NCBI GenBank assembly: GCA_937992195.1 | Contig: CALKKV010000003.1 | Location: 1 to 64,000 of the forward strand | Direction of reading: 5' to 3' | Origin: an uncultured Gammaproteobacteria bacterium | Lineage (GTDB): Bacteria; Pseudomonadota; Gammaproteobacteria; Arenicellales; Poriferihabitantaceae | Length of the DNA stretch: 64,000 nucleotides | In this document: positions 1 through 64,000 of the stretch, one piece after another | Numbering within the stretch: position 1 is the stretch's first letter | How the letters are laid out: every line of letters begins with the position of its first letter | Notes under the pieces: generated by a model | Seen by the model: the letters and a program-made list of their open reading frames with translations, nothing else | Databases searched by the model: none | What the model was told of the DNA's origin: nothing | Program-made: the position numbers and the translations under genes

Positions 1-336
1 TGTAGCTTCTAAACTTAATGATTGGGAGGAAAGCGACCGTGCCTCCTAATTCTTCCCGATGCCCATTTAATGGCCTACTAACTCCTGAGCTGCGTCACTA
101 ACATATTGATTCTATTTCGCTTCTTCAGACGGTCAGTTTGCAAAGCGTCCGTTTAGAAAAAGTAAAGCGACCAATTTCTGAACAATATAGTAACTACGTC
201 AAGCTTGCAGCTTAAGCTATTGCAATAATTAATACTAAAAGTGCTAGCGTTTATCTATCTGGTCTGACTGCCCGTTGAGATTGAAAGACTGTCTAACTGA
301 AGTTTATATGGAATCAAAAAAATAACAGTCATTTCA
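1..336. other. Gene-free left edge
   Basis: I see no convincing coding frame in this stretch on either strand. Short stop-interrupted frames and a weak GGAGG/CCTCC hairpin near 26-46 are all that stand out. It may hold the end of a gene lying outside the window. Confidence 0.4.
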
Positions 337-981
337 CTACCTCTCAACAAATGCGAGTTTTATCCCAAGGCTAATCAGAATCGTTCCAAGACATCTATCT
401 AGCCATAGTCCTATTCGCTTGGAACTTCGGACACTTGAAGCAATTTTGTCACTAAGGAGAATTATTGGCGGTTCAACCACTACTGCCAGTATCACCACCA
501 AAAAGCCATGCAACAACAGTTGAAGTGATACCGGCCCGGCTCCCTCCACTACAAATTGTGGGAGAAAAGCAAGAAAGAAGATTGCTACTTTAGGGTTAAG
601 TAAAGACACAATGATACCCTGTTTAAAAGACTTCATTGCGGTGTCAGGGTGTACATTGGAACAACTATTGTCACCACCTAAAGGCGATCCGGTAGATCTG
701 ATTGCTTGAATGCCAAGATAGATTAAATAGGCAACCCCCGCCCATTTAATAATAGAAAACGCCATTGCAGATGTAGCGAGAACCAACGATAAGCCGAATG
801 CTGCAAAAAGAGCATGGCAAGCGGCACCGAACCATATGCCGAACATTGCTGCAAAACCTGAGTATTTTCCGCCTCGGATCGTCTGGCCAATTATAAAAGC
901 CATATCTGGGCCAGGAGATGCGTGTAAAAGCAATGTTGCTAGTATGAATGTATTCCAGTGCAGTAGATCGTATTGAAACAT
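337..981 (-). CDS. LysE/RhtB-family amino-acid exporter
   Basis: Inner-membrane efflux protein of the LysE/RhtB translocator family, which exports amino acids or their analogues; the substrate here is unknown. The family signature ASPGPD lies near residue 21 and is followed by about six hydrophobic segments and a conserved G-F-A-A-M-F-G-I-W-F-G stretch. Length (~214 aa) is normal for the family. I start at the ATG at 981, because family members begin about 20 residues before the PGPD motif. A TTG at 1026 would add 15 residues and has no better ribosome site. It stands alone, with no regulator recognisable next to it. Confidence 0.85.
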   Translation of the reverse strand: MFQYDLLHWNTFILATLLLHASPGPDMAFIIGQTIRGGKYSGFAAMFGIWFGAACHALFAAFGLSLVLATSAMAFSIIKWAGVAYLIYLGIQAIRSTGSPLGGDNSCSNVHPDTAMKSFKQGIIVSLLNPKVAIFFLAFLPQFVVEGAGPVSLQLLLHGFLVVILAVVVEPPIILLSDKIASSVRSSKRIGLWLDRCLGTILISLGIKLAFVER

Positions 982-1195
982 AATTATTGCGTACCAATTT
1001 GTGAAGGTCAGTTTTTTAACGAACAAACAACTCTACTTACATTTCTATCGCCGAAGGTCGTCATTGTTTGCCTCCGAATCACCGTAAAAACTGTTTTGCC
1101 GCAGTTTCAGATTGTCATTAGGCGCGATTTACCCAGCAAGTCCAGTTAGTAAACAGTAGCAGTATTTACTTGGGTTTTCTCACATTTCGATCTCC

Positions 1196-1435
1196 CTAGA
1201 AAAATGAGTAGTGATACCCATCCGCGAAATTCTCGAATTTACTCGTGCATATAAATCCATTTCTCCCATAAAACCCCTTTGCTTGAAATAACATTGTACT
1301 AGCCTCAGTTCCAGCACATCCAATGGATTTTGATACTATTCCATTTTCCTCAGCAATCGTTTTGACGTCAGGTGCAAACCGATTGAGCAACAACATCAGT
1401 TCGAGATTCCAATTAGCGTCGGGGTATTCCTTCAA
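1196..1435 (-). pseudogene. GNAT acetyltransferase C-terminal remnant
   Basis: A 79-codon frame whose second half resembles the C-terminus of GNAT N-acetyltransferases: the run FQAKGFYGRNGF matches the usual FQA.xFYxKxGF strand, and FENFADGYHYSFF matches the terminal xLExxPxGxxxxFxxK. The acetyl-CoA binding R/Q-x-x-G-x-G/A segment is missing and the first ~30 residues do not look like a GNAT. I read it as a decayed fragment rather than a working gene. The alternative is a small unrelated hypothetical protein. Confidence 0.4.
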
Positions 1436-1534
1436 TAAATCGAGTCATAAATCAATCCAGTTGATTAACTGATTCAACTATAAATGTTGCGGGGGTTTCA
1501 CAGAGCCTGCGTCTTCTACAGTCAGGTTGAATCG

Positions 1535-1565
1535 AAACCTGGATTTTAACTATCAGACCAGGTTT
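1535..1565 (-). terminator. Hairpin downstream of bfr
   Basis: A perfect 8-bp inverted repeat, AAACCTGG at 1535-1542 and CCAGGTTT at 1558-1565, lies just past the bfr stop codon. There is no clear T-tract, so it may be a Rho-dependent or mRNA-stabilising hairpin. Confidence 0.4.
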
Positions 1566-1578
1566 GGGCACATGCCTT

Positions 1579-2058
1579 TTAACTGCAGGGTTTCTGCATT
1601 TTTTCAGCGAGATAGTTTTCGACTCCCATTTTGTCGATTAGACCAATTTGGGTTTCCAGCCAGTCAACGTGTTCTTCTTCACTTTCGAGAATGTCGCCAA
1701 GTAAGTCTCTGCTGACAAAGTCACGAGCAGATTCACACAGCGCGATACCATCACGTAAATCAGGGATCGCGTCGAGTTCAACCGCCATATCGCTCTTAAA
1801 TATTTCTTCTGTATTTTGACCAATACGCAATTTCCCGAGGTCTTGCAGATTCGGTAAACCTTCCAGAAAAAGAATGCGTTCGACCAGCATGTCCGCATGT
1901 TTCATTTCATCGATCGATTCTTCATATTCATGGTCCGCTAATTCCTTTAGACCCCAATCCTTCAGCATTCTAGCGTGAAGAAAATACTGATTGATTGCTA
2001 CAAGTTCATTGCCAAGAACTTTGTTCAAGGCAGCGATCACTTTTTTGTCGCCTTTCAT
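1579..2058 (-). CDS. bfr: Bacterioferritin
   Basis: Haem-containing ferritin that oxidises Fe(II) and stores it as a ferric mineral inside a 24-mer shell. At 159 aa it is full length. All ferroxidase ligands can be read: E18, Y25, E51, H54, E94, E127 and H130. Met52, next to E51, is the expected haem-axial ligand, so this is the haem-binding, catalytically intact type. It lies downstream of bfd on the same strand with a 190-bp gap, the usual storage/mobilisation pair. A Fur-box-like site precedes bfd. Confidence 0.97.
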
Positions 2059-2248
2059 TTGTTACTCCAAGATTAAATCGTTACGTATGGGTTAACTGTC
2101 TGAGTTGAACTCAAACTCGGCGGGAGTTTAACGTAAACAAAAAATCAATGAAGAAATGCAAATCAGACTGATTGTTATCTTTATTGCATAGGCTAACGTA
2201 AAGTTTATTTCACTCCAGAAAGTGGAAAAAACTATCCTGTCTCAGCGA

Positions 2249-2467
2249 CTAGGACTGAGAGGGTTTGTGGTTTAGGGGGATTGGAACAAAAGAGGCTGGA
2301 GCCGCAATCGTGGATGCTGCGATCATTTTTGTGGCATAAGTTTCACACTTACCACACTGGCTCCCAACACCGAGCTCGCTACGAAGGCATTTCATGCTGC
2401 ACGCACCCTGATTGATCGCTTCCTGGATCTCCGTATCGGTAATGGCATTGCAGATGCAGACGTACAT
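2249..2467 (-). CDS. bfd: Bacterioferritin-associated ferredoxin Bfd
   Basis: Small [2Fe-2S] protein that reduces the haem of bacterioferritin so that stored iron can be released. Its 72 aa contain the BFD-like cysteine pattern: C4-x-C6 near the N-terminus (YVCICNAIT) and C38-x-x-C41 (SQCGKC). Two further cysteines (C23, C27) are not part of the canonical cluster. The Ala/Pro-rich tail after residue ~50 is poorly conserved in the family. It lies upstream of bfr and is divergent from the gene at 2676. The intervening AT-rich region carries Fur-box-like sequence, in keeping with iron-starvation induction. Confidence 0.93.
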   Translation of the reverse strand: MYVCICNAITDTEIQEAINQGACSMKCLRSELGVGSQCGKCETYATKMIAASTIAAPASFVPIPLNHKPSQS

Positions 2468-2523
2468 GGTTGCTCGAGTTATTTCTCAATGAAGTTTTTG
2501 TGAATCTGGCTAAATATTAATGC

Positions 2524-2543
2524 TAATGAGAATTATTGTCAAT
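2524..2543. promoter_or_regulatory. Fur-box-like site upstream of bfd
   Basis: AATGAGAATTATTGTCAATT resembles half-overlapping Fur hexamers (NAT(A/T)AT type). It lies about 60 bp upstream of the bfd start and 130 bp upstream of the gene at 2676, so it could control both. The call is by eye. Confidence 0.6.
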
Positions 2544-2598
2544 TAAAAACATGATTGATTCCCGTTAACTCTTGATTTGCGAATTATTGCGTAAATTA

Positions 2599-2632
2599 AA
2601 TAATAATTATTAACAAATAAGAATAATTAGCA
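2599..2632. promoter_or_regulatory. Second Fur-box-like AT-rich site
   Basis: The run around AATAATTATTAACAAATAAG followed by AATAATTAGC has several overlapping NATWAT hexamers. It sits 45-75 bp before the 2676 gene and probably overlaps its promoter. It is AT-rich enough that a chance match is possible. Confidence 0.4.
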
Positions 2633-2675
2633 TATAGTAGCTATCTCTTTAATCTTTTACCGATAGTTATTTGAT

Positions 2676-3365
2676 ATGAACGGGACAAGCCCACTGAAAC
2701 TAATTAGCGACCCGCAAACGCGCAACCAGATAGCTTTTCAATATGAAAAAGCGCGAGATAAATCACCAAGTATGTTGAGTCGGCTCTTCACTCGGGCACA
2801 GAGATCAATCCTGTGCAGTGAGCCGGAATTCATTAGGAATCAAATGATAGATGTGCAGGTCAACAACATGTTGCCGATGGAAGCGGAAACCGGGGCTTTG
2901 GTATACATGCTGGCACGAACGCGATTTGCCAAATATGCGGTTGATTTTGGCAGTCCGTTTAATGTCTCCGCTCTTTGGTTAGCAGCCGCAGTAAAAGACA
3001 ACGGTGGCGGCAGAGTAATTACATCAATGGATGCACCACTAAAAACTTATGAGGCGAATCAAATCGCGCGTTCAGCCGGTCTCGGTTCAATATTAAAAAC
3101 TGTGGAAGGGTCGCCGCTGAACAACCTCAAGGAGTCTCAGTCGGGAATCAACTTCGTCCTATGTGACAGTGCAACAAAGTTGACTGAAGAATCGATGCAA
3201 TCAGTGATTCCGAAACTGGCACCTGGCGCGGTATTGTTTACCAACAAAGTGCAAAAATTTAACTCAAATATTGATAGTTATTTCCGTTTACTTGGTGAAA
3301 ATAACTTTTGCTCTCACGCGATTCCTTCCAGGTATGGTGCGCATATATCTATATGGCAGGGCTAA
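2676..3365 (+). CDS. Class I O-methyltransferase-like protein
   Basis: A 229-aa protein resembling SAM-dependent O-methyltransferases of the CCoAOMT/Methyltransf_24 type. Residues ~83-110 form a Rossmann motif I region (AVDFGSPFNVSALWLAAA), followed by an acidic strand-2 end (SMDAPLKTYEANQIARSAGL, the usual place for SAM ribose contacts) and a strand-4 motif VLCDSA. The glycine-rich loop is degenerate (FGSPFN rather than E-x-G-x-G-x-G), so SAM binding is likely but not certain. It is divergent from bfd and preceded by Fur-box-like sequence, so it may be an iron-responsive gene. The substrate is unknown. Confidence 0.6.
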   Translation: MNGTSPLKLISDPQTRNQIAFQYEKARDKSPSMLSRLFTRAQRSILCSEPEFIRNQMIDVQVNNMLPMEAETGALVYMLARTRFAKYAVDFGSPFNVSALWLAAAVKDNGGGRVITSMDAPLKTYEANQIARSAGLGSILKTVEGSPLNNLKESQSGINFVLCDSATKLTEESMQSVIPKLAPGAVLFTNKVQKFNSNIDSYFRLLGENNFCSHAIPSRYGAHISIWQG

Positions 3366-3369
3366 AAAA

Positions 3370-3396
3370 GAACTATTTTCGACGCTTTTATAGTTC
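3370..3396 (+). terminator. Weak hairpin after the methyltransferase-like gene
   Basis: Stem GAACTAT (3370-3376) pairs with ATAGTTC (3390-3396), a few bases after the stop at 3365. An A-run precedes it and no T-tract follows, so termination is only possible. Confidence 0.3.
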
Positions 3397-3489
3397 AAAA
3401 CGTGAGTAAATAGCGCTTTCCCTAACTTTCTTTAGGTGAGTGAGGTTTACAGTTGTGCGGATCCTTGCAGTAATTTCAGAGAAATTATT

Positions 3490-3909
3490 TCAAGACTTCT
3501 TTAATTTCTTTACGTAAAGCACTAACGAGTGATCGACCAGCTCGTAGCCATGTTCTTTGGCAATTTTATTTTGTCTTTTTTCGATGACATCATCTGTGAA
3601 TTCGATGACTTCACCTGAATCCATGCAAACCATATGATCATGGTGATCACCTTTTGCAAGCTCAAAAACTGAATGGCCTGTTTCGAAGTTATGGCGCGTC
3701 ACTAAACCGGCAGTCTCGAATTGAGTTAAGACCCGATAAACCGTTGCCAGGCCGACATCATCTCCCGACTCCAGAAGTGCTTTATAGACATCTTCAGCAC
3801 TCAGATGTTGAGAACTGTCGTCAGTTGTTTCGAGAATACGGAGGATTTTTACCCGTGGTAGTGTGACTTTAAGACCGACATTTCTGAGCTCTTGATTTTC
3901 TTCAAACAT
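3490..3909 (-). CDS. fur: Ferric uptake regulator Fur
   Basis: Fe(II)-responsive dimeric repressor of iron-acquisition genes. It has an N-terminal winged helix (to ~residue 82, including GLATVYRVLTQFE) and a C-terminal metal/dimerisation domain with the HHDH motif. The single cysteine in VCMDSGEVIEF and the short lysine-rich end match the Pseudomonas-type Fur, which lacks the CxxC zinc knuckle of E. coli Fur. At 139 aa it is full length. It is divergent from the iron-transport operon starting at 4277, and the 366-bp gap between them carries a Fur-box-like site. Confidence 0.95.
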   Translation of the reverse strand: MFEENQELRNVGLKVTLPRVKILRILETTDDSSQHLSAEDVYKALLESGDDVGLATVYRVLTQFETAGLVTRHNFETGHSVFELAKGDHHDHMVCMDSGEVIEFTDDVIEKRQNKIAKEHGYELVDHSLVLYVKKLKKS

Positions 3910-4276
3910 AGTATGGTTAGTAGGTAAGTGGTATTCAATTAAGCCGGTCTCGGCCTGCGCTATATTTTATCAGGATTCAGGTGTTACTTCGCAGAATTAA
4001 CAATATATTGTGAGCAATATTGTGTTGGCGTGTCACATTTCTCTGATGAGTGGCGGCAATTTTTAGTGAATTAGAGAGAGGCTTTTTGTCTAGCGCTTCC
4101 TTATTCTGTGCGGTATCAGAACCCATAAAAACTAGTAGCGTAAGTATTATTTGTCATAACCGGCAGAAAACGCAGGAATTATAGTGAAAATAACTTGTAA
4201 TAAGAATTATTATTATTTACATTCCCACTTACAATAGCAATCACAGTTATATTAATCGTAACGACCCAATTTTAAA
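3910..4276. other. Fur / iron-operon divergent intergenic region
   Basis: No gene is seen in this 367-bp gap. It must contain the fur promoter (minus) and the promoter of the iron operon (plus). The only recognisable signal is the AT-rich Fur-box-like tract at 4197-4219. Confidence 0.6.
4197..4219. promoter_or_regulatory. Fur-box-like operator of the iron-uptake operon
   Basis: The tract containing AATAAGAATTATTATTATTT has three or more overlapping NATWAT-type hexamers, 58-80 bp upstream of the DUF4856 gene start. It is the expected place for Fur repression of the five-gene operon. Confidence 0.65.
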
Positions 4277-5671
4277 ATGAAACGACAACAATTAATCCTT
4301 GCAATCACCGCGCTCTCGCTAACTTTTGGGGCGTCTGCTGCTGAGAATGTTTATGGGCCTTTCCCGATAACTGTCAAGGGATATAGTGGCGATAAAACAG
4401 ATTCCACATCCTATACCGGCCAGGTGGCCCGGCAAGTTTTGCATACCTCATTGAAGAAACTTGCCGCAAAAGGAGATGGTAGCAATGCTGATGCTGTCAG
4501 GGCAGATATGATGGCTTACTACTCCGGTAAAGATGCCGGTCGCGCTATTGTTGATCCAAAAACGAAAGATAGTTTTATCGTTGAGCAAACAGATGTCGAC
4601 CAATTGTCCAAAGGAAAGGATCTGCGTGGAAAAACTTATAAAGGAATTATCAGCGGCTGGCCGGGTAACATGACAGGGCAAGAAGTTATCGATTTTATGA
4701 TTGAAAAAGCTGCTGCTTCAAAATCCGGTTTCGATCCGTTAACAGGGTTTAACTATCCTCAGCTTATTTCCAAGTTTGCCATGGGCGCTGTTTTCTATAA
4801 TCAGGCGGTGGATAATTATCTTGATGAAGGGCTAACGGCAGATAACAAACCAAACAATGCGGCATACAAAGAAGGCGCGCACTACACCGGTAAAGAGCAT
4901 GTCTGGGATGAAGCGTTCGGTTACTTTGGCGCCCCGGTTCATGCAATGTCGTTAGATGCTAAGCAGGCCTATAACATTGCGAAGAAAAAAGACCTTTCCG
5001 TTGCTGACTACAATAAAGACGGCAAAATTGATCTGGTTAAAGAGATGACTTTTGGTCACGCATATTATGCCGCGGATGCGGACAAAAGTGGAACTGACTA
5101 TTTGCATACCATTACCAAGGCGTTTATAGACGGAAGAAAACTGATCAGTAGCGCGAATGGAGAGTTGTTAAGTGATGCGCAGCGAAATGAATTAATGGCT
5201 CATGCGTCTACAATCAAAGTCAACTGGGAAAAAGTGATTGCTGAGGCTACTTTTAAGTATGCTGGATCAGTTTATAAAGATATTCAAAAGCTCAACGTAA
5301 TCGTTGAATCTGGTGGTGATGCTAACGAAGCGTTTAACGACTATGCGAAACACTGGGGGGAAATGAAAGGTTTCGCCATGGCATTAGAAGCGGGTGGAAA
5401 GAATCTCGGAGAAACGGATGCAAAGCTTAATCGTCTTATTGGTTTTGGTCCTGCATTGCTCGGTGGCGGTCAGGTAACATCAATCGATAGTGATGGAAAT
5501 TATGTTGTGGGCGGTGATATGGATATGGGTAACTATTCGGTTCATATGATTAAACTCCAGAAATTGTTAGCAGATGCTTATGACCTCAAGGCTTTGAAAA
5601 ATGACGCAACGGCTGAACTTGCTGGGTTGGTTGAGTCTCTAGGTGAAAGCGCGTCTGCTGAAAACGATTAA
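4277..5671 (+). CDS. DUF4856-family secreted protein, iron-operon leader
   Basis: A 464-aa exported protein with a Sec signal peptide (residues 1-21, cleavage after GASA). The sequence matches my memory of DUF4856: a YTGQVARQ segment near the start, KFAMGAVFYNQAV at about 165, and HVWDEAFGYFGAP at about 210. DYNKDGKIDLVKE near residue 245 is an EF-hand-like calcium-loop sequence. Imelysin-like and DUF4856 proteins often sit with iron-uptake genes, and here the gene heads an operon ending in an Fe(III) ABC transporter behind a Fur-box-like site. A role in periplasmic or surface iron capture is inferred from context only. Confidence 0.75.
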   Translation: MKRQQLILAITALSLTFGASAAENVYGPFPITVKGYSGDKTDSTSYTGQVARQVLHTSLKKLAAKGDGSNADAVRADMMAYYSGKDAGRAIVDPKTKDSFIVEQTDVDQLSKGKDLRGKTYKGIISGWPGNMTGQEVIDFMIEKAAASKSGFDPLTGFNYPQLISKFAMGAVFYNQAVDNYLDEGLTADNKPNNAAYKEGAHYTGKEHVWDEAFGYFGAPVHAMSLDAKQAYNIAKKKDLSVADYNKDGKIDLVKEMTFGHAYYAADADKSGTDYLHTITKAFIDGRKLISSANGELLSDAQRNELMAHASTIKVNWEKVIAEATFKYAGSVYKDIQKLNVIVESGGDANEAFNDYAKHWGEMKGFAMALEAGGKNLGETDAKLNRLIGFGPALLGGGQVTSIDSDGNYVVGGDMDMGNYSVHMIKLQKLLADAYDLKALKNDATAELAGLVESLGESASAEND

Positions 5672-5692
5672 GTCATTTTAGGGGTTTAGATC

Positions 5693-6676
5693 ATGATTTG
5701 GGAAATGACCGTTCAGTGGTTTGTCGACCAGTGGGCGGTCAATTTTTTGGATCCGGATAAAAGACTGTTCTGGGGATATCTACTTTCGGCGCTGGTTATT
5801 GCGTTAGTATGGCTGGTTGTGATTCAGCGCCAGCATCCTCGCGCGGGATTAAAGGCACTGTTTTCGAAATCTGTTTGGTGTTCTAAAAGTGCGCGTGCGG
5901 ACTATTTAATCTTTACGCTAAACTCAATATTAATGAGCGCTGTTGTGCCGCGGCTGCTCGGTAGTGCAGCAGTCGCCTACCTGCTTTTTGAATTATTGCA
6001 TGATGCATTTGGCGGTCGTGCAATGATTGCCCATGAGATGCCAAGCTGGGTGATTGCAGCCAGCTTTACTTTCACCTTCTTTTTGCTGGATGACTTGATG
6101 CGATACGTTGTCCACCGGATGATGCATCACATTCCCTTTCTATGGGCATTTCATAAGGTTCACCATAGTGCAACATCTCTAAACCCGCTTACCGTCTTAC
6201 GAACGCATCCGGTGGAAGGCGTGATTTTTGTTTTACGGGGAGCTATCGTTCAAGGATTCTGTATTGCGACATTTGTGTTCTTTTTTGGCAGTGGCGTTAG
6301 CTTGCTTATGATTATGGGAGCCAACGTATTTAAGTTTAGCTTTAATGCACTAGGTTCTAACCTTCGCCATAGTGAAATTCCAATTCAGTACTGGCCTTGG
6401 CTCGAAAAACTATTTTTGTCTCCTGCACAACATCAAATTCACCATTCCATTGATCCGCGTCACTACGATAAAAATTTTGGCGTAACCCTGGCAGTTTGGG
6501 ATGTGTTGTTTTGGTCTCATTGCCACTCAGAGAGTAATCAGAAATTGAAATATGGTGTATATAGTCAAACGTCACAATTTCAAAACAAACATTCGATTGT
6601 TTCACTTTACATTGATCCACTACGGGAAGCGTTCAGTATCTTACTTCGACGAAAAACTCGTCAAACTTCCATTTAG
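5693..6676 (+). CDS. Sterol desaturase/fatty-acid hydroxylase family membrane protein
   Basis: A 327-aa integral membrane diiron oxygenase-like protein. The histidine clusters of the family are present: HRMMHH and HKVHHS in the middle and HQIHHS near residue 248, between hydrophobic segments. The reaction is unknown; relatives hydroxylate or desaturate lipids, sterols or carotenoids. It lies 21 bp after the DUF4856 gene and before fbpA, so it is probably co-transcribed with iron-uptake genes and Fur-controlled. That is an odd setting for a lipid-modifying enzyme. Confidence 0.85.
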   Translation: MIWEMTVQWFVDQWAVNFLDPDKRLFWGYLLSALVIALVWLVVIQRQHPRAGLKALFSKSVWCSKSARADYLIFTLNSILMSAVVPRLLGSAAVAYLLFELLHDAFGGRAMIAHEMPSWVIAASFTFTFFLLDDLMRYVVHRMMHHIPFLWAFHKVHHSATSLNPLTVLRTHPVEGVIFVLRGAIVQGFCIATFVFFFGSGVSLLMIMGANVFKFSFNALGSNLRHSEIPIQYWPWLEKLFLSPAQHQIHHSIDPRHYDKNFGVTLAVWDVLFWSHCHSESNQKLKYGVYSQTSQFQNKHSIVSLYIDPLREAFSILLRRKTRQTSI

Positions 6677-6726
6677 ATCGGAACTACAGAATTGCTATAA
6701 AAATAGTGCTAAATAGAAACCTACCA

Positions 6727-7758
6727 ATGAAAAAAAATCGACCTTATCTTTGTTTTTTAATCGCATTAATTTTCTCCTGTAACAGCTTCGTGGCCTTCGC
6801 AGAAGATTCGGTGGTGAATATATACTCTGCGCGTAAAGAGGCTTTGATACTACCGTTGCTCGAACGATTTCAGAAAGAAACAGGGATCGACTTTCAACTT
6901 GTTACTGGAAAGGCGGACGGTCTGTTAAAGCGAATAGAGATTGAAGGTGAAGCAACGCCGGCGGATATTTTTATAACCGTCGATGCAGGTAGACTGCAGC
7001 GGGCGAAATCTGCAGATATTCTTCAGCCTGTAGAGAGTGATGTGCTGAATAACACAATACCTTCGCACCTGCGGGATAAAGATAATCTGTGGTTTGGACT
7101 GTCACGTCGAGCCCGGGTCATTTTTTATGCCAAGGACCGGGTAACGCCTGCAGAACTCTCTACCTATGAAGGGTTGGCTGATAAAAACTGGCGTGGCAGG
7201 TTATGTATTCGATCATCAAGCAATGTGTATAACCAGTCCCTGGTCGCTTCAATGATCGAGCATATTGGCGCTGAGAAAACAGAAGAATGGGCAAGAGGGC
7301 TGGTTGCAAATTTCGCACGAAAGCCCGGTGGTGGAGATACCAACCAACTGCAAGCGATCGGTGCTGGAGAATGCGATATTACCGTGGTGAACAGCTATTA
7401 CTTTGGGCGTCTGATTAATAGCGACGATCCAAAAGAGGTGGCGACCGCAGAGAAGATCGGAATTTTCTGGCCTAATCAAGATGGTAGAGGTGCCCATGTC
7501 AACGTAAGTGGGGCTGGTGTGACCAAACATGCGAAACACCCTGACGCTGCAAAGAAATTGCTTGAGTTTCTGGTTAAGCCGGAATCACAAAGTTGGTATG
7601 CCGAGGTTAACAATGAATATCCGGTTGTTGCCGATGCCGCTATCCCTGAAACTTTACGTACGTTTGGTGATTTCAAAGCGGATGACCTGGATTTGACCTT
7701 GCTTGGAGAAAAGAATAGGGCGGCCTTACAGCTGATGGATCGCGCAGGCTGGCAGTAG
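6727..7758 (+). CDS. fbpA: Fe(III) ABC transporter, periplasmic binding protein
   Basis: Periplasmic ferric-iron binding protein of the FbpA/FutA family that delivers Fe(III) to the FbpB-type permease. The start at 6727 (MKKNRPY) gives a Sec signal peptide ending near FVAFA; a GTG at 6706 would add seven residues. After the signal the sequence VVNIYSARKEALILPLLERF is typical of the family. The adjacent tyrosines in NSYYFGR are the expected iron ligands. The order SBP, permease, ATPase is standard. A hairpin follows before the permease gene. Confidence 0.92.
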   Translation: MKKNRPYLCFLIALIFSCNSFVAFAEDSVVNIYSARKEALILPLLERFQKETGIDFQLVTGKADGLLKRIEIEGEATPADIFITVDAGRLQRAKSADILQPVESDVLNNTIPSHLRDKDNLWFGLSRRARVIFYAKDRVTPAELSTYEGLADKNWRGRLCIRSSSNVYNQSLVASMIEHIGAEKTEEWARGLVANFARKPGGGDTNQLQAIGAGECDITVVNSYYFGRLINSDDPKEVATAEKIGIFWPNQDGRGAHVNVSGAGVTKHAKHPDAAKKLLEFLVKPESQSWYAEVNNEYPVVADAAIPETLRTFGDFKADDLDLTLLGEKNRAALQLMDRAGWQ

Positions 7759-7870
7759 TGCAAATGCATTGAGGCATGGGCATAATGCGTGCCAACCTTG
7801 AGCGTGATTGCGATGATGTTTTGGCAACTTGATGAACTACCTGGAGCAGCAAGATTCCGGATCGAACCTG

Positions 7871-7890
7871 ACAACCTGATTCCAGGTTGT
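7871..7890 (+). other. Intercistronic hairpin between fbpA and fbpB
   Basis: Perfect 8-bp stem ACAACCTG (7871-7878), loop ATTC, CAGGTTGT (7883-7890). No T-tract follows. It lies in the 158-bp gap between binding protein and permease and could stabilise the 3' end of the binding-protein mRNA, lowering downstream expression. Confidence 0.5.
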
Positions 7891-7916
7891 TCACATGGCG
7901 CGGCGTCTCTACAAGG

Positions 7917-9590
7917 ATGAACCCCGCAGTAACATTGAATCATGGTGCTAAAACTGTGAGACAGTATCCCAGTGGCTGGCTTGTTTCCAGTATCCTGGTT
8001 ACCGCGGTTCTTCTACTACCCATCATCACTATTTGTGCCTATTTATTTGCGCCAACTAGTGAGAATTGGGGGCATCTGGTCGAGACGGTGCTGCCGAGTT
8101 ACGTCTGGAACTCTATTTGGTTGATGATCGGCGTCACCATCGGGGCTGGGACCATTGGCACCGCGACCGCCTGGTTAACCAGTATGTATCGCTTCCCCGG
8201 GCGGAGAATATTTATTTGGGCGTTACTTCTGCCGCTGGCAATGCCTGCGTATATTATTGCCTACACCTATACTGGGATGTTGGATTCGAGCGGCCCTTTA
8301 CAGGAGTGGATCAGGTCCACTTTTGATCTGCAATACAACGAATACTGGTTTCCCGAGATTCGCTCTCTGGGTGGCGCGGTTACCATGTTCTCACTGGTCC
8401 TGTATCCCTATGTGTATCTGTTGGCGCGTGCTGCTTTTATCAACCAGTCTGTCTGCGTGCTTGAGGCAAGTCGCTCGTTAGGGTGTTCTTCGTGGAGCAG
8501 CTTTTTCCAGGTTGCATTGCCGTTGGCAAGACCGGCAATTGTTGCGGGGTTGTCATTGGCACTAATGGAAACATTGGCGGACTACGGAACCGTCCAGTAT
8601 TTTGGCGTGAGCACGTTTACCACTGGAATCTTCCGCACCTGGTTTGGTATGTACGATCCGGTTGCTGCTTCTCAGCTGTCTGCCTTGCTGATGATTTTTG
8701 TTTTCGGTCTGATTATGCTGGAACGCTGGTCTCGCAGTCGCGCACGTTTTCATCACACAACCAATACGTATCAACGGCTGCCAGAAGTTCAGCTTAAACC
8801 TTCGCACGCTTGGGCAGCAACTTGTGTTTGCCTGTTGCCACTGCTGTTTGGGTTTCTAGTGCCATTGATACAGCTGGTGTTATGGGCCATAGAAACGTTT
8901 GATGAAATGGTGGACGCACGATTTATCGTGCTTGCGAAGAACAGTTTTTTGCTGGCAGGTGCTGCCGCAGTAGTTGCTTTGATACCTGCGTTATTACTGG
9001 GGTATGGAAATCGTGCCTATCCTTCTCGCTTGATGCAAGTATGTACACGGTTGGCATCGATGGGGTACGCTATTCCGGGAACGGTGATTGCGATCGGTAT
9101 ATTGATTCCATTCGGTGCCCTAGATAACTCCGTAAATAGCTGGATGAAAACCAATTTTAATGTCAGCACCGGTTTGTTGTTTAGTGGCACAATATTTATC
9201 TTATTATTTGCTTATACGGTTCGATTTTTAGCAGTGTCACTACAAACTGTTGAAGCGGGTTTAGGCAAAGTGAAACCTTCGATGGATGATTCGGCGCGAT
9301 CAATGGGACTTAGTCAAGGTCAGGTATTGAAACGTGTTCATTTGCCGATAATGAAAGGTAGTTTGTTTACTGCGATGGTGATTGTATTTGTGGATGTGCT
9401 AAAAGAGCTGCCAGCAACTCTGGTGCTACGGCCCTTTAATTTTAATACACTTGCGGTAAGAGCCTATGAGCTGGCATCTGATGAGCGACTCGCAGATTCT
9501 TCTACGGCTGCACTAGCTATTGTTGCAGTGGGGATTTTACCTGTGATCATTCTGAGTGCTGCGATTGCCCGGTCACGTGCCGGAAAATAA
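7917..9590 (+). CDS. fbpB: Fe(III) ABC transporter, tandem-domain permease
   Basis: Inner-membrane permease with two fused BPD_transp_1 domains (about 12 TM helices), the FbpB/AfuB layout. EAA-loop sequences occur in each half, near EASRSLGCSSWSSFFQVALP and at DDSARSMGLSQGQVLKRVHLP. About 557 aa from the ATG at 7917, which is the normal length; a TTG at 7887 is possible but would overlap the hairpin. It is followed after five bases by the ATPase gene, so the two are probably translationally coupled. Confidence 0.92.
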   Translation: MNPAVTLNHGAKTVRQYPSGWLVSSILVTAVLLLPIITICAYLFAPTSENWGHLVETVLPSYVWNSIWLMIGVTIGAGTIGTATAWLTSMYRFPGRRIFIWALLLPLAMPAYIIAYTYTGMLDSSGPLQEWIRSTFDLQYNEYWFPEIRSLGGAVTMFSLVLYPYVYLLARAAFINQSVCVLEASRSLGCSSWSSFFQVALPLARPAIVAGLSLALMETLADYGTVQYFGVSTFTTGIFRTWFGMYDPVAASQLSALLMIFVFGLIMLERWSRSRARFHHTTNTYQRLPEVQLKPSHAWAATCVCLLPLLFGFLVPLIQLVLWAIETFDEMVDARFIVLAKNSFLLAGAAAVVALIPALLLGYGNRAYPSRLMQVCTRLASMGYAIPGTVIAIGILIPFGALDNSVNSWMKTNFNVSTGLLFSGTIFILLFAYTVRFLAVSLQTVEAGLGKVKPSMDDSARSMGLSQGQVLKRVHLPIMKGSLFTAMVIVFVDVLKELPATLVLRPFNFNTLAVRAYELASDERLADSSTAALAIVAVGILPVIILSAAIARSRAGK

Positions 9591-9595
9591 TCCAA

Positions 9596-10639
9596 ATGAG
9601 CGAAACTTTAATAACAGAAGATTTATGTATTGATCTTGGCGGTAGCCGTATCGTAGATCACGTGAGCCTTAAACTGATGGCGGGCCAGATCGGTTGTTTG
9701 CTGGGCCCTAGTGGCTGCGGCAAAACCACTTTCTTGCGCACTATTGCTGGTTTTGAGAAGCCCGCGAAAGGTAGTATACATGTTGGATCAGAATTAATTG
9801 CTGATAGCGGCTATTCCATGGCGCCAGAAAAACGACAGGTGGGAATGGTGTTCCAAGATTTAGCCTTGTTTCCGCATCTTACGATAGGAGATAACGTTGG
9901 TTTTGGTATACGTCATTTTTCACCAAAAGAACGTGCTACGCGAGTAAAAGAGTTGCTCGAACTCGTTGGATTAGAAAGCTATAGTGCCAGATTTCCGCAC
10001 GAGCTATCGGGGGGGCAACAGCAACGTATTGCGCTGGTAAGGGCAATGGCTCCGCGCCCTAAATTACTATTACTTGATGAGCCGTTTAGCGGGCAGGACA
10101 CGGAAAGGCGTGCGCAGCTCGCTACTGAAGTGAGCAGGATTCTACGTCAGGATGGAGCTACGGCTTTGTTGGTTACCCACGATCAACATGAGGCGTTTGC
10201 GTTTTCAGATATAACCGGCGTTGTTAACCAGGGACGACTGCTTCAATGGAGCGACCCATTTGATCTATATCATGAGCCTAGCGACCGCTTTGTCGCGAAC
10301 TTTGTTGGACAAGGTGTTTTTGTGCCTGCTCGTGTTTTAAAAGAGAACCGAATCGAAACCGAGCTTGGTATTATGACTGGTGAGCTCACGCATACGCTTG
10401 AGCCAGGTAGCGAGGTCGAGCTTTTAGTTCGTCCGGACGATGTGGTGCATGATGATTTCAGTCCCAATAAAGCGGTGATTGAATCAAGTTCTTTCCGCGG
10501 TGCCGATCACTTATACACTTTGATTTTTCCAGGAGGAGCGCGCGTTCTTTGTTTAGCGCCAAGTCACCACAATCACAAGATTGGTGAGAAGATAGGAGTG
10601 AAGCTGGAACTGGATCATCTTGTGATTTTCCGAAAATAG
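9596..10639 (+). CDS. fbpC: Fe(III) ABC transporter, ATPase
   Basis: ATP-binding subunit powering ferric-iron import. Walker A is GPSGCGKTT (~residue 38), the signature is LSGGQQQR, Walker B is LLLLDEP and the switch histidine is in LLVTHD. The C-terminal ~110 residues form the TOBE/regulatory domain seen in FbpC/PotA-type proteins. 347 aa is full length. It is the last gene of the operon; an inverted repeat follows at 10694. Confidence 0.93.
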   Translation: MSETLITEDLCIDLGGSRIVDHVSLKLMAGQIGCLLGPSGCGKTTFLRTIAGFEKPAKGSIHVGSELIADSGYSMAPEKRQVGMVFQDLALFPHLTIGDNVGFGIRHFSPKERATRVKELLELVGLESYSARFPHELSGGQQQRIALVRAMAPRPKLLLLDEPFSGQDTERRAQLATEVSRILRQDGATALLVTHDQHEAFAFSDITGVVNQGRLLQWSDPFDLYHEPSDRFVANFVGQGVFVPARVLKENRIETELGIMTGELTHTLEPGSEVELLVRPDDVVHDDFSPNKAVIESSSFRGADHLYTLIFPGGARVLCLAPSHHNHKIGEKIGVKLELDHLVIFRK

Positions 10640-10693
10640 CCCGACTTAACTGTTATTTTAAAAAACCTTTAAGGTAAATGATTTGCGGATCAA

Positions 10694-10720
10694 CCAGCCT
10701 GTCATCGTCATGCAGGCTGG
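10694..10720 (+). terminator. Inverted repeat after the iron operon
   Basis: CCAGCCTG (10694-10701) and CAGGCTGG (10713-10720) form a perfect 8-bp GC-rich stem with an 11-nt loop between convergent genes. There is no long T-tract; it may act in both directions. Confidence 0.45.
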
Positions 10721-10779
10721 CCGAAATTTCATAAAGGTTGTCTTCTATGCCGAAGAAACACTTAGTGAACCATGGTTTT

Positions 10780-11328
10780 TTAGGCAGGCCATTTATTTAG
10801 TGCAAAGGCTTCGTCAATCGGAGTCTGGGTAATGTGGTTTGTGTAGTTTGACATCACTTTCAGGCTTGTACCTAAAATCACCTCTAGTACAGTTTTTTTG
10901 GTGTAGCCGGCAGCAAGAAAGCGTTCGACATCTGATGACTCAGGCCATCCTTTTGTATCGTGAATTATTACCGTAAATTTGCGGAGCGCTTCCAGCTTCG
11001 GATCCGCGATCTGAGTACCATTCCGCAATGCGTCAATCACGTCCGCATCGACGTCTTCGATTTGAGAAATGGTTGTTTGTGCGGCCATACAATAGGTGCA
11101 GCCGTTCAAGCGGTTATTCGTCATTGTAATGATCTGACGCTCTGTCTCAGACAAATCTGTCTTATTAAAAATACCGGCCAGGGTGAGATAGCCTTCCAGA
11201 ATTGCTGGAGATTCGGCCATATTGCCAAGTAAATTGACTTCAAAACCAAAGGTTTTTTTGGCACCGGTTAGAAAAGGTTTTGAACCTTCAGGCGCACTAT
11301 CGATTTTGTATGTCGTGTAGTTAGTCAT
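10780..11328 (-). CDS. AhpD-like carboxymuconolactone-decarboxylase-family protein
   Basis: 182-aa all-helical protein of the CMD/AhpD superfamily, whose members use a CxxC thiol pair in peroxide or thiol chemistry. The redox motif is CTYC (~residue 77), but where the family usually has C-x-Y-C-x-x-x-H-T this protein has CTYCMAAQT, so the proton-relay histidine is a glutamine. That may weaken peroxidase activity. It lies directly downstream of a TetR gene on the same strand (109-bp gap), a common regulator/target pair. Confidence 0.8.
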   Translation of the reverse strand: MTNYTTYKIDSAPEGSKPFLTGAKKTFGFEVNLLGNMAESPAILEGYLTLAGIFNKTDLSETERQIITMTNNRLNGCTYCMAAQTTISQIEDVDADVIDALRNGTQIADPKLEALRKFTVIIHDTKGWPESSDVERFLAAGYTKKTVLEVILGTSLKVMSNYTNHITQTPIDEAFALNKWPA

Positions 11329-11437
11329 GCTTTTGGGAAAATAATAGTTTGTTCTTAGTTTGTACCAAGCGGTAAAAACTAAGGGTAATTCATTGCCAAC
11401 CTATGGTCAACCAATTTTTACGGGAAGGTGGAATGCG

Positions 11438-12019
11438 TTACTGAATTAAGACTAACGCTTGAGATTTGATTGCTTGAAGATCCGACTTTGTATAGACACC
11501 CCGTGCGAGCACCCGTAAACCAACAACGAGTGTCATAAGACCTTTGGCAGCTTCTTTTGTCTTAATTTGCGGGCGAATACTTCCATTTTCCTGTCCCAAC
11601 TTTATCTGATCTACAAAAAAATCTTCAAATTCTTTCATCCCTTTTTTGACGGTTTTAACGGTGTCGGGATCATGGTGTTGGAGGTCCACTGCTATATTGA
11701 CAATCATACAGCCCTTTTTCTCCTTGTCTTGAAGGCTTTGCATAATTAATCCATCAAATAATGTATTGATCGCTTTAACAGGATTTTCCAGCGCGGCTAG
11801 CTGGTCCAGCATTGATTTACGATTGTAGAAGTCGTATTTCAGTAAACTTTTTGTAAACAGCTCTTTTTTGCTGCCAAAGGCATTGTAGAAACTGCCTTTC
11901 GCAATACCAGTTGCTGACAGTAAGTCAGCAAGTGAAGTTGCTTGATAGCCCTTAGACCAAAATACATTGAGCGCTTTATCTACCGCGTCATCGATATCGA
12001 ATGTCTTTTCCCAGGGCAT
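11438..12019 (-). CDS. TetR/AcrR-family regulator
   Basis: 193-aa repressor-like protein with an N-terminal TetR helix-turn-helix: KALNVFWSKGYQATSLADLL then the recognition part GIAKGSFYNAFGSKKELF. The C-terminal ligand domain resembles the TetR_C/YcdC group. It probably controls itself and the AhpD-like gene downstream. The ligand is unknown. A long inverted repeat lies 42-77 bp upstream of its start. Confidence 0.88.
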   Translation of the reverse strand: MPWEKTFDIDDAVDKALNVFWSKGYQATSLADLLSATGIAKGSFYNAFGSKKELFTKSLLKYDFYNRKSMLDQLAALENPVKAINTLFDGLIMQSLQDKEKKGCMIVNIAVDLQHHDPDTVKTVKKGMKEFEDFFVDQIKLGQENGSIRPQIKTKEAAKGLMTLVVGLRVLARGVYTKSDLQAIKSQALVLIQ

Positions 12020-12060
12020 AAACTTTGCTATTTAAAATTCCTTAGGGCGCGCATTCTAAA

Positions 12061-12096
12061 CAAAGCGATACAAACTTTGAAGTCTATATCGCTTTG
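12061..12096. promoter_or_regulatory. 10-bp inverted repeat between tetR and the TupA-like gene
   Basis: CAAAGCGATA (12061-12070) and TATCGCTTTG (12087-12096) are perfect inverted repeats with a 16-bp spacer. They sit downstream of the TupA-like gene and upstream of tetR, so they are either a terminator of the former or an operator for TetR. The A/T runs on the outside fit the terminator idea on the plus strand better than on the minus strand. Confidence 0.45.
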
Positions 12097-12126
12097 ATTT
12101 TTTTAAGTTATAGAATCGTGATAACT

Positions 12127-13032
12127 TTAATCCAGCAGATTCGAGAGATTAGAGCGCGGAACGTGGTTTTGACCGAGCCGTGTGTCCCATAGATCTCCTT
12201 GAGGTTCTGCAAATTCTGCATTGGCAAAAAACGCCTGTTCTCCGCCTATCAGGTAGCTGTTAATTGCGGATTGACCGCTATCTGATAATAGCCATTGCAC
12301 AAATTCTGTTGCCGCCCGGGTATTGGTATGCGGATGCACATCGGCGCTGACCATAACAACACCATATTGGTTAAACAGGTAGGGATCTCCGGTCAGCAGC
12401 ATTTCCAAATTTATACGCTTGGCGTGTTTCAACCATGTGCCGCGATCGCTCAAAGTATACGCGCTCAAACCATCGGCAATATTGAGCGCTGCACTCATAT
12501 TTGCGCCTGTTTCCAAATACCAACTGCCACTTTCTTTAGCGACATTTATCGACAAGTCCTGCCAAATTGACTGTTCTTTAAGGTGGGTGCCGCTGTCATC
12601 AGCGCGAGAAACGAACTTACTACGACTGTTTGCAATCCGCTTAAACGCTTCATGGATATCGTCAATGTGTCGAATGCCTGCAGGATCATTGTGTGGACCC
12701 ACTAATATGAAATCGTTATACATCAGGTCAAAACGTTCTACCCCAAAACCATCCTTTACGAACTGTCGTTCAGAGGGCTTGTGATGACCCAGCAGGATAT
12801 CAGCATCGCCACTTCGCGCCATGCGAATCGCTTGCCCCGTGCCTACAGATTGAATACGTACCCGGATGCCCGACTGCTTTTCAAAAGCAGGGAGAATGGC
12901 GTCATACAGACCGGAGTTTTCTATGGTGGTCGCCGATGCGACGCGAATATTTGTTGACTCACTCAACACCGGTGTCGTCGCTAACAGTAATCCCAAGCCG
13001 GCAAAAGTCAGTTGAAGTAAACCTATTTTCAT
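12127..13032 (-). CDS. TupA-like tungstate/molybdate-binding periplasmic protein
   Basis: 301-aa solute-binding protein with a Sec signal peptide (to ~residue 24). It carries TupA-family hallmarks: ATTIENSGLYDAILPAFEKQ, SVGTGQAIRMARSGDADILL, YNDFILVGP, SRADDSGTHLKE and AYTLSDRGTWL. Family members bind tungstate or molybdate oxyanions. No permease or ATPase gene is adjacent. The gene follows the remains of a molybdenum-dependent sulfite dehydrogenase on the same strand, so it may once have supplied metal for that enzyme. Confidence 0.85.
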   Translation of the reverse strand: MKIGLLQLTFAGLGLLLATTPVLSESTNIRVASATTIENSGLYDAILPAFEKQSGIRVRIQSVGTGQAIRMARSGDADILLGHHKPSERQFVKDGFGVERFDLMYNDFILVGPHNDPAGIRHIDDIHEAFKRIANSRSKFVSRADDSGTHLKEQSIWQDLSINVAKESGSWYLETGANMSAALNIADGLSAYTLSDRGTWLKHAKRINLEMLLTGDPYLFNQYGVVMVSADVHPHTNTRAATEFVQWLLSDSGQSAINSYLIGGEQAFFANAEFAEPQGDLWDTRLGQNHVPRSNLSNLLD

Positions 13033-13117
13033 TTATCGAGTAAACACTCCAATTCAAATTACTCTGACATCCTGCGACGAACAAAAGTTCGATACAGGTG
13101 CCAGAGTTCAAATACGC

Positions 13118-13540
13118 TTATTCGTAGTTGAAAATATCGGGTCGTGGATCAGCAATAAATCCGTCCTTATTCGGCATTTCAACGGCCGCCAGACTTTCTC
13201 CATCCAACGTCGCATTCTTGTCGAAAATATTTGCTTCGCCGAGAACATATGCAACAACTGCATAAACATCATCGTCTGACAAGGAGCCAGGTGCATTAAA
13301 CGGCATTGCGCGTTTAACATAGTCATACACCGTCGATGCATAGGGCCAATAACTTTCAACGGTTTTCTTCGGCTTGCCCGATGCCAAAGAGTCGCGTCCG
13401 CCAATTAATGGTGCAGCACCCAGGTCACTGTTGCCTTCGAGGTTGGCGCCGTGACAAGCAAGACAGTTGGCGGTATAGACTTCTTTACCTTGTTCATAAG
13501 TGCCACTGCCTGGAGGGGCACCGCGTCCGTCTGGCATCAC
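13118..13540 (-). CDS. soxD: SoxD-like cytochrome c, fused to a soxC scar
   Basis: Class I c-type cytochrome resembling the SoxD subunit of sulfite (sulfane) dehydrogenase. The haem site is CLACH and the likely methionine ligand is in AMPFNAPG; SYWPYASTVYDYVKRAMPF and the C-terminal MPNKDGFIADPRPDIF are SoxD-like. The frame has no signal peptide of its own: read upstream from 13540 it runs in frame into SoxC sequence (EWTGVPLSTLLREVGVEKG) with no intervening stop until the TAG at 13670. The N-terminus is therefore missing and the product is probably not exported or functional. Confidence 0.7.
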   Translation of the reverse strand: MMPDGRGAPPGSGTYEQGKEVYTANCLACHGANLEGNSDLGAAPLIGGRDSLASGKPKKTVESYWPYASTVYDYVKRAMPFNAPGSLSDDDVYAVVAYVLGEANIFDKNATLDGESLAAVEMPNKDGFIADPRPDIFNYE

Positions 13541-14145
13541 ATCGATATCAATTGCCGCGCCTTTTTCTACGCCTACTTCTCTTAATAAGGTAGAAAGCGG
13601 AACCCCGGTCCATTCAGATGTGCTGGTTAATCCATGGGTGCCTTGTACAGACTTAAGCGCCGGTTCTCGCTATTCAGTGAGGCCGTTACCCGAGCATTCG
13701 ATAAAATGGAATTTTGATACAGATGGAAAACGTTTCAGGTCTTCCATCGTATATTTTTTCGGGCTATTGACCAAGCCATGAACAACCATGGTATGGGTAG
13801 CGGGATCAATATTTGGTATGCCGCCATGGTGTCTTTCAAAGTGCAGCGCGGACGGTGTAACGATTCCGTTACTACTCTCCAGCGGTGTCATGGTCCATGA
13901 TGACTCTTTGGTTTTGGTTGGATAGCGCCAACGAACTTCACTTTCGAATTGTGATCTAAAACCATAACCACCATCGTCATGGGTAAGACGCCCTTGTTCT
14001 TTGGTGAGATCCCCTGAATAGGGAAATCTATTGCACCTGGTGGTGCCGCAGCGTGCGCGGTAGCTCCGGCGGTGACAGCAGCACTCGCGGCTGCGGCTGT
14101 CAGAAATTGACGTCGACTGGATGACACATCATTATCAGCCGCCAA
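13541..14145 (-). pseudogene. soxC: Broken soxC (Mo sulfite dehydrogenase), frameshift + stop + deletion
   Basis: Remains of the molybdopterin subunit SoxC. From the N-terminus: a twin-arginine signal (SSRRQFLTAAAA) ends in a frame that is lost near 14,020. The second frame holds TPSALHFERHHGGIPNIDP and FHFIECSGNGLTE, including the presumed Mo-ligand Cys, then meets a TAG (13670-13672) where family members have Trp. The same frame resumes with HGLTSTSEWTGVPLSTLLRE and then passes straight into SoxD sequence, so the SoxC C-terminal half is deleted. Three independent lesions make this a clear pseudogene. No ATG start is seen for the Tat segment; the frame stays open upstream to a TGA. Confidence 0.85.
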
Positions 14146-14710
14146 TCCCTGTTTGGGAAATATACCTTGCTTACATTCGCATGGTTCTTCTTCGGAAACG
14201 CTTTGTTGTTGCTTGCTTGTGAGCGCTTCATTCTCTAGATCGATAAGCTCGCGGATGATGCTTTTTGTCTTTGCATCGTAGTCCGCATTCTTTCAATCTC
14301 TTGCCATCTCAATACCTCGCTTCGTTAGTTGTGATTCCTCCACCACTTCCAAACCGAATCGCTCGCAAACCTGAAAAGTACCAGCGCGAAGACGCAGCTT
14401 GCCGAAAACGTAATAGTCGCGGACTAGAGCGCGAATGTAGTTTTGTATAATACTTGATCTCTATGGCGTTATTCGTAGCGGTTATGCAGAAATGAAAAAG
14501 CGCAACATATCAGTGTTTTATCCAAGAAATCACATGTAAATCAGCCTTTATTTTTGGCATCGATGAAAAATGCTATACATCCGGTCGAAAGCCATACCGT
14601 TTGTATCATACGAATACAGCACTGCATTGGCACAGCGAATTATTACGCGTTCTAGTTTAGTGAGGCTAGCCGAATAATGTCTTCAGTAGGAGCTGTGAGT
14701 GGAAAGCCAG
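14146..14710. other. Gene-free, degenerate stretch between sox relic and dioxygenase
   Basis: No intact gene is seen. The minus strand has stop-interrupted but protein-like frames (one ending in LTKRGIEMARD, another running into the soxC Tat region), as expected for decayed coding DNA. A short plus-strand frame at 14265-14450 has no recognisable features. Confidence 0.45.
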
Positions 14711-15760
14711 CTATGCAGGAGGAAGGGTTTCTGTGTACTTGGTGTTACCCTGATAGTAAGTGCCTTTGCCTTCCTGACTTTCTATTCCGTTTCTTTGTGC
14801 TTTTTCATCTATCACCGGGTTTATCGGCCTTGCGTTGTGAGCGCGTAACCACAATCTTAACAAATGTCTTTGTTTTTCCGGATCCGGGCTATCGAAAAAT
14901 TCGGTGCGGGTGTGCAGTACGACATAGTTATTGAAAAATGCAATTTCTCCCGGCTCCATCATAAAGTTCAAACGAAACTCTTCACTGTGCGCAACCTCAT
15001 CGAGGTAATCCAACGCTTCATTTTCCAATTTTTGTTTTTCTAAACCAAGTTCCTCAAAAGCCATTTCAATATAGCTGCGCAAATAACAAATACTGAGGTA
15101 GCCATCTTTCTCAGAAAATACCGGCACTTTTTCCTCGCTAACTGGAGATTCACCAGGGAGATGCTCACCGAACCGGTGATAGAGAAAGCCTTCTTCCAAT
15201 ACAGGAATCAATTCAGGTCGATGCTTTGCGATATGGTTAAAAACAGCTGGGCCGCTCGCGTATCCACTTAGTCCGCCTTTTTCTGCAGGCACAAGACACA
15301 TCATGCCAACAATATCACTGGCATCGGTATGCAGAGCGAGTTCTAAACTGTTTCGATAAGCACGTTCTCGTTGATCTTTTCCGCCCACGTTCACTACGTG
15401 TCCAAGTTTGTCGCCCATCGGGCTTTGCGATTGTGCTTCACCAAAGTAAGTAGAGATGCCCCAGTAAATAATTGCACATTCTTCTTTGCTGTACTTTTCA
15501 GTATCTATTCCTTTGAGTAGTAAGAGGCCTTTGCCTTCCTGCACTTCACTCACCCATTTATCTATTTCTTTTTCAATGGTAGAAATTGGAAAATCATCCT
15601 GGGTGATCTCTTCGACCTGAATATTCCGCTTTTGCACATGCCGAAGGGCTTGATCAAGTGTGTCTAGTACTTCTTTCTCGAGCTGAAAAGTAATCTCAGA
15701 TTTCGATTTAATATCACCGTTTTTCCAGGCTGACACGTGATCATAAAAATGCTGGCTCAT
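14711..15760 (-). CDS. TauD/TfdA-family Fe(II)/2-oxoglutarate dioxygenase
   Basis: ~349-aa non-haem iron oxygenase that couples 2-oxoglutarate decarboxylation to substrate hydroxylation. The facial triad is readable: H and D in LALHTDAS (~residue 145) and the distal His in VVLHTRTEF, followed by the 2OG-binding Arg in RHLLRLWLRA. The substrate is unknown; taurine, carnitine/butyrobetaine or other small acids are typical. I start at the second Met (15760, MSQHFYDH); a Met at 15772 adds four residues. It is divergent from the DMSP-lyase-like cupin, which suggests a shared promoter region. Confidence 0.87.
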   Translation of the reverse strand: MSQHFYDHVSAWKNGDIKSKSEITFQLEKEVLDTLDQALRHVQKRNIQVEEITQDDFPISTIEKEIDKWVSEVQEGKGLLLLKGIDTEKYSKEECAIIYWGISTYFGEAQSQSPMGDKLGHVVNVGGKDQRERAYRNSLELALHTDASDIVGMMCLVPAEKGGLSGYASGPAVFNHIAKHRPELIPVLEEGFLYHRFGEHLPGESPVSEEKVPVFSEKDGYLSICYLRSYIEMAFEELGLEKQKLENEALDYLDEVAHSEEFRLNFMMEPGEIAFFNNYVVLHTRTEFFDSPDPEKQRHLLRLWLRAHNARPINPVIDEKAQRNGIESQEGKGTYYQGNTKYTETLPPA

Positions 15761-15902
15761 AGTTGCTTCCATAATTGATTCGTTTAGTATCGATTACAAT
15801 AATATGGATTATTCTGATCAATACCTGGGAGAAATTCAAATAAAACAGAATACTGCGATTAGTTTTAGTCATAATGCGTTTGGATTCGGGAGTAAAAGAA
15901 CT

Positions 15903-16514
15903 ATGCAAAAAATAAATCCGTCAGTAGATATGTCTCACTTGGGTTGTGAGTGGATGGATATATTGCAAACTCAATGCCCGCCGGATTGGAAAGCACTGCT
16001 ACCTTCAGTGAATCTTGCTCGCACAGACCGCTTGTTACCTGCTAATTCGCTACCGGTTTTGTCCTATCTTCCAGAGATGGTCGAGCTGGCCCCGTCGTAT
16101 AATCAACCGCTGATAAAAGAGTTGATAAAACACAGAACAAAGCTTCACTTTAACCAGACCTATGGTGAAGATGATTTTGGTGCTGATTTTTTAAAACGGT
16201 ACGGCTGGATTAAATTTCTAGGTCCAGATGCTTATTGGCATAGCGATTCTCTGTCTAGCGGATTAGTTCTGTTGGGTGATAATGTATTGTATCCAGAACA
16301 CTGGCATGAAGCGGAAGAGCTTTATTTTCCTATTAGTGGCAGCGGTGACTGGTATCATGAAAACTATGGGTGGCGGCCTAAATCACCTGGGGATTGCATC
16401 GCCCATGAAAGCAACGTTAAACACGCTGTACGTACTAGTGGCGAGCCGCTTCTGTTATTGTACATTTGGAGAGGTGGTGATTTGCAACAAAAGTCTGACT
16501 ATCACAAGCGCTGA
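15903..16514 (+). CDS. DMSP-lyase-like cupin (DddL/DddQ family)
   Basis: Cupin metalloprotein resembling the DddL/DddQ/DddW dimethylsulfoniopropionate lyases, which cleave DMSP to dimethyl sulfide and acrylate. The metal-binding motif is YPEHWHEAEELYFPISG, with a second part GDCIAHESNVKHAV supplying the last histidine and a C-terminal EPLLLLYIWRGG typical of DddL. I prefer the ATG at 15903, which has GGGAG about ten bases upstream and leaves room for divergent promoters. An ATG at 15804 adds 33 unlikely-looking residues and lies only 43 bp from the dioxygenase start. The lyase activity itself is inferred. Confidence 0.75.
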   Translation: MQKINPSVDMSHLGCEWMDILQTQCPPDWKALLPSVNLARTDRLLPANSLPVLSYLPEMVELAPSYNQPLIKELIKHRTKLHFNQTYGEDDFGADFLKRYGWIKFLGPDAYWHSDSLSSGLVLLGDNVLYPEHWHEAEELYFPISGSGDWYHENYGWRPKSPGDCIAHESNVKHAVRTSGEPLLLLYIWRGGDLQQKSDYHKR

Positions 16515-16626
16515 TTTTTTGTAAGGTAGATTTACCCCTACCAAAAAAGATAGTGGGCTAAAATCTCATTTCTTAGCTTTCTTTTTCAAAGAGCTGCTCT
16601 CGTTACAACAGTATTAAAGATATATT

Positions 16627-17238
16627 ATGAAAGTCCTTGCTGCTTTAGTGTTCCCAGGATTTCAAACTCTGGATTTATTCGGACCGCTGGAGGTGCTCGG
16701 AGATCATCATCCAGGGGAAATCGATATAAAAATTGTGGCAGAGACACTTGAGCCAGTTCCAAGTGTTCACGGATTACGTCTTAACGTTGATCGTACGATC
16801 GCAGAAAGCTCGGACTACGATTTAATCTTAATTCCGGGTGGTGATGCGGCACCCGTAGCGCATCGGAATGCTGCAATCAATTCCTGGATTGTCAAAGCAT
16901 CCGTACGGGCCGAATACGTGATGGCGGTTTGCACCGGGACCGTATTACTTGCAACAACCGGGCTTCTGGACGGTCGACGCGCGACAACAAATAAAAGAGA
17001 TTACACCGCAACAGTTCCGTTTGGTCCAAATGTTCAATGGGTTCCTCAGGCGAGGTGGGTGGAAGATGGCAAGTTTTTTACTTCCTCTGGAGTGTCAGCC
17101 GGTATTGATATGAGTCTTGCAGTGATGGGTCGATTGTTCGGCGATGAAGCTGCCAACGAAATTGCAGAAGGAATAGAGTATGACTGGCATAGGGATTCAA
17201 ATTGGGATCCATTTGCGAAGCTTGCTGGTCTCATCTGA
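16627..17238 (+). CDS. DJ-1/PfpI-family protein
   Basis: 203-aa member of the DJ-1/PfpI superfamily, similar to isonitrile hydratase/ThiJ-like proteins. The start MKVLAALVFPGFQTLDLFGP is typical, the conserved acidic-Gly segment is ILIPGGDAAPV, and the nucleophile elbow is AVCTGT with the reactive Cys at about residue 101. The SSGVSAGIDMSL segment resembles the AraC-type GATase1 subgroup, but no DNA-binding domain is attached. The substrate is unknown. Confidence 0.85.
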   Translation: MKVLAALVFPGFQTLDLFGPLEVLGDHHPGEIDIKIVAETLEPVPSVHGLRLNVDRTIAESSDYDLILIPGGDAAPVAHRNAAINSWIVKASVRAEYVMAVCTGTVLLATTGLLDGRRATTNKRDYTATVPFGPNVQWVPQARWVEDGKFFTSSGVSAGIDMSLAVMGRLFGDEAANEIAEGIEYDWHRDSNWDPFAKLAGLI

Positions 17239-17378
17239 ATTTAACTGAGGCAAGAAAACAAACTGGAAAGAGGGTAATCCAGTTAAGCAAGCTCGCTTAA
17301 AAAACCTTATCGTGGCATTCTTGTTTCACGTTCAAAAAACAGGCTGGTCAATGCCGACGCAGCGCCAAGAATTCCTAA

Positions 17379-18647
17379 ATGAAAACTTCTCAAATTAGCG
17401 CATTAAGATCACTATCTCCCGCTGAAAGGCATAAGAAAGCATGCGAAGTGACAGGTATAGAAGCATGTCATGCACAGAATCTGTCAGCGCATCCAGCGTT
17501 AGCTATTGAAACTGCAGATGCCATGATCGAAAACGTGATTGGTACTTTCGAATTACCACTCGGGGTTGCGACGAACTTTCTGATAAACAACAAGGACTAC
17601 CTGATACCCATGGCGGTAGAAGAACCCTCTGTTGTTGCGGCTGCTTCGTATATGGCTAAACTGGTTCGTAAAGATGGGGGCTTTACTGCATCAACTACAG
17701 CACCGATTATGCGTGGCCAGCTACAAATACTTGGACTAGAAGATTTGGAGGAAGCGCAATTAAATCTTCTTGAACACAAAGATAGTCTGATCGCCAAAGC
17801 CAATGAACAGGATAAAGTGTTGTGCAGTATCGGCGGAGGATGTCAGGATTTAGAAGTGCATCTTTTTGCGGACACTGCAATCGGTCCAATGGCGGTATTA
17901 CATTTGTTGGTAGATGTGCGTGATGCCATGGGCGCGAACGCGGTTAACTCTATGGCAGAGTATATTGCTGCGGATGTTGAAAAAATTACTGGCGGCGAAG
18001 TGAGACTGCGCATTCTCTCTAATCTTGCAGATAGGCGACTGGCCAGCGCTTCGCTAAGGGTTTCGTCGACAACACTTAAAACCGATACTTTTTCGGGTGA
18101 TCGCGTTGCCCAGGGTATTGTTGAAGCAGGCGCATTTGCAGCGGTCGACCCTTACCGCGCAGCCACCCACAACAAGGGTATTATGAATGGGGTCGATCCA
18201 GTGGTCCTGGTGACGGGTAACGACTGGCGAGCGATTGAAGCAGGCGCGCACGCCTATGCATCTCAGAACGGTCGATACACTTCGTTAACTGACTGGCGTA
18301 TTGATAACGAAGGTTGGCTATGCGGGAAGATTGAAATGCCTATGGCGCTTGGTATTGTTGGTGGTGCAACAAAAACTCATCCCGCTGCTGCGGCCGCCCT
18401 GGAGATGATGCGTATCGAGTCAGCAACAGAACTTGCCGAGGTGGCGGTTACCGTAGGTCTGGCACAAAATATGGCTGCGTTACGTGCGCTATCTACAGAG
18501 GGAATTCAGCGCGGTCATATGGCATTACACGCGAGAAATATCGCGATCAATGCTGGCGCGATTGGTGATCAGATTCAAGAAGTTGCCGAGCAGCTGGTAA
18601 AGGAAGGCAATGTGACTGCAGACCGGGCTAGGAAGTTACTGCAGTAA
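17379..18647 (+). CDS. mvaA: Class II (degradative) HMG-CoA reductase
   Basis: Hydroxymethylglutaryl-CoA reductase of the class II type, interconverting HMG-CoA and mevalonate. 422 aa, close to the 428 aa of the Pseudomonas mevalonii enzyme. Landmarks are [18 protein letters not shown] (substrate loop), [14 protein letters not shown] with the catalytic Glu at 81/82, [13 protein letters not shown] with the nucleotide-site Asp, and the flap histidine in GHMALHARN. No other mevalonate genes are nearby, so direction (mevalonate use or isoprenoid synthesis) cannot be told from the window. Confidence 0.93.
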
Positions 18648-18804
18648 CCGTATCTTGAATGCGTTACTATTGGTTTCGGAGAGGTCGGGGTCAAACTTAA
18701 TCTTTGTGTCGCGAATTTGCGACATGTAAGCGTGTATTTGTTGACTCGGAATATTCTTTAATCCAATTTGTCATGTACAGCATATACGAGATTAAATTGA
18801 CTGT

Positions 18805-20814
18805 GTGCTAAAAAGTGAAATGGCGATCCTGAAAGCACTGTTGCTTATCAGTCAGGGTATAGCAGCAGTTATCTTTTTCGAGCACCTTCCTCAACGTAAA
18901 TTCGAAGAAAAAAAGAACAACGTGATACCCATACGCACTCGTGTTTTTGGCTTGAGTTTATTCGCTATAGTATTTTTGGCGATGGTGTTGTGTGGTTTTT
19001 CAATTCTGCTGCCTGAAATCGCCGAAATTGAGAGCGGGCATAGAATAATTGCAGGAGCTCTAATCTTTGATCGTATTATTCTTGATTTCATATTATTTCT
19101 GCTGATCGGAGCGGTGTTGATCAATGGTGGGGTAGTAAGTCGGATTTTTTCCTATGGGTGGAGTTTCTTACTGGTTTGTTGTTACATCTTTCAGCTTCTG
19201 GTTGTTTATATAAGCGGCGGGTTTCTGTCTTTTCTTGCGGTAGATAACTTCAACCACATTTCTCTGCTTGTGAATTTACCCAACGTTATGGCCTTGAGTT
19301 CAATCGTGTTTGTTTGGGGGCTGGTTGTTTATATTTTGGAGAAGAAATTTAGCGAGCGTCTTTCTGGGTCTAAATTAGTTCAAACTTCTTTGTGTCTTTT
19401 GGTATTAGCGGCTGTCATACATTTTTCGTCGGTATGGGCCCCTGATACCGCCGTCGCTCATATGCGTGAGTTTTATGAAAATCGCGCTGTTCGCGTGCAG
19501 CATAAGTCGCCAATGGAGGCTTTTTACAATGCAGTGTTCAAGCCCAGGGAGGGGGAGTTAAGGGCTTTCAGTCAGAATGATGCCGATCGAGCGTCACAGT
19601 TTGGAATAACTCTGGATCTGAATCGCCGTAATCCCTTGGTAAAGCCTGAAATCTATCAAGGAGACCCTCCGTTCAATAAAAAGGATGCAGCTTTAGAGCA
19701 TCCAAATGTTATTCTGGTTTTTGCGGAAGGACTTTCTGCCCGCACTGTCGATTTTTATGGTGGAGCTTGGGAAAACTTGACCCCAAATCTTGCTGACTTT
19801 GCTGAAAACGCAATGGTAGTGACGAACTATTATAATCACACCTACGCTACCTATCGCGGACTTTTAGGTCAGCTGTGTTCGATATTTCCAGCACGCGGAG
19901 GTCTCGGTGGTTGGCATACACATTACTCGGATATTAAGAAAACAGGATACTATTGTCTCAACGATTTATTCAAACAGTCTGGTTATGAAACTGGCTTTTT
20001 AGACACCCATAGAAAAGACGCAGCATATATTGACGAGATGATGTTGGGCCTGGGTTTTGATCAGGTTTATACCGCAGAAAATTTAGTGACTGAGCATGGT
20101 TTGTCTGAACCGCTTCGTTCTGACTCCATGTCTGATCAGCAGTTGTTTGAAGGATTAATTAGGATATTGAAAGCTAGAGAACAGGAGAAAACAGCAACAC
20201 CATTTTTCCTGTCGATGTATAACCTTGAAACCCATGTCTTTCAAAAAATTGCCAGTGATGGAAAAGCATATTCAGCTAATTCGAACTATATCCTCGATAC
20301 GATTCATAACTATGACGATGCATTCGGTAAGTTCTGGCGCTATTTTCAGGAATCCGGTTATGCGAGTAACACGGTAGTTATTTTTACCGCAGACCATGCA
20401 CGTTATTCAGATCGAGACTACGTTGACTTGATGCAAGAACAGTCAGACTATCTCCCTTATTTTGTTGACAAGATCCCATTGGTGATTTACGACCAAAATA
20501 TGGAGTTACCCCAAGACTATGATGCTCAACACGCGACGTCGCTAAATCTCGCACCTTCGATTGCTCATTTGTTAGGCCTTAAAAATGGGCCCAATGCATT
20601 TACAGGGAGATCAATTTTTGAGGCTAACAATCTGGGCGGTGACGCTATAGCTTCGGCGGATCAGGAGCACTATCTGATTAATTCGGAAGGTATTGTGTTG
20701 AATACAGCAACCAATGACCGTGAAAAAGAGCTTGAGTTTGTCGGGTATCTTGTAAATACTCTGCGTCAGCTGGAGATTCATGATCGATTATGGCCAGAGA
20801 ATTTCGAAGAATGA
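18805..20814 (+). CDS. LTA-synthase-like membrane sulfatase/phosphoethanolamine transferase
   Basis: 669-aa protein with about five N-terminal TM helices and a large periplasmic alkaline-phosphatase-fold domain of the LtaS/sulfatase type. The metal Glu is in ILVFAEGLSA and the nucleophile Thr in NHTYATYRG, and the second metal centre is FTADHARY. Such enzymes transfer phosphoglycerol or phosphoethanolamine to envelope glycans or lipids. The target here is unknown; the gene faces the envelope operon at 20.9-24.7 kb. Translation starts at GTG 18805. Confidence 0.85.
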   Translation: MLKSEMAILKALLLISQGIAAVIFFEHLPQRKFEEKKNNVIPIRTRVFGLSLFAIVFLAMVLCGFSILLPEIAEIESGHRIIAGALIFDRIILDFILFLLIGAVLINGGVVSRIFSYGWSFLLVCCYIFQLLVVYISGGFLSFLAVDNFNHISLLVNLPNVMALSSIVFVWGLVVYILEKKFSERLSGSKLVQTSLCLLVLAAVIHFSSVWAPDTAVAHMREFYENRAVRVQHKSPMEAFYNAVFKPREGELRAFSQNDADRASQFGITLDLNRRNPLVKPEIYQGDPPFNKKDAALEHPNVILVFAEGLSARTVDFYGGAWENLTPNLADFAENAMVVTNYYNHTYATYRGLLGQLCSIFPARGGLGGWHTHYSDIKKTGYYCLNDLFKQSGYETGFLDTHRKDAAYIDEMMLGLGFDQVYTAENLVTEHGLSEPLRSDSMSDQQLFEGLIRILKAREQEKTATPFFLSMYNLETHVFQKIASDGKAYSANSNYILDTIHNYDDAFGKFWRYFQESGYASNTVVIFTADHARYSDRDYVDLMQEQSDYLPYFVDKIPLVIYDQNMELPQDYDAQHATSLNLAPSIAHLLGLKNGPNAFTGRSIFEANNLGGDAIASADQEHYLINSEGIVLNTATNDREKELEFVGYLVNTLRQLEIHDRLWPENFEE

Positions 20815-20870
20815 AGATAAATTAAATTTTTGGCTTCTCCGTGGATTTTTTGAACTGGTCCTTTTCGAAA

Positions 20871-21683
20871 TCAAAACACAGACCATCTTCTGATCAGTCG
20901 GTATTGAAAATGCTCTCCCTCTCCGCGCATATGTACTTCTGAAAAAACCTCTAGCTCTTTGTTCGAAAAGAGTTGGCGATTCGTAATCGACATTGACTTT
21001 ATGTCTTGATAGTTAAATGCCTCAGAGAATTCAAGTTGTAACCAGTTGACCGCGGAGCTGTTGTGTTCCGTGACTGAGCTAATTTCACCGATGCCTTCAA
21101 CAGTAAGTAAGACTTGATAATCGGGTAGTTCGCTGTTTTTTACCAACCCCCAATTTCTATCACTATCTTCTGTGGCAGTCTGCACCAGCTTTAATTCCAT
21201 GTCAGTAATTTTGTTTCCGTACGTAAAGTAACCAAACACGATTGCCAGCGATATCAGCACTACAAAAACACCTGCATTCCTTTTGCGTCGTCTGCCTGTA
21301 AACAACGCGAAAAAATCAAACAGTGGGTTGCAGCCGCATCCAGATGTTGCGCCGGTTTCGGCAGCTCCACCACCTAGATCGGTCAATCCACTGAAGCAAC
21401 CCTCAGCACCACCAACATCGAAGCATCCGGAGATTCCACAATCAAACTCCAGTCGTTGCTGGGAGCGCAGAACATTTGCGGATTGATGACATGCGATAAA
21501 CCTATTGACTATGTCGGGAGACCCGGCGATCAGGCCTTTGGTCTGAATTATTTCCAGTACAGCACTAGAACAAGAGTCTGTTCGATATAAAACACGATAT
21601 GCGCAACTAAACCCTTTGTTCGGCGAAATAGTTTTTTTGTACCAAACTATGGTTTTTCGGGCGATGCTATCCAGAATCCACAT
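20871..21683 (-). CDS. Membrane protein with YidD-like N-terminal domain
   Basis: 270 aa. Residues 1-65 resemble YidD (membrane insertion efficiency factor): a helix followed by WYKKTISPNKGFSCAYR, a Cys-containing SCSSAV segment, KGLIAGSPDIVNRFIAC. Then comes a Cys/Gly-rich linker (~80-120, including ATSGCGCNPLFDFFALF), a TM segment at about 137-155 and a ~115-residue predicted extracytoplasmic domain with no recognised family. YidD itself is ~85 aa, so this is an unusual fusion. It is the last gene of a minus-strand operon with two VWA-type proteins. Confidence 0.65.
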   Translation of the reverse strand: MWILDSIARKTIVWYKKTISPNKGFSCAYRVLYRTDSCSSAVLEIIQTKGLIAGSPDIVNRFIACHQSANVLRSQQRLEFDCGISGCFDVGGAEGCFSGLTDLGGGAAETGATSGCGCNPLFDFFALFTGRRRKRNAGVFVVLISLAIVFGYFTYGNKITDMELKLVQTATEDSDRNWGLVKNSELPDYQVLLTVEGIGEISSVTEHNSSAVNWLQLEFSEAFNYQDIKSMSITNRQLFSNKELEVFSEVHMRGEGEHFQYRLIRRWSVF

Positions 21684-21829
21684 TTGTGCTTATCTCCTTG
21701 AATATAATTTCTACTTTTAATCCTCCAGCACTTATCCAATGCCAGTTTATTGGGTGAGTCAGAGGCTCTCGTTATTGGCTCTGGTTTCTACCTATAGATT
21801 TGTTAAGACATCTATAGCAATGACGATCG

Positions 21830-22225
21830 TCACTTGAACTCGATTACTTCCCAGCCATCGGGCTCTATCGAGCCATCAGACAGTAAGATTTTTTTCTGTG
21901 CTGGTGTCTGTTCGTATTTTCTTAGGGTATCCGCGTTCATTCTTCCAAAGGCAGTTCTAAAAATCACGGAGGAGGATTTAAGTTTGCGAAACTCCCCGAG
22001 TGTTGCTTTGTCAGTGCCGACAATCAGCTTTTCGTAGCGCGCGCTGGACACATGATTTTTTAGCCATTTCTCCATCTTTGGAAAATGCGGTTTCATCGAA
22101 TATGAAGTATCTACCACAACAAGAACCTGCGATGGCGACGCCGTTAAATATCGATCCGCACCGACCCATCCTGCAATATGAATCATCGCAAACGCAGCAA
22201 ACACAGATAACCATTTCTTAGTCAA
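21830..22225 (-). CDS. Small membrane-anchored VWA-like protein
   Basis: 131 aa with an N-terminal hydrophobic signal/anchor (residues 5-25) followed by a minimal VWA-like start: QVLVVVDTSYSMKPHF has the D-x-S-x-S MIDAS order, and ILLSDGSIEPDGWEV resembles a later strand with the LSDG motif. It is about half the usual VWA length. It lies 43 bp downstream of the large VWA lipoprotein gene and is probably co-transcribed. Function is unknown. Confidence 0.6.
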   Translation of the reverse strand: MTKKWLSVFAAFAMIHIAGWVGADRYLTASPSQVLVVVDTSYSMKPHFPKMEKWLKNHVSSARYEKLIVGTDKATLGEFRKLKSSSVIFRTAFGRMNADTLRKYEQTPAQKKILLSDGSIEPDGWEVIEFK

Positions 22226-22268
22226 TGCCTTATTCCTTCGGTAATAAGTTGTCCAATGACAGTCTTTC

Positions 22269-23942
22269 TTACATCTCGGAGTTCAATAAATTTCCGATAC
22301 GATAAGATGCCGAACGGGCGCTTGATTCGATATAGGCGCCCTCGGCGAGACTAGCCAGTTCCTTCAGGTGATCTGACGATAGTTCATAAGCTATAGAGTG
22401 GATCGGAATACCTGACCATTCTAGGGCATCACGTACTTCCTCGAACTCAATGCCTCGATTGGTTTCGCCATCGGACAAAACAAAAATAACTAGCCTGTGT
22501 TCCGGGTTTGTTTGGGCGAATTCATTCATCATATTAGCCGCAACCACTACTGCGTCATTGGTTGCTGTCTTGCCGCCGGGCGTTAGACGTTCTACAGCAC
22601 CAATGAATAGGGATTTCTGCTGAACATCAAACGGCCTGACGTACAAATCAACGTTGACACGGTCATGGTAAGTTACCAAACCAATAGAATTGGTAGAGCT
22701 GATCAGATCGGAAGACTCGATAAGTGCTCTCTGCATATTTTCAATTCGGCTGCCTTCCATCGAGCCCGAAATATCGGCAACGAAAACTGCTGCGATCGGG
22801 CGGCCACCGGACTTCTTTTGTTTCCATAACTTTTGGGCTTGACCAATAATTGAGCTATCTTGTAAAGCATAACTATTTTTGTATTCGGGATTTCTGTTAA
22901 ATCCAAAGTCCTGTAAATCAGCCTGTTGCTTGCTAAGAAAATCAGCAAACAGGGACAGTACCTCTCTTTCATTTTCATCTGCTTCCGGCGTGGCATAAAG
23001 AGGGCTATCGTGACGAACTCCAAAAGGTACAAAAGTATAGTCGTCCATCCCAGTCACGTTGACCCAGGACTGATACTCCATCACCATTGCATCGAGTACG
23101 CCACTTCCCTGCGCGGCATCGCGCATTTGTATTGTGGTTTGTGCGACAAAAGGGACGCCCGCCTGAAATGCTTCGAATGCGCTCGATACATCTGGCGATA
23201 ACATTTGAGATTCATCCCCTTCGGCAAATGAATTCAACACCATCATAAGAAAGTTGAGGCCGGTGCTTGATTGGTATGGATTGGTATAACCCATAGCGAA
23301 ACTGCCGCTGGTTACGCTGGTGAGTAGTTTTGCGACGTCAAGATTACCCCCTGTAGTAATTTCATCAACCTTCGACTTTTTGACAATGATACCTGCAGTA
23401 TTGGGCGCAGTAGCCTCAGCAATCATATCGACAGAAATACCATTTGCCTCTAGCATGTTACCCCATAGGAAATTACTGGGAGAAAACGCATCAGGCGTAT
23501 ATTTGCGCGCCAGCATAAATTGCGTACCAAGACCAGAAGCGATCTTGCGAATATTTATCGCTGCGGTCTTGCCGTTTCCAATCGCTATTCGCTGTTGATT
23601 AAACGCAGCCGCAATTTGGTTAAAGTAACCATCTCGACCTTTACCCGCTTTTTCAGAAGAAGTAAAAATCTCCACCGCTTCAACATTTGCACTGTCGGCT
23701 ATTGGAGAGACGATTGGATAGTCATTTAGATCGGGTAGCAGCGACAATAGATTGGTCTGGGTCAGTTGAATATTGGCCCGATAAGTATTCTCGTTATACC
23801 TAGGTTGGATCGTCTCACTGACCAATGAAGCGATTTTCTCGTTAGCCTTCTCCGGTGAATCTATCTTGCTCTCGCAGCCAACTAAAGCAAGGCTGGCAAA
23901 AATCATCGCTGGAATGGTCAATTTCTTATAGGTTAATTTCAT
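22269..23942 (-). CDS. Solute-binding-like/VWA lipoprotein
   Basis: ~557-aa lipoprotein: the signal ends in ALVGC (lipobox). Residues ~60-360 look like a periplasmic binding-protein fold (SPIADSANVEAVEIFTSSEK, FMLARKYTPDAF, GYTNPYQSSTGLNFLMMVLN). Residues ~380-550 are a von Willebrand A domain with an intact MIDAS, VADISGSMEGSR, plus LSDGETNRG. VWA domains use a bound divalent metal for protein-protein contacts. I start at 23942 because AGGAG lies four bases upstream; an ATG at 23954 overlaps that ribosome site. It is the core of the operon spanning 20.9-24.7 kb. Role unknown. Confidence 0.85.
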   Translation of the reverse strand: MKLTYKKLTIPAMIFASLALVGCESKIDSPEKANEKIASLVSETIQPRYNENTYRANIQLTQTNLLSLLPDLNDYPIVSPIADSANVEAVEIFTSSEKAGKGRDGYFNQIAAAFNQQRIAIGNGKTAAINIRKIASGLGTQFMLARKYTPDAFSPSNFLWGNMLEANGISVDMIAEATAPNTAGIIVKKSKVDEITTGGNLDVAKLLTSVTSGSFAMGYTNPYQSSTGLNFLMMVLNSFAEGDESQMLSPDVSSAFEAFQAGVPFVAQTTIQMRDAAQGSGVLDAMVMEYQSWVNVTGMDDYTFVPFGVRHDSPLYATPEADENEREVLSLFADFLSKQQADLQDFGFNRNPEYKNSYALQDSSIIGQAQKLWKQKKSGGRPIAAVFVADISGSMEGSRIENMQRALIESSDLISSTNSIGLVTYHDRVNVDLYVRPFDVQQKSLFIGAVERLTPGGKTATNDAVVVAANMMNEFAQTNPEHRLVIFVLSDGETNRGIEFEEVRDALEWSGIPIHSIAYELSSDHLKELASLAEGAYIESSARSASYRIGNLLNSEM

Positions 23943-23979
23943 AAAACTCCTCATGTAAACCGCGACAGCTGTGCGAAGC

Positions 23980-24690
23980 CTAATTGCCCGAACGACTCGC
24001 TAATTCCGCAAGACCAACCAGTCTTGCCAAGGTATCAGTGCGTTCAAACTTGCTAAACGATCGCATATTCGCGACCTCCACAGCTGTCTCTGTTAATGCA
24101 TCAAATAGTTTGCGATTTTCTGCCAGGTTTGTATTCAGTCTGGCAGTTTGATCGCTATGTAAACTTTGGTGTTTCTCATGGCGTCCCATATCTTCTTCGG
24201 ATCCACGACCTTGTTCGTTGGGTCGACTCAACTCTATGCTTGAAATACTATGCCCCACAGCAACCACGTCCACGAGATTCTGTAGTGCGTGTTTTTGTAC
24301 TGTTCTAGCGGCTGATAAGTATTCCAACGGGCTATGTTTCTTTCCAAGAAAACGCGTTTCTACAACCGAGTGATAGTCATCAATAATCTCGTTCAGCAAG
24401 TCTGCTTGGCGCACGCCTTCGTCAATTTTCAGCGCGACAAGATCTGTGCGAGTGCTTTCAAGCAACTCATGCATCTCTGCGTATTCACTGGCCTCCCGAT
24501 CTCGCAACCACCTTGCATCATCCTCAATCGAATAACCAAGCAGACGGTAGGCCACCGGCACCGATAAGATTGCCAATATTGACAGTCCCAAATAGATTCC
24601 GCTGAGCACCCAACTACCTTGAAACCACCAATGGAATAACACTAGCAGAGGCAATGAGATAATTGCCGAGAGTAGAATAATTTTTTTGAT
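23980..24690 (-). CDS. Two-TM coiled-coil membrane protein, probable AUC start
   Basis: Hypothetical membrane protein with two N-terminal TM helices and a long charged helical region with toxic-anion-resistance-like heptad spacing, but no family I can name. The best N-terminus (KKIILLSAIISLPLLVLF) begins at an ATC codon at 24690. A strong GGGGGAGG ribosome site (24697-24704) lies six bases upstream, and no ATG, GTG or TTG exists at that spot. The nearest normal start is TTG 24654, which would cut off half the first TM helix. First gene of the VWA operon. Confidence 0.6.
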   Translation of the reverse strand: MKKIILLSAIISLPLLVLFHWWFQGSWVLSGIYLGLSILAILSVPVAYRLLGYSIEDDARWLRDREASEYAEMHELLESTRTDLVALKIDEGVRQADLLNEIIDDYHSVVETRFLGKKHSPLEYLSAARTVQKHALQNLVDVVAVGHSISSIELSRPNEQGRGSEEDMGRHEKHQSLHSDQTARLNTNLAENRKLFDALTETAVEVANMRSFSKFERTDTLARLVGLAELASRSGN

Positions 24691-24853
24691 TTTTAGCCTC
24701 CCCCGAGCCCGATTTTTACGTATGGACCCGTATCTTATCGCGTATATGGGGTCATTACAGTCACTTTTAAAGAGGTTAATGAATCAAGGAAGAGATATTT
24801 CTTGGGGTCTAACTTTGGTTTTGTTGGAATAAATTCCAGGATTCGATTCGCGA

Positions 24854-25254
24854 TTAGGGCAACAGCGAAAAAGAATGGTTGTGCCCGGCACTTTTTAGTA
24901 CAGATAGGTGCGCATTGGGAATACGTTTGGCTAAATCTTCTCCATGATCCAACGGGAAAATAGGATCTTCATCACCATAAAAAATTAAAGCAGGGCAAGC
25001 ATTGCCTGTTCAACGGTTTTAGTCCGCGGGCTTAGTTCAGGATTGTAGTTGCTGCCTTGTAAGCAGATTAACCCTAATACGTTTTAGGTGCTGCATGCGT
25101 TAACAACTGCGCAAAACCCTTGCTCGACAATCGGTTCGTAGGGGCCAGCTGTCCAGTCAGTAAAATTATCGTCAATGCCGAGGAGAGTGAAAAACACCGG
25201 ATTTGATCTATCACCATGGGCTTCATATTCCAGGATTACGCCATTGATTTTGTA
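24854..25254 (-). pseudogene. Decayed alpha/beta-hydrolase
   Basis: Fragments of one alpha/beta-hydrolase are spread over two frames. The 5' part reads NGVILEYEAHGDRSNPVFF, LGIDDNFTDWTAG, then reaches a stop. The 3' part reads PALIFYGDEDPIFPLDHGED with the acid residue, and ends with KSAGHNHSFSLL holding the catalytic His. The central section with the nucleophile Ser is deleted, frames shift near 25,000, and no start codon is present. It lies in a stretch with no other gene. Confidence 0.75.
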
Positions 25255-25359
25255 TCAGTTTTGAGAATCTAAACAATTATAATGGGTCGTGATTGAACGT
25301 GGACGTAGAATGAAAAATCCAAAACTTATGCGGCGGCATTGAGGCAATTTTGAAAGGGC

Positions 25360-25388
25360 GCGTACCTTGGTGCTCAATCAAGGTACGC
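25360..25388 (-). terminator. 10-bp hairpin downstream of DM13 gene
   Basis: GCGTACCTTG (25360-25369) and CAAGGTACGC (25379-25388) form a perfect stem with a 9-nt loop, 19 bp past the DM13 stop. On the minus strand it is followed by GCCCTTTCAAAA, a weak T-run. Likely a terminator. Confidence 0.6.
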
Positions 25389-25406
25389 TGCGGATATACT
25401 CGTTTG

Positions 25407-25805
25407 CTATCTGATTTTAGCAACGCCAAGCGGAACGCTGAATCTTTCGCACCAGATATAAATTTCGTTATAGGATTCAATATTCAAATCAGCCGGGATC
25501 TTGTATTTTTGCTCTCCGGTGTTGGAATCCAAATGTCCTAGTTGAGATTTGATATCGTATTCTCCTGAAGTACCAAAACCAACTTTTGGATCGGGTGCGC
25601 CATCGAAAGAGAAGTCAGACCCTAAAACAACCACATAATCATTGCCTTCTTTGGTGACGGTGACCGTGCCAGTTGTTATATGGTCGCTTGCTCCGGTAAA
25701 AGACCCTTGAAGCTGTTCTCCAGCAAAGCTCTGTATCGGAGCAATAAATAAAGTTGCGAGAAGCAGGAAACCGAATGAAATTTTGCGAATGAATGAATAT
25801 GGCAT
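25407..25805 (-). CDS. Secreted DM13-domain protein
   Basis: 132 aa with a Sec signal peptide (about 1-28, ending SFAG). The rest is one DM13 domain: LQGSFTGASDHITTGTVTV, VVLGSDFSFDGAPDP, and a C-terminal YNEIYIWCERFSVPLGVAKI with the conserved cysteine. DM13 domains are proposed redox or adhesion modules, and in bacteria they are often secreted. It is monocistronic, with a hairpin terminator behind it. Confidence 0.85.
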   Translation of the reverse strand: MPYSFIRKISFGFLLLATLFIAPIQSFAGEQLQGSFTGASDHITTGTVTVTKEGNDYVVVLGSDFSFDGAPDPKVGFGTSGEYDIKSQLGHLDSNTGEQKYKIPADLNIESYNEIYIWCERFSVPLGVAKIR

Positions 25806-26075
25806 GTGTGAACCTCTAATAAATAATCAATCTAGGTAATAAAAAGCCGGTAATTTCCGACCGCTTAGTGGTTGGATGCCGGTGGCGATAAAAAGGTTAC
25901 CTTTGCTATAAAAAATGAAAATATTTCCTTTTTATACTCAATCAGATACTTCGATCGAATCAGAGTTACTTTTTCGAATGGCAGTTCTCAAGGCACTTTA
26001 TAATGAATGGGAGGTCGTAAACTGATATTGTGACCTTATATAACCTCCTTCAAATCCAACTATTTCCAAGTAACA

Positions 26076-26705
26076 GTGTCTTTCCCTTCTACTGAAATCA
26101 CACAACCTAAACCCGCTGATCTGGTCCAGAACAATGCCGAAAGGGCATTGCTGGAGAAGCTTCGTCAGGGGGATAGCGCTAGTTTTGAGCGACTAATTAG
26201 AGAACATGGCAGCTATTTAATGACCATTACGCGTCGCTATCTAAAAAGTGAAGCGGATGTCCAGGATAGCGTTCAGGATACGTTTCTTCAGGCTTTTCGC
26301 TCGGTTGGTAAATTTGAGGGTCGATCTTCCGTTAAAAGCTGGTTGCACAGAATTGCCGTTAACTCGGCTTTGATGAAAATTCGAGCGCAGGGTCGTCGAA
26401 TGGAAGAGCTGGAGGACGACAGCGTTAGTTTATTTGATGACAAAGGTAAACGCATAGAGACTGAACCAGAGATTGGTCATTCCGCGGAAGATGAGGCAAT
26501 AAATAACGAGACCCTGACAGCTGTTCGCGAACATATTGAACAATTGCCTGAACTTTCACGTAACCTATTGCTACTCCGCGACATCGAAGGTTACAGTACT
26601 GAAGAAACTGCAGAGTTGCTGAGTATTTCTGTAGCTTCGGTCAAAACAGGTTTACACCGAGCACGTAAATCACTGAAGAAACAAATACAGAGAGATCAGC
26701 AATGA
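26076..26705 (+). CDS. ECF-type RNA polymerase sigma factor
   Basis: 209-aa extracytoplasmic-function sigma factor. Region 2 spans ~residues 35-105, including SEADVQDSVQDTFLQAFRSV and the -10 recognising segment FEGRSSVKSWLHRIAVNSAL. Region 4 lies at ~150-203 with LPELSRNLLLLRDIEGYSTE and an HTH at LSISVASVKTGLHRARKSL. A ~45-residue acidic linker separates them. Start is GTG 26076. It overlaps its anti-sigma gene by four bases (ATGA), so the two are translationally coupled. The regulon is unknown. Confidence 0.92.
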   Translation: MSFPSTEITQPKPADLVQNNAERALLEKLRQGDSASFERLIREHGSYLMTITRRYLKSEADVQDSVQDTFLQAFRSVGKFEGRSSVKSWLHRIAVNSALMKIRAQGRRMEELEDDSVSLFDDKGKRIETEPEIGHSAEDEAINNETLTAVREHIEQLPELSRNLLLLRDIEGYSTEETAELLSISVASVKTGLHRARKSLKKQIQRDQQ

Positions 26706-26980
26706 CGAATAAATCCCCTACTATCGATCCGACAGAGTTAAGTTGTTTGAAGCTAGAGACATTTATTGATGATTATCTGGACAACAAACTTCCTAGCGCC
26801 AAGCGGGAGGTGTTTGAAGCGCATATTGATTACTGCCCAGGCTGTTATAGCTTTTTAGCTAACTATCGCAGTGCCGTTCATCTGGGAAAGGCTGCTTATG
26901 CAGACGAAGAAGAGGCGACTTGTGCAACAATGCCAGACAATCTTGTTGAGGCAATTTTGCGGGCGAGCAAAACTAAATAA
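26702..26980 (+). CDS. Zinc-finger anti-sigma factor
   Basis: 92-aa protein with the ZAS motif H41-x3-C45-x2-C48 (HIDYCPGC), typical of cytoplasmic zinc-binding anti-sigma factors that hold ECF sigmas and often release them on oxidation. No TM helix follows, so it is soluble rather than membrane-sensing. The start overlaps the sigma stop codon. Confidence 0.88.
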   Translation: MTNKSPTIDPTELSCLKLETFIDDYLDNKLPSAKREVFEAHIDYCPGCYSFLANYRSAVHLGKAAYADEEEATCATMPDNLVEAILRASKTK

Positions 26981-27099
26981 CACTTTTGAAATTTTCTTTT
27001 TAAATTAGCTATTAATTTAATTCTGAATTTTCTCGGCGTTAGAGTGTGCCGCAATCGAAAGTCAAAATATTTCTACCCTGTCTTCTATTCAAGAAGTCA

Positions 27100-27180
27100 A
27101 TGATCAAAAAGATTATTCGTTTTACTTTTTGTCTGTATCTTTCTGCTTATCTAATAGCACTGTTATCGTTTTCTACATAA
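27100..27180 (+). CDS. Possible 26-aa single-TM peptide
   Basis: ATG-initiated frame encoding MIKKIIRFTFCLYLSAYLIA and six more residues: a basic N-terminus followed by one hydrophobic segment, like small membrane proteins or type I toxin peptides. AAGAAG lies six bases upstream as a weak ribosome site. No antisense RNA promoter was identified. It could be chance in AT-rich DNA. Confidence 0.3.
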   Translation: MIKKIIRFTFCLYLSAYLIALLSFST

Positions 27181-27375
27181 CTTTACGAATCGCGATTTAC
27201 TAGACTTATCTGTGTTCTAACAGAAGTTATGTGCGAGTTGTATGGATATTTATCTGGATCTAGTGATCGAAAAAGTTAGACTCGTTCAAAATTTAAGTAA
27301 CAAATCAGTTTTCTATTTTTTAAATATGATTAAAGCTAAGCGTACTAACGGTCTTCGAGCTTATAAAAAACGAAA

Positions 27376-27383
27376 TAAAAAAA
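27376..27383. repeat. Target-site duplication, left copy
   Basis: TAAAAAAA directly abuts the left terminal inverted repeat and is repeated exactly at 30287-30294. Eight bases is the duplication length known for IS1595-family elements. Confidence 0.9.
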
Positions 27384-27409
27384 GGCGATTATCCCCTTGA
27401 CATACGGTA
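27384..27409 (+). repeat. Left terminal inverted repeat
   Basis: Begins GGCGATTATCCCCTTGACAT and continues to 27409. It matches the right end at 23 of 26 positions (mismatches at 4, 17 and 26). Its TTGACA forms the -35 of the transposase promoter. Confidence 0.93.
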
Positions 27410-27424
27410 GTGTTTTGGTAAAAT
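27397..27424 (+). promoter_or_regulatory. Transposase promoter partly inside left TIR
   Basis: TTGACA (27397-27402), 16-bp spacer, TAAAAT (27419-27424), seven bases before the transposase ATG at 27431. The short leader means initiation just before or at the start codon. Confidence 0.55.
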
Positions 27425-27430
27425 ACATGC

Positions 27431-28306
27431 ATGAAAGCAATTACCATCACGCAGTTTTTTCAGCAATTCCCTAGCGATCAAGCCTGTCTGGATCACCTGT
27501 TTAATGTTCGATTTGGTCAAGATCATACCTGTCCTAAATGTGAGCGTGCTGCTAAATGGTACAAGATCAAAGCAGAACGCGCTTATTCTTGCCAGTGGTG
27601 CGGACACCATTTACACCCTACTGTTGGTACTCTATTCGAGAAGTCTCGCACGAGCCTTCAGCTTTGGTTCTACGCTATCTATCTGTTCACTACTTCGCGT
27701 CACGGTGTACCAGCCAAAGAGCTTGAGCGACAGTTAGGCGTTACCTACAAGACAGCATGGCGTATGGGTCACGAAATCCGCAAGCATATGGATTTAGTTG
27801 ACGGTGAGCCTCCTTTGTCCGGCGACGTTGAAGCCGACGAAACCTATGTTGGCGGCAAGAAAAAAGGCAAGCGTGGTCGCGGTGCCGGCGGTAAAACCGT
27901 TGTATTCGGAATGATGGAACGCAACGGCGATGTAATGACTAAAGTCGTACCAGACGCCAAGACAAAAACCATCGAACCCGAGATTCTAGAAAACGTTGAA
28001 GCCGGAAGCACCGTTCACACCGACGAATGGCACGCTTACAAAGGGCTTTCAAATAAAGGCTACAACCACGAAACTGTTCAACATGGCGCTGGTGAATATG
28101 CTCGCGGCAATATCCACGTAAACAGCTTAGAAGGTTATTGGTCACGCCTCAAGGAATCAATCCACGGAACGCATATTCATGTATCCGGCAAACACCTTGA
28201 GAAATACACGAAGGAATTCGAGTACCGCTACAACTCTAGGAAGAATCCTGAGAAGATGTTTCCTGAGCTGATTTCTTCCTACCCTGAACAGCAGAACGAA
28301 GGGTAG
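27431..28306 (+). CDS. IS1595-family transposase
   Basis: 291-aa DDE-type transposase. The N-terminal zinc ribbon has CPKC and CQWCGHH, and the HTH region is KELERQLGVTYKTAWRMGHE. The catalytic core includes DVEADETYVGGKKKG (first Asp), TVHTDEWHAYKGL (second Asp) and HVNSLEGYWSRLKESIHGTH, the Asn/Lys-type third position of IS1595 enzymes. Full length, no frameshift. Its last 71 bp overlap the tail of a minus-strand cargo ORF. Confidence 0.95.
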   Translation: MKAITITQFFQQFPSDQACLDHLFNVRFGQDHTCPKCERAAKWYKIKAERAYSCQWCGHHLHPTVGTLFEKSRTSLQLWFYAIYLFTTSRHGVPAKELERQLGVTYKTAWRMGHEIRKHMDLVDGEPPLSGDVEADETYVGGKKKGKRGRGAGGKTVVFGMMERNGDVMTKVVPDAKTKTIEPEILENVEAGSTVHTDEWHAYKGLSNKGYNHETVQHGAGEYARGNIHVNSLEGYWSRLKESIHGTHIHVSGKHLEKYTKEFEYRYNSRKNPEKMFPELISSYPEQQNEG

Positions 28307-28406
28307 CTTCTAGCTTTTCTTCATCGCCGGGAGCGTCCTTTTTATGCTCCTTGATGAATTGCTTCATCTTCTCGGGGTCTCTTTGTGCTTCTTTAAGATT
28401 CGTCAT
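28236..28406 (-). CDS. Small charged cargo protein of the IS element
   Basis: 56-aa highly charged ORF (start MTNLKEAQRDPEKMKQFIKE), Lys/Glu-rich and probably helical. Its start overlaps the end of the 292-aa gene by 14 bp, as in translational coupling, and its 3' end overlaps the transposase gene tail-to-tail. No family recognised. The C-terminal Ser/Gln-rich part may only reflect the overlap. Confidence 0.5.
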   Translation of the reverse strand: MTNLKEAQRDPEKMKQFIKEHKKDAPGDEEKLEATLRSAVQGRKKSAQETSSQDSS

Positions 28407-29271
28407 CATCTTCAATCGTATCAGAGACATTCAGAATTCGATATGCTCTCGGCTTATCGTTTCTATCCGTTTCGACATTTACATCCACAATATATGACAA
28501 CTTGAAGGGATTATTTTCTGGATCGGATAGCGTGTAAGCTATCTTTTGTTGATCAAGCTCAGATACAAAATATACCGACAAAGGATTATCACTAATCGTT
28601 TTTATAACTGCCTTATCACCAGTCTGCCCCCCAGATTTAGGATCATCTATGTTCGTTTGGTAAAAATACATAAGAACGCTTTTATAATCAGCCTCTCCTT
28701 TGTACTCCAACGCCTTTTGCGCTAGCAAAGCCCCCTTTTTTGCTTGGTAAGCCTCATCAGATGAGTATGAGACCTTTAGAGTAACCTTACTAGTTGCTTT
28801 TGTATGCTTCTCGTCATATTCGAGAACGGAAATATTGAGATTTCCATCTGTATTCTTAGCCGCAATATCAAGAAGATCAGCAACTCTTCCACATTCCGCT
28901 TTGGAATACCCTACATTCTTAGGGTCTACTTCTCCACTTTCACCGATGGCTCGAAAGTAAGAAATGGACTTATCCAGATTTTTTACAAAATCCACAAAAA
29001 TATTAACGTAATCCATTACACTAAACAGAGAGCCTAAAATATTTACTGCGCTACCAAGCTCCGCAAGAATACAATTACTTTCAATATTCGTTATATACAG
29101 TTTTACATCTTCATCACTTGGTTTTGCACCAGAGCTTCGGACATGATCCACCAGATGCTTGCGATACTGGAAAGCCAGCGCCTGGAAAGATAGCGTCAAA
29201 TCCATTAGCTCAATAGGATTGTGTACATCCAAATGTATTTGGATTCTTGCTTCGCTCATGCCAGATGACAT
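28393..29271 (-). CDS. Unknown 292-aa IS cargo protein
   Basis: No family recognised and no signal peptide or clear TM. The N-terminal ~100 residues are helical (MDLTLSFQALAFQYRKHLVD) with one moderately hydrophobic stretch at NILGSLFSVMDYVNIFVDFV. The middle reads as an alpha/beta region, and the C-terminal part is rich in strands and acidic, ending IEDDDES. The gene lies 14 bp downstream of the ImmA/IrrE-like peptidase gene, so it is a candidate substrate, partner or effector of it. I do not assign a function. Confidence 0.75.
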   Translation of the reverse strand: MSSGMSEARIQIHLDVHNPIELMDLTLSFQALAFQYRKHLVDHVRSSGAKPSDEDVKLYITNIESNCILAELGSAVNILGSLFSVMDYVNIFVDFVKNLDKSISYFRAIGESGEVDPKNVGYSKAECGRVADLLDIAAKNTDGNLNISVLEYDEKHTKATSKVTLKVSYSSDEAYQAKKGALLAQKALEYKGEADYKSVLMYFYQTNIDDPKSGGQTGDKAVIKTISDNPLSVYFVSELDQQKIAYTLSDPENNPFKLSYIVDVNVETDRNDKPRAYRILNVSDTIEDDDES

Positions 29272-29284
29272 TGTTTTATGTTCT

Positions 29285-29767
29285 CTAAATTGAATTCAAA
29301 CGTATGTTCATAGAAGAAAGAGAAACATTAAATTTTTCAGCTAAATCATTTGGTGATGACAGGCCATCCTTTTTTGCTTTATCTATCAGTTTTTTAGGCA
29401 TCAATATCTGCGCGGCCAAACTGTTCGCTTGCTGCTCTATCGCATCACTTAGCCCTGACCTATACATAGCGTCATCAGTAATTCCATCACCAATCTTATC
29501 CCTGTGCAATACATAATGAGCGATTTCATGTGCAATCGTAAATCTTCTACGATTCTCATGGTGGTCATCGTTCACATATATTGCATAGCCTGATTCTTTA
29601 TCATCGTTTTCAACAGGAACTTTCTTAATAACACCGGAAAGATCATCAGGCCAATTTTTGGCACGGTATACTTTTATTCCGAGCGAATTCGCAATAGGAA
29701 TAACCTTTACCGGATAGTCTTTATGGTGCTGCTTTATGATTTCGATTTTTTCAGATATTTTGCTCAT
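29285..29767 (-). CDS. ImmA/IrrE-family metallopeptidase
   Basis: 160-aa zinc peptidase of the COG2856 type. The motif FTIAHEIAHYVLHRD contains HExxH (H80, E81, H84 from this start). The downstream Glu is in IEQQANSLAAQILMP, the usual third ligand helix. ImmA-type enzymes cleave repressors or antitoxins, and IrrE controls a damage response. The C-terminal LAEKFNVSLSSMNIRLNS resembles the family's short helical end; no separate HTH domain is present. Start 29767 (MSKISEK) is preferred over 29782. Its start overlaps the two-TM gene upstream. Confidence 0.88.
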   Translation of the reverse strand: MSKISEKIEIIKQHHKDYPVKVIPIANSLGIKVYRAKNWPDDLSGVIKKVPVENDDKESGYAIYVNDDHHENRRRFTIAHEIAHYVLHRDKIGDGITDDAMYRSGLSDAIEQQANSLAAQILMPKKLIDKAKKDGLSSPNDLAEKFNVSLSSMNIRLNSI

Positions 29768-30212
29768 TTCCACTATCTCCATCTAACTCTTCAAGTATAT
29801 CGTCCAAATCCACATCGTTAAGACTGATCGGAGCTTTTTTCTGAGAAAAATACTTTTTGATCTCAGTATTCACTAATTGCGGCATCAGAAAGCCGAATTC
29901 TTCTTTAATTTTCGTGTCAACAATTATTTTTGTTTCTTCTCTAGCAGCGCTGATTGCTTCAGCCTTTACACTTATGACGCTGTAAACAACCATTATGCCA
30001 ATAGCTAACCCTAAAAATGTCAATGAGAAAGAAATTAAATCTAGCCGTCCCAGCTTTGCCGCAATACTAATAGTGTCTTCACCGTTACAGTTTCCGTTCT
30101 CACATACTTGAGACAAATTCAGCTTTACTGAGTAGTCTGTGAATATCAAAACCACCCCTATTAAAATAGCGACGAATCCAAGAAAAGCCAGCGTATTGAT
30201 AAAAAACCTCAC
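29751..30212 (-). CDS. Two-TM IS cargo membrane protein with coiled-coil tail
   Basis: 153 aa. TM helices at about 5-26 and 62-86, with a short loop between them containing two Cys (VCENGNCNGED), probably periplasmic. The cytoplasmic C-terminal part is charged and helical (REETKIIVDTKIKEEFGFLM) and ends in an acidic segment (LDDILEELDGDSG). GTG start with GAGGGAG four bases upstream. First gene of the cargo operon, overlapping the peptidase gene. A membrane sensor or anchor role is plausible but not shown. Confidence 0.75.
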   Translation of the reverse strand: MRFFINTLAFLGFVAILIGVVLIFTDYSVKLNLSQVCENGNCNGEDTISIAAKLGRLDLISFSLTFLGLAIGIMVVYSVISVKAEAISAAREETKIIVDTKIKEEFGFLMPQLVNTEIKKYFSQKKAPISLNDVDLDDILEELDGDSGNEQNI

Positions 30213-30243
30213 CAGACTCCCTCTTTTTTATAATCTTACGCCG

Positions 30244-30273
30244 ATAATATCACGAATTCCCACCGTATGCCAA
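30244..30273 (-). promoter_or_regulatory. Cargo-operon promoter arising from right TIR
   Basis: Read on the minus strand: TTGGCA (30273-30268, inside the TIR), 18-bp spacer, TATTAT (30249-30244). The first cargo gene starts 31 bp further on at 30212. Confidence 0.5.
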
Positions 30274-30286
30274 GGGGATAATTGCC
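30261..30286 (-). repeat. Right terminal inverted repeat
   Basis: Read inward on the minus strand it begins GGCAATTATCCCCTTGGCAT, matching the left end at 23 of 26 positions. Confidence 0.93.
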
Positions 30287-30294
30287 TAAAAAAA
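30287..30294. repeat. Target-site duplication, right copy
   Basis: TAAAAAAA directly after the right TIR, identical to 27376-27383. The target was an A-rich tract upstream of the outer-membrane-protein gene. Confidence 0.9.
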
Positions 30295-30382
30295 TTTAAA
30301 AAATATGTAACCAAAAATGATTCTCCGGCATCGAAGAAATAACACAAATTGTTGTGCTAATTTTTAACTTAGGAGAAAAATC

Positions 30383-30910
30383 ATGAACATACTTAAACTT
30401 AAAAAACTTGCATTAGGTCTTGTGGCAGTTTCTGCAATCACTGTTGCTGCACCAACTTTTGCAGAAGGTTTCTATATCGGCGCGGGAGTCTCTCAAGCCT
30501 TTGTCGATGAAGATGGTTTCGATGAAGACGACACAGGTGGCAAGATTTTTGGTGGTTACAATTTTAACGACTACTTCGGTATAGAAGGTTCCTATTTTGA
30601 TCTTGGTGATATCAGTGATAGTGGCAGCAGTGCCGCAATTGACGGAGTAAGTCTTGCTGTCATTGGCAAAGTGCCGGTGTCGACCAACTTCTCAATATTT
30701 GGAAAGGTTGGCGGACATGAATGGGATGCCGATACCGCTGGAGGTGTTGCAGGCCAGGTATCCAGCAACAGCGGGAATGACGTCTTCTATGGGGTCGGTT
30801 TGGACTACAGTATCAATCAGGTCATTTCGCTTCGTGGTGAAGTTGAAAGATACGAAGTGGATGACCTAGATGTAGACGTGGCGACTTTGGGCATCTCTTT
30901 TAACTTTTGA
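30383..30910 (+). CDS. OmpA-like outer-membrane beta-barrel protein
   Basis: 175 aa with a Sec signal peptide (1-27, ending PTFA). The mature part alternates in barrel fashion (GFYIGAGVSQAF, KIFGGYNFNDYFGIEGSYFD, VFYGVGLDYSINQVISLRGE) and ends LGISFNF with the terminal Phe that directs barrel assembly. Eight-stranded OmpA/OmpX-sized. AGGAGA lies eight bases before the ATG. The IS element has inserted about 90 bp upstream of its start, so its regulation may be altered. Confidence 0.88.
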   Translation: MNILKLKKLALGLVAVSAITVAAPTFAEGFYIGAGVSQAFVDEDGFDEDDTGGKIFGGYNFNDYFGIEGSYFDLGDISDSGSSAAIDGVSLAVIGKVPVSTNFSIFGKVGGHEWDADTAGGVAGQVSSNSGNDVFYGVGLDYSINQVISLRGEVERYEVDDLDVDVATLGISFNF

Positions 30911-31211
30911 TAGTCTGTGGAAAGGTGCCAACTTTAAATTTCTTTAGTGGGAAGATTTGGGTTGGCGCCTTAGCAAAATGTGTATATTCGAATTTACTGT
31001 GTCGACGGAAAACAGCAGATCAATATGAATGTTCATTATTTGGTTTATCGTTTTTGTATTGATTGCATCGATAGAGTTTGCAAACGTATTTTCTGTCCTG
31101 AAATCCATACTGTATATCTGTCAACAAACGACGACGCAAAGAATGGAAAAGATGCCAGGCAAATTGTAATGTTTTAACGTTGTTTAACATTCATGGATGT
31201 ATAATTGGTCC
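30911..31211. other. Gene-free stretch after the barrel gene
   Basis: Contains an 11-bp inverted repeat, AAGGTGCCAAC (30922-30932) and GTTGGCGCCTT (30961-30971, one G-T pair), likely the terminator of the barrel gene. A 65-codon frame at 30980 shows no protein-like features. Confidence 0.5.
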
Positions 31212-32648
31212 ATGATAAAAATAGTTGTTCTTTTGTGCTTCACGTTATGTAGTTCCATTGCAGTTGCGCAGATCCCGGCATTCCCTAGCGCAAAAGGATT
31301 TGGAGCAGGTGCTATAGGTGGTCGTGGCGGTGAAGTCATTTACGTTACGAATCTGAACGATAATGGTCCCGGAAGTTTGCGCGCTGCAATAGACGCTTTG
31401 GGTTCCCGAACGATTATTTTTCGAGTTGGCGGTACGATTTTGCTCGAGAGTTCTCTCCTAATTGAAAATCCGCAACTAACCATTGCTGGCCAAACGGCAC
31501 CTGGAGATGGAATTACTTTGCGTCTGGATGAAGCGGAAACAGGGCCTGCCATTTTGGTATTAGCGGAAGATGTGATCATTCGGCATCTAAGAATTCGAGT
31601 GGGCCCTGCATCTGTTCCAGAATGCTGTCGAGACGCTATGACATTTTTTGATGGCGCTGATCGTGTAGTAGTGGATCACGTATCAGCCAGTTGGGGCACG
31701 GATGAGAACATCAATGCCTGGGGAACCGCCAGGAATATTACGATCCAGCACAGCATAATTTCTGAGGCACTACTAAATGCATCACACTCAGAGCAAGGCG
31801 TTTTTCAGCCACATAGTATGGGTGCCTTGTTTGGTGACAGAACTGATCGACTGTCTCTCTACCATAATTTGTTCGCTCATAATAACCAAAGAAACCCGCT
31901 AATCAATTCTGTTATTGGTGGGTCATATGAAAGTGTGAATAATGTTATTTACAACTGGGGAGATTTTGGCAGTGTTTTTAGCGGCCAAGGGTCAGATCCA
32001 CTTTTGGTGAACCATATTGGCAACTTGTATGTAGCAGGAGAACGCTCTCGACCAGAGCGATACGAAATTGGTGTGCAACCTGACAGCTCTGTGCTGATAT
32101 ATGTTCGCGATAATATTGGGCCCAGGCGGAGCGCTGGTGAACCGGAGTTCAATATTGTTGGCTCTGACATTAATTTTGTCGCGCCAGCCCCTGAGTCATT
32201 CAGATCATTGACACCTTTTCCCATGTCGTCTTTTCCAATTTCACCATTTCCAGTTACTTCGATACTGAACCGGGTTACAGAAGATGTCGGCGCTAATCTA
32301 CCGAGACAGGACTCAATAGACCGACGTATTATCAGTGATTTGAATGCTGGTGGCGGTAGGATAATCGATGACCCCAGCGATGTTGGTGGATGGATTAATG
32401 CGTTAGGCGGCACACCTTATGCAGATGATGATGCAGACGGAATGTCTGATGATTGGGAGACGATACATAGATTAGATCCAACGAATCCTGCAGATCGAAA
32501 TAGAGACGAAGATAACGATGGTTACACCAATCTTGAGGAGTTTCTCAACGCGACAAATCCCATTCCGAGTGACATTCCTGCGTCAGAACAAGACACCTGT
32601 TTTCCAGTACAAAACTCTTTCGGTAGCGTAAGCGTTTTCTGCCTCTGA
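31212..32648 (+). CDS. Secreted pectate-lyase-like parallel beta-helix protein
   Basis: ~478-aa exported protein; signal peptide to about SIAVA. FPSAKGFGAGAIGGRGGEVI followed by VTNLNDNGPGSLRAAI is the pectate lyase family 1 opening, and the body is a right-handed beta-helix (VIIRHLRIRVGP, VVVDHVSASWGTDENINAWG). The C-terminal part has thrombospondin-3-like calcium loops (DDDADGMSDDWE, NRDEDNDGYTNLEEF). It probably degrades acidic plant or algal polysaccharide. I start at 31212 (MIKIVV); an earlier ATG at 31197 adds five residues. Confidence 0.87.
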   Translation: MIKIVVLLCFTLCSSIAVAQIPAFPSAKGFGAGAIGGRGGEVIYVTNLNDNGPGSLRAAIDALGSRTIIFRVGGTILLESSLLIENPQLTIAGQTAPGDGITLRLDEAETGPAILVLAEDVIIRHLRIRVGPASVPECCRDAMTFFDGADRVVVDHVSASWGTDENINAWGTARNITIQHSIISEALLNASHSEQGVFQPHSMGALFGDRTDRLSLYHNLFAHNNQRNPLINSVIGGSYESVNNVIYNWGDFGSVFSGQGSDPLLVNHIGNLYVAGERSRPERYEIGVQPDSSVLIYVRDNIGPRRSAGEPEFNIVGSDINFVAPAPESFRSLTPFPMSSFPISPFPVTSILNRVTEDVGANLPRQDSIDRRIISDLNAGGGRIIDDPSDVGGWINALGGTPYADDDADGMSDDWETIHRLDPTNPADRNRDEDNDGYTNLEEFLNATNPIPSDIPASEQDTCFPVQNSFGSVSVFCL

Positions 32649-32649
32649 C

Positions 32650-33465
32650 TTAGCCGGACGCAACAGTCAGTTTTACATTTTTCGCGATCAGTTGCTTACA
32701 CATCTTTGGATTAGGCTTTTGATCCGTTACTAACATATCGATCTCTTCGAGATCGCAGACTTTAGCAATACCGCTCTTGCTAAATTTACTCGCATCCGTT
32801 GCTAGGATGACATAGTCGGAATGTGCAATCACCGCTTTAGAAAACTCAGCTTCGCATAGCTCGAAATTCATACAGCCTTTGGTTAGGTGCACCGCGCCAA
32901 TAGAGAGGATTGATTTATGGGTGTGAAAAGCGCCCAGAAACGAAATCACAGAAGGTCCGAATGCAGCGGCATCGTGCGGTCGTAATTCCCCACCAGTCAT
33001 AAAGACGCGATTGCCATTGCGTGTTGCTAATAAGTTGGAAATATAGGAGGAGTTAGTGACGATAGTTAGGTTGGAATGATTACGTAAAGCTTGAGCACAA
33101 AACGCGGTAGTGGAACCGGTGTCTATAATAAGACTGTCCCCGTCCTCAATTTGCGCCGCAACCGCATCAGCAATTCGCTTTTTCTCTTCGACCGTCCTGA
33201 GCATTCGATTCATGATTGGAGGCTCTTCGCTTTCCATAGGAAGTGAAACTCCACCGTGCGTTTTTAATACTAAGCCTTCTTCAGAAAGTAGTCGGACGTT
33301 ACGCCGAATCGTTTCGCCGGAAACCTGCAGTTCTCTTGCCAGGTCGCTGATACTGCAGCTGCCACGCTTTTGCACCAAGCGGAAAATTTCGTGCTGTCGT
33401 TGTGAGCTACTCAAGATGCTGTGGGAAGGCTGTGAGAATGAGTCGGTATTAATCCACAAATCCAC
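32650..33465 (-). CDS. DeoR/GlpR-family regulator
   Basis: 271 aa with an N-terminal winged HTH (SISDLARELQVSGETIRRNV) and a DeoR sensor domain (DTGSTTAFCAQAL, IVTNSSYISNLLA, GGELRP). Such repressors respond to phosphorylated metabolites. It is divergent from the betaine-binding protein at 33622, so it probably controls the methylated-amine genes; its likely operator is the inverted repeat at 33480-33523. Confidence 0.88.
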   Translation of the reverse strand: MDLWINTDSFSQPSHSILSSSQRQHEIFRLVQKRGSCSISDLARELQVSGETIRRNVRLLSEEGLVLKTHGGVSLPMESEEPPIMNRMLRTVEEKKRIADAVAAQIEDGDSLIIDTGSTTAFCAQALRNHSNLTIVTNSSYISNLLATRNGNRVFMTGGELRPHDAAAFGPSVISFLGAFHTHKSILSIGAVHLTKGCMNFELCEAEFSKAVIAHSDYVILATDASKFSKSGIAKVCDLEEIDMLVTDQKPNPKMCKQLIAKNVKLTVASG

Positions 33466-33479
33466 AATAAATACACGTT

Positions 33480-33523
33480 AAATCAACATATATAAACGCA
33501 AAACTCCATATTACTGTTGATTT
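33480..33523. promoter_or_regulatory. Inverted repeat, likely DeoR-regulator operator
   Basis: AAATCAACA (33480-33488) and TGTTGATTT (33515-33523) are perfect 9-bp inverted repeats with centres 35 bp apart, in the divergent promoter region and just upstream of the predicted -35. Confidence 0.55.
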
Positions 33524-33525
33524 CG

Positions 33526-33555
33526 TTGACATTAAAGAATTGCCAACGGTTTAAT
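33526..33555 (+). promoter_or_regulatory. Sigma-70-type promoter of the betaine operon
   Basis: TTGACA (33526-33531), 18-bp spacer, TTTAAT (33550-33555), 67 bp before the start of the binding-protein gene. A small AGGCGG/CCGCCT hairpin (33565-33585) lies in the leader. Confidence 0.55.
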
Positions 33556-33621
33556 AGCGATCACAGGCGGGAATAAAAACCGCCTTTGAGATAATTCCAA
33601 TAACAATTCGAGGTTGTAACT

Positions 33622-34578
33622 ATGACATCACATCGAACACTTAAACACCTTCTCATGACTGGCATCTGCGCGGGCGCGCTTGGGTTTTCCAATATCGGCT
33701 TCAGTGCAGAGTCTTCCGACCCGATCAAGCTAACGCTGCACGACTGGACCGGCCAGCTCGTGACCACCAATATCATGGCTGAAGTTTTAAAAAGCGCGGG
33801 ATACAACATTGAACTTGTACAAGCGGACTACATCGCGCAGTTCGCCGGGCTAAAAACCGGCGATTTACATGTTGCGATGGAGATGTGGGAAACCACTGGT
33901 CGCGATGCAATGGATGAAGCCACCGCAACAGGAAAAGTGGAGAACATTGGCGAAACAGGTATGCAAGGTATCGAAGAATGGTGGTATCCGTCTTATATGA
34001 AAGAACGTTGTCCTGGGCTGCCAAACTGGGAAGCGTTAAATGATTGTGCCGAAGAGTTTGCAACACCGGAAACTGCTCCCAAGGGGCGATATGTTGGCGC
34101 ACCGGTAACCTGGGGCGGGTTTGACGATGAGCGTGTTGAAGCGCTTGAGCTTGATTATGAAGTGATTCACGCAGGCACCGATGCCGCGCTTTTTGCGGAG
34201 TTGGAATCTGCTTATCAAAGAAAGGCCCCGATATTACTTTGGGTGTACGCTCCACATTGGGCACCATCTAAATATGAAGGAGAGTGGGTACAGTTTCCCA
34301 AGTACTCCGCCGAGTGCTACAACGACCCCTCCGCTGGTATCAATCCGGACATGGCCTATGACTGTGGAAAACCAAGTGGACCGATCTGGAAGGTCGCATG
34401 GTCTGGGGTCAAAGATAAATGGCCGGGCGCTTACAGTGCGATTGAAAAATTCGAGCTGAACAATGATGAGATGGGGCAGATGATCACGGCGATCGACCTC
34501 GACGGAGCAGAGCTTGATAACGTCGTCGCTGACTGGTTGAAGTCAAACGAATCGAGATGGAAAGCCTGGATTGAGTGA
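33622..34578 (+). CDS. Glycine-betaine-type ABC transporter binding protein (cluster 1)
   Basis: 318-aa periplasmic OpuAC-type binding protein with a signal peptide to about GFSAE. KLTLHDWTGQLVTTNIMAEV is the family opening, and aromatic-cage residues probably lie in GIEEWWYPSYMKE and VYAPHWAPSKYEGEWVQFP. The segment CPGLPNWEALNDC recurs in the paralogue at 45750. Ligands would be betaine or related quaternary amines. It is followed by a permease but no ATPase. Confidence 0.9.
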   Translation: MTSHRTLKHLLMTGICAGALGFSNIGFSAESSDPIKLTLHDWTGQLVTTNIMAEVLKSAGYNIELVQADYIAQFAGLKTGDLHVAMEMWETTGRDAMDEATATGKVENIGETGMQGIEEWWYPSYMKERCPGLPNWEALNDCAEEFATPETAPKGRYVGAPVTWGGFDDERVEALELDYEVIHAGTDAALFAELESAYQRKAPILLWVYAPHWAPSKYEGEWVQFPKYSAECYNDPSAGINPDMAYDCGKPSGPIWKVAWSGVKDKWPGAYSAIEKFELNNDEMGQMITAIDLDGAELDNVVADWLKSNESRWKAWIE

Positions 34579-34669
34579 TTCAGTGGGGGAGCCAAATGCT
34601 ACTGCGGCTGGGTAGGCCGTCGTAGCAGCTTCATATGCTCAGAGAGTTCCTGGTGTCATCGTAATAGGA

Positions 34670-36649
34670 ATGATTTCTAGAAAAACGGGGTTACGTTTAG
34701 GGTGGACCGCTTTGGTCGCGCTGACAACGCTGATCATTATTATTGGCAAGTCCGAACTGAAGTGGGCGTTTAAGGTGCCAAGAGATTGGCGTTTACCTTT
34801 AAAAAAAGAAATTTCAACATTCATGGATTGGCTGATTAACACCGCAGATCTGGGTGTTCTTACTTTCTATGAACTCACGCGCGGAATTTCCTGGATCCTG
34901 GAATTACCGTTAAATCTCGCGACAGGCATCTTTGCCACCGGCATTCTGCAGGGGGAAGGTTCTGCTGCAGTACAACTAACGCAGCCCGTTTCCTGGCTTG
35001 CTGTAATTCTTTTGGTGATGGCTATCGGTCATTACGCACAAGGTTGGCGGCTGTCGATTCTGGTAGGCGTTTGTTTTACCTATCTCGCTGTCTTTGGACA
35101 GTGGGAGAGTGCAATGCTGACGCTTTCTTCGATACTTATTGCAGCGCCGATTGGTGTTGTGGTGGGTGCGTTGCTGGGTATATTCGCCTATAAGTGGCGG
35201 TGGTTTGAAAAAGTGATTACCCCGGTGCTGGATTTGATGCAGACGGTGCCGGTGTTTGCTTATCTTGTTCCGATTTTATTTTTATTCGGCTTTGGTCCTG
35301 TTGCGGCCATGATCGCGACCATTATTTATGCGATGCCGCCGATGGTACGAATCAGTATATTGTCTCTCAAGCAGGTGCCTGTAGAGCTGTCTGAGGCAGG
35401 AGCGATGTCCGGTTGTACTTCTTTGCAACAGCTTCGCAAGGTATTGATTCCTTCAGCCTTGCCTTCGTTAATGATCGGTGTGAATCAAGTCATTATGTTG
35501 TCGCTAAATATGGTGATTATCGCATCGATGATTGGCGCAGGCGGTTTGGGATATGACGTTCTTTCCGCATTAAGACGGTTAGATATTGGCGGCGGTATTG
35601 AATCTGGTGTTGCCATTGTTGTTTTGGCAATCGCTTTGGATCGACTCAGTCAGGCGCTAGCGGAGCGATCAGAACATATAACCTCGGATGTTGGAAAAAA
35701 GAGTTTTGTGCAAAGTCATCCATATACCACTGCATCAGTTGTTATGTTGATTGTCATCAGTCTGGGAGCTTCAGTAATTGGATGGCTCCAGACATATCCG
35801 GACAGTATGACAATTACGACCGGTGATTTTTGGAGCGATCTGGTTAAGTACATTAACGTCAATTATTTTGATCAGATCGAGGCGGTTAAAGTTTTTATCT
35901 TGCTCAATGTTCTTGGGCCAGTTAAACGATTTCTTTTAATGCTCCCCTGGCCGATGGTGGTGCTTGGTGTCGCGCTACTGGGATATCAATTAGGCGGCTT
36001 GAAGCTGTCGGCACTCACTTTTTGTTTGATGTTGTTTTGTGCATTGGTAGGGTTATGGGACAAAACCATGGTCACGGTGTACTTGTGTGGCATATCCGTT
36101 GTGTTCGCCGGTTTGATTGGTATTCCCATGGGCATCCTCGGCGCTGAAAACAAAGTCTTTGGTCGGTTTCTCGAAACCGTTATTGATACGCTACAAACAC
36201 TCCCTTCATTTGTCTATTTGATGCCGGTGGTGATGCTATTTCGGGTTGGTGACTTTGCGGCCATGATTGCTGTTGTGGCTTATTCTGTTGCACCTGCGGT
36301 GCGCTACACCCTGCACGGTATCCGTCAGGTTGATCCTCAGCTGGTAGAAGCTGGCGTAGCTTCTGGCTGCACCCGTTGGCAACTTCTGACCAAGATCAAA
36401 CTTAAATTGGCAATGCCTGAAATTATGCTTGGTATCAATCAAACAGTGATGCTTGCACTATCCATGCTGGTCATTACAGCGCTAGTAGGTACGCGAGAAC
36501 TTGGCCAGGAAGTTTATATTGCGCTGACCAAAGCGGACACGGGTAGGGGTATTGTTGCCGGGCTTTGTGTTGCATTTCTGGCGATCACTACTGATCGTCT
36601 TATTCATGCCGGTGTGGCGAAATCCCGTGCTCGACTCGGGCTAAATTGA
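34670..36649 (+). CDS. Betaine-type ABC permease, two fused domains (cluster 1)
   Basis: 659-aa inner-membrane protein with two BPD_transp_1 domains in tandem. EAA loops are at EAGAMSGCTSLQQLRKVLIP and EAGVASGCTRWQLLTKIKL. Typical ProW/OpuAB proteins have a single domain (~280-350 aa), so one polypeptide forms both halves. Spacing to the binding protein is 91 bp. There is no ATPase gene in this cluster; the one at 46891 may serve both permeases. Confidence 0.9.
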   Translation: MISRKTGLRLGWTALVALTTLIIIIGKSELKWAFKVPRDWRLPLKKEISTFMDWLINTADLGVLTFYELTRGISWILELPLNLATGIFATGILQGEGSAAVQLTQPVSWLAVILLVMAIGHYAQGWRLSILVGVCFTYLAVFGQWESAMLTLSSILIAAPIGVVVGALLGIFAYKWRWFEKVITPVLDLMQTVPVFAYLVPILFLFGFGPVAAMIATIIYAMPPMVRISILSLKQVPVELSEAGAMSGCTSLQQLRKVLIPSALPSLMIGVNQVIMLSLNMVIIASMIGAGGLGYDVLSALRRLDIGGGIESGVAIVVLAIALDRLSQALAERSEHITSDVGKKSFVQSHPYTTASVVMLIVISLGASVIGWLQTYPDSMTITTGDFWSDLVKYINVNYFDQIEAVKVFILLNVLGPVKRFLLMLPWPMVVLGVALLGYQLGGLKLSALTFCLMLFCALVGLWDKTMVTVYLCGISVVFAGLIGIPMGILGAENKVFGRFLETVIDTLQTLPSFVYLMPVVMLFRVGDFAAMIAVVAYSVAPAVRYTLHGIRQVDPQLVEAGVASGCTRWQLLTKIKLKLAMPEIMLGINQTVMLALSMLVITALVGTRELGQEVYIALTKADTGRGIVAGLCVAFLAITTDRLIHAGVAKSRARLGLN

Positions 36650-36661
36650 CAAACCCTAACG

Positions 36662-39082
36662 ATGACCACTGAACTACCAAGTAAGGCTGAAGTTATTGTG
36701 ATCGGTGGCGGCATTATCGGTTGCTCCACCGCTTACCATCTTGCGCGTGACCATAAGATGGAGGTGTTATTGCTTGAACGTGGTTCGCTGACCTGTGGAA
36801 CAACATTTCATGCCGCGGGTCTGGTTGGCCAACTTCGCTCCAGCGCTTCGATTACCCGGCTGCTGAAGTATAGCGTTGAGCTTTATAACACTCTTGAACA
36901 AGAGACTGGCCTTGCCACTGGTTGGAAACAAAACGGTGGTTTGCGATTAGCAAATAATCAAGAGCGATGGACCGAAATTCGACGCCAGGCGACAACCGCA
37001 AGGTCATTCGGACTGGAAATGCACTTGCTTACTCCCAAGGAAGCGTTAGACGTTTGGCCGTTAATGGATGAGCGTGATCTTGTTGGTGCGGCGTTAATTC
37101 CTTCAGACGGACAGGCCAATCCCAGCGATATTACCCGGTCGCTGGCGAAAGGCGCGCGCATGCATGGCGCCAGCATCATTGAAAACATTAGTGTTAAAGA
37201 TGTGATAGTGGAGAACGGACGTGTTGTTGGTGTTAACACCGATCAGGGAACAATTCATTGTGACAAGGTGGTGAACTGTGCCGGGCAATGGAGTAAGGCA
37301 TTAGGATTGAAGAGTGGCGTCAATATTCCGCTGCAGTCAATGCAGCATCAGTATATTTTGACCGAAAAAATTGCCGATGTACCTCAAGATCTACCTACAT
37401 TGCGTGACCCCGACAGGCTGGTTTACTTTAAAGAAGAAGTTGGCGGTTTGGTGATGGGCGGTTACGAACCCAATCCCAAACCATGGGACGTTGCCCCGAT
37501 ACCTGATGGCTTTCAATTCTCGTTACTTGATGAAGATTGGGAGCACTTTGAGCAGTTAATGACACAGGCAATTATTCGTGTTCCCGCAATGGAGACGGCA
37601 GGGGTTAAGACATTAATTAATGGGCCTGAGTCTTTCACCAGCGACGGTAATTTTATTCTTGGTGAGGCAGCAGAAATTGCAGACTATTTTGTTGGCGCCG
37701 GCTTTAATGCCTTTGGTATTGCCTCGGCCGGCGGTGCTGGCTATGCCCTGGCAGACTGGGTTAAAAACGGGGAACAACCGATGGATTTGTGGGCAGCGGA
37801 CATACGGCGCTTTTCGGCATTACATCGCGATCATGACTGGGTACGTACACGGACTGTTGAAGCATGTTCCAGACACTATGCAATGGCCTGGCCCAATGAA
37901 GAGTATGAAAGTGCGCGGCCTGTTTATACTTCTCCTTTATACCCTCGTTTGAAAGCACACAACGCCTGCTTCGGGTCAAAGCTTGGCTGGGAAAGGCCGA
38001 ACTGGTTTGCACCAATGGGTGTCGAACCAAAGGATACCTTTTCATTCGAGCGCGCGAACTGGTTTGAATATGTTGGCAATGAACACGAAGCATGTCGAAA
38101 AAAGGTTGCAGTGTTTGACCAAAGCTCGTTTGCCAAGTTTGAGCTTTCAGGAAAAGATGCAGCGGCGGCGTTGGAGTGGGTCTGCGCCAATCGTGTTGAT
38201 CGAAAAGTTGGTAAGGTGGTGTATACCCAATTACTCAACTCTCGTGGTGGAATTGAGTGCGATCTAACAGTATCCCGCATTGCTGAAGATCATTTTTATA
38301 TCGTCACAGGAACCGGGTATCGCACCCACGATTACGCTTGGATTGAAAAAAATCTGCCTTCCGGCAGCGATGCTCATCTTCGTGATGTTACAGAAGAATG
38401 GGCGACGCTTTCTCTAATGGGGCCTTGTTCGAGAGAAGTATTGAGCAAGGTGACGGACTTGAATCTGCAGACTGAAGCATTTCCTTTCGCGACTCTGCAA
38501 GAACTTCATGTGGCGGGAACGAAAATCAGAGCGGTTCGCATTACTTATATGGGCGAACTCGGTTGGGAGCTGCATATGCCCAAAGAGGAAGCAGGCAATG
38601 TTTATGATTCGTTGATGGAGGCGGGTACTGAGTTTGATATTGCCAACGCTGGCTATCGGGCAATTGAAAGTTTGCGATTGGAAAAAGGGTATCTCGCATG
38701 GAGTTCTGATATCACTCCCAATGATAGCCCGTTCGAAGCGGGGCTCGGTTGGGCGGTAAAACTTAATACTGACACACCCTTTCTAGGGAGAGAGGCTTGT
38801 GAACGAATTAAAGACTCGAAGCTAACGAAAAAGCTATGTTGTTTTAGTGTTGAAGGCGCGGATATCGTTCTCCACGGCAGAGAAACCCTTTATCGGAATG
38901 GTATTGCAGTGGGTTATGTAACCTCGGCAGGATGGGGATATACAGTTGAAAAGAATATTGCTTATGGTTATGTGAAAAACTCTGATGGGATTGACGATGA
39001 TTTTCTAAAGAACGGAGACTATGAGCTAGAAGTTGCTTGCGAACGTGTTGCCGCAACACTTGAAGTTGCTCCACTAATATAG
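36662..39082 (+). CDS. Dimethylglycine/sarcosine-dehydrogenase-like flavoprotein
   Basis: 806-aa oxidative demethylase. The N-terminal DAO domain has VIVIGGGIIGCSTAYHLA (residues ~11-28), and the likely covalent-FAD histidine is H50 in TTFHAAGLVGQL. The middle is a FAO_M linker. From ~430 on is a GcvT-like tetrahydrofolate domain (FDQSSFAKFELSG, GELGWELHMP, AIESLRLEKGYLAW). Such enzymes remove N-methyl groups from dimethylglycine or sarcosine and pass the C1 unit to THF. The gene starts 13 bp after the permease stop, so uptake and demethylation are co-expressed. Confidence 0.88.
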   Translation: MTTELPSKAEVIVIGGGIIGCSTAYHLARDHKMEVLLLERGSLTCGTTFHAAGLVGQLRSSASITRLLKYSVELYNTLEQETGLATGWKQNGGLRLANNQERWTEIRRQATTARSFGLEMHLLTPKEALDVWPLMDERDLVGAALIPSDGQANPSDITRSLAKGARMHGASIIENISVKDVIVENGRVVGVNTDQGTIHCDKVVNCAGQWSKALGLKSGVNIPLQSMQHQYILTEKIADVPQDLPTLRDPDRLVYFKEEVGGLVMGGYEPNPKPWDVAPIPDGFQFSLLDEDWEHFEQLMTQAIIRVPAMETAGVKTLINGPESFTSDGNFILGEAAEIADYFVGAGFNAFGIASAGGAGYALADWVKNGEQPMDLWAADIRRFSALHRDHDWVRTRTVEACSRHYAMAWPNEEYESARPVYTSPLYPRLKAHNACFGSKLGWERPNWFAPMGVEPKDTFSFERANWFEYVGNEHEACRKKVAVFDQSSFAKFELSGKDAAAALEWVCANRVDRKVGKVVYTQLLNSRGGIECDLTVSRIAEDHFYIVTGTGYRTHDYAWIEKNLPSGSDAHLRDVTEEWATLSLMGPCSREVLSKVTDLNLQTEAFPFATLQELHVAGTKIRAVRITYMGELGWELHMPKEEAGNVYDSLMEAGTEFDIANAGYRAIESLRLEKGYLAWSSDITPNDSPFEAGLGWAVKLNTDTPFLGREACERIKDSKLTKKLCCFSVEGADIVLHGRETLYRNGIAVGYVTSAGWGYTVEKNIAYGYVKNSDGIDDDFLKNGDYELEVACERVAATLEVAPLI

Positions 39083-39111
39083 TGATTGTCTTCGTGACCA
39101 ACTTTTTCTTG

Positions 39112-39567
39112 CTAGCTTTTAGAAACCGCCTGCTGCACCCATTCCGATAACTGCTGCATATTCATTGCCCCAGAAATTCGATCAGTTTCAACACCGGCAT
39201 TAAACAACGCTAGAGTGGGAATGGATCGGATATTAAACTTCATGCCAGCCTGTTGCTCCGTTTCTGTATCGACTTTTATACATCGAATTGCGGTGGCGTG
39301 ATTTTCCGCATACGCCTCATAAGTCGGGGCAAATGATTTGCATGGTCCACACCAGGGTGCCCAGAAATCAACCAAAACTGGCAGCGCAGAGTGTTTTATG
39401 TGTTTCTCCAGCGCAGACAGACTAGCGGCAATAGGAGTGCTGACGATTAGCGCATTCTTGCACTTTCCACATTTGGCTTCGGTGATTGGCTGTGAAGCAT
39501 CGAATTGATTAATGGTTGCGCATTTTGCGCAGACCAGCTTGCGTTTGTCATGTGATGGGTTGTTCAT
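39112..39567 (-). CDS. trxC: Thioredoxin 2 (TrxC type)
   Basis: 151 aa. The N-terminal zinc finger has CAKC and CGKC, followed by a thioredoxin fold with the active site WAPWCGPCKSFAP and the cis-Pro loop IRSIPTLALF. This is the TrxC layout, a disulfide reductase linked to oxidative stress. Convergent with the demethylase gene. Confidence 0.92.
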   Translation of the reverse strand: MNNPSHDKRKLVCAKCATINQFDASQPITEAKCGKCKNALIVSTPIAASLSALEKHIKHSALPVLVDFWAPWCGPCKSFAPTYEAYAENHATAIRCIKVDTETEQQAGMKFNIRSIPTLALFNAGVETDRISGAMNMQQLSEWVQQAVSKS

Positions 39568-39626
39568 AGATAAAATGATTTGAAATAAAAGAATTGGTCG
39601 TTGTTCAAAGACTGATCATTGGCTAT

Positions 39627-40232
39627 TTAGTTCGGAAAGGGTAAGCCTCTCATAGGTGCGCGGTTCGGCATTGCCTCTATGCGCTTAAACCAGGCACGAA
39701 TTGCAGGATACGCTTCAAGCGATAATTCGCCTTCGTGAATTAACGCAGTATACGGATAGCAGGCAAGATCGGCTAAAGTGAAACGGTCAAGCGCCAGCCA
39801 GTCGTGATCTTTGAGTCTGTGTTCCATGCTGTCTAGCGCATCTTTAGCAATTCTTCTTGGTTCATCGAGATCCATATCACGCTTGAAAATAATAATAGCG
39901 CGGGAAATCGCCAGACCGTTAAATACTTCATTCACAGAAAACGAGAGCCACTGCTGGATTTCCGCCATCGCCAGCGGATCGTCCGGATACCATTCTTCTT
40001 TACCGTATTTCCTTGCCAGGTAAATCAAAATAGCGGCGCTGTCGCGCAATACAACGCCACCGTCGTCGAGCACCGGTACTTTGTGCAGCGGATTTAATTT
40101 TACAAAGTCAGGATGTAATTGATCTTTCTTTAGCAGATCGATATCAACCCGCTCATACTCGATATTGAGAAAAGCCAGCATCATTCTAATTTTGTGGCAG
40201 TTTCCAGAGTGCTTGAAGTCGTAAAGTTTCAT
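39627..40232 (-). CDS. Glutathione S-transferase family protein
   Basis: ~201 aa. The thioredoxin-like N-terminal domain (MKLYDFKHSGNCHKIRMMLA) includes the GSH-binding NPLHKVPVLDDG and DSAAILIYLA; the C-terminal domain is helical. ATG 40232 is chosen over a TTG at 40250. It is closest in look to the maleylacetoacetate-isomerase/Ure2-like group, but the substrate is unknown. Confidence 0.88.
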   Translation of the reverse strand: MKLYDFKHSGNCHKIRMMLAFLNIEYERVDIDLLKKDQLHPDFVKLNPLHKVPVLDDGGVVLRDSAAILIYLARKYGKEEWYPDDPLAMAEIQQWLSFSVNEVFNGLAISRAIIIFKRDMDLDEPRRIAKDALDSMEHRLKDHDWLALDRFTLADLACYPYTALIHEGELSLEAYPAIRAWFKRIEAMPNRAPMRGLPFPN

Positions 40233-40415
40233 TTTAGATCGGGTGTTCAATTACAGTTAGCTCAAGGTCATACCTTAGCGATCGCATCGTAGTTTTTAGT
40301 CTACCCTGAATTCGGATGAAATTTTGTCATACTGTACAGTTGCGATGTCAACAGTATTTGTAAGGAACAAAGCTTATGCAGAGGTTCCTTGAGTATATGC
40401 GCTATATTGTTTAGA

Positions 40416-42008
40416 TTAGCTGAAACAAAAGCCAGTAAACCCATCTTGTGCGATTTTCTCACATCGCGCCACATAGTCAGGAAATCCAACATAGGGCATA
40501 AATACTCTTGGTTTGCCTGCAACATTTGCGCCGAGATACCAGGAGTTGCAACTGGGGTAAATTGTTTTAGAAGCAATCTCATTTACGTGATCGTGCCAGG
40601 TATCTTGTGCTTCTGCTGTTGCCTCAATATTCTGTCGGCCATGTTTTTTTGCATGACTTAGAATATCGTTAACAAGGTTTACATGCTGTTCGATTGTGGG
40701 AAGCATGTTGGTCAGAACAGAAGGGCTGCCGGGACCTGTGATCATAAAAAAGTTAGGGTAATCATTGCACGCAATGCCAAGGTAAGTTTTTGGTCCTGCA
40801 TTCCAACGTTCTTTTAGCTTAACGCCGTTACGACCTGAAATATTCATCTTCTCCAGAGAGCCGGTCATTGCATCAAAACCCGTTGCCATCACTATCGAAT
40901 CTAGCTCTATTTTCTTAGTACTTGTTGTGATTCCGTTGGATGTGATCGAATCAATCGGTGTTTGGTTGATATCGATCAGCGTGACGTTAGGCTGATTAAA
41001 CGTTTCATAATATCCGCTATCGACACAAAGCCGTTTGCATCCGATTGGTGATGTGGGGCTCAAAATGGCTGCTGTCTTAGGGTCTTTTACGGTTTCCCTT
41101 ATTTTTTGTTTGACGAATTCAGCAGCGGTCTGATTGGATTTCTGGTTAATGATAAGGTCGTTGAAAGAGCCAATAAAAGGTAGGCCACCTTGTTGCCATC
41201 TGGCTTCGTATTGCTTCTTACGATCACGTTGGTTTACGGCGATCGCAGATTTATCATAAGGTTGTGCAAGCTGGCCATTTCGTGTGGTTGCGGCAAGTTT
41301 GCGAAACTTCTTATAGTTTTTCTTAAAATGATCTCGTTCGACAGGGTCTGTCTTGGCATTGCGCGCAGGCACGGCGTAATTTGCGGTGCGCTGGAAAACC
41401 GTAAGGTGCTTTGCCTGTTTTGCAATGACAGGTATTGCTTGGATCGCCGATGAACCTGTGCCGATAACAGCGACGTTTTTATTGCTGAAGTCGATCTGCT
41501 CGTTTGGCCATCGTCCGGTATGGTATATCTCCCCGGAAAACTCGCCAGGATTTGAAATCGTGGGTTCATTCGGACTAGATAAACAGCCGGTTGCAGCAAT
41601 CAGATAGGTCGCTGTTTTTATCGTTTGATCGTTAGTCGCAATCTTCCACAAGTTATTTTCATCTTCGTAGTCAGCGCTGATGACGGTCGTATTAAACAAG
41701 ATATCTGACCGCAGCTGAAAACGATCAGCGACGTGGTTGGCATACCGCAAGATTTCTGGTTGTGGAGAATATCGTTCCGACCAGTTCCATTCTTGCTGAA
41801 GCTGATGGTCGAACTGGTAGGAGTATTCCATGCTCGGAACATCACAGCGTGCGCCCGGGTATCGGTTCCAATACCAGGTGCCGCCGACCCCGCCGCCTTT
41901 TTCTATTACCAGAACACGATGTCCCAGCATGCGTAGTCGATACAACATGTACATACCAGCGAAACCGGCGCCGACAACGATGGTGTCGAATTCAGCTTTC
42001 TGCGACAT
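40416..42008 (-). CDS. Flavin monooxygenase, Baeyer-Villiger type
   Basis: 530-aa FAD/NADPH monooxygenase. The FAD site is VVGAGFAGMYMLYRLR, followed by GGTWYWNRYPGARCDVPS. The BVMO fingerprint is FSGEIYHTGRWP, and the NADPH motif is AVIGTGSSAIQAIPV. These enzymes insert oxygen next to ketones or oxidise N/S atoms; trimethylamine-type or ketone substrates are possible. Start at the second Met (42008). It follows the GcvT-like gene on the same strand with a 64-bp gap. Confidence 0.9.
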   Translation of the reverse strand: MSQKAEFDTIVVGAGFAGMYMLYRLRMLGHRVLVIEKGGGVGGTWYWNRYPGARCDVPSMEYSYQFDHQLQQEWNWSERYSPQPEILRYANHVADRFQLRSDILFNTTVISADYEDENNLWKIATNDQTIKTATYLIAATGCLSSPNEPTISNPGEFSGEIYHTGRWPNEQIDFSNKNVAVIGTGSSAIQAIPVIAKQAKHLTVFQRTANYAVPARNAKTDPVERDHFKKNYKKFRKLAATTRNGQLAQPYDKSAIAVNQRDRKKQYEARWQQGGLPFIGSFNDLIINQKSNQTAAEFVKQKIRETVKDPKTAAILSPTSPIGCKRLCVDSGYYETFNQPNVTLIDINQTPIDSITSNGITTSTKKIELDSIVMATGFDAMTGSLEKMNISGRNGVKLKERWNAGPKTYLGIACNDYPNFFMITGPGSPSVLTNMLPTIEQHVNLVNDILSHAKKHGRQNIEATAEAQDTWHDHVNEIASKTIYPSCNSWYLGANVAGKPRVFMPYVGFPDYVARCEKIAQDGFTGFCFS

Positions 42009-42072
42009 TAACAATTCGTTCCAGACTCTTGTTCTCGAGACGTTGTATCTATCTGACTTGATCTAGCTTGGT

Positions 42073-43260
42073 CTAAGGTCTTTCAGGAATATCGACAAGC
42101 TTGCCTCGCGGTATTTCTGCAAGCTTATCGTAAAAAGGGAGTTCTACAAGCTCGGCCTGCTGCACCGAACCGTCGCGACAGCCGACCTCGATTTCAGTAC
42201 CGGGCAGGTGATCTATAGCGTCGAGTAATGCATAACCAATGCCAATGCCAAGGAATGGCGATGTTGCCCCTGCAGTAACTTTCCCAATGGGCTTGCCGTT
42301 AATAGAGATGTCTGCAGAAATAAGCGGTTCTCCTCCAGCACACTTTATGCCGTGAAGTCGTGTCTTGTCGTTCGCTTTTTCAAGCGCAGCCTTGCCAATA
42401 AAGTAACCTTTATCTTTATCAACAAAGCGTCCCAGATTAACTTCGTAAGGTGAGGTGGTGCGATCGAAATCAGAACCGGCATTTAAAATACCCGCTTCAA
42501 TTCGGCGAATGTTCATCGCATCCAATCCAAAAATTTCCATGCCAAATGGTTTTCCTGCTGCCTCCAGATGTGCCCACAGTTTATCCGGATCATGATGGGG
42601 TTCAGTATAGAACTCCCAACCCAGCTCATTGGTATAGCCGGTTCGAGTAATCACGACTTCTTGTCCACCGAGAGAAACTTTGGCGATAGCAAAATAACCA
42701 AACGGTTCCGGTAGCTTGCCGGAATCGCTGGCAGCTTCGAGGATTTTCAACGCATTGGGGCCCTGGACTTGGGAAACGAATACATCGGGATCGGTGATAG
42801 CGATGTCCATTCCGCTGCTGTGCGCCCGCGCCCAACTGTAGAAATCACCGTCAGCCTGGGCGTACCAAAACTTGTCGGCTTCGAGGCGTAACACAATTCC
42901 GTCGACAAGCAGCCCACCGTCCTCATAACAGGCTAGACCGTATGCGCAACGTCCAACTTTCACCTTGGTCATATCCTTAGTGAAGAGCTTGTCCAGGAGC
43001 TTTTCGGCGTCAGGCCCTTCGAATTGTAGGGGATATTCTCCTGTATTCAGTACCGCAGCCTGTTGACGCAAACGCCAATAACCTTCTTCGGTCGTATGAT
43101 CATCAAAACAACACGCCATATGGCGTCGGTTATAGACGCAATAATGTGGACCTTTGGGTCTTTCAATTTCATGGTAAGGATGTCGATTAAGTCCATAGTC
43201 CCATCCCGCTCCTGACATACTTGTCAAAAGATCTCTGGTATTGCCGTCGCTGGAGCGCAT
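42073..43260 (-). CDS. GcvT-family THF-dependent demethylase (DmdA/aminomethyltransferase-like)
   Basis: 395-aa aminomethyltransferase-fold protein. AVLNTGEYPLQFEGPDAEKL and VITRTGYTNELGWEFYTEP (with the folate-site region) are GcvT-like, as is FGLDAMNIRRIEAGILNAGS. A GcvT C-terminal barrel follows with IGKVTAGATSPFLGIGIGYA. It lacks glycine-cleavage neighbours and lies within methylated-amine genes, so a role transferring methyl groups from betaine-like or sulfonium compounds to THF is likely. Whether it is a true DMSP demethylase cannot be told by eye. Confidence 0.8.
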   Translation of the reverse strand: MRSSDGNTRDLLTSMSGAGWDYGLNRHPYHEIERPKGPHYCVYNRRHMACCFDDHTTEEGYWRLRQQAAVLNTGEYPLQFEGPDAEKLLDKLFTKDMTKVKVGRCAYGLACYEDGGLLVDGIVLRLEADKFWYAQADGDFYSWARAHSSGMDIAITDPDVFVSQVQGPNALKILEAASDSGKLPEPFGYFAIAKVSLGGQEVVITRTGYTNELGWEFYTEPHHDPDKLWAHLEAAGKPFGMEIFGLDAMNIRRIEAGILNAGSDFDRTTSPYEVNLGRFVDKDKGYFIGKAALEKANDKTRLHGIKCAGGEPLISADISINGKPIGKVTAGATSPFLGIGIGYALLDAIDHLPGTEIEVGCRDGSVQQAELVELPFYDKLAEIPRGKLVDIPERP

Positions 43261-43478
43261 CTATTTTTCCTCAATGTGCAGAGTTTGGGTAAAAGTCGTA
43301 TGCCAGATTGTGATATATTTTCTAACGCCTCTAGCTTTTTGCGATAGCTACAAAATACTTATAATCGTTGCATCGTCAGGAATCAAGATAATTGTATTTA
43401 CCTGTCAGATAGCGGCGTTAGCGAACTTCTCACGCAAGTTATACATTTGATTGATCGCCCACTTTTTTATCGATTAGT

Positions 43479-44627
43479 ATGAAAGAACCACATAAATATG
43501 AGGAACGCGTAGTTCCATTGGATTCGGACCGTGAATTCCGGATTGGTGAGGGAAAAATCAGTGGCTATAGTGCTCTATTTCTCGGCGCCATGAGTTTGCT
43601 CGCGGTACTCGCGTTTCTCTATCCTTCGTATTTGACGACCGCAGAGCTACGTCAGGTATACGATGGTGAAGATCTTCAAAAGGTCTTGAAGTATGCAATG
43701 TATTTTGCATTGTTCTTTGGCGCGCTCACTTTTTGTTTTGGTAAATATCGCCGACTAGGTTCTGCCGGCATTGTTTTAACTTTAATTGCATTTGGTTTGG
43801 GCGGGTATAAAGTGCCTGTAGGCCCGGTTGAGCCGAGGGCACTGTCGTTAGGCGTAGACTGGATGATTTTGGCTTTTCTTGGGTCGGTGTTTATTTTTAT
43901 GACCCTTGAAAAACTGTTTCCAAAATATAGAAATCAAGTAATTCTGCGGCCCGGGTGGGGTTTAGATCTCTGGTATTTCTGCTTAAATCACCTGGCAATT
44001 TCGGCAATACTCATCTATGCCAACTACCACATCAGTCATTTTGAATGGGCCTTGAACCCATCTCTACAGGCCAGCTTTAATGCAATGCCATTGTTTGTCA
44101 AAGTGGCTCTGACGATTATCTGTGCTGATTTTGTTCTTTATTGGGAGCATCGTCTTTACCATGAGGTAAAGGCGCTTTGGCCAGTGCACGCTGTTCACCA
44201 TTCGGTCGAAAACCTCGATTGGCTGGCTGGCTCCCGCGGCCACTTCTTTCAGGTTTTCACAGAGAGGGCGATGGTGATGGTGCCGCTTTATCTTCTTGGT
44301 GTGGACTCGACGACGTTAAATATTTACGTCACCTTTGCTGCACTTCAGGCGATTTTGATTCACTGTAATGTACGTTTTTCGTTTGGTCCCTTGCGCTATA
44401 TTTTTGTGACACCCCAATTTCATCATTGGCATCACAGCTCAGAGAACCCTGCGATTGATACCAATTATTCCGCACATTTGGTTTTGTTTGATTGGTTGTT
44501 TAACACGATGCACTTACCAGGAAAACACTGGCCTGTGCAGTACGGCACGACAAAGAAGTTGCCGACAACTTATATCGGGCAAACCTTTTACCCTATGACC
44601 GCGTTCACCAGAAAACCGAAGGACTAA
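43479..44627 (+). CDS. Sterol desaturase/fatty-acid hydroxylase family protein
   Basis: 382-aa membrane diiron oxygenase-like protein with at least five TM helices. Histidine boxes are WEHRLYHE, HAVHHSVENL and HHWHHSSEN, and NYSAHLVLFDWLFNTMHLP is the usual ending. It is a distant homologue of the protein at 5693 (same box order). The N-terminal ~130 residues form an extra membrane region. Substrate unknown. Confidence 0.88.
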   Translation: MKEPHKYEERVVPLDSDREFRIGEGKISGYSALFLGAMSLLAVLAFLYPSYLTTAELRQVYDGEDLQKVLKYAMYFALFFGALTFCFGKYRRLGSAGIVLTLIAFGLGGYKVPVGPVEPRALSLGVDWMILAFLGSVFIFMTLEKLFPKYRNQVILRPGWGLDLWYFCLNHLAISAILIYANYHISHFEWALNPSLQASFNAMPLFVKVALTIICADFVLYWEHRLYHEVKALWPVHAVHHSVENLDWLAGSRGHFFQVFTERAMVMVPLYLLGVDSTTLNIYVTFAALQAILIHCNVRFSFGPLRYIFVTPQFHHWHHSSENPAIDTNYSAHLVLFDWLFNTMHLPGKHWPVQYGTTKKLPTTYIGQTFYPMTAFTRKPKD

Positions 44628-44748
44628 GGTCTTATCGAACAGCGGTTTATAGTTATATCAATTTGCCAGGTGATACTGAATCTATCCCAACAAGTGAATC
44701 TGGGCCAGTAAGTAAACCCAAATGTTGCTCGTTGTATTAAAAAGCTAA

Positions 44749-45402
44749 ATGAAAAACAAACAGTTCTCCCAAGAAGAGCAGTCCGTCATTGAACAGGTGA
44801 TACAGCTTCGGCGCGATATACGGGGCAATCATTTTACCGATCAGTCTGTCAGCGAAAAAGTCATTGAGCAAATTCTGTCTGCCGCAGTTTCAGCACCATC
44901 GGTGGGATATTCTCAACCGTGGGAGTTTGTGGTGATACGAGACCGACAAATCAAATCAAATATCGCAGATATTTTTGCGATTGAAAACGAAAAAGCAAAG
45001 CACCAGTTCGATCAAAAAGAATCGATCTACGGGCAGCTGAAGCTGGAGGGCATTTGTGAGGCGCCTGTCAATATTGCGGTTTTTTATAAACCCGACACAT
45101 TACCGGTGCTCGGACAAACATCAATGTCCAGTATGGGTGAGTATAGTGTGGTCTGTGCAGTGCAAAACATGTGGCTAATGGCACGCGCGTTAAATGTGGG
45201 AGTCGGCTGGGTAAGTATCCTAGATCCCGAACGCGTTAAGGCTGAGTTAGCGGTGCCAAAAGCGAATCAACTTGTGGCCTATTTATGTGTTGGGTATGTT
45301 GATGAGTTCGGCACCAAGCCAGAGCTAGAAATACTAAAGTGGGCTGACCGAAAAGAACAGCATTCCTTGGTTCATTATGATCGGTACTCGGGGTTGGGTT
45401 GA
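44749..45402 (+). CDS. bluB: 5,6-dimethylbenzimidazole synthase BluB
   Basis: 217-aa flavin-destroying nitroreductase-fold enzyme that turns FMNH2 into dimethylbenzimidazole, the lower ligand of cobalamin. RRDIRGNHFTD, SAPSVGYSQPWEFVVI, LEGICEAPVNIAVF and ALNVGVGWVSILDPE are BluB-specific compared with other nitroreductases. No other cobalamin genes are present. In a methylated-amine island, a B12-dependent methyltransferase elsewhere in the genome would explain its position. Confidence 0.87.
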   Translation: MKNKQFSQEEQSVIEQVIQLRRDIRGNHFTDQSVSEKVIEQILSAAVSAPSVGYSQPWEFVVIRDRQIKSNIADIFAIENEKAKHQFDQKESIYGQLKLEGICEAPVNIAVFYKPDTLPVLGQTSMSSMGEYSVVCAVQNMWLMARALNVGVGWVSILDPERVKAELAVPKANQLVAYLCVGYVDEFGTKPELEILKWADRKEQHSLVHYDRYSGLG

Positions 45403-45749
45403 ACGTATCTCATAACTTTTCATTCCTTCAATCACTTTGTGTTTGGTACAGTGGAATTAGATCGGTACAATATTGGTCCAATACAGGGGTGCATGTTCGG
45501 GTGCGTGGTACCGATAGTCGTTTGCGCGACGGCGAGACTGTTGCCTGAAAAAGGTAGTATAGCTGACCGGGATATGCGGGAAGCGAATCATCGATAATTC
45601 AATGGATTCGCTTGCGATGGTCTGTGATTGGTATAAAGCGTGTGCTTTCACTGACCTGTAAATTTCTATAGTATCTCGGTTAAGCTGTACACATTAAATG
45701 CGGCAGAAGTCGCAGAAACTAAAACCAGCACACCACTTGGAGAATACTT
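45403..45749. other. Gene-free stretch before the second betaine transporter
   Basis: 347 bp. A minus-strand 64-codon frame (45457-45651, GTG start) has no recognisable features, so I leave it out. The promoter of the binding-protein gene must lie here; I could not pick a convincing -35/-10 pair. Confidence 0.4.
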
Positions 45750-46703
45750 ATGAAGCTATCAAAAAATAAATCTGTCCGTGCAATGATGATTGCCGGATGT
45801 GTTTCTTTGCTCACGGCAACCGGCGTTGCAAAAGCAGCGGACAGCACACAACCTATCGTTATACCGATCCACAACTGGTCGAGCCAAATTGTTATGGCTT
45901 ATGTGCTCGGTGGCATGTTCGAAAAAATGGGTAGCAACGTTGAATACGTACCCGCAGATTCTCAGGCTGTTTATGAGTCAATCAGAAATGGTGATGTCAC
46001 GATTTCCCATGAGGTATGGCAGTCGACTTTTGGTAAGTCTTTCTACAACGCAATGGAAAAAGGCGGTGTAATCGACGCGGGAACACACTCTGCAACGACG
46101 CTCGAGGAAATGGGTGTTCCGAACTGGGTTATTGAGCAAAACTTGTGCCCGGGTCTTCCAAACTGGGAAGCGCTGAAGGATTGCCATGCAAACTTCACTA
46201 CCCCAGATTCTGATGGCAAAGGTCGTTGGTTAGAAGGTCCACAAAGCTGGCATGGTGATCTGATGCCTGAGCGTCTCGAAGCACTGGGCTTGGCTGACAA
46301 GTGGACTGTTAAGTTTGCCGGTGGCGCTGATGCACTATGGACCGAGCTTGCATCTGCAAAAAAGGAAGGTCGCGGTACCATCGTCTTTAACTGGACGCCG
46401 AATTTCACAGATGCCGACGGTTTTACTTTTATTGAGTTTCCACCTTATGAAGAAGGCTGCAGAATAGCTGATGGTGGTGATGGTAAATGTGGTTCGCCTA
46501 AAGGCTGGTTGAAAAAGGCAGCGAACTATAAGTTCCCTAAAACCCATCCTGCGGCCTACACCGCTTTCTCAAAAGTTTCATTTTCCACTCAGCAGATTGG
46601 TGAAATGGCAGCTTTAGTTGATACAGATAAGATGGATCACAAAGATGCGGCTGCTAAATGGCTGGCTGATAATGAATCTGTTTGGATGCCTTGGACTAAG
46701 TAA
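45750..46703 (+). CDS. Glycine-betaine-type ABC transporter binding protein (cluster 2)
   Basis: 317-aa periplasmic OpuAC-type protein, signal peptide to about GVAKAA. VIPIHNWSSQIVMAYVLGGM opens the fold; GVPNWVIEQN and FNWTPNFTD are candidate ligand-cage regions. It shares CPGLPNWEALKDC with the paralogue at 33622, but the cage segments differ, so the two may prefer different amines. A strong terminator follows, separating it from the ATPase and permease genes. Confidence 0.9.
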   Translation: MKLSKNKSVRAMMIAGCVSLLTATGVAKAADSTQPIVIPIHNWSSQIVMAYVLGGMFEKMGSNVEYVPADSQAVYESIRNGDVTISHEVWQSTFGKSFYNAMEKGGVIDAGTHSATTLEEMGVPNWVIEQNLCPGLPNWEALKDCHANFTTPDSDGKGRWLEGPQSWHGDLMPERLEALGLADKWTVKFAGGADALWTELASAKKEGRGTIVFNWTPNFTDADGFTFIEFPPYEEGCRIADGGDGKCGSPKGWLKKAANYKFPKTHPAAYTAFSKVSFSTQQIGEMAALVDTDKMDHKDAAAKWLADNESVWMPWTK

Positions 46704-46767
46704 GGCAATAGCACAGGCGAGTAGTCCAGACTAATCGGACAAAAATCGTTTGCAATTTGTTTGATAG

Positions 46768-46804
46768 AACCCCCTGGCGTCACGGCACCCCAGGGGGTTT
46801 TTTA
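46768..46804 (+). terminator. Strong Rho-independent terminator after the binding-protein gene
   Basis: AACCCCCTGG (46768-46777) pairs perfectly with CCAGGGGGTT (46790-46799), 12-nt loop, followed by a T-run to 46804. It lies between the binding protein and the ATPase, so most transcripts probably encode the binding protein only. Confidence 0.9.
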
Positions 46805-46890
46805 ATTTACTATGGTTTTTATTCACTGCAGTATAATATGCGGTGCTATCTAGCTCCATTTATAAATTTTGATTTTAGAAAATAACAACA

Positions 46891-47961
46891 ATGTCTGAAG
46901 GAAATGCGAATTCAAGCGACGCATTGATTCGCTGTGAGTCGGTATTCAAGATTTTTGGTGATCAAGCCAAGAGTTTGCTTCAAAGCTCGGGTGGTGTGGT
47001 AGACGCCGCAAAGTTTGAACAAGCAGGTTGTATCGTTGGTGTAAACAATGCCAACTTTGAAGTGCACCAGGGTGAGTTACTAATCGTCATGGGGCTGTCT
47101 GGCTCAGGCAAGTCGACGCTACTGCGTTGTATCTCTCGTCTCACTGACGCCACTGCCGGGAATATCTATATTGAAGGTGAAGATATTCTCAAGATGAACA
47201 ATAAGCAGCTAATTGAATTGCGACGTAGCAAGATGGGCATGGTGTTTCAAAGCTTTGCTCTCTTGCCGCATAAAACAGTTGTCGAGAATATTGCCTTTCC
47301 ACTTCAGGTCAAAGGGATCAGTACCAAAGAGAGTATTGCTCGTGCCCAAGAGATGATCGACCTGGTGAGTCTGTCGGGTCGGGAGAATTACTTTCCGCGA
47401 CAGCTTTCAGGCGGCCAGCAGCAGCGCGTAGGTATCGCTCGATCATTAGCCATTGAGCCAGATATTTGGTTTTTGGACGAACCGTTCTCAGCGCTAGACC
47501 CGCTGATTAGAAAAGAAATGCAAGATGAGTTTTTGCGCCTTCAGGGTGTGCTAAGCAAGACTATCTTATTCGTCACTCATGATTTTGATGAGGCGCTGCG
47601 ACTGGCTGATCGCATTGCTATTATGAAAGACGGAGTAATTGAGCAGTTAGATACGCCCGCAAATATAGTGCTGAACCCTGCTACCGAATACGTCCGCAAG
47701 TTCACCGAAGAAGTGCCTCGAGAAAAAGTCTTGAAGATTGAATCGGTGATGGATCCATATGATTCAACGGAAACGCTTAGCGACTTCACGGTTCCGCATG
47801 ACGCGATCATTGAAACTGTGGCTGAAGCAGTGCTAACGGCAGGAAAACCGGTTGGTGTGATCAACTCTGATGGAGAGACCGTTGGGGTATTACATTCTTC
47901 CAAGATTATCGGCATTCTTTTTGGCGGTCGTTCTCCAGAAGTTACTGAGCAAAGCGCGTGA
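46891..47961 (+). CDS. Betaine/proline-type ABC transporter ATPase
   Basis: 356-aa ProV/OpuAA-type ATPase. It has the ~45-residue N-terminal extension of the family, Walker A GLSGSGKST, signature LSGGQQQRVGIARSLA, Walker B IWFLDEPFSALDP and H-loop FVTHDFDEAL. The C-terminal part after ~residue 285 is a reduced CBS-like region. Its stop overlaps the permease start by four bases. It is the only betaine ATPase in the window. Confidence 0.93.
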   Translation: MSEGNANSSDALIRCESVFKIFGDQAKSLLQSSGGVVDAAKFEQAGCIVGVNNANFEVHQGELLIVMGLSGSGKSTLLRCISRLTDATAGNIYIEGEDILKMNNKQLIELRRSKMGMVFQSFALLPHKTVVENIAFPLQVKGISTKESIARAQEMIDLVSLSGRENYFPRQLSGGQQQRVGIARSLAIEPDIWFLDEPFSALDPLIRKEMQDEFLRLQGVLSKTILFVTHDFDEALRLADRIAIMKDGVIEQLDTPANIVLNPATEYVRKFTEEVPREKVLKIESVMDPYDSTETLSDFTVPHDAIIETVAEAVLTAGKPVGVINSDGETVGVLHSSKIIGILFGGRSPEVTEQSA

Positions 47962-50018
47962 TCGAAGCGCTAAAACAAAGGAAGTATCTGCAGTTTATTT
48001 TACTGCTGTTGGTGTTTGCTATTCTGTGTTTGATCATTGCGCCATCTGATTCAAACTACCTGTGGAGACTTCCGCCGCTGATCAAACAACTGCCGTTTAT
48101 TATCAATGACTCGGTAGATTTTGCGATGTTTGAGTGGATGCCGATTGATGTCTACGACCCGGATATCGAAGAGTACGAAAAAAAGCCACTGTTAAAGGAA
48201 ATGACTCGGGTTTCTTCCGGATTCATTTTATTTATGATCGAGTTGATCAGAGAGATTTTACTGGGTGGCGTTAAGACCATCGTGACCTTTATGGGTTGGG
48301 ACTGGGCGACAGAAAACGAATGGGCGAGATGGCCTGCACTACCTTGGACTATTGTCGCGGGCGGTGTTGCTGTTCTGGGGTATGCCTTAAGCGGTTGGCG
48401 ATTAGCATTATTTGCTGGTTTAGCGTTTACCTATATTGCGGTGTTTGGGCAGTGGGAACCATCGATGCAGACGCTGTCCTTTGTATTGATTGCTGCACCT
48501 GTCTCGGTGATGCTTGGGCTTTTCCTGGGGGTATGTGCGTTTCGCAGCAGTAAGGTTGAAACAGTACTGAATCCGCTACTGAATATGGCACAAATTGTGC
48601 CGCACTTTTCGTATCTCATACCGGTGATGGTTTTCTTTGGTATTGGAGATCATGCGGGCGCGATTGCGACCATCATTTTTGCCACACCACCGATGGTGCG
48701 GCTAGTATTGTTGGGCCTCAAGAAGGTGCCTCCAGAAGTCGGCGAAGCCGGGCTGATGAGCGGCTGTAATAACTGGCAGTTGCTAACAAAAGTACTCATC
48801 CCCTCAGCGCGAAGAGATATTCTGATTGGGGTAAATCAGGTCATTATGCAATGCCTGGCAATGGTTGTGATTGCCTCGCTCATTGGCGCAAAGGGCCTTG
48901 GCAATGATTTACTGATTGCTTTGAATCGATTGCGTATTGGCCTAGCACTGGAAATCGGAGTCTGTATTGTCCTGATAGCAATTGTGCTCGATCGTTTGTC
49001 GTTAGCTTGGGCAAATAAACAAACTGACTATTTTGCAGATTTATCTTTTAAAGAAAGACACAAGCATTCGTTAATATTTGGTGCAGTCTTTTTTGCTGGC
49101 GTGGCACTGGCCGGACTTGGTTCCTTAATCTTTAAGGAAGGATTCAACTATCTATACTTGATTCCGCATAACAAAGGGATCACTACAGAAAACTTCTGGC
49201 AGGCCGGGGTAGACTGGATCTGGGATACCTTTTTCTACTCGTTAAAGAGTTTTAATGAATGGCTGATCGTAGAGGTGTTGTTGCCCGTTAAAAATGCCTA
49301 TCTTTCGATGCCTGTTGTGGCGACATTTGCGCTGACTATGGGGATTGGGTTTATAGTTGGTGGTATCCGTTCGGCATTAATTATTGGCGGACTGCTCCTA
49401 TTTATCGCGTTAACGGAATGGTGGGATCGAGCGTTGATTACGGCATACCTTGTGACAGTAAGCGTGATGATTTCAATGACAATTGGTATTGTCGTTGGCA
49501 CATTGTGCGCGCAACACCCGGCATCGAGTCGATTTATTTTGACTTATTGCGATACGTTTCAGACATTCCCGTCGTTCATTTATCTGATCCCGGTGATGAT
49601 GTTGTTCGGGGTAACAGACACTTCGGTGTTGATTGCAATTGTTGTTTACTCGACGATTCCGGCACTAAGGTATACCGTTGAAGGATTGCATGCAGTACCT
49701 GAGTCTTTACACGAGGCTGGTTCGATGTCTGGTGTGAATCGTCTTCAGCGTTGGTTATTTATCGAGCTTCCGATTTCGTTTCCACACATGGCGCTTGGTG
49801 TTAATCAAACGGTGGTGTTCGCACTGTCGATGGTCATTATTGGTGCAATGATTGGTACCGATGACCTTGGTCAACTCATACTAGGGGCCTTATCTGAGAA
49901 AAATGGCGTAGGCAATGGATTGGTGCTTGGACTGTGCGTGGCTTTTATTGGACTGGCAATTGATCAAGTTATTCGCACTTGGGCAAGCCAGCGCAAACAG
50001 GCTTTGGGTTTAGACTAG
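47958..50018 (+). CDS. Betaine-type ABC permease, two fused domains (cluster 2)
   Basis: 686-aa tandem-domain permease with the same design as the one at 34670. EAA loops are at GEAGLMSGCNNWQLLTKVLIP and HEAGSMSGVNRLQRWLFIELP. Start GTG 47958, coupled to the ATPase gene (GTGA overlap). The N-terminal ~100 residues before the first permease core contain extra helices and an acidic periplasmic stretch (DVYDPDIEEYEKK). Confidence 0.92.
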   Translation: MIEALKQRKYLQFILLLLVFAILCLIIAPSDSNYLWRLPPLIKQLPFIINDSVDFAMFEWMPIDVYDPDIEEYEKKPLLKEMTRVSSGFILFMIELIREILLGGVKTIVTFMGWDWATENEWARWPALPWTIVAGGVAVLGYALSGWRLALFAGLAFTYIAVFGQWEPSMQTLSFVLIAAPVSVMLGLFLGVCAFRSSKVETVLNPLLNMAQIVPHFSYLIPVMVFFGIGDHAGAIATIIFATPPMVRLVLLGLKKVPPEVGEAGLMSGCNNWQLLTKVLIPSARRDILIGVNQVIMQCLAMVVIASLIGAKGLGNDLLIALNRLRIGLALEIGVCIVLIAIVLDRLSLAWANKQTDYFADLSFKERHKHSLIFGAVFFAGVALAGLGSLIFKEGFNYLYLIPHNKGITTENFWQAGVDWIWDTFFYSLKSFNEWLIVEVLLPVKNAYLSMPVVATFALTMGIGFIVGGIRSALIIGGLLLFIALTEWWDRALITAYLVTVSVMISMTIGIVVGTLCAQHPASSRFILTYCDTFQTFPSFIYLIPVMMLFGVTDTSVLIAIVVYSTIPALRYTVEGLHAVPESLHEAGSMSGVNRLQRWLFIELPISFPHMALGVNQTVVFALSMVIIGAMIGTDDLGQLILGALSEKNGVGNGLVLGLCVAFIGLAIDQVIRTWASQRKQALGLD

Positions 50019-50062
50019 ATTGCGCTTAAGTTCTTGAAAGCCATCCAAGACAGGCAGTTAAC

Positions 50063-50704
50063 TTAGTACTCTGGGTTTGCTATCCAGCTTTGGTAGACCG
50101 CCTGAACACTTGGTCTCAATAGTACTTTGTCCGCAATTCGTTTGACGTTTGGAAATTCGTTTACGTCAGGATGCCCGAGATATTGTCTGAGCCATGTTGT
50201 CAGCATAAATAGATAAATGTCGACTGCGCTGAATTGTTCTCCAAGAGTCCAATGGTTGGAACCGATCTGATCATCAATTACTTGCCATGTTTCTCGCAGA
50301 CGTCGAATGCCTCTGCTTTGTGCGCTAGCTTCGTGTTCTTTAGTGTCTGCAAATCTATCGGGGTAGTAAGTCAATTGAAATGCGTTTTGCACCGAGTTTG
50401 AAAAGTACACCAGCGTTTGCAGATAGATACCCCTTTCAGGCGTGTCGAACTTAGGAGCAAGTCCAGCTTCTGAATGGCGGTCGCACAGAAAAATGGTAAT
50501 TGCTGCTGCTTCATACATTGCACCAGAATCCCATTCGATCACGGGCAGCCAGCCATTAGGGTTAACTGCTACTTGCTTTGCCGGGCGAGGAAGTGATCGG
50601 TCGACTGTCGAATCTATAAGTTGATAGGGAGCCTGAAGTTCCTCCAGTATTACTCTAATCCCCATAGAAGCGGTTTTCTTCGCGTAGTAAAGTTTATAGG
50701 TCAT
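50063..50704 (-). CDS. Glutathione S-transferase family protein
   Basis: 213 aa. N-terminal thioredoxin-like domain (MTYKLYYAKKTASMGIRVIL, NPNGWLPVIEWDSG, YEAAAITIFLCDRH), and a helical C-terminal domain with TLGEQFSAVDIYLFMLTTWL. Beta-class-like look. Convergent with the permease gene. Substrate unknown. Confidence 0.88.
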   Translation of the reverse strand: MTYKLYYAKKTASMGIRVILEELQAPYQLIDSTVDRSLPRPAKQVAVNPNGWLPVIEWDSGAMYEAAAITIFLCDRHSEAGLAPKFDTPERGIYLQTLVYFSNSVQNAFQLTYYPDRFADTKEHEASAQSRGIRRLRETWQVIDDQIGSNHWTLGEQFSAVDIYLFMLTTWLRQYLGHPDVNEFPNVKRIADKVLLRPSVQAVYQSWIANPEY

Positions 50705-50841
50705 TCGAAATAGTTTTAGATTGTCGGGGTTAGGTATGTTTAAAGAGCAATCGATATTTGAATTATGAACTTTATAAACGAAAGCGCTTCGCTCTCAGAG
50801 TATAATTTCTGCGCAGACTTCAACCGTAATGAGATTCTGAA

Positions 50842-51576
50842 TTGAAAATACTTGTTTGGCAATACAATGTAAAAAGCAATCGACCTTACGATCAGGGGTT
50901 CGAAGAGATCGCTGCTTGCTCAATACAGACGGTTGCGCGATATGCTGAAAAGATTGGAGCCGATCATATTGTCGAAACAACGCCTACGTTATTTGATGAT
51001 ACAAAGAATTTTCCAGGAGTGGATTACTTTACGTTTATGCAGGATAGTCGATACGACAAGTACGACTTCCATATTAAGTTTGACGCGGATTTCCTTATCG
51101 GACCAAAGTTTCCCGACCTGAGTAAGACGCATTATGACTTGGTTGGGATTCCAGGTTATGGCAGATCGGCCTGGCGTGACGACTGGTATGAAACCCATGA
51201 GCGCACCTGGGAGAACTTCGGACTGGATTACGAAAAATGGAGAGAGAACTATATTCTTGCAGGCCTTTGTGGCTTTACGCGAAGTACCAAAGAATGGCTT
51301 AAAGAAGCGATTGATGATGAGATTGTTGAGCTGTTCAGCAACTGTAAGAATCCTGCAATGATCCAGCGGGACAAAAGTTTTAAGTGGTCGATAACTGAAC
51401 AATCGTATATTAACTATCTTCTTTATCACTCGCAGTTAAAGATCCAGGTTCTGCGTTACAGAATGCGGCCGGATATGCTGATCTATCACGCAGGCCCACG
51501 CATTCCGGAACAAATAGAACGGTATAAGAAACTAACCGCTGAGATACTGGAGATGTGGGATGCAAGTGAAAACTGA
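50842..51576 (+). CDS. Putative GT-A-fold glycosyltransferase-like protein
   Basis: 244 aa, TTG start. The pattern resembles a nucleotide-sugar transferase: an N-terminal strand (MKILVWQYNVKSN), an FTFMQDSRYDKYDFHIKFDADFL region holding a D-A-D in the place of the metal-binding DxD, and a C-terminal LIYHAGP resembling the His-containing metal motif of GT8-like enzymes. I do not recognise the exact family. No sugar genes lie next to it. Confidence 0.55.
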   Translation: MKILVWQYNVKSNRPYDQGFEEIAACSIQTVARYAEKIGADHIVETTPTLFDDTKNFPGVDYFTFMQDSRYDKYDFHIKFDADFLIGPKFPDLSKTHYDLVGIPGYGRSAWRDDWYETHERTWENFGLDYEKWRENYILAGLCGFTRSTKEWLKEAIDDEIVELFSNCKNPAMIQRDKSFKWSITEQSYINYLLYHSQLKIQVLRYRMRPDMLIYHAGPRIPEQIERYKKLTAEILEMWDASEN

Positions 51577-51625
51577 TTTCCTACGGTTTCTTGAGATGAA
51601 TTAAGGGCGTCCCCGTTAACCAGGT

Positions 51626-51650
51626 TCTGCAACGGATTTCTGGCACTGAC
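51626..51650 (+). repeat. 25-bp direct repeat, left copy
   Basis: Starts TCTGCAACGGATTTCTGGCA and is identical over 25 bp to 55955-55979, where it encodes the last residues SATDFWH and stop of the DUF2145 gene. Here it lies in non-coding DNA with a stop four codons upstream in that frame. Confidence 0.9.
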
Positions 51651-51804
51651 CAATAAAGGTCCCCATATGGAGAGAACGTATAGTACTTAATATCTGTACT
51701 AAATAAACTATATTTTCCTACTAATTCTGAATTAGTTGTAATAAGCAGACCTTCAACTACTATCCAGTCTTCCTTAACAACCAAGACGGTTATCAAACTG
51801 GATC

Positions 51805-53982
51805 ATGTTTCTAACGATAAAAAATACAATGCGAGGCGTTTTTGCGGCTGCAGCCATTGCTGCTGCCACACTACCAGCTGGAGTACAGGCCGCTGGACTT
51901 CTCACCCCGTCAGATTCTTCTGCACCCGGTGCATCGACACCACTGGATATTCGTAGTCACGATGTTGACGTTGTTGTTCAGGATGGATATGTCATTACCG
52001 AAGTTGAGCAGGTGTTCAGTAATCCGCACAGTCAGGATCTGCAAGCGCTGTATGCGTTTCCTATTCCAGAGAACGCGCTGGTTACCGCGTTCACGGTATG
52101 GATCGATGGCAATCCAGTTGTCGGTGAGGTTCTAGAGAAGGACAAGGCGCGACAGGTTTACGAGGAAGAAAAAAATGCGGGGCGCGAAGCAGGTTTGACC
52201 GAACAAAATAGCTTCAAGCGCTTCGAGATCAGCGTCAGTCCTGTTCGCGCGATGAGTGACACCAGAATCAAACTGCAATATATGCAGGTCGCTGATATTG
52301 ATACGGGCATCGGACGCTATGTGTATCCCTTGGAAGAAGGCGGTACAGATGATGAAAAGCTGGCATTCTGGACATCCAATGAAATCGTCAAGGAACGATT
52401 CAGTTTCAATCTTCATCTGCGGTCCGCCTATCCTGTCGATGCAGTGCGATTGCCAAATCACCCAGACGCACTGGTGACAAAAGAAAGTGAGGGAGAGTGG
52501 CGTATTGAAATCCTCCGAAATGGTGGCACAGCTACTACTTCCAGTCCGGCTGTCGACGACGATACTGATCAACAAGACGTGTCTACGTTAGCCCAGTCAG
52601 GCTATAAGGAAGAGCAAACCGGTGTTGTCGAACAAAACTTTGGTCAACAGTTTGCCAGCGGTTTAGACAACGATATTGTTCTCTACTGGCGCCTGTCAGA
52701 AAATGCGCCTGCGTCTCTCGACTTGACAGCCTATAAAGCACCAGGCGCTGCCAACGGTACGTTTATGATGGTGATGACACCTGGAGACGACCTTCCGGTC
52801 ATTAATCAGGGGCGGGACTGGATGTTTGTCCTGGATATCTCAGGCTCTATGCAAGGTAAGTACCATACTCTGGTAGAGGGCGTAAACCGCGCGTTGACCA
52901 AAATGCACGACGAAGATCGTTTTCGAATCGTCCTGTTTAACAAAAACGCCAGAGAGCTTACACAAGGCTGGACCCCGGCGACCAACGAGAACGTCCAGCG
53001 ATATATTAATAAAGTTAGGAATACTCAGCCTAATGGCGGCACCAATCTTTTTGAAGGTATCGCTCAAGGGGCTTCGGGTCTCGACGCAGACCGTACTACG
53101 GGTATCGTTCTGGTTACCGATGGTGTAGCCAATGTAGGACACGTTGGCAACAAGCATTTTCTCAAGTTACTGGCGAAACAGGACGTCAGGCTATTCACCT
53201 TTATTATGGGCAATGAAGCGAATCGCCCTTTGCTTGAGTCGCTTACAGATTACACCAATGGTTTTGCGATCAATATTTCAAACAACGACGATATTGTGGG
53301 TAAGCTGTTGGAAGCGACACAAAAAATCAATCACCAGGCAATGCACAACGTACGTGTAGATATCAGTGGCGTGAGAACTTCTGATATCACCCCCGAGCTG
53401 TTTGGTACCGTGTATCGCGGTGAGCAGCTTGTTGTAATGGGAAAGTACGCACACGCCGGCGAAGTTATTGTGGATCTGAAGGCTGAGATTTCTGGTCAAC
53501 CAGTGGAGTACTCAACGCGCTTCAACCTCCCAGACATGAATGAGGAGAACCCTGAGTTGGAAAGACTATGGGCATTCGCCAAAATCCAGGGGCTAAAAAA
53601 AATGGAAGACCTGCTGGGTGCGGATGCGGATCGCCAGTCAGCAATGACAGATATTGCACTCGATCATGGCATCGTGACAGAAAAGACATCAATGCTTGTG
53701 ATCCGTGAGGAGCAATTTGTCGCGCGCAATATAGAACGGCGAAATAAAAAGCGGGTTGAACTGGAAAATTCCGCTCAGCAACAAAGAAAGTCGCAACCGG
53801 TTACTCAACGACGGGTAGACAATAGTCAGAGTGCGAGTAAACCCATGTTTGAGAAAAAGCGTGCGACCTATAGTAGTGGTGGCAGCAGCGGTGCCTTCGA
53901 TTCATACTGGTTATTGCTCTTGACGCCAATGGCGGTTGCGTTACTGCGCAAACGATTGCTTCCTGTCAGAGATAGGGCGTAA
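51805..53982 (+). CDS. VIT/VWA surface protein with GlyGly-CTERM-like tail
   Basis: 725-aa exported protein of the 'marine proteobacterial sortase target' type. Signal peptide to ~residue 29. VIT domain at about 45-180 (DVDVVVQDGYVITEVEQVFS, YAFPIPENALVTAFTVWIDG). VWA domain at about 330-500 with an intact MIDAS (FVLDISGSMQGK, VLVTDGVANVG). The last 36 residues are SSGGSSGAFDSYWLLLLTPM..., then a basic end: Gly/Ser stretch, one TM helix and arginines, i.e. a rhombosortase (GlyGly-CTERM) sorting tail, not an LPxTG. The next gene is a rhombosortase. Confidence 0.85.
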   Translation: MFLTIKNTMRGVFAAAAIAAATLPAGVQAAGLLTPSDSSAPGASTPLDIRSHDVDVVVQDGYVITEVEQVFSNPHSQDLQALYAFPIPENALVTAFTVWIDGNPVVGEVLEKDKARQVYEEEKNAGREAGLTEQNSFKRFEISVSPVRAMSDTRIKLQYMQVADIDTGIGRYVYPLEEGGTDDEKLAFWTSNEIVKERFSFNLHLRSAYPVDAVRLPNHPDALVTKESEGEWRIEILRNGGTATTSSPAVDDDTDQQDVSTLAQSGYKEEQTGVVEQNFGQQFASGLDNDIVLYWRLSENAPASLDLTAYKAPGAANGTFMMVMTPGDDLPVINQGRDWMFVLDISGSMQGKYHTLVEGVNRALTKMHDEDRFRIVLFNKNARELTQGWTPATNENVQRYINKVRNTQPNGGTNLFEGIAQGASGLDADRTTGIVLVTDGVANVGHVGNKHFLKLLAKQDVRLFTFIMGNEANRPLLESLTDYTNGFAINISNNDDIVGKLLEATQKINHQAMHNVRVDISGVRTSDITPELFGTVYRGEQLVVMGKYAHAGEVIVDLKAEISGQPVEYSTRFNLPDMNEENPELERLWAFAKIQGLKKMEDLLGADADRQSAMTDIALDHGIVTEKTSMLVIREEQFVARNIERRNKKRVELENSAQQQRKSQPVTQRRVDNSQSASKPMFEKKRATYSSGGSSGAFDSYWLLLLTPMAVALLRKRLLPVRDRA

Positions 53983-53985
53983 ACC

Positions 53986-54660
53986 ATGCAATCTCCACGT
54001 ATTCCCTGGGTTACTGCGATGATCACCATGGCGATGACCTCGTTATACATCGTAGCCGGTCCTGTTCCGGAGGCCTGGGTGTACGACCGCGCTGCTGTCC
54101 TCGATGGGGAATTGTGGAGACTGTTGACTGGCCATCTGGTGCACTCTGATCTGAGTCACCTCAGCTGGAATCTCGCGGGCACCCTGGTTCTGGGGTGCCT
54201 GCTGGAACGCACTACAAACACGTCAATTGCAGCAATGACTCTTGTTGGCGCAATCGCCATTGCTTTGTTGTTGCTCTGGCAACCAACTATTGCCTACTAC
54301 TGCGGGTTTTCTGGTTTGCTTAACACCTGGCTCGCGTCGTTATTAATTTACGAATACCAGGATAACGCGATGCGCCCTATGGTTGTCGTCACTGCCCTTG
54401 GCGTATTGGCGAAACTGGTTTACGAATGGCAAACAGGTAATGCGATATTTACAGATACGACCTGGCCCAGCCTGCCCGAGGCGCATCTGACAGGTTTGAT
54501 CGCGGGAATTTGCTGGTGGGTAGTGAAGAACAAATTCCAATACGCCTTCACTGCTTACGCTGTGAAGAAATTAAAAACTTCGCCAGACTCAATCGAAGTG
54601 AGCGGCAACAGATTTACACAACAACCTGAAAAGGAGCTCGACAATGTATATGAAATTTAA
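53986..54660 (+). CDS. rrtA: Rhombosortase-like rhomboid protease
   Basis: 224-aa rhomboid-family intramembrane serine protease. The family landmark GHLVHSDLSHLSWNLAG (~49-65) is followed by YYCGFSGLLNTWLASL with the catalytic Ser at S109. The partner His is H167 in AHLTGLIAG. The ~200-aa six-TM core without extra domains is the rhombosortase shape; the ~45-residue cytoplasmic tail is extra. It starts three bases after the VIT/VWA gene, so enzyme and presumed substrate are one pair. Confidence 0.85.
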   Translation: MQSPRIPWVTAMITMAMTSLYIVAGPVPEAWVYDRAAVLDGELWRLLTGHLVHSDLSHLSWNLAGTLVLGCLLERTTNTSIAAMTLVGAIAIALLLLWQPTIAYYCGFSGLLNTWLASLLIYEYQDNAMRPMVVVTALGVLAKLVYEWQTGNAIFTDTTWPSLPEAHLTGLIAGICWWVVKNKFQYAFTAYAVKKLKTSPDSIEVSGNRFTQQPEKELDNVYEI

Positions 54661-55057
54661 AAAGCTTGTAACACTGATAGCCATAACGCTTATTCCAATC
54701 AGTACGCCAGCGATTGGTGAGATGGATAGTATGACCAGCTCTGCAATCTCGCTAGTAAGTCCCGCAATCCTGGTATCAGGTAGTGTGTTGCTGGTTCACG
54801 CAAGTGGCGCTGCCGTCATTACCGCGATCAAACCAGTTGGTAAGAGCGTCTTGGTCTCGTTGAAATCCGCCACCGATGGGTCCATCGCAACGGTCAAGTT
54901 CAGTGGAAAAGCTGTTGGAGCCAGTGCCTTGACCGTAGGCGAAACAATCAAAGTTGTAGCCGGCGCCGCGGGTAGCATGCTGGTGTACTCCGGAGAAATA
55001 CTTGCTGTCATTCCCAATACACTGGGTCAGTCGTTGTTACATCAGTCAACGCACTAG
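54644..55057 (+). CDS. Small exported hydrophobic protein of the rhombosortase operon
   Basis: 137 aa with a signal peptide (to ~25, STPAIG). The mature part is Ala/Gly/Val/Ser-rich with hydrophobic segments (ISLVSPAILVSGSVLLVHAS, IKVVAGAAGSMLVYSGEILA) and no charged cluster. GGAG lies eight bases before the ATG, and the start overlaps the rhombosortase gene by 17 bp. No known family. Probably a periplasmic or membrane partner of the operon. Confidence 0.65.
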   Translation: MYMKFKKLVTLIAITLIPISTPAIGEMDSMTSSAISLVSPAILVSGSVLLVHASGAAVITAIKPVGKSVLVSLKSATDGSIATVKFSGKAVGASALTVGETIKVVAGAAGSMLVYSGEILAVIPNTLGQSLLHQSTH

Positions 55058-55066
55058 GCAAATACA

Positions 55067-55978
55067 ATGAACCGACTGTTTGTTTTGGTAATCCTATGGC
55101 TTGCAGCCTGGCAGCCAGCATTGTCGCTGGCTGCCTGTAAACAGGAAACGATTTCGCAGGACGCTTTCAATAAGGCAAGTAATCTTGGTGTCAAACTTAT
55201 TGAACAACTGGAACGCCTGAATCCCCGTGTTGCGCTGGTTGGTCGGGCGGGTACCGATTTATCTAAATATGGCCTTAAGTATAGCCATGCGGGGCTGGTT
55301 TTTCGTAATCATCCGAAGGGTAAATGGGTTTTTACGCACCTGCTGGTTCGATGTGGGGAGACCGTATCCAAACTGTATGATGAGGGTGCTATTACCTTCT
55401 TTTCCGATAATCCGCATAAATATCAGGCAATCCTGATTGTCCCTAACCCTGCGCTGCAGATTGAACTGGAGAAACTGCTGCTCGAAGGCACCGCCAGAAA
55501 CCTGCACGAAGGCCGCTACAGCGTCATTGCCAATCCGGACAAGCTCCTATACCAGAATTCCAATCAGTGGGTGCTTGAAATGCTTGCAGTGGCCAAATCA
55601 ATTTACCTGCCAGCGGATCAGCGCAGACACGCAATCAAGCTTGCGATGGAATACGGATTTCAACCTGAGACCGTCAAGGTGGGGTTTTTTAAACGACATT
55701 TGGCGGCGATGTTTCACCCGCATGTGAAGCTGGATGATCATAGCCAGGACGACCGATTAAGCGGAAAGTTTTCCGTCGTAACCGTTAAATCTATCAAGCA
55801 GTTTCTTGAAATAAACCACGATGTGGAGTCGATCACCGAAATCGATCTGCTTGGATCGCGCACAAACACTTATCAGCCGCCAACACCAAAGAGCAAACCA
55901 CAACGCACTATTCGCCATCGTCAACCTGTGAGTCGTCGAACATCGCAGTCAAGCTCTGCAACGGATTTCTGGCACTGA
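55067..55978 (+). CDS. DUF2145-family exported protein
   Basis: 303 aa with a signal peptide (to ~22, LSLAA). It matches DUF2145 by VALVGRAGTDLSKYGLKYSH, AGLVFRNHPKGKWVFTHLL and LYDEGAITFFSDNPHKY; the conserved H/C/N residues in these segments suggest a hydrolase-type (NlpC/P60-like) site, but the function is unknown. A basic, Pro/Ser-rich tail ends SATDFWH. Ten bases after the small protein. Its last 25 bases are duplicated upstream of the operon. Confidence 0.8.
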   Translation: MNRLFVLVILWLAAWQPALSLAACKQETISQDAFNKASNLGVKLIEQLERLNPRVALVGRAGTDLSKYGLKYSHAGLVFRNHPKGKWVFTHLLVRCGETVSKLYDEGAITFFSDNPHKYQAILIVPNPALQIELEKLLLEGTARNLHEGRYSVIANPDKLLYQNSNQWVLEMLAVAKSIYLPADQRRHAIKLAMEYGFQPETVKVGFFKRHLAAMFHPHVKLDDHSQDDRLSGKFSVVTVKSIKQFLEINHDVESITEIDLLGSRTNTYQPPTPKSKPQRTIRHRQPVSRRTSQSSSATDFWH

Positions 55979-55979
55979 C
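55955..55979 (+). repeat. 25-bp direct repeat, right copy
   Basis: Same 25 bp as 51626-51650, covering the last codons and stop of the DUF2145 gene. The two copies bracket 4.3 kb holding the whole four-gene operon. Confidence 0.9.
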
Positions 55980-56114
55980 AACGCCAGTGAGGCAGCCTCC
56001 GTTATGACATATTTCTGCTTCTAGAAGGGTGCCTGGCTTTATCCTTCATCAAATCGAATGTATAAAAAGTTGATCGTTGAATTACTTTATATATGGGGAA
56101 GTAATTAGAGCAAT

Positions 56115-56729
56115 CTATAGATCTTCAATCCGCCATAAGCCCAGACACTTGTTTGGATTGGTTGCGATTTCGTGGTTTTCGCTATAGATTTCTTTTGGCG
56201 GTGGGAAATTGAATGGCTCTTTACGCAGATTTATTTTTCGAAAATCTCCTGTCTTGATTTCTTTATTGGTTTCTATGGCTGGGAATGTGGTGGTCAATAA
56301 CCATGTTGATTTGGAATTCCTTATGTTTTCCAGAGCAGCTTTGCCGTCATCAAAGGAAAGATGAACAAGACAATCCCTGGTCAAAATAAGGTCGGCTGTT
56401 GGCAGGGAGTCCTGAATCAAATCAAGTTGCGTAAAACAGATATTTGAAACAGGGTAATTTCTCTCATTCTCAGAGATAAGATCGGCAACTAGATCTGCTC
56501 CGATATAACGTATCTCAGAGAGGTCAACTTCCTTCATCCAATTAAAATCACCACAGGGTATATCCAGCAGTGTGTTGATATTGTATCTTTTTATTAGGTC
56601 AGGAATAAGTTTTCTTACCGTTGCAGTAACCTGTATGGTTGATCCTGGTCCGGATGCGCTTTCTCGACTTCTCCAGCCGCCGGTCTTATAGATTTGGGTA
56701 AAAACTTCTTCGGCGGGAGATTTGTTCAT
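56115..56729 (-). CDS. SAM-dependent methyltransferase
   Basis: 204-aa class I methyltransferase. Motif I is TLLDIPCGDFNWMKEVDLS (~55-73), an acidic residue follows in RYIGADLVADLI, and motif IV-like ADLILTRDCLVHLSFDD. The start YKTGGWRSRESASGPGS is typical of a bacterial subgroup often found with glycan genes. Substrate unknown. Confidence 0.82.
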   Translation of the reverse strand: MNKSPAEEVFTQIYKTGGWRSRESASGPGSTIQVTATVRKLIPDLIKRYNINTLLDIPCGDFNWMKEVDLSEIRYIGADLVADLISENERNYPVSNICFTQLDLIQDSLPTADLILTRDCLVHLSFDDGKAALENIRNSKSTWLLTTTFPAIETNKEIKTGDFRKINLRKEPFNFPPPKEIYSENHEIATNPNKCLGLWRIEDL

Positions 56730-56875
56730 CAGATGGCTAAGTGAATCAGTTCAAGTTTCCGAATATTATAGTCGCTCCGGAATGTTTTATTTTGTGAATA
56801 GTGTTGCCGTGAGCATCACTTTAAAATGAGGAGACTAAGCCAAAAAACCACTATTAGGCGGTTAAATAACAAGCT

Positions 56876-57811
56876 ATGGCGATTCTTATAAATACCCAGG
56901 TTGAAGATTGGATGACGGCGGAGCAGTTCAGAGACGAATTAGCGCCGTTGCTTCCTGATGTGTCCATTCACTGCGGCGATCCTGATGGTCATGGGAAAGA
57001 TATACGTATGCTGGCCATTGACGGCTTGTCACCCGGGTTGCTGAGACGCTTGCCAAACCTGGAGTTGATCCAAAAGTTGGGTGCCGGTGTAGACTCTATT
57101 GTTAAAGATCCCGATCTGGATAAATCAGTGAGGGTATGCAGACTTAAGCCAGATATTCCGGCCCATGAAATTGCCGAGTATTGCCTTGCATACGTGCTTC
57201 GTGAGCAACGTCAACATCGACAGTTCAGAGAACAACAAAAGAATAGTCAATGGATGCCAATTGCTCCTTTGAAAAGCAGTGAATCGACGGTGGCGGTGTT
57301 AGGACTTGGACACATTGGATCTAAGGCGGCAGCCTACTTCCGCGCGTTGGGGTTTAATGTGATAGGTTGGAGCCGAACGCTGAAAAATATACAAAATATC
57401 CAGTGCAAAGCGGGAGCCGATGCGCTTTACGATGTGCTTGCCGAGGCAGACTACGTGGTCGCGATATTACCTTCCACACCGCAAACAAGGAATCTCATAA
57501 ACAGTGAAACCTTGTCCTTAATGCAGTCAAATGCTGTGATAATCAATGCAGGACGAGGAGATTTAATTAACGAAGATCATCTGCTTGATGCCGTTGATAA
57601 TGGCGTGATCAGAGGCGCGTATCTTGATGTCTTCCAGGCGGAACCATTGCCTGAAGGGCATCCTTTTTGGTTGCATCCGAAGATCACGATAACGCCGCAC
57701 GTTTCCGGCTGGCACCTAGATGGTAGCGCCGAAGTGGTCGCGAGAAACTATCGAGCCTTAGAGACAAACGCCTCACTTTTGAATGAAGTCGATATCGCGC
57801 TTGGATATTAA
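56876..57811 (+). CDS. ghrA: Glyoxylate/hydroxypyruvate reductase A-like
   Basis: 311-aa D-2-hydroxyacid dehydrogenase. The NAD(P) site is VLGLGHIGSKAAAYFRALGF, with WSRT after it, which suggests NADPH preference as in GhrA. The catalytic Arg is in INAGRGDLI and the His in ITPHVSGW. It reduces glyoxylate/hydroxypyruvate-type acids. 59 bp before the DinB gene, probably in one transcript. Confidence 0.87.
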   Translation: MAILINTQVEDWMTAEQFRDELAPLLPDVSIHCGDPDGHGKDIRMLAIDGLSPGLLRRLPNLELIQKLGAGVDSIVKDPDLDKSVRVCRLKPDIPAHEIAEYCLAYVLREQRQHRQFREQQKNSQWMPIAPLKSSESTVAVLGLGHIGSKAAAYFRALGFNVIGWSRTLKNIQNIQCKAGADALYDVLAEADYVVAILPSTPQTRNLINSETLSLMQSNAVIINAGRGDLINEDHLLDAVDNGVIRGAYLDVFQAEPLPEGHPFWLHPKITITPHVSGWHLDGSAEVVARNYRALETNASLLNEVDIALGY

Positions 57812-57870
57812 TTGCTTCTTTTTTAAAACCAGTTTGTTACCCATACAGCGCGAAAAAGAGGAGATGGCAT

Positions 57871-58413
57871 ATGTCAGCAAGTTCAAACTTTGAATTAATG
57901 GCGAAATACAATCGCCATATTAACCAACAATTCTACGATGCGGCCTCGCAGTTAAGTGATGAAGAATTGAGTGCAGACAGGGGTGCATTTTTTAAGTCAA
58001 TACTGGCTACGTTCAATCATATTCTGGTTGGTGATACGATTTGGCTGCAGCGGTTTGCCATGCATCCTGCTGCTTTTTTATCGCTAGAATCGATACGTGA
58101 TACGAAGACGCCGGATTCATTGAATGCCATTCCGTACCCTGAGATTGGTCAATTGAAGGTTGCTCGTGAAGAAATGGACGCGGTTATTGAAAATTTTATC
58201 AATGAACTTTCAGAACATGATCTTGCTAGTCCTCTTCGTTACCAAAGTACCAATGGAAAGACCCATACAAAACGACTTGGGTTTCTCATTCAGCACTTTT
58301 TCAATCACCAAACACACCACCGCGGTCAGATCACAACTCTGCTCAGTCAAGCCGGGGTTGATCCCGGCGTTACTGATCTGCTGATGACGATTCCTGAAGA
58401 AGAGGTGATTTAA
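57871..58413 (+). CDS. DinB-family protein
   Basis: 180-aa four-helix-bundle protein of the DinB/YfiT superfamily. The metal-binding histidines are in [11 protein letters not shown] and [16 protein letters not shown]. Such proteins are thiol transferases or of unknown role. AGGAG lies nine bases before the ATG. Its stop TAA overlaps the stop of the convergent phnY gene (shared TTAA, 58410-58413). Confidence 0.88.
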
Positions 58414-59840
58414 ACCCAGGGTAACGAGAAGGTCTTAATGGTGGTGTAGCTCGCCATTGCTTCAATGACGCCTTCTTTATAGCCAAGACCTGAATCTTTG
58501 ATGCCGCCAAATGGTGACATTTCGATTCTGTATCCCGGAACTTCCCAGATATTGACGGTGCCCGTTTCGAGCTCGTTGATAAAGCGGGTAATGTCGTCCA
58601 TGCGGTTGGTACACACGCCAGAAGACAGGCCGAATGCGGTGGAGTTGGCAACGCGGATGGCATCGTCAATGTCCTTAACGCGAATAATAGGCACCGGCGG
58701 GCCAAAAGTCTCTTCGACTACTAATTCACAGTCAGCAGGAACATGATCGAGCACGGTTGGGGAGTAGAGTGCGCCCTGGCGATCGTTTCCATAAAGCAGC
58801 TGCGCGCCTTGTTCTATCGCATCGTTAACGCGGTTTTGAAAAAGCGTCGCAGATTGTTCGTTAATCACAGTGCCGACATCTGTGTCGGGATCCATTGGAT
58901 CACCGTATTTAAGTGTCGCTGCTTTTTCTGCAACCAATGCGGCAAACTCGTCTGCCACAGATTCTACACATAGGATACGCTTTACCGCGGTGCAACGCTG
59001 CCCCGAGTTCTTGGTTGCGCCGGCAATCGCCATGTCCGCCGCTTTGACTAAATCAGCATCATCCATAATGATTAATGGGGAGTTTCCACCAAGCTCCAAT
59101 ACCGTGCGTCGATAGCCGGCATTTTCAGCAATATATTTGCCGACCGGGACGCTACCGGTGAAACTAATTAAATCAATATTTTCATTGGTGATCATTTCAT
59201 CACCAATATCTTCCGGTAAACCCGTCACAATAGACAGCATTTCCGGAGGCAGACCGGCTTCGTACAAAACATCTGCAAGTAGTAACGCAGTTAAGGGTGT
59301 TAACTCTGTTGGCTTTCCCACCATGCAATTATTGGTGGCAATTGCCGGGGCGATCTTGTGAGAGATCATATTGAGCGGATGATTAAACGGCGTGATCGCC
59401 GAAATCGCGTTCAGCGGTTCACGCTGGGTGAAAATCTTTCGCTGCTTGCCATGGGGCGTTAGATCACAAGAAAAGATACGATTGTCATCTTGAATACAAA
59501 GCTGTCCTGCAAGACTGTAGACATCGAATGCGCGGCCTACTTCATATTCACTGTCTTTTTTACACAGGCCACTTTCAGCCGTAATGAGGTTAGAAAACTC
59601 CTCTTTGCGATCAACCAGGATCTGCGCAGTTTTCATTAAAATTTGCTGTCGTTCGTAACGCGTCAGCTTCGGCTTATAGGCAGCAGCAATTTGAAAGGCT
59701 TCAGCAACCTGTGCTCGACTGGCCTGCGGAACGGTGCCGACAACTTCATTGTTATACGGATTAAAAACCTCAACGGTCTTGCCAGTTTCTCCATCAACCT
59801 GTTTGCCGGCGATGCGCATTTTTTCTTGTATTACAGTCAT
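58410..59840 (-). CDS. phnY: Phosphonoacetaldehyde dehydrogenase
   Basis: 476-aa NAD-dependent aldehyde dehydrogenase that oxidises phosphonoacetaldehyde to phosphonoacetate in AEP breakdown. ALDH features: INPFNHPLN-type region [15 protein letters not shown], active Glu in [12 protein letters not shown], and catalytic Cys in [13 protein letters not shown], where the Arg after Gln is typical of PhnY-like enzymes. The assignment rests on its position next to phnA and phnW. Confidence 0.92.
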
Positions 59841-59856
59841 TTTTATCTGGCTTGAT

Positions 59857-61113
59857 CTAAGCTTGTGTGTGATTCAGGGCAATGTCGAAAACATCGAAGT
59901 TTCTGAGGCGAGGGCGGTTCTCAACCCCGCTTACCGGGCGGTTGAACAGAAGTGGTACAGTTTGTTCCGAGACACCACCATGGGAGCGTAAGGGCACTTC
60001 CAGTCCGGATAGATCATGTCGCTCGGCACTAGTGCCCAATACAGTATGGATGGTAGATACAATGATAATGTCACCCATGCGATCGTTAGCGAGCTCAAAT
60101 TCCCGGCAGCCGTCCTGATTGGAATATACTGACTCGATGCCTTCTATTGCTTTGAGTTGCGTCATTAATGCTGCTTGGTCAACATTGCTATCAATATAAA
60201 TTGTTGCATAGGAGCCCAAAGCACCGTGGTGCACAACGTAGGGGTCAGTGATCGGCAAGATCACGCGACCTTTGCCAGTACCAAGCAGCTGATCTATGTG
60301 ATCCTGAAGATAGATCACATTAGGTTGGCCATCATCATTGTGTTTTGCATTCATGCCATGGTCAGCAGTCATACCAATCACTGCGCCCAGTGCGTCTAGT
60401 TGAGACCAGTAGCTATCCATCATGGCATAGAAAGAATTGGCGCCTTCACTGCCTGGTGCAAACTTGTGCTGAATATAGTCGGTGGTCGACAAATACATAA
60501 TGTCAGGCCGCACGGTTTCCATTAACTTTACGCCGGCGGCAAAAATAAATTCAGATAGTTCAGCGCTGTAGACCGAAGGTACAGGCATGCCAACCATATC
60601 CACCACATTCTCGATGCCGTTTTCAGCGACGGTCACTTCATCGGATTTTTCAGACGAAAAACAAATTGCGCTATTGTCGCCGCCGATGGACAACTCGTTT
60701 CCTAGTAAACGTCTGAGTTTGTCCTTAGCAGTTACGATGGCAATCTTGGCCCCCTGATCCTGGAAGGCTTTAAAGATAGTCGGCGTTCGTAGTAAGGAGG
60801 GGTCATTCATCATGACTTCGACATCATTATCTCGGTCATAGTAAAAGTTGCCACATATCCCATGCACCTTCGGTGCCACTCCGGTGACGATCGATAAATT
60901 ATTGGGATTGGTAAAACTGGGTACAACACAATCGCTACGTAGATCGGCACCCGTTTTCTCTATAAGTTGTTTGGTCCATGGCATCACGCCATCCGCCACA
61001 GCTTGTTCAATATAAGTAGGCTCGGAACCATCAATACAAACAATCACCACCGGATTCTTTGGCCATTGATATGAGCGGTCATTGACTTGGACCATAGTGT
61101 GAGAATTAGTCAT
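59857..61113 (-). CDS. phnA: Phosphonoacetate hydrolase
   Basis: 418-aa alkaline-phosphatase-superfamily zinc enzyme cleaving phosphonoacetate to acetate and phosphate. Metal/nucleophile segments: [31 protein letters not shown] (Thr nucleophile), [28 protein letters not shown] and SHGGVSEQ. Start ATG 61113; a TTG at 61128 is less likely. It is 16 bp upstream of phnY on the same strand, so the two form an operon. Confidence 0.93.
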
Positions 61114-61244
61114 AAGGATTACTTTCAATAAGGGCTGTGCGGATTATAGGAGTCGAGTGTTGCAGAGGTAAAATCGATATCCCGGATAGATCGTATCTGT
61201 GGATTCTATATTAGCGCGCCGTTTCAAATGCGAAAAGAATGTCA

Positions 61245-62138
61245 TCACTCGGCGTTTATATCGTTAATCAGAGAAATCGATAGCTGGTTAAGAAAGGCTT
61301 GAATAGTGCGCTCCCTGTTGCGTGATTCGAGGCAAATAATCGATTCGCTGTAAGCCAGATCAACGTTTCGAATGTGCAGGGGGCGCAATCGAGTGTCGGT
61401 TCCAAGCTCTGTTTTTGAGACGATTCCAACGCCTAGACCCGCACCCACAGCTTCGCGCACACCTTCTCGACTGCTGATCTCCATCACGTTTTTTGGGATT
61501 AGGCCAGCGGCATTCACCGCTTTTTCAAAGATCGCGCGGGTATGGGAGCCTTTTTCTCGATAAATTAAGCGCTGTGCGACGAGTTCCTCCATGGTAATAG
61601 ATCGACGATCCGCCCAGGCGTGGTCTCGATCGACAAAAGCGACCAGGCTATCTGGTTTGAGTTCGAGTACATGGAGTTTTGGGCCGCCAGCGGGTACATC
61701 AGCCAGTATGGCGATATCGCACTGCTGTGATTGTAGCCAGCGAAGTATCTGGCTGGTGTTGCCATAACGAATAGATATTTGAACGCCGGGGTAGCGCCGC
61801 TGGAATGTCGCCAAAAGAGGGGTAATGATATAGGGAGCGTCAGCTCCCACGGTAAGCTGCCCGGTGGTTAGTCCCTGAGCGGAGAGGAACAGCTGTTCGA
61901 CCGCTTGCTGTTCTCGATAGATTCGTTGTGTTATCTCAAAAGCGCTTAAACCGAATTCAGTGAGATTGACCTTACGACCATATCGCGAAAATAACTTTAC
62001 GCCATATCGCTCTTCAAGTTCCTTAACCTGCCCAGACAAAGTAGGCTGGGTCACATGGAGCGCTTCAGCTGCTTTGGTAAAGCTTCCATGGCTGGCAACG
62101 GCGTGAAATGCGCGTAGTTGGGTATGCGGTATTGGCAT
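61245..62138 (-). CDS. LysR-type regulator of the AEP cluster
   Basis: 297-aa LysR regulator. The HTH is AFHAVASHGSFTKAAEALHV with TQPTLSGQVKELEERYGVKL; the C-terminal ligand domain starts near residue 92 (LTVGADAPYIITPLLATFQR). It lies between phnA and the divergent phnW, the typical place for an AEP-responsive activator. The 94-bp gap to phnW includes a CCTGCAGG palindrome at 62184-62191 that could belong to its binding site. Confidence 0.88.
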   Translation of the reverse strand: MPIPHTQLRAFHAVASHGSFTKAAEALHVTQPTLSGQVKELEERYGVKLFSRYGRKVNLTEFGLSAFEITQRIYREQQAVEQLFLSAQGLTTGQLTVGADAPYIITPLLATFQRRYPGVQISIRYGNTSQILRWLQSQQCDIAILADVPAGGPKLHVLELKPDSLVAFVDRDHAWADRRSITMEELVAQRLIYREKGSHTRAIFEKAVNAAGLIPKNVMEISSREGVREAVGAGLGVGIVSKTELGTDTRLRPLHIRNVDLAYSESIICLESRNRERTIQAFLNQLSISLINDINAE

Positions 62139-62232
62139 GATCAATTTGAAACATTATTAATATCGATTTGTCAGATAGTATTGCCTGCAGGTATATATAT
62201 CTACCGTCATTCTCTATCACTAATTCTGCAGC

Positions 62233-63372
62233 ATGAGCAAATTCAATACCGCCGCCTCGGAAACAGGCGATCCGCTTCTTTTTACTCCTGGCCCGTTAAC
62301 GACGTCCGCAAGCGTGAAGCAGGCTATGTTGCATGACTATGGTTCAAGGGATAATTATTTTATCGACCTGAATGCCAAAGTCCTCAAGCGACTAGTGGCA
62401 ATTGTGGGTGGAGAAGCCAGTCATGTTGCGGTGCCATTACAGGGGAGTGGCACCTTTGTGGTGGAGGCGATGATGGGCTGCTTTGTGCCCCCTAAGGGAA
62501 AGGTATTACTTTGTGTGAATGGGGCCTATGGAAAGCGAATTGCCAAAATATGTGACTACTATGGTCGCAGCTATGACGTGCAGGAGTCCGCTGAAGACCA
62601 GCCGATTGATACTGCGGTACTAGAGAAGACGCTTGCTGCGGACGAAGAAATCACCCACGTTGCTGTGGTACATACTGAAACCACTTCTGGTATTGAGAAC
62701 CCGTTAGTAGAAATTGCGAGTATCGTTGAAGAGCATGGGCGCGGATTATTAATTGACTCGATGAGCGCTTTTGGTGCGATGCCGGTGGATGCAAAAGAGA
62801 TTCGGTTTGATGCGCTATGTGCGTCCAGTAACAAGTGTTTGGAAGGCGCGCCAGGAATGGGTTTCTGTATTGCGCGCCAGGAGGCAATAGAAAAGACTGA
62901 AGGAAATTCGCCTTCGCTAAGTCTGGATCTTTACGATCAATGGCGAGCGATGGAAAGAAATAAACAGTGGCGGTTCACACCTCCAACTCATGTGTTGTTG
63001 GCATTTGACCAAGCGCTCAATGAGTTTGAAGAAGAGGGAGGAGTTGCCGGGCGTGGAAAGCGCTATCAAGAAAACTGTAAAACGTTAGTGGACGGGATGC
63101 GTGCTCTTGGGTTTCAAACACTGCTGCCTGATTCATTGCAGGCACCCAATATTGTGACCTTTCACATGCCATCCAACCCTTTGTTTGATTTCGAAGTTTT
63201 TTACGAGAAATTACGCCTGCTTGGCTACGTTATTTACCCTGGTAAATTAACTGTTGCCGATAGTTTTCGCATGGGATGCATTGGTCGTTTAGACCAGACG
63301 CATATGCGTGACGCGGTGGCAGCAGTTGCCCATGTTCTTGGTGAGTTAGGAATGCAAGGTAGGGCAGAGTAG
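62233..63372 (+). CDS. phnW: 2-aminoethylphosphonate-pyruvate transaminase
   Basis: 379-aa class V PLP aminotransferase converting AEP and pyruvate to phosphonoacetaldehyde and alanine, the first step of the pathway finished by PhnY and PhnA. LLFTPGPLTTSASVKQAMLH is the PhnW opening, and the PLP lysine is in ASSNKCLEGAPGMGF (about K200). GSGTFVVEAMMGCFVP and HTETTSGIENP are conserved. Divergent from the LysR gene. Confidence 0.94.
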   Translation: MSKFNTAASETGDPLLFTPGPLTTSASVKQAMLHDYGSRDNYFIDLNAKVLKRLVAIVGGEASHVAVPLQGSGTFVVEAMMGCFVPPKGKVLLCVNGAYGKRIAKICDYYGRSYDVQESAEDQPIDTAVLEKTLAADEEITHVAVVHTETTSGIENPLVEIASIVEEHGRGLLIDSMSAFGAMPVDAKEIRFDALCASSNKCLEGAPGMGFCIARQEAIEKTEGNSPSLSLDLYDQWRAMERNKQWRFTPPTHVLLAFDQALNEFEEEGGVAGRGKRYQENCKTLVDGMRALGFQTLLPDSLQAPNIVTFHMPSNPLFDFEVFYEKLRLLGYVIYPGKLTVADSFRMGCIGRLDQTHMRDAVAAVAHVLGELGMQGRAE

Positions 63373-63499
63373 AACAGGTTAAACCAAAAGGTTGTTGCCA
63401 AATGCGCGCAAATATTGAGAGTGTTCTTGGCTAGAACGCTAGCGCTTATCGTCTTTATCGTTTAGGGTATATGGTCGTTACAAGAAGATTCCCCTGTTT

Positions 63500-63513
63500 A
63501 ACATCTAGATGTT
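63500..63513. promoter_or_regulatory. 14-bp perfect palindrome in the phnW-GS gap
   Basis: AACATCTAGATGTT reads the same on both strands. It lies 147 bp before the glutamine-synthetase-like start and may be an operator. Nearby GCGTCA/TGACGC (63531-63549) forms a second short stem. Confidence 0.35.
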
Positions 63514-63560
63514 TTCAATGAAAGGAAAGCGCGTCAGATTGGTTGACGCAATCAATCTTC

Positions 63561-63625
63561 GTCTCATAACGAGACAGCCATTTTCGTGAAATTAGGGGAG
63601 GCGATTTAATGCGTCTCCCTTTTTT
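63561..63625 (+). terminator. Terminator, possibly a leader attenuator of the GS-like gene
   Basis: GGGAGGCG (63596-63603) pairs with CGTCTCCC (63612-63619, one G-T) and is followed by six T, a good intrinsic terminator. Upstream, GTCTC (63561-63565) pairs with GAGAC (63571-63575). That GAGAC could instead pair with GTCTC inside the terminator (63613-63617). It ends 34 bp before the next ATG, so it could either end phnW transcripts or attenuate the next gene. Confidence 0.7.
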
Positions 63626-63659
63626 ATGTAGTAAAAAAAGCGTTCATTACAGGTGCAAT

Positions 63660-64000
63660 ATGCCAGGCAATCTTACATTTGATTCTCTAAAGGATAAGGT
63701 CGAGCTTGAATTAATCGATACAGTTTTAGCCGTCATCCCTGATATGCAGGGCCGGCTTATGGGCAAACGATTTCACGCCGAGTTTTTTGTTGAAAGTGCC
63801 TGGGAAGAAACCCACTGTTGTAATTATCTCGTCGCTACAGATCTTGAGATGGAGACGGTAGAAGGGTATGCGTCTACCAGTTGGGCAAGCGGCTATGGAG
63901 ACTATGTGATGCGCCCCGATATGGCTACCTTGAGAGAGGTGCCTTGGTTAGAAGGCACCGCCATGGTGATATGTGATCTGTTGGATCATCATACCCATGA
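63660..64000 (+). CDS. Glutamine-synthetase-family protein, 5' end (cut by window edge)
   Basis: First 113 codons of a gene that runs off the window. MPGNLTFDSLKDKVELELID then AVIPDMQGRLMGKRFHAEFF resembles the N-terminal beta-grasp region of type III/gamma-glutamylamide-synthetase-like GlnA proteins (D-x-x-G-x-x-x-G-K-R). DYVMRPDMATLREVPWLEGT and AMVICDL fit the same family (the usual D-x-x-T-x-x-x-x-P-W). These ligases often act on amines rather than ammonia, which would suit a nitrogen-scavenging region. Confidence 0.8.
   Translation, partial: MPGNLTFDSLKDKVELELIDTVLAVIPDMQGRLMGKRFHAEFFVESAWEETHCCNYLVATDLEMETVEGYASTSWASGYGDYVMRPDMATLREVPWLEGTAMVICDLLDHHTH

Follow-up and report, generated by a model that had tools for sequence, protein, structure and literature searches.

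The window, by which we mean the whole analysed stretch of 64,000 nucleotides, carries at positions 4277-10639 an operon of five co-directional genes on the plus strand. Genes for Fur, Bfd and Bfr adjoin it on the opposite strand, and the entire stretch can therefore be regarded as an iron neighbourhood. The features are as follows.

1579-2058, minus strand: Bfr, bacterioferritin (TIGR00754, 253.5 bits)
2249-2467, minus strand: Bfd, bacterioferritin-associated ferredoxin (Pfam match over its cut-off; NCBIfam Bfd under its cut-off)
3490-3909, minus strand: Fur, divergent neighbour of the operon (NCBIfam NF006999, 195.5 bits, cut-off 146)
4199-4217, strand not given: Fur-box-like site matching the consensus at 14/19 positions, 59 nt upstream of the DUF4856 start codon (ATG)
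4277-5671, plus strand: DUF4856 protein, 464 aa (PF16148, 43 bits, cut-off 22.3)
5654-5668, plus strand: codons of the DUF4856 C-terminal tail S-A-E-N-D, used in the tail comparison
5693-6676, plus strand: FAH, an integral membrane protein of the FA_hydroxylase family, 327 aa (PF04116, 83.4 bits, cut-off 31)
6727-7758, plus strand: FutA/FbpA-type ferric-binding protein, 343 aa (PDB-sequence matches to 6g7n and FutA2 2pt1)
7917-9590, plus strand: FbpB-type permease, 557 aa, with two BPD_transp_1 stretches (profile match)
9596-10639, plus strand: FbpC-type ATPase with TOBE_2 (profile matches)

The earlier note had read the gene order as DUF4856, hydroxylase, fbpA, fbpB and fbpC, and profile matches place all five genes as it claimed. 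Its description of them as all close-spaced holds for gaps of 21, 50 and 5 nt and fails for the 158 nt between fbpA and fbpB (the gaps run 21, 50, 158 and 5 nt in operon order, the best starts being ATG 6727, not 6706, for fbpA and ATG 7917 for fbpB). An RNA element in the 158-nt gap was considered and rejected, as the gap has neither an Rfam match nor significant RNA structure. Promoter and terminator scans gave results at chance level.

Analysis of the binding protein indicated that it is of the FutA type, since its nearest solved structures, 6g7n and FutA2 (2pt1), match over the whole length (residues 29-343 with 6g7n, 364 bits, 8e-108; residues 26-343 with 2pt1, 346 bits, 2.5e-102). The NCBIfam subfamily names for such proteins, for example 2-aminoethylphosphonate, all scored far under their cut-offs. 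Its sequence contains a Tyr-Tyr pair (NSYYFG), a putative iron ligand. No FTR1 permease, cupredoxin or DyP peroxidase is found among the five operon genes.

That the second gene encodes a membrane hydroxylase of the sterol-desaturase type was borne out by the PF04116 match and by ten histidines conserved in 86-87 of 87 FAH relatives, a count that, like the tree below, omits the partial FAH of L001 and L086-L089. The same ten are present in all 54 rows of a second alignment, and such conservation suggests an intact metal site. AlphaFold2 models FAH with confidence (pLDDT 93.5), and a fold search with this model against the PDB returned nothing significant, with Scs7p (4zr0) among the weak matches (E 6.4, TM 0.25). 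Known members of the FA_hydroxylase family act on lipids and sterols; with regard to the OlsE equivalog of NCBIfam, FAH scores 41.4 bits, far under the cut-off of 475.

The DUF4856 protein has a signal-peptide-like N-terminus and is helical, with a confident model (pLDDT 92.5) that finds no clear match in the PDB, no Foldseek row reaching E 0.001. Residues E207, H208, D211, E212, Y216, D244, E256, D269, Y328 and E362 are identical in its short and long variants and H359 is nearly invariant, and such conserved acidic and histidine residues would fit a metal site. No DUF4856 match was obtained in a plasmid search. The possibility that DUF4856 is an imelysin homologue was rejected on sequence: the imelysin/M75 profile PF09375 gave no match at E<=1 and hhalign a probability of 0.8%. 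Superposition on imelysin 3n8u (Z 4.9, rmsd 3.6 over 105 residues) is no better than on unrelated helical chains. The stretches EHVWDE and H359-WG-E362 resemble HxxE, which is insufficient for imelysin membership. Nor is a plain replacement of imelysin supported, as four of the five genomes with DUF4856 in the window's arrangement, within a sample of 398, also have imelysins (G135, G158, G226 and G280) and only the window's genome has none.

To place the operon among its relatives, species genomes were scanned for DUF4856, which gave 129 relatives; the best 80 of these, nine more and the window make up 90 loci. L001, a copy of the window, was left out throughout, and Bacteroidota DUF4856 loci lie outside the survey. 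Co-occurrence of DUF4856 with the Fbp genes, which the earlier note had put forward for such a survey, proved to be conserved. DUF4856 is directly followed, on its own strand, by FAH or an FAH-FbpA fusion in 82 of the 90 loci (the best 80 of 129 relatives plus the others), and the remaining eight comprise five with a long DUF4856 and FAH at +3, two contig ends (L051 and L055), and L004, where no FAH lies beside DUF4856 and Fbp genes are a few genes away, adjoining a stretch of unread bases. FbpB is nearby in 44 of the same 90 (again the best 80 of 129 and the others), and many of the 46 without it are too short to show it. FAH and Fbp are the only widely recurring neighbour families of DUF4856 across these 90 loci, drawn as they are from the best 80 of 129 relatives and the others. 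All 19 genomes in which DUF4856 and FAH are paired without adjoining Fbp genes encode a FutA/FbpA relative elsewhere (all E<=5e-76), compared with 74 of 200 genomes of the phylum at the slacker E<=1e-60.

The pairing was also seen from the side of the genomes. PF16148 occurs in 10 of 398 genomes of the phylum, and an FAH of at least 175 bits in all ten of these (lowest 191.4) versus 4 of the 388 others, a line that was chosen after the scores had been seen, with the next genome at 165.7. Three of these four have imelysin operons and one, G368, has neither DUF4856 nor imelysin. Twenty FAH regions were fetched; in the 15 with scores below 175 bits, FAH stands in unrelated settings wherever it was found, and the other five are G368, three imelysin loci and G280. 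L116, L120 and L128 carry no FAH label after tiling.

Three arrangements can be distinguished: type 1, that of the window, with DUF4856 and FAH with or without FbpABC; type 2 (L091-L095), with a long DUF4856, an imelysin, a TonB-dependent receptor and FAH; and type 3 (L110-L112), with an imelysin, a di-haem oxidoreductase (DHOR), a second imelysin, FAH and a MauG-like peroxidase, FTR1 being close by in L111 and L112. A tree built from 94 FAH sequences joins all three types in one clade (98/89), with seven further FAH as the only out-group; its support values are approximate, and the branches of L093 and L125 are long. FAH was labelled in none of 40 ordinary imelysin loci.

The Fur-box-like site that had been claimed to precede DUF4856 is present in the window and is moderate. 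It was scored against a 19-position consensus, and scores of at least 14/19 arose in 2.0% of 2000 first-order simulated upstreams; taken alone, it is suggestive of a link to Fur. The best match in the 64 kb (15/19 at 2522) falls in the stretch separating bfd from the gene at 2676. Across relatives the putative link appears stronger: matches of at least 15/19 are found upstream of 23 of 86 DUF4856 genes versus 16 of 811 other genes at the same loci (the best 80 of 129 relatives and the others), a count that omits the four of 90 loci lacking 250 nt upstream and whose rows are related, not phylogenetically independent, so that its Fisher value exaggerates the contrast. L044 has a perfect site upstream.

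In six loci (L002, L041, L044, L050, L078 and L119, the last from genome G280) FAH and FbpA form one open frame of 669-687 residues, in which both parts are full length and one hydrophobic segment lies between them. The L078 junction holds no in-frame start codon and that of L044 a single TTG, so neither has an in-frame ATG or GTG, and the other four have an in-frame internal Met at the junction, which makes separate translation possible. In the FAH tree L041, L050 and L119 group at 100/100 and L002 is sister to the unfused FAH of the window (100/95), the fusions thereby occupying at least two supported places. We find it well founded, given this conserved linkage and fusion and the iron context, that DUF4856 and the hydroxylase are additions to the classic Fbp system, as the earlier note had maintained.

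The fusions also bear on membrane orientation. Lysine and arginine are more frequent before the junction segment than after it in all five fusions counted of the six known. Function demands that the FbpA part be periplasmic, which would put the C-terminal part of FAH in the cytoplasm, and in the predicted helices the FAH histidines would lie on the same side as this part. The catalytic side of FAH thus probably faces the cytoplasm, which would make direct action on an exported surface ligand harder.

A further conserved element is the acidic C-terminus of DUF4856. The tail [DE]xD, in the form E[NT]D-COOH, ends 83 of 85 type-1 proteins (the best 80 of 129 relatives and the others, the five type-2 rows being omitted), following a linker that is variable and of low model confidence, i.e. 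poorly ordered; the two misses, L019 and L051, look like broken frames. In type 2, DND is the ending of the imelysin, DUF4856 having a different one, and DGD is that of the second imelysin in type 3. Of 44 second-imelysin-like proteins recovered, 42 have the [DE]xD ending (8 of 8 from FAH loci and 34 of 36 from ordinary loci, where 40 loci were fetched and four yielded no second imelysin), and the misses, L143 and L156, look like cut frames. First imelysins have it in 0 of 42 cases and other neighbours of DUF4856 in 4 of 739; a background count of 17 in 269 was discarded because unlabelled second imelysins contaminated it. The idea that the tail marks the hydroxylase was dropped, as DGD also terminates 34 of the 36 second imelysins recovered where the operon lacks FAH, and the tail is instead a general mark of one exported protein in iron operons of this kind. 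IPPA is a solved second imelysin whose last residues are disordered according to passages of its paper, and a word search of those passages found no mention of DGD.

Comparison with known systems helps to define what is particular to the window. Like FbpABC and FutABC, its operon has a full-length binding protein of the FutA2/6g7n type, a double permease and an ATPase with TOBE; unlike them, it is led by DUF4856 and FAH, and six loci fuse the binding protein behind the hydroxylase. With imelysin operons of the PA4370-PA4373 type (imelysin, di-haem enzyme, second imelysin) it shares an exported helical protein, the acidic C-terminal tail and an HxxE stretch, and FAH of the same clade sits in three such operons, whereas DUF4856 is no imelysin by sequence and the window operon lacks a di-haem enzyme. 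Fur regulation of the Pseudomonas imelysin operon is reported in passages of PMC3143127. As a scheme, EfeUOB/M is similar in joining an M75-type extracytoplasmic protein, an oxidising enzyme and an inner-membrane importer (sections of PMC9174327), but the window operon is without FTR1, cupredoxin and DyP peroxidase, and import would proceed via FbpBC. FAH has the Pfam domain and conserved histidine clusters of the OlsE/fatty-acid hydroxylase superfamily, yet lies far under the OlsE cut-off and is linked to iron genes.

The role of FAH admits several explanations. It might fill the redox slot taken by EfeB, DHOR or MauG-like peroxidases in M75-type operons and, during uptake, oxidise iron or its carrier or alter their redox state in some other way; EfeB-like partners of imelysins and the M75 oxidising scheme are described in parts of PMC3143127 and PMC9174327, respectively. 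DHOR was labelled in 39 of 39 loci with a second imelysin recovered (L110-L112 and 36 of the 40 fetched), a MauG-like protein is present in all three FAH-bearing imelysin-pair operons, and in the five type-2 loci, which have no labelled DHOR, FAH is the sole redox enzyme seen. Type 3, on the other hand, holds DHOR, MauG and FAH together, so that FAH is not a simple substitute, and in the type-1 loci the search covered recurring neighbours only. The cytoplasmic orientation would moreover place the metal centre of FAH across the membrane from iron in the periplasm, and the lipid and sterol substrates of its family speak against this role, which we consider unlikely.

In another reading FAH would remodel a membrane lipid when iron is scarce, in the manner of ornithine-lipid hydroxylases, and would share with iron uptake no more than its regulation. 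The FA_hydroxylase domain and the weak similarity to OlsE agree with it, but co-regulation alone would not call for strict pairing with DUF4856 in two arrangements, for a third arrangement alongside imelysins or for fusion with a protein that binds ferric iron, and we judge this reading slightly less likely again. Modification of the DUF4856 tail by FAH, e.g. beta-hydroxylation of Asp or Asn to create an Fe(III) ligand, would explain why E[NT]D is so constant after a poorly ordered linker in type 1 (83 of 85 among the best 80 of 129 relatives and the others) and why type-2 imelysins and type-3 second imelysins end in DND and DGD. It is the most improbable of these proposals, as the DGD ending of FAH-free operons makes the tail independent of FAH and a cytoplasmic active site would require modification ahead of export.

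On balance, we favour with modest confidence the view that the locus encodes a module for Fe(III) uptake, linked to Fur and found in marine bacteria, to which a membrane oxygenase is dedicated. Its substrate, we infer, is iron. The outer steps are well supported by context: DUF4856 would handle ferric iron, or a complex of it, on the outer side of the cytoplasmic membrane, and the FutA-type binding protein with FbpBC would bring the iron in. FAH would be a dedicated partner kept beside the binding protein, at times covalently joined to it, and its metal-oxygenase centre, most likely facing the cytoplasm, may make or oxidise a membrane-associated small molecule for the capture step; that such a molecule, needed for capture or hand-over, is the substrate of the hydroxylase is our guess. 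The overall interpretation of the earlier note is retained insofar as the pair is extra to Fbp and linked to iron; its suggestion that the pair may process or present an iron-binding lipid or surface ligand is conjecture at this point. Some observations run against the module as we describe it. Ordinary imelysin operons manage without FAH, which is accordingly not required in every such system; sequence comparison does not connect DUF4856 with imelysin, and fold searches give it no clear match; FbpB is not seen in 46 of 90 loci and four of six fusions allow separate translation; and in G368 a close FAH occurs although neither DUF4856 nor imelysin is matched there.

As a speculation that will probably not hold, these loci could represent a class of iron importer of whose machinery a membrane oxygenase is an integral part, fused or docked to the ferric-binding protein; an oxidised ligand that it makes in the inner membrane would pass iron between exported DUF4856 and the ABC transporter, and [DE]xD-COOH would be a hand-over signal common to otherwise unrelated proteins. 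Both ABC import of ferric iron and imelysin operons are already known; the open-access literature searched, which includes few subscription journals, yielded no account of the DUF4856-FAH pair, the FutA fusion or the shared acidic tail, and the same literature held no paper naming DUF4856 or PF16148, or joining imelysin with a sterol desaturase or fatty acid hydroxylase.

Iron limits marine productivity, and uptake of the FutA/Fbp type is a common bacterial route. The conserved pair, present in many marine bacteria and often beside or even fused to an iron-capture protein, suggests an undescribed oxygen-using step in bacterial iron uptake, and a tight pair of exported protein and membrane oxygenase on the Fbp route would imply that ferric uptake includes an oxygen-dependent step absent from the textbook Fbp model. 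The fusions and the shared tail offer concrete handles on it, namely a topology, a partner and a peptide, and would give DUF4856 a function.

The acidic tail of the second imelysins is common to DUF4856 also. In the 40 ordinary imelysin loci (L129-L168), DGD-COOH closes 34 of the 36 second imelysins recovered, for example

L138:4437-5549, second imelysin

while a [DE]xD C-terminus occurs in none of the 42 first imelysins.

Two relatives of FAH, the FA_hydroxylase-family membrane protein, lie outside the main arrangements:

L109:6187-7101, orphan FAH (genome G368)
L113:7666-9504, more distant FAH relative, 612-residue open frame

The orphan scores near the FAH of type 2, and a search of its genome returned neither a DUF4856 nor an imelysin match. 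The L113 frame exceeds FAH alone in length and its genomic setting is unrelated.

Within the 64-kb window, the top Fur-box score falls between bfd and a methyltransferase-like gene:

2522-2540, Fur-box match, 15/19 to the Fur consensus

Further along the window are

12127-13032 (-), solute-binding protein, PBP_like_2 family
13118-13540, c-type cytochrome, open frame
13541-14145 (-), remnant of a molybdopterin sulfite-dehydrogenase-like gene
14711-15772, TauD-type dioxygenase
15804-16514 (+), protein with a DMSP lyase domain (81.5 bits to PF16867)

By resemblance, the solute-binding protein perhaps takes tungstate or molybdate as its ligand. The molybdopterin gene, SoxC-like, survives as fragments that carry several stops, and the cytochrome adjoins these fragments. 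The DMSP lyase domain gene, adjoined by that for the TauD-type dioxygenase, is a marine sulfur trait.

Follow-up and report, generated by a model that had tools for sequence, protein, structure and literature searches.

A VIT-VWA surface protein and an adjoining rhombosortase with a remodelled active site as a predicted one-to-one sorting pair

A rhomboid gene lying directly behind the gene of a VIT-VWA surface protein, in a 64,000-nucleotide stretch of DNA from an uncultured gammaproteobacterium (hereafter the window), raised the question of whether the protease is the dedicated sorting enzyme of its neighbour, whether it took the place of a sortase, and whether the two genes that follow belong to the same system. 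The four genes, encoding the VIT-VWA protein, the rhomboid, a small exported protein and a DUF2145 protein, form a tight run on the + strand. Only 3 nt separate the VIT-VWA gene from the rhomboid gene, the start of the small ORF overlaps the end of the rhomboid gene, and 9 nt then lead to the DUF2145 gene. A scan for promoters and terminators gave a result no better than that obtained with shuffled sequences. The features of the locus were assigned as follows.

51805..53982, + strand: VIT-VWA surface protein, 725 aa, putative dedicated substrate (Pfam VIT 105 bits, VWA)
51805..51891, + strand: putative N-terminal signal peptide of the VIT-VWA protein, likely end ...GVQA (from the sequence, read by eye)
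51949..52281, + strand: VIT domain, residues 49-159 (PF08487)
52822..53292, + strand: VWA domain, residues 340-496, MIDAS DxSGS D344-S348 intact (PF00092/PF13768)
53872..53979, + strand: GlyGly-CTERM-like tail, with Gly/Ser run, TM helix and Arg/Lys cluster (from the sequence; same architecture in orthologues)
53986..54660, + strand: rhombosortase, Asn type, 224 aa (TIGR03902, 112.6 bits)
54310-54312, 54322-54324 and 54484-54486, + strand: Ser109, Asn113 and His167 of the rhombosortase (sequence, alignments)
54644..55057, + strand: small exported protein, ATG at 54644 or 54650, outside the core pair (no family above cut-off)
55067..55978, + strand: DUF2145 protein, outside the core pair (PF09916, 201 bits)

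The VIT-VWA protein and its neighbouring rhomboid

Open reading frames and Pfam searches (VIT 105 bits, VWA_3 55 bits) agreed with the original prediction of a VIT/VWA protein with a tail of Gly/Ser, TM and Arg, followed three bases on by a rhomboid. In alignments of VIT-VWA orthologues, the linked members of which share 44-53% identity with the window protein, the start of the mature protein (AxGL) was conserved, and residues D344, S346, S348, T413 and D439 of the VWA metal-binding site were invariant. The tail, SSGGSSGAFDSYWLLLLTPMAVALLRKRLLPVRDRA, is tripartite, and all the features of GlyGly-CTERM proteins are present, namely a Gly/Ser motif, a Leu-rich TM segment, a basic C-terminus and a signal peptide. 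No LPxT-like motif was found in it. Against the marine sortase target model TIGR03788 the protein scored 211 bits, under the cut-off of 551.65, and its neighbouring enzyme is a rhomboid; it does not qualify as a marine sortase target.

The window tail gave no match to TIGR03501 (cut-off 15.5 bits) or to other GlyGly-CTERM tail models, and the tails of orthologous VIT-VWA proteins gave weak or sub-cut-off scores against TIGR03501 (10.4-10.8 bits at best). Because the tail models give no match, the label of a GlyGly-type tail is assigned here by architecture and by conservation among orthologues. A TIGR03501 search of the whole genome likewise returned no match, a result that carries little weight because the control genomes also gave none.

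The rhomboid, in contrast, scored 112.6 bits with TIGR03902, the rhombosortase model of NCBIfam, whose cut-off is 84 and which stayed below that value in 14/14 control genomes (E. coli and 13 others); the Pfam Rhomboid score was 50 bits. The assignment of a rhombosortase paired with a VIT-VWA protein bearing a GlyGly-type tail stands on TIGR03902 together with tail architecture and its conservation in orthologues. Ser109, in the motif GFSG, and His167 had been correctly predicted and were invariant in alignments. Besides the Ser in TM4 and the His in TM6, the enzyme carries the rhombosortase motifs WRxxS/T in L1 (as WRLLT) and AHxxGxxxG in TM6 (as AHLTGLIAG). A rhombosortase is further expected to have a GlyGly-CTERM target in the genome, next to it if there is no other, and the neighbouring VIT-VWA protein with its tripartite tail agrees with this.

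The predicted structure of the enzyme (pLDDT 90.7) aligned with E. coli GlpG with a Z-score of 20 and 2.5 A over 166 residues. The two share the rhomboid fold, the Ser/His dyad and an HxxxN motif, and differ in that GlpG has Tyr205 where the window enzyme has Asn113; the score of the window enzyme with the GlpG model TIGR04239 was 23.7 bits (cut-off 250). A separate, ordinary rhomboid (56.7 bits, Tyr at Ser+4, the position four residues after the catalytic Ser) is encoded on another contig (C53) of the same genome. In the available text of Haft and Varghese 2011 (PMC3237569), His is described at Ser+4 (SGxLH) in virtually all rhombosortases and Tyr in ordinary rhomboids. This His is absent from the window enzyme, which reads SGLLN, and since Asn replaces the diagnostic His, the enzyme is regarded as belonging to a variant arm rather than as a typical member.

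Distribution of the pair and its relation to the sortase system

The window VIT-VWA protein, used as query against 119 related genomes, yielded nine members of GlyGly type, all nine of which adjoin a rhombosortase. On a wider scale, contigs of named genomes were scanned with an alignment of seven VIT-VWA sequences, which confirmed 258 relatives; among the best 80 of these 258, found via the VIT-VWA protein alone, a rhomboid adjoined the VIT-VWA gene in 39 loci; in 32 of these the two genes overlapped or lay no more than 20 nt apart. The linked pair spans Gamma-, Beta- and Alphaproteobacteria and Desulfobacterota (Desulfobulbaceae), and the pairing is far above chance.

These data bear on whether the enzyme could be a housekeeping rhomboid that merely adjoins a membrane-anchored protein, the tail being a plain, unprocessed anchor. 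The missing diagnostic His and the lack of a TIGR03501 match to the tail would fit such a view, as would the observation, made with VesB, that GlpG-type rhomboids are also able to cut GlyGly tails (PMC6219818). Set against this are the TIGR03902 score, above a cut-off that nothing in E. coli and 13 further control genomes reached, the Tyr, not Asn, that ordinary rhomboids carry at the GlpG position, the presence of a separate ordinary rhomboid in the genome (C53) and a linkage retained in Gammaproteobacteria, Desulfobulbaceae and Alphaproteobacteria alike, and we consider a housekeeping role very improbable. Instead, the rhombosortase, its active site remodelled, most probably serves the VIT-VWA protein alone as the dedicated enzyme of a one-to-one sorting pair, a function predicted here from the genes.

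The pairing of a surface protein with a tail-cutting protease has itself been in print since 2011: the pairs described by Haft and Varghese (PMC3237569, Table 3 and Fig. 3C) likewise place a rhombosortase beside a single GlyGly-tailed target, and, according to the same available text, where a rhombosortase has only one target the two genes tend to be neighbours. The rhombosortases described there have His at Ser+4, whereas the VIT-VWA-linked enzymes studied here have Asn, and in the available part of that paper a VIT-VWA-dedicated arm is not distinguished. The Vibrio cholerae rhomboid RssP, a member of the same family, offers a further parallel: it acts on the Gly-rich, TM and basic tail of VesB, for which both cleavage and surface display through the type II secretion system have been published (PMC6219818, PMC13393428). 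RssP differs in serving six GlyGly-CTERM targets, including the proteases VesA, VesB and VesC, where the window enzyme has one adjoining VIT-VWA protein. By extension from VesB and RssP, the tail would anchor the VIT-VWA protein in the inner membrane after Sec export, and the rhombosortase would cut it close to the Gly/Ser motif. Attachment of the resulting C-terminus to a lipid head group would probably follow, and the protein would then reach the cell surface, possibly via a type II secretion system. Genes resembling gspJ-K-L are present on contig C57 of the same genome.

Within the genus of the window genome the pair is sporadic, since a rhombosortase was found in only one of five genomes, this one; the others hold VIT-VWA proteins of sortase type only, or neither type. 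In the wider tree, unlinked VIT-VWA genes are dispersed among the linked ones (both forms occur, for example, within Thiodiazotropha), and the unlinked proteins retain Gly/Ser tails. Where the partner enzyme is absent, the VIT-VWA protein is presumably processed by a general rhombosortase encoded at another locus, and the simplest reading would be that genomes possessing such an enzyme have repeatedly lost the dedicated one.

The claim that the sorting machinery had been swapped, the lineage's sortase-dependent VIT-VWA protein having exchanged its LPxTG tail and sortase for a GlyGly tail and a rhombosortase, did not hold for this genome. Homologous VIT-VWA proteins do bear either tail type, both in our survey and in the available part of PMC3237569, where homologues with GlyGly-CTERM, PEP-CTERM or LPXTG tails are illustrated (Fig. 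3C); an exchange of tail and enzyme must therefore have occurred at some time in the history of the family. In its general form the original headline is thus published knowledge, since the same source showed, in that part, both the variety of tails and the adjacency. However, a sortase (77.7 bits to PF04203) persists on contig C51 of the same genome, directly after another VIT-VWA gene whose product ends in an MPNTATP-bearing tail that passes the LPXTG model (18.5 bits against a cut-off of 15.9), and this cassette refutes a swap within this genome. As this sortase has a neighbouring target, and as an LPxT-like motif is lacking from the window protein, it is not taken to be a sortase acting on the window protein from elsewhere.

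When tail type was surveyed against the neighbouring enzyme, moreover, sortase-type and GlyGly-type VIT-VWA proteins fell into two groups with one long branch between them and no mixing among about 105 sequences, one group comprising 18 sortase-linked rows and the other 86 proteins with Gly/Ser tails. Taken with the other genomes of the genus, in which only the sortase type, or neither, occurs, this makes a swap in the lineage highly unlikely. The marine proteobacterial sortase system (TIGR03784/TIGR03788) resembles the pair in that the VIT-VWA target gene stands just before its sorting enzyme, and differs in its LPxTA-like tail and cysteine transpeptidase, as against the Gly/Ser tail and intramembrane serine protease of the window.

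Asparagine-type rhombosortases

VIT-VWA-linked rhombosortases carried Asn at Ser+4 in 49 of 51 sequences, a set that includes a few identical copies; the two exceptions, both from Oceanospirillaceae, have Tyr (L135) and Phe (L148). Among 118 further rhombosortases, drawn mostly from a class-wide sample, the residue was His in 99 and Asn in three (Fisher p = 3e-36 for linked enzymes versus these others, in a test that ignores relatedness). One of these three (L287) groups within the linked clade, its locus being cut by a contig end, another (L040) adjoins a GlyGly-tailed lipoprotein-like protein and the third (L225) is a lone enzyme with no VIT-VWA neighbour. Ordinary rhomboids in the survey had Tyr, not Asn, at the equivalent position. 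In genomes with a VIT-VWA protein of the same group and no adjoining rhombosortase, Asn was found in 0/30, the rhombosortases of these genomes (Alcanivorax, Cocleimonas and others) having His, Tyr, Gln, Thr or another residue. All eight genomes with both enzymes combined a linked Asn form with an unlinked His form; in 25 of 37 linked genomes there was no further TIGR03902 match. Adjacency alone was ruled out as the cause of the Asn, because His-type enzymes adjoining other GlyGly-tailed targets (L256, L257, L284) retain His.

Column by column, Ser+4 was the most discriminating position between the two arms (JS 1.0), with Trp160, Trp61 and Cys106 also ranking high. Besides Ser+4, the Asn arm is thus altered in TM2 (Trp61), immediately ahead of the catalytic Gly-x-Ser (Cys106) and in the loop that leads to the catalytic His (Trp160-Pro), and by analogy with GlpG all three residues would be near the active site or the cap loop. 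When the Ser+4 column was removed, the linked enzymes still clustered in a quick tree (SH-aLRT 95), and a careful tree recovered the same grouping with moderate support (68/83). Asn is therefore largely the trait of a single clade, and the above counts, which are not independent events, reflect mostly one ancient event followed by retention.

What looks new is that the VIT-VWA-dedicated proteases form a recognisable arm of the rhombosortases in which Asn replaces the hallmark active-site His. Asn113 occupies the position of Tyr205 in GlpG, a residue that stacks on the catalytic His, and by this analogy it may modulate the dyad or influence which acceptor is used. It is conceivable, and we advance it only tentatively, that the Asn-type enzymes act as a separate sorting arm alongside the general His-type rhombosortase of the same cell, the remodelled residues around the dyad giving them a substrate specificity of their own or another acceptor to which the new C-terminus is joined. 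A one-substrate subfamily with a single conspicuous active-site change, together with eight genomes holding both forms, offers a ready comparison that bears on how rhombosortases choose their targets and on hydrolysis versus transamidation. SGxLN versus SGxLH also provides a simple annotation rule for dedicated VIT-VWA rhombosortases.

A candidate tail signature of the VIT-VWA proteins beside Asn-type enzymes, an Asp after the Gly-Ala-x step of the tail, was present in 25/39 linked and 7/39 unlinked proteins; the difference did not survive a tree-aware test and, not being independent on the tree, the signature was dropped.

The small exported protein and DUF2145

The remaining two genes had been proposed as further members of the system. 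A four-gene arrangement, in which the small exported protein and the DUF2145 protein modify or otherwise act on the VIT-VWA protein after its cleavage, is suggested by the close spacing in the window (an overlap, then 9 nt) and by an identical gene order in one other genome (G035, locus L092). These were, however, the only two places where DUF2145 adjoined the VIT-VWA/rhombosortase pair, and in the VIT-VWA tree the window protein groups with G035 and a Sedimenticola MAG, so that the shared four-gene order may have been inherited as a single arrangement. Downstream sequence was sufficient in 28 linked loci, and DUF2145 occurred in just one of them. In most of the DUF2145 loci read, moreover, the small ORF and DUF2145 occurred as a unit with no rhombosortase nearby. 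We therefore rejected the two proteins as core members on grounds of synteny, and regard a four-gene system as unlikely; the small ORF and DUF2145 are an independent two-gene module.

The small ORF gave no family above cut-off in Pfam or NCBIfam; small exported proteins directly precede DUF2145 in most of the loci read, and their sequences fall into two types. The predicted structure of the DUF2145 protein matched E. coli YiiX (2if6; Z 12.0, 165 residues, 3.5 A), which has a permuted papain-like fold, and a 2023 classification lists DUF2145 as papain-like with Ser replacing Cys (PMC10318531). In our alignment of the family, a Ser type (QNSNQW, as in the window) stood against a Cys type (QNCTEF), and His74 was invariant.

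VIT-VWA-linked and other rhombosortases

Two of the rhombosortases encoded beside a VIT-VWA gene, those of loci L135 and L148 (Oceanospirillaceae), carried Tyr or Phe four residues after the catalytic Ser (Ser+4) and lay inside the Asn clade; at this site they resembled ordinary rhomboids. At two other loci, L040 (genome G109, 7204-8734) and L290 (genome G339, 2356-3730), the rhombosortase was adjoined by a lipoprotein-like protein that combined a lipobox at its N-terminus with a Gly-rich tail at its C-terminus. The Ser+4 site was Asn in the L040 enzyme and of unusual sequence in that of L290. A classical VIT-VWA and sortase cassette, with an MPNTATP tail, was also present in the window's genome (L036, contig C51 of G000, 10000-24000).

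DUF2145 proteins and the genes beside them

DUF2145 proteins (window 55067-55978; L032-L035, L296-L300) formed two subfamilies, split by the residue at the nucleophile position of a predicted permuted papain-like fold, Ser (QNSNQW) versus Cys (QNCTEF). The window's genome encodes one of each, the Ser type on contig C3 and the Cys type on C24. Directly 5' of DUF2145 in most loci read (window 54644-55057; L030-L035, L291, L292, L295-L300) was a small exported protein of no known family, whose two sequence types corresponded to the two DUF2145 subfamilies, Ser and Cys. The Cys-type pairs of small protein and DUF2145 were often adjoined by a divergently oriented regulator-like gene (L034, L035, L296, L298, L299) containing the stretch ..SEASVKRMF.. 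or ..SQASIKRMF.., and a similar gene was located after the rhombosortase in L042 and L044.
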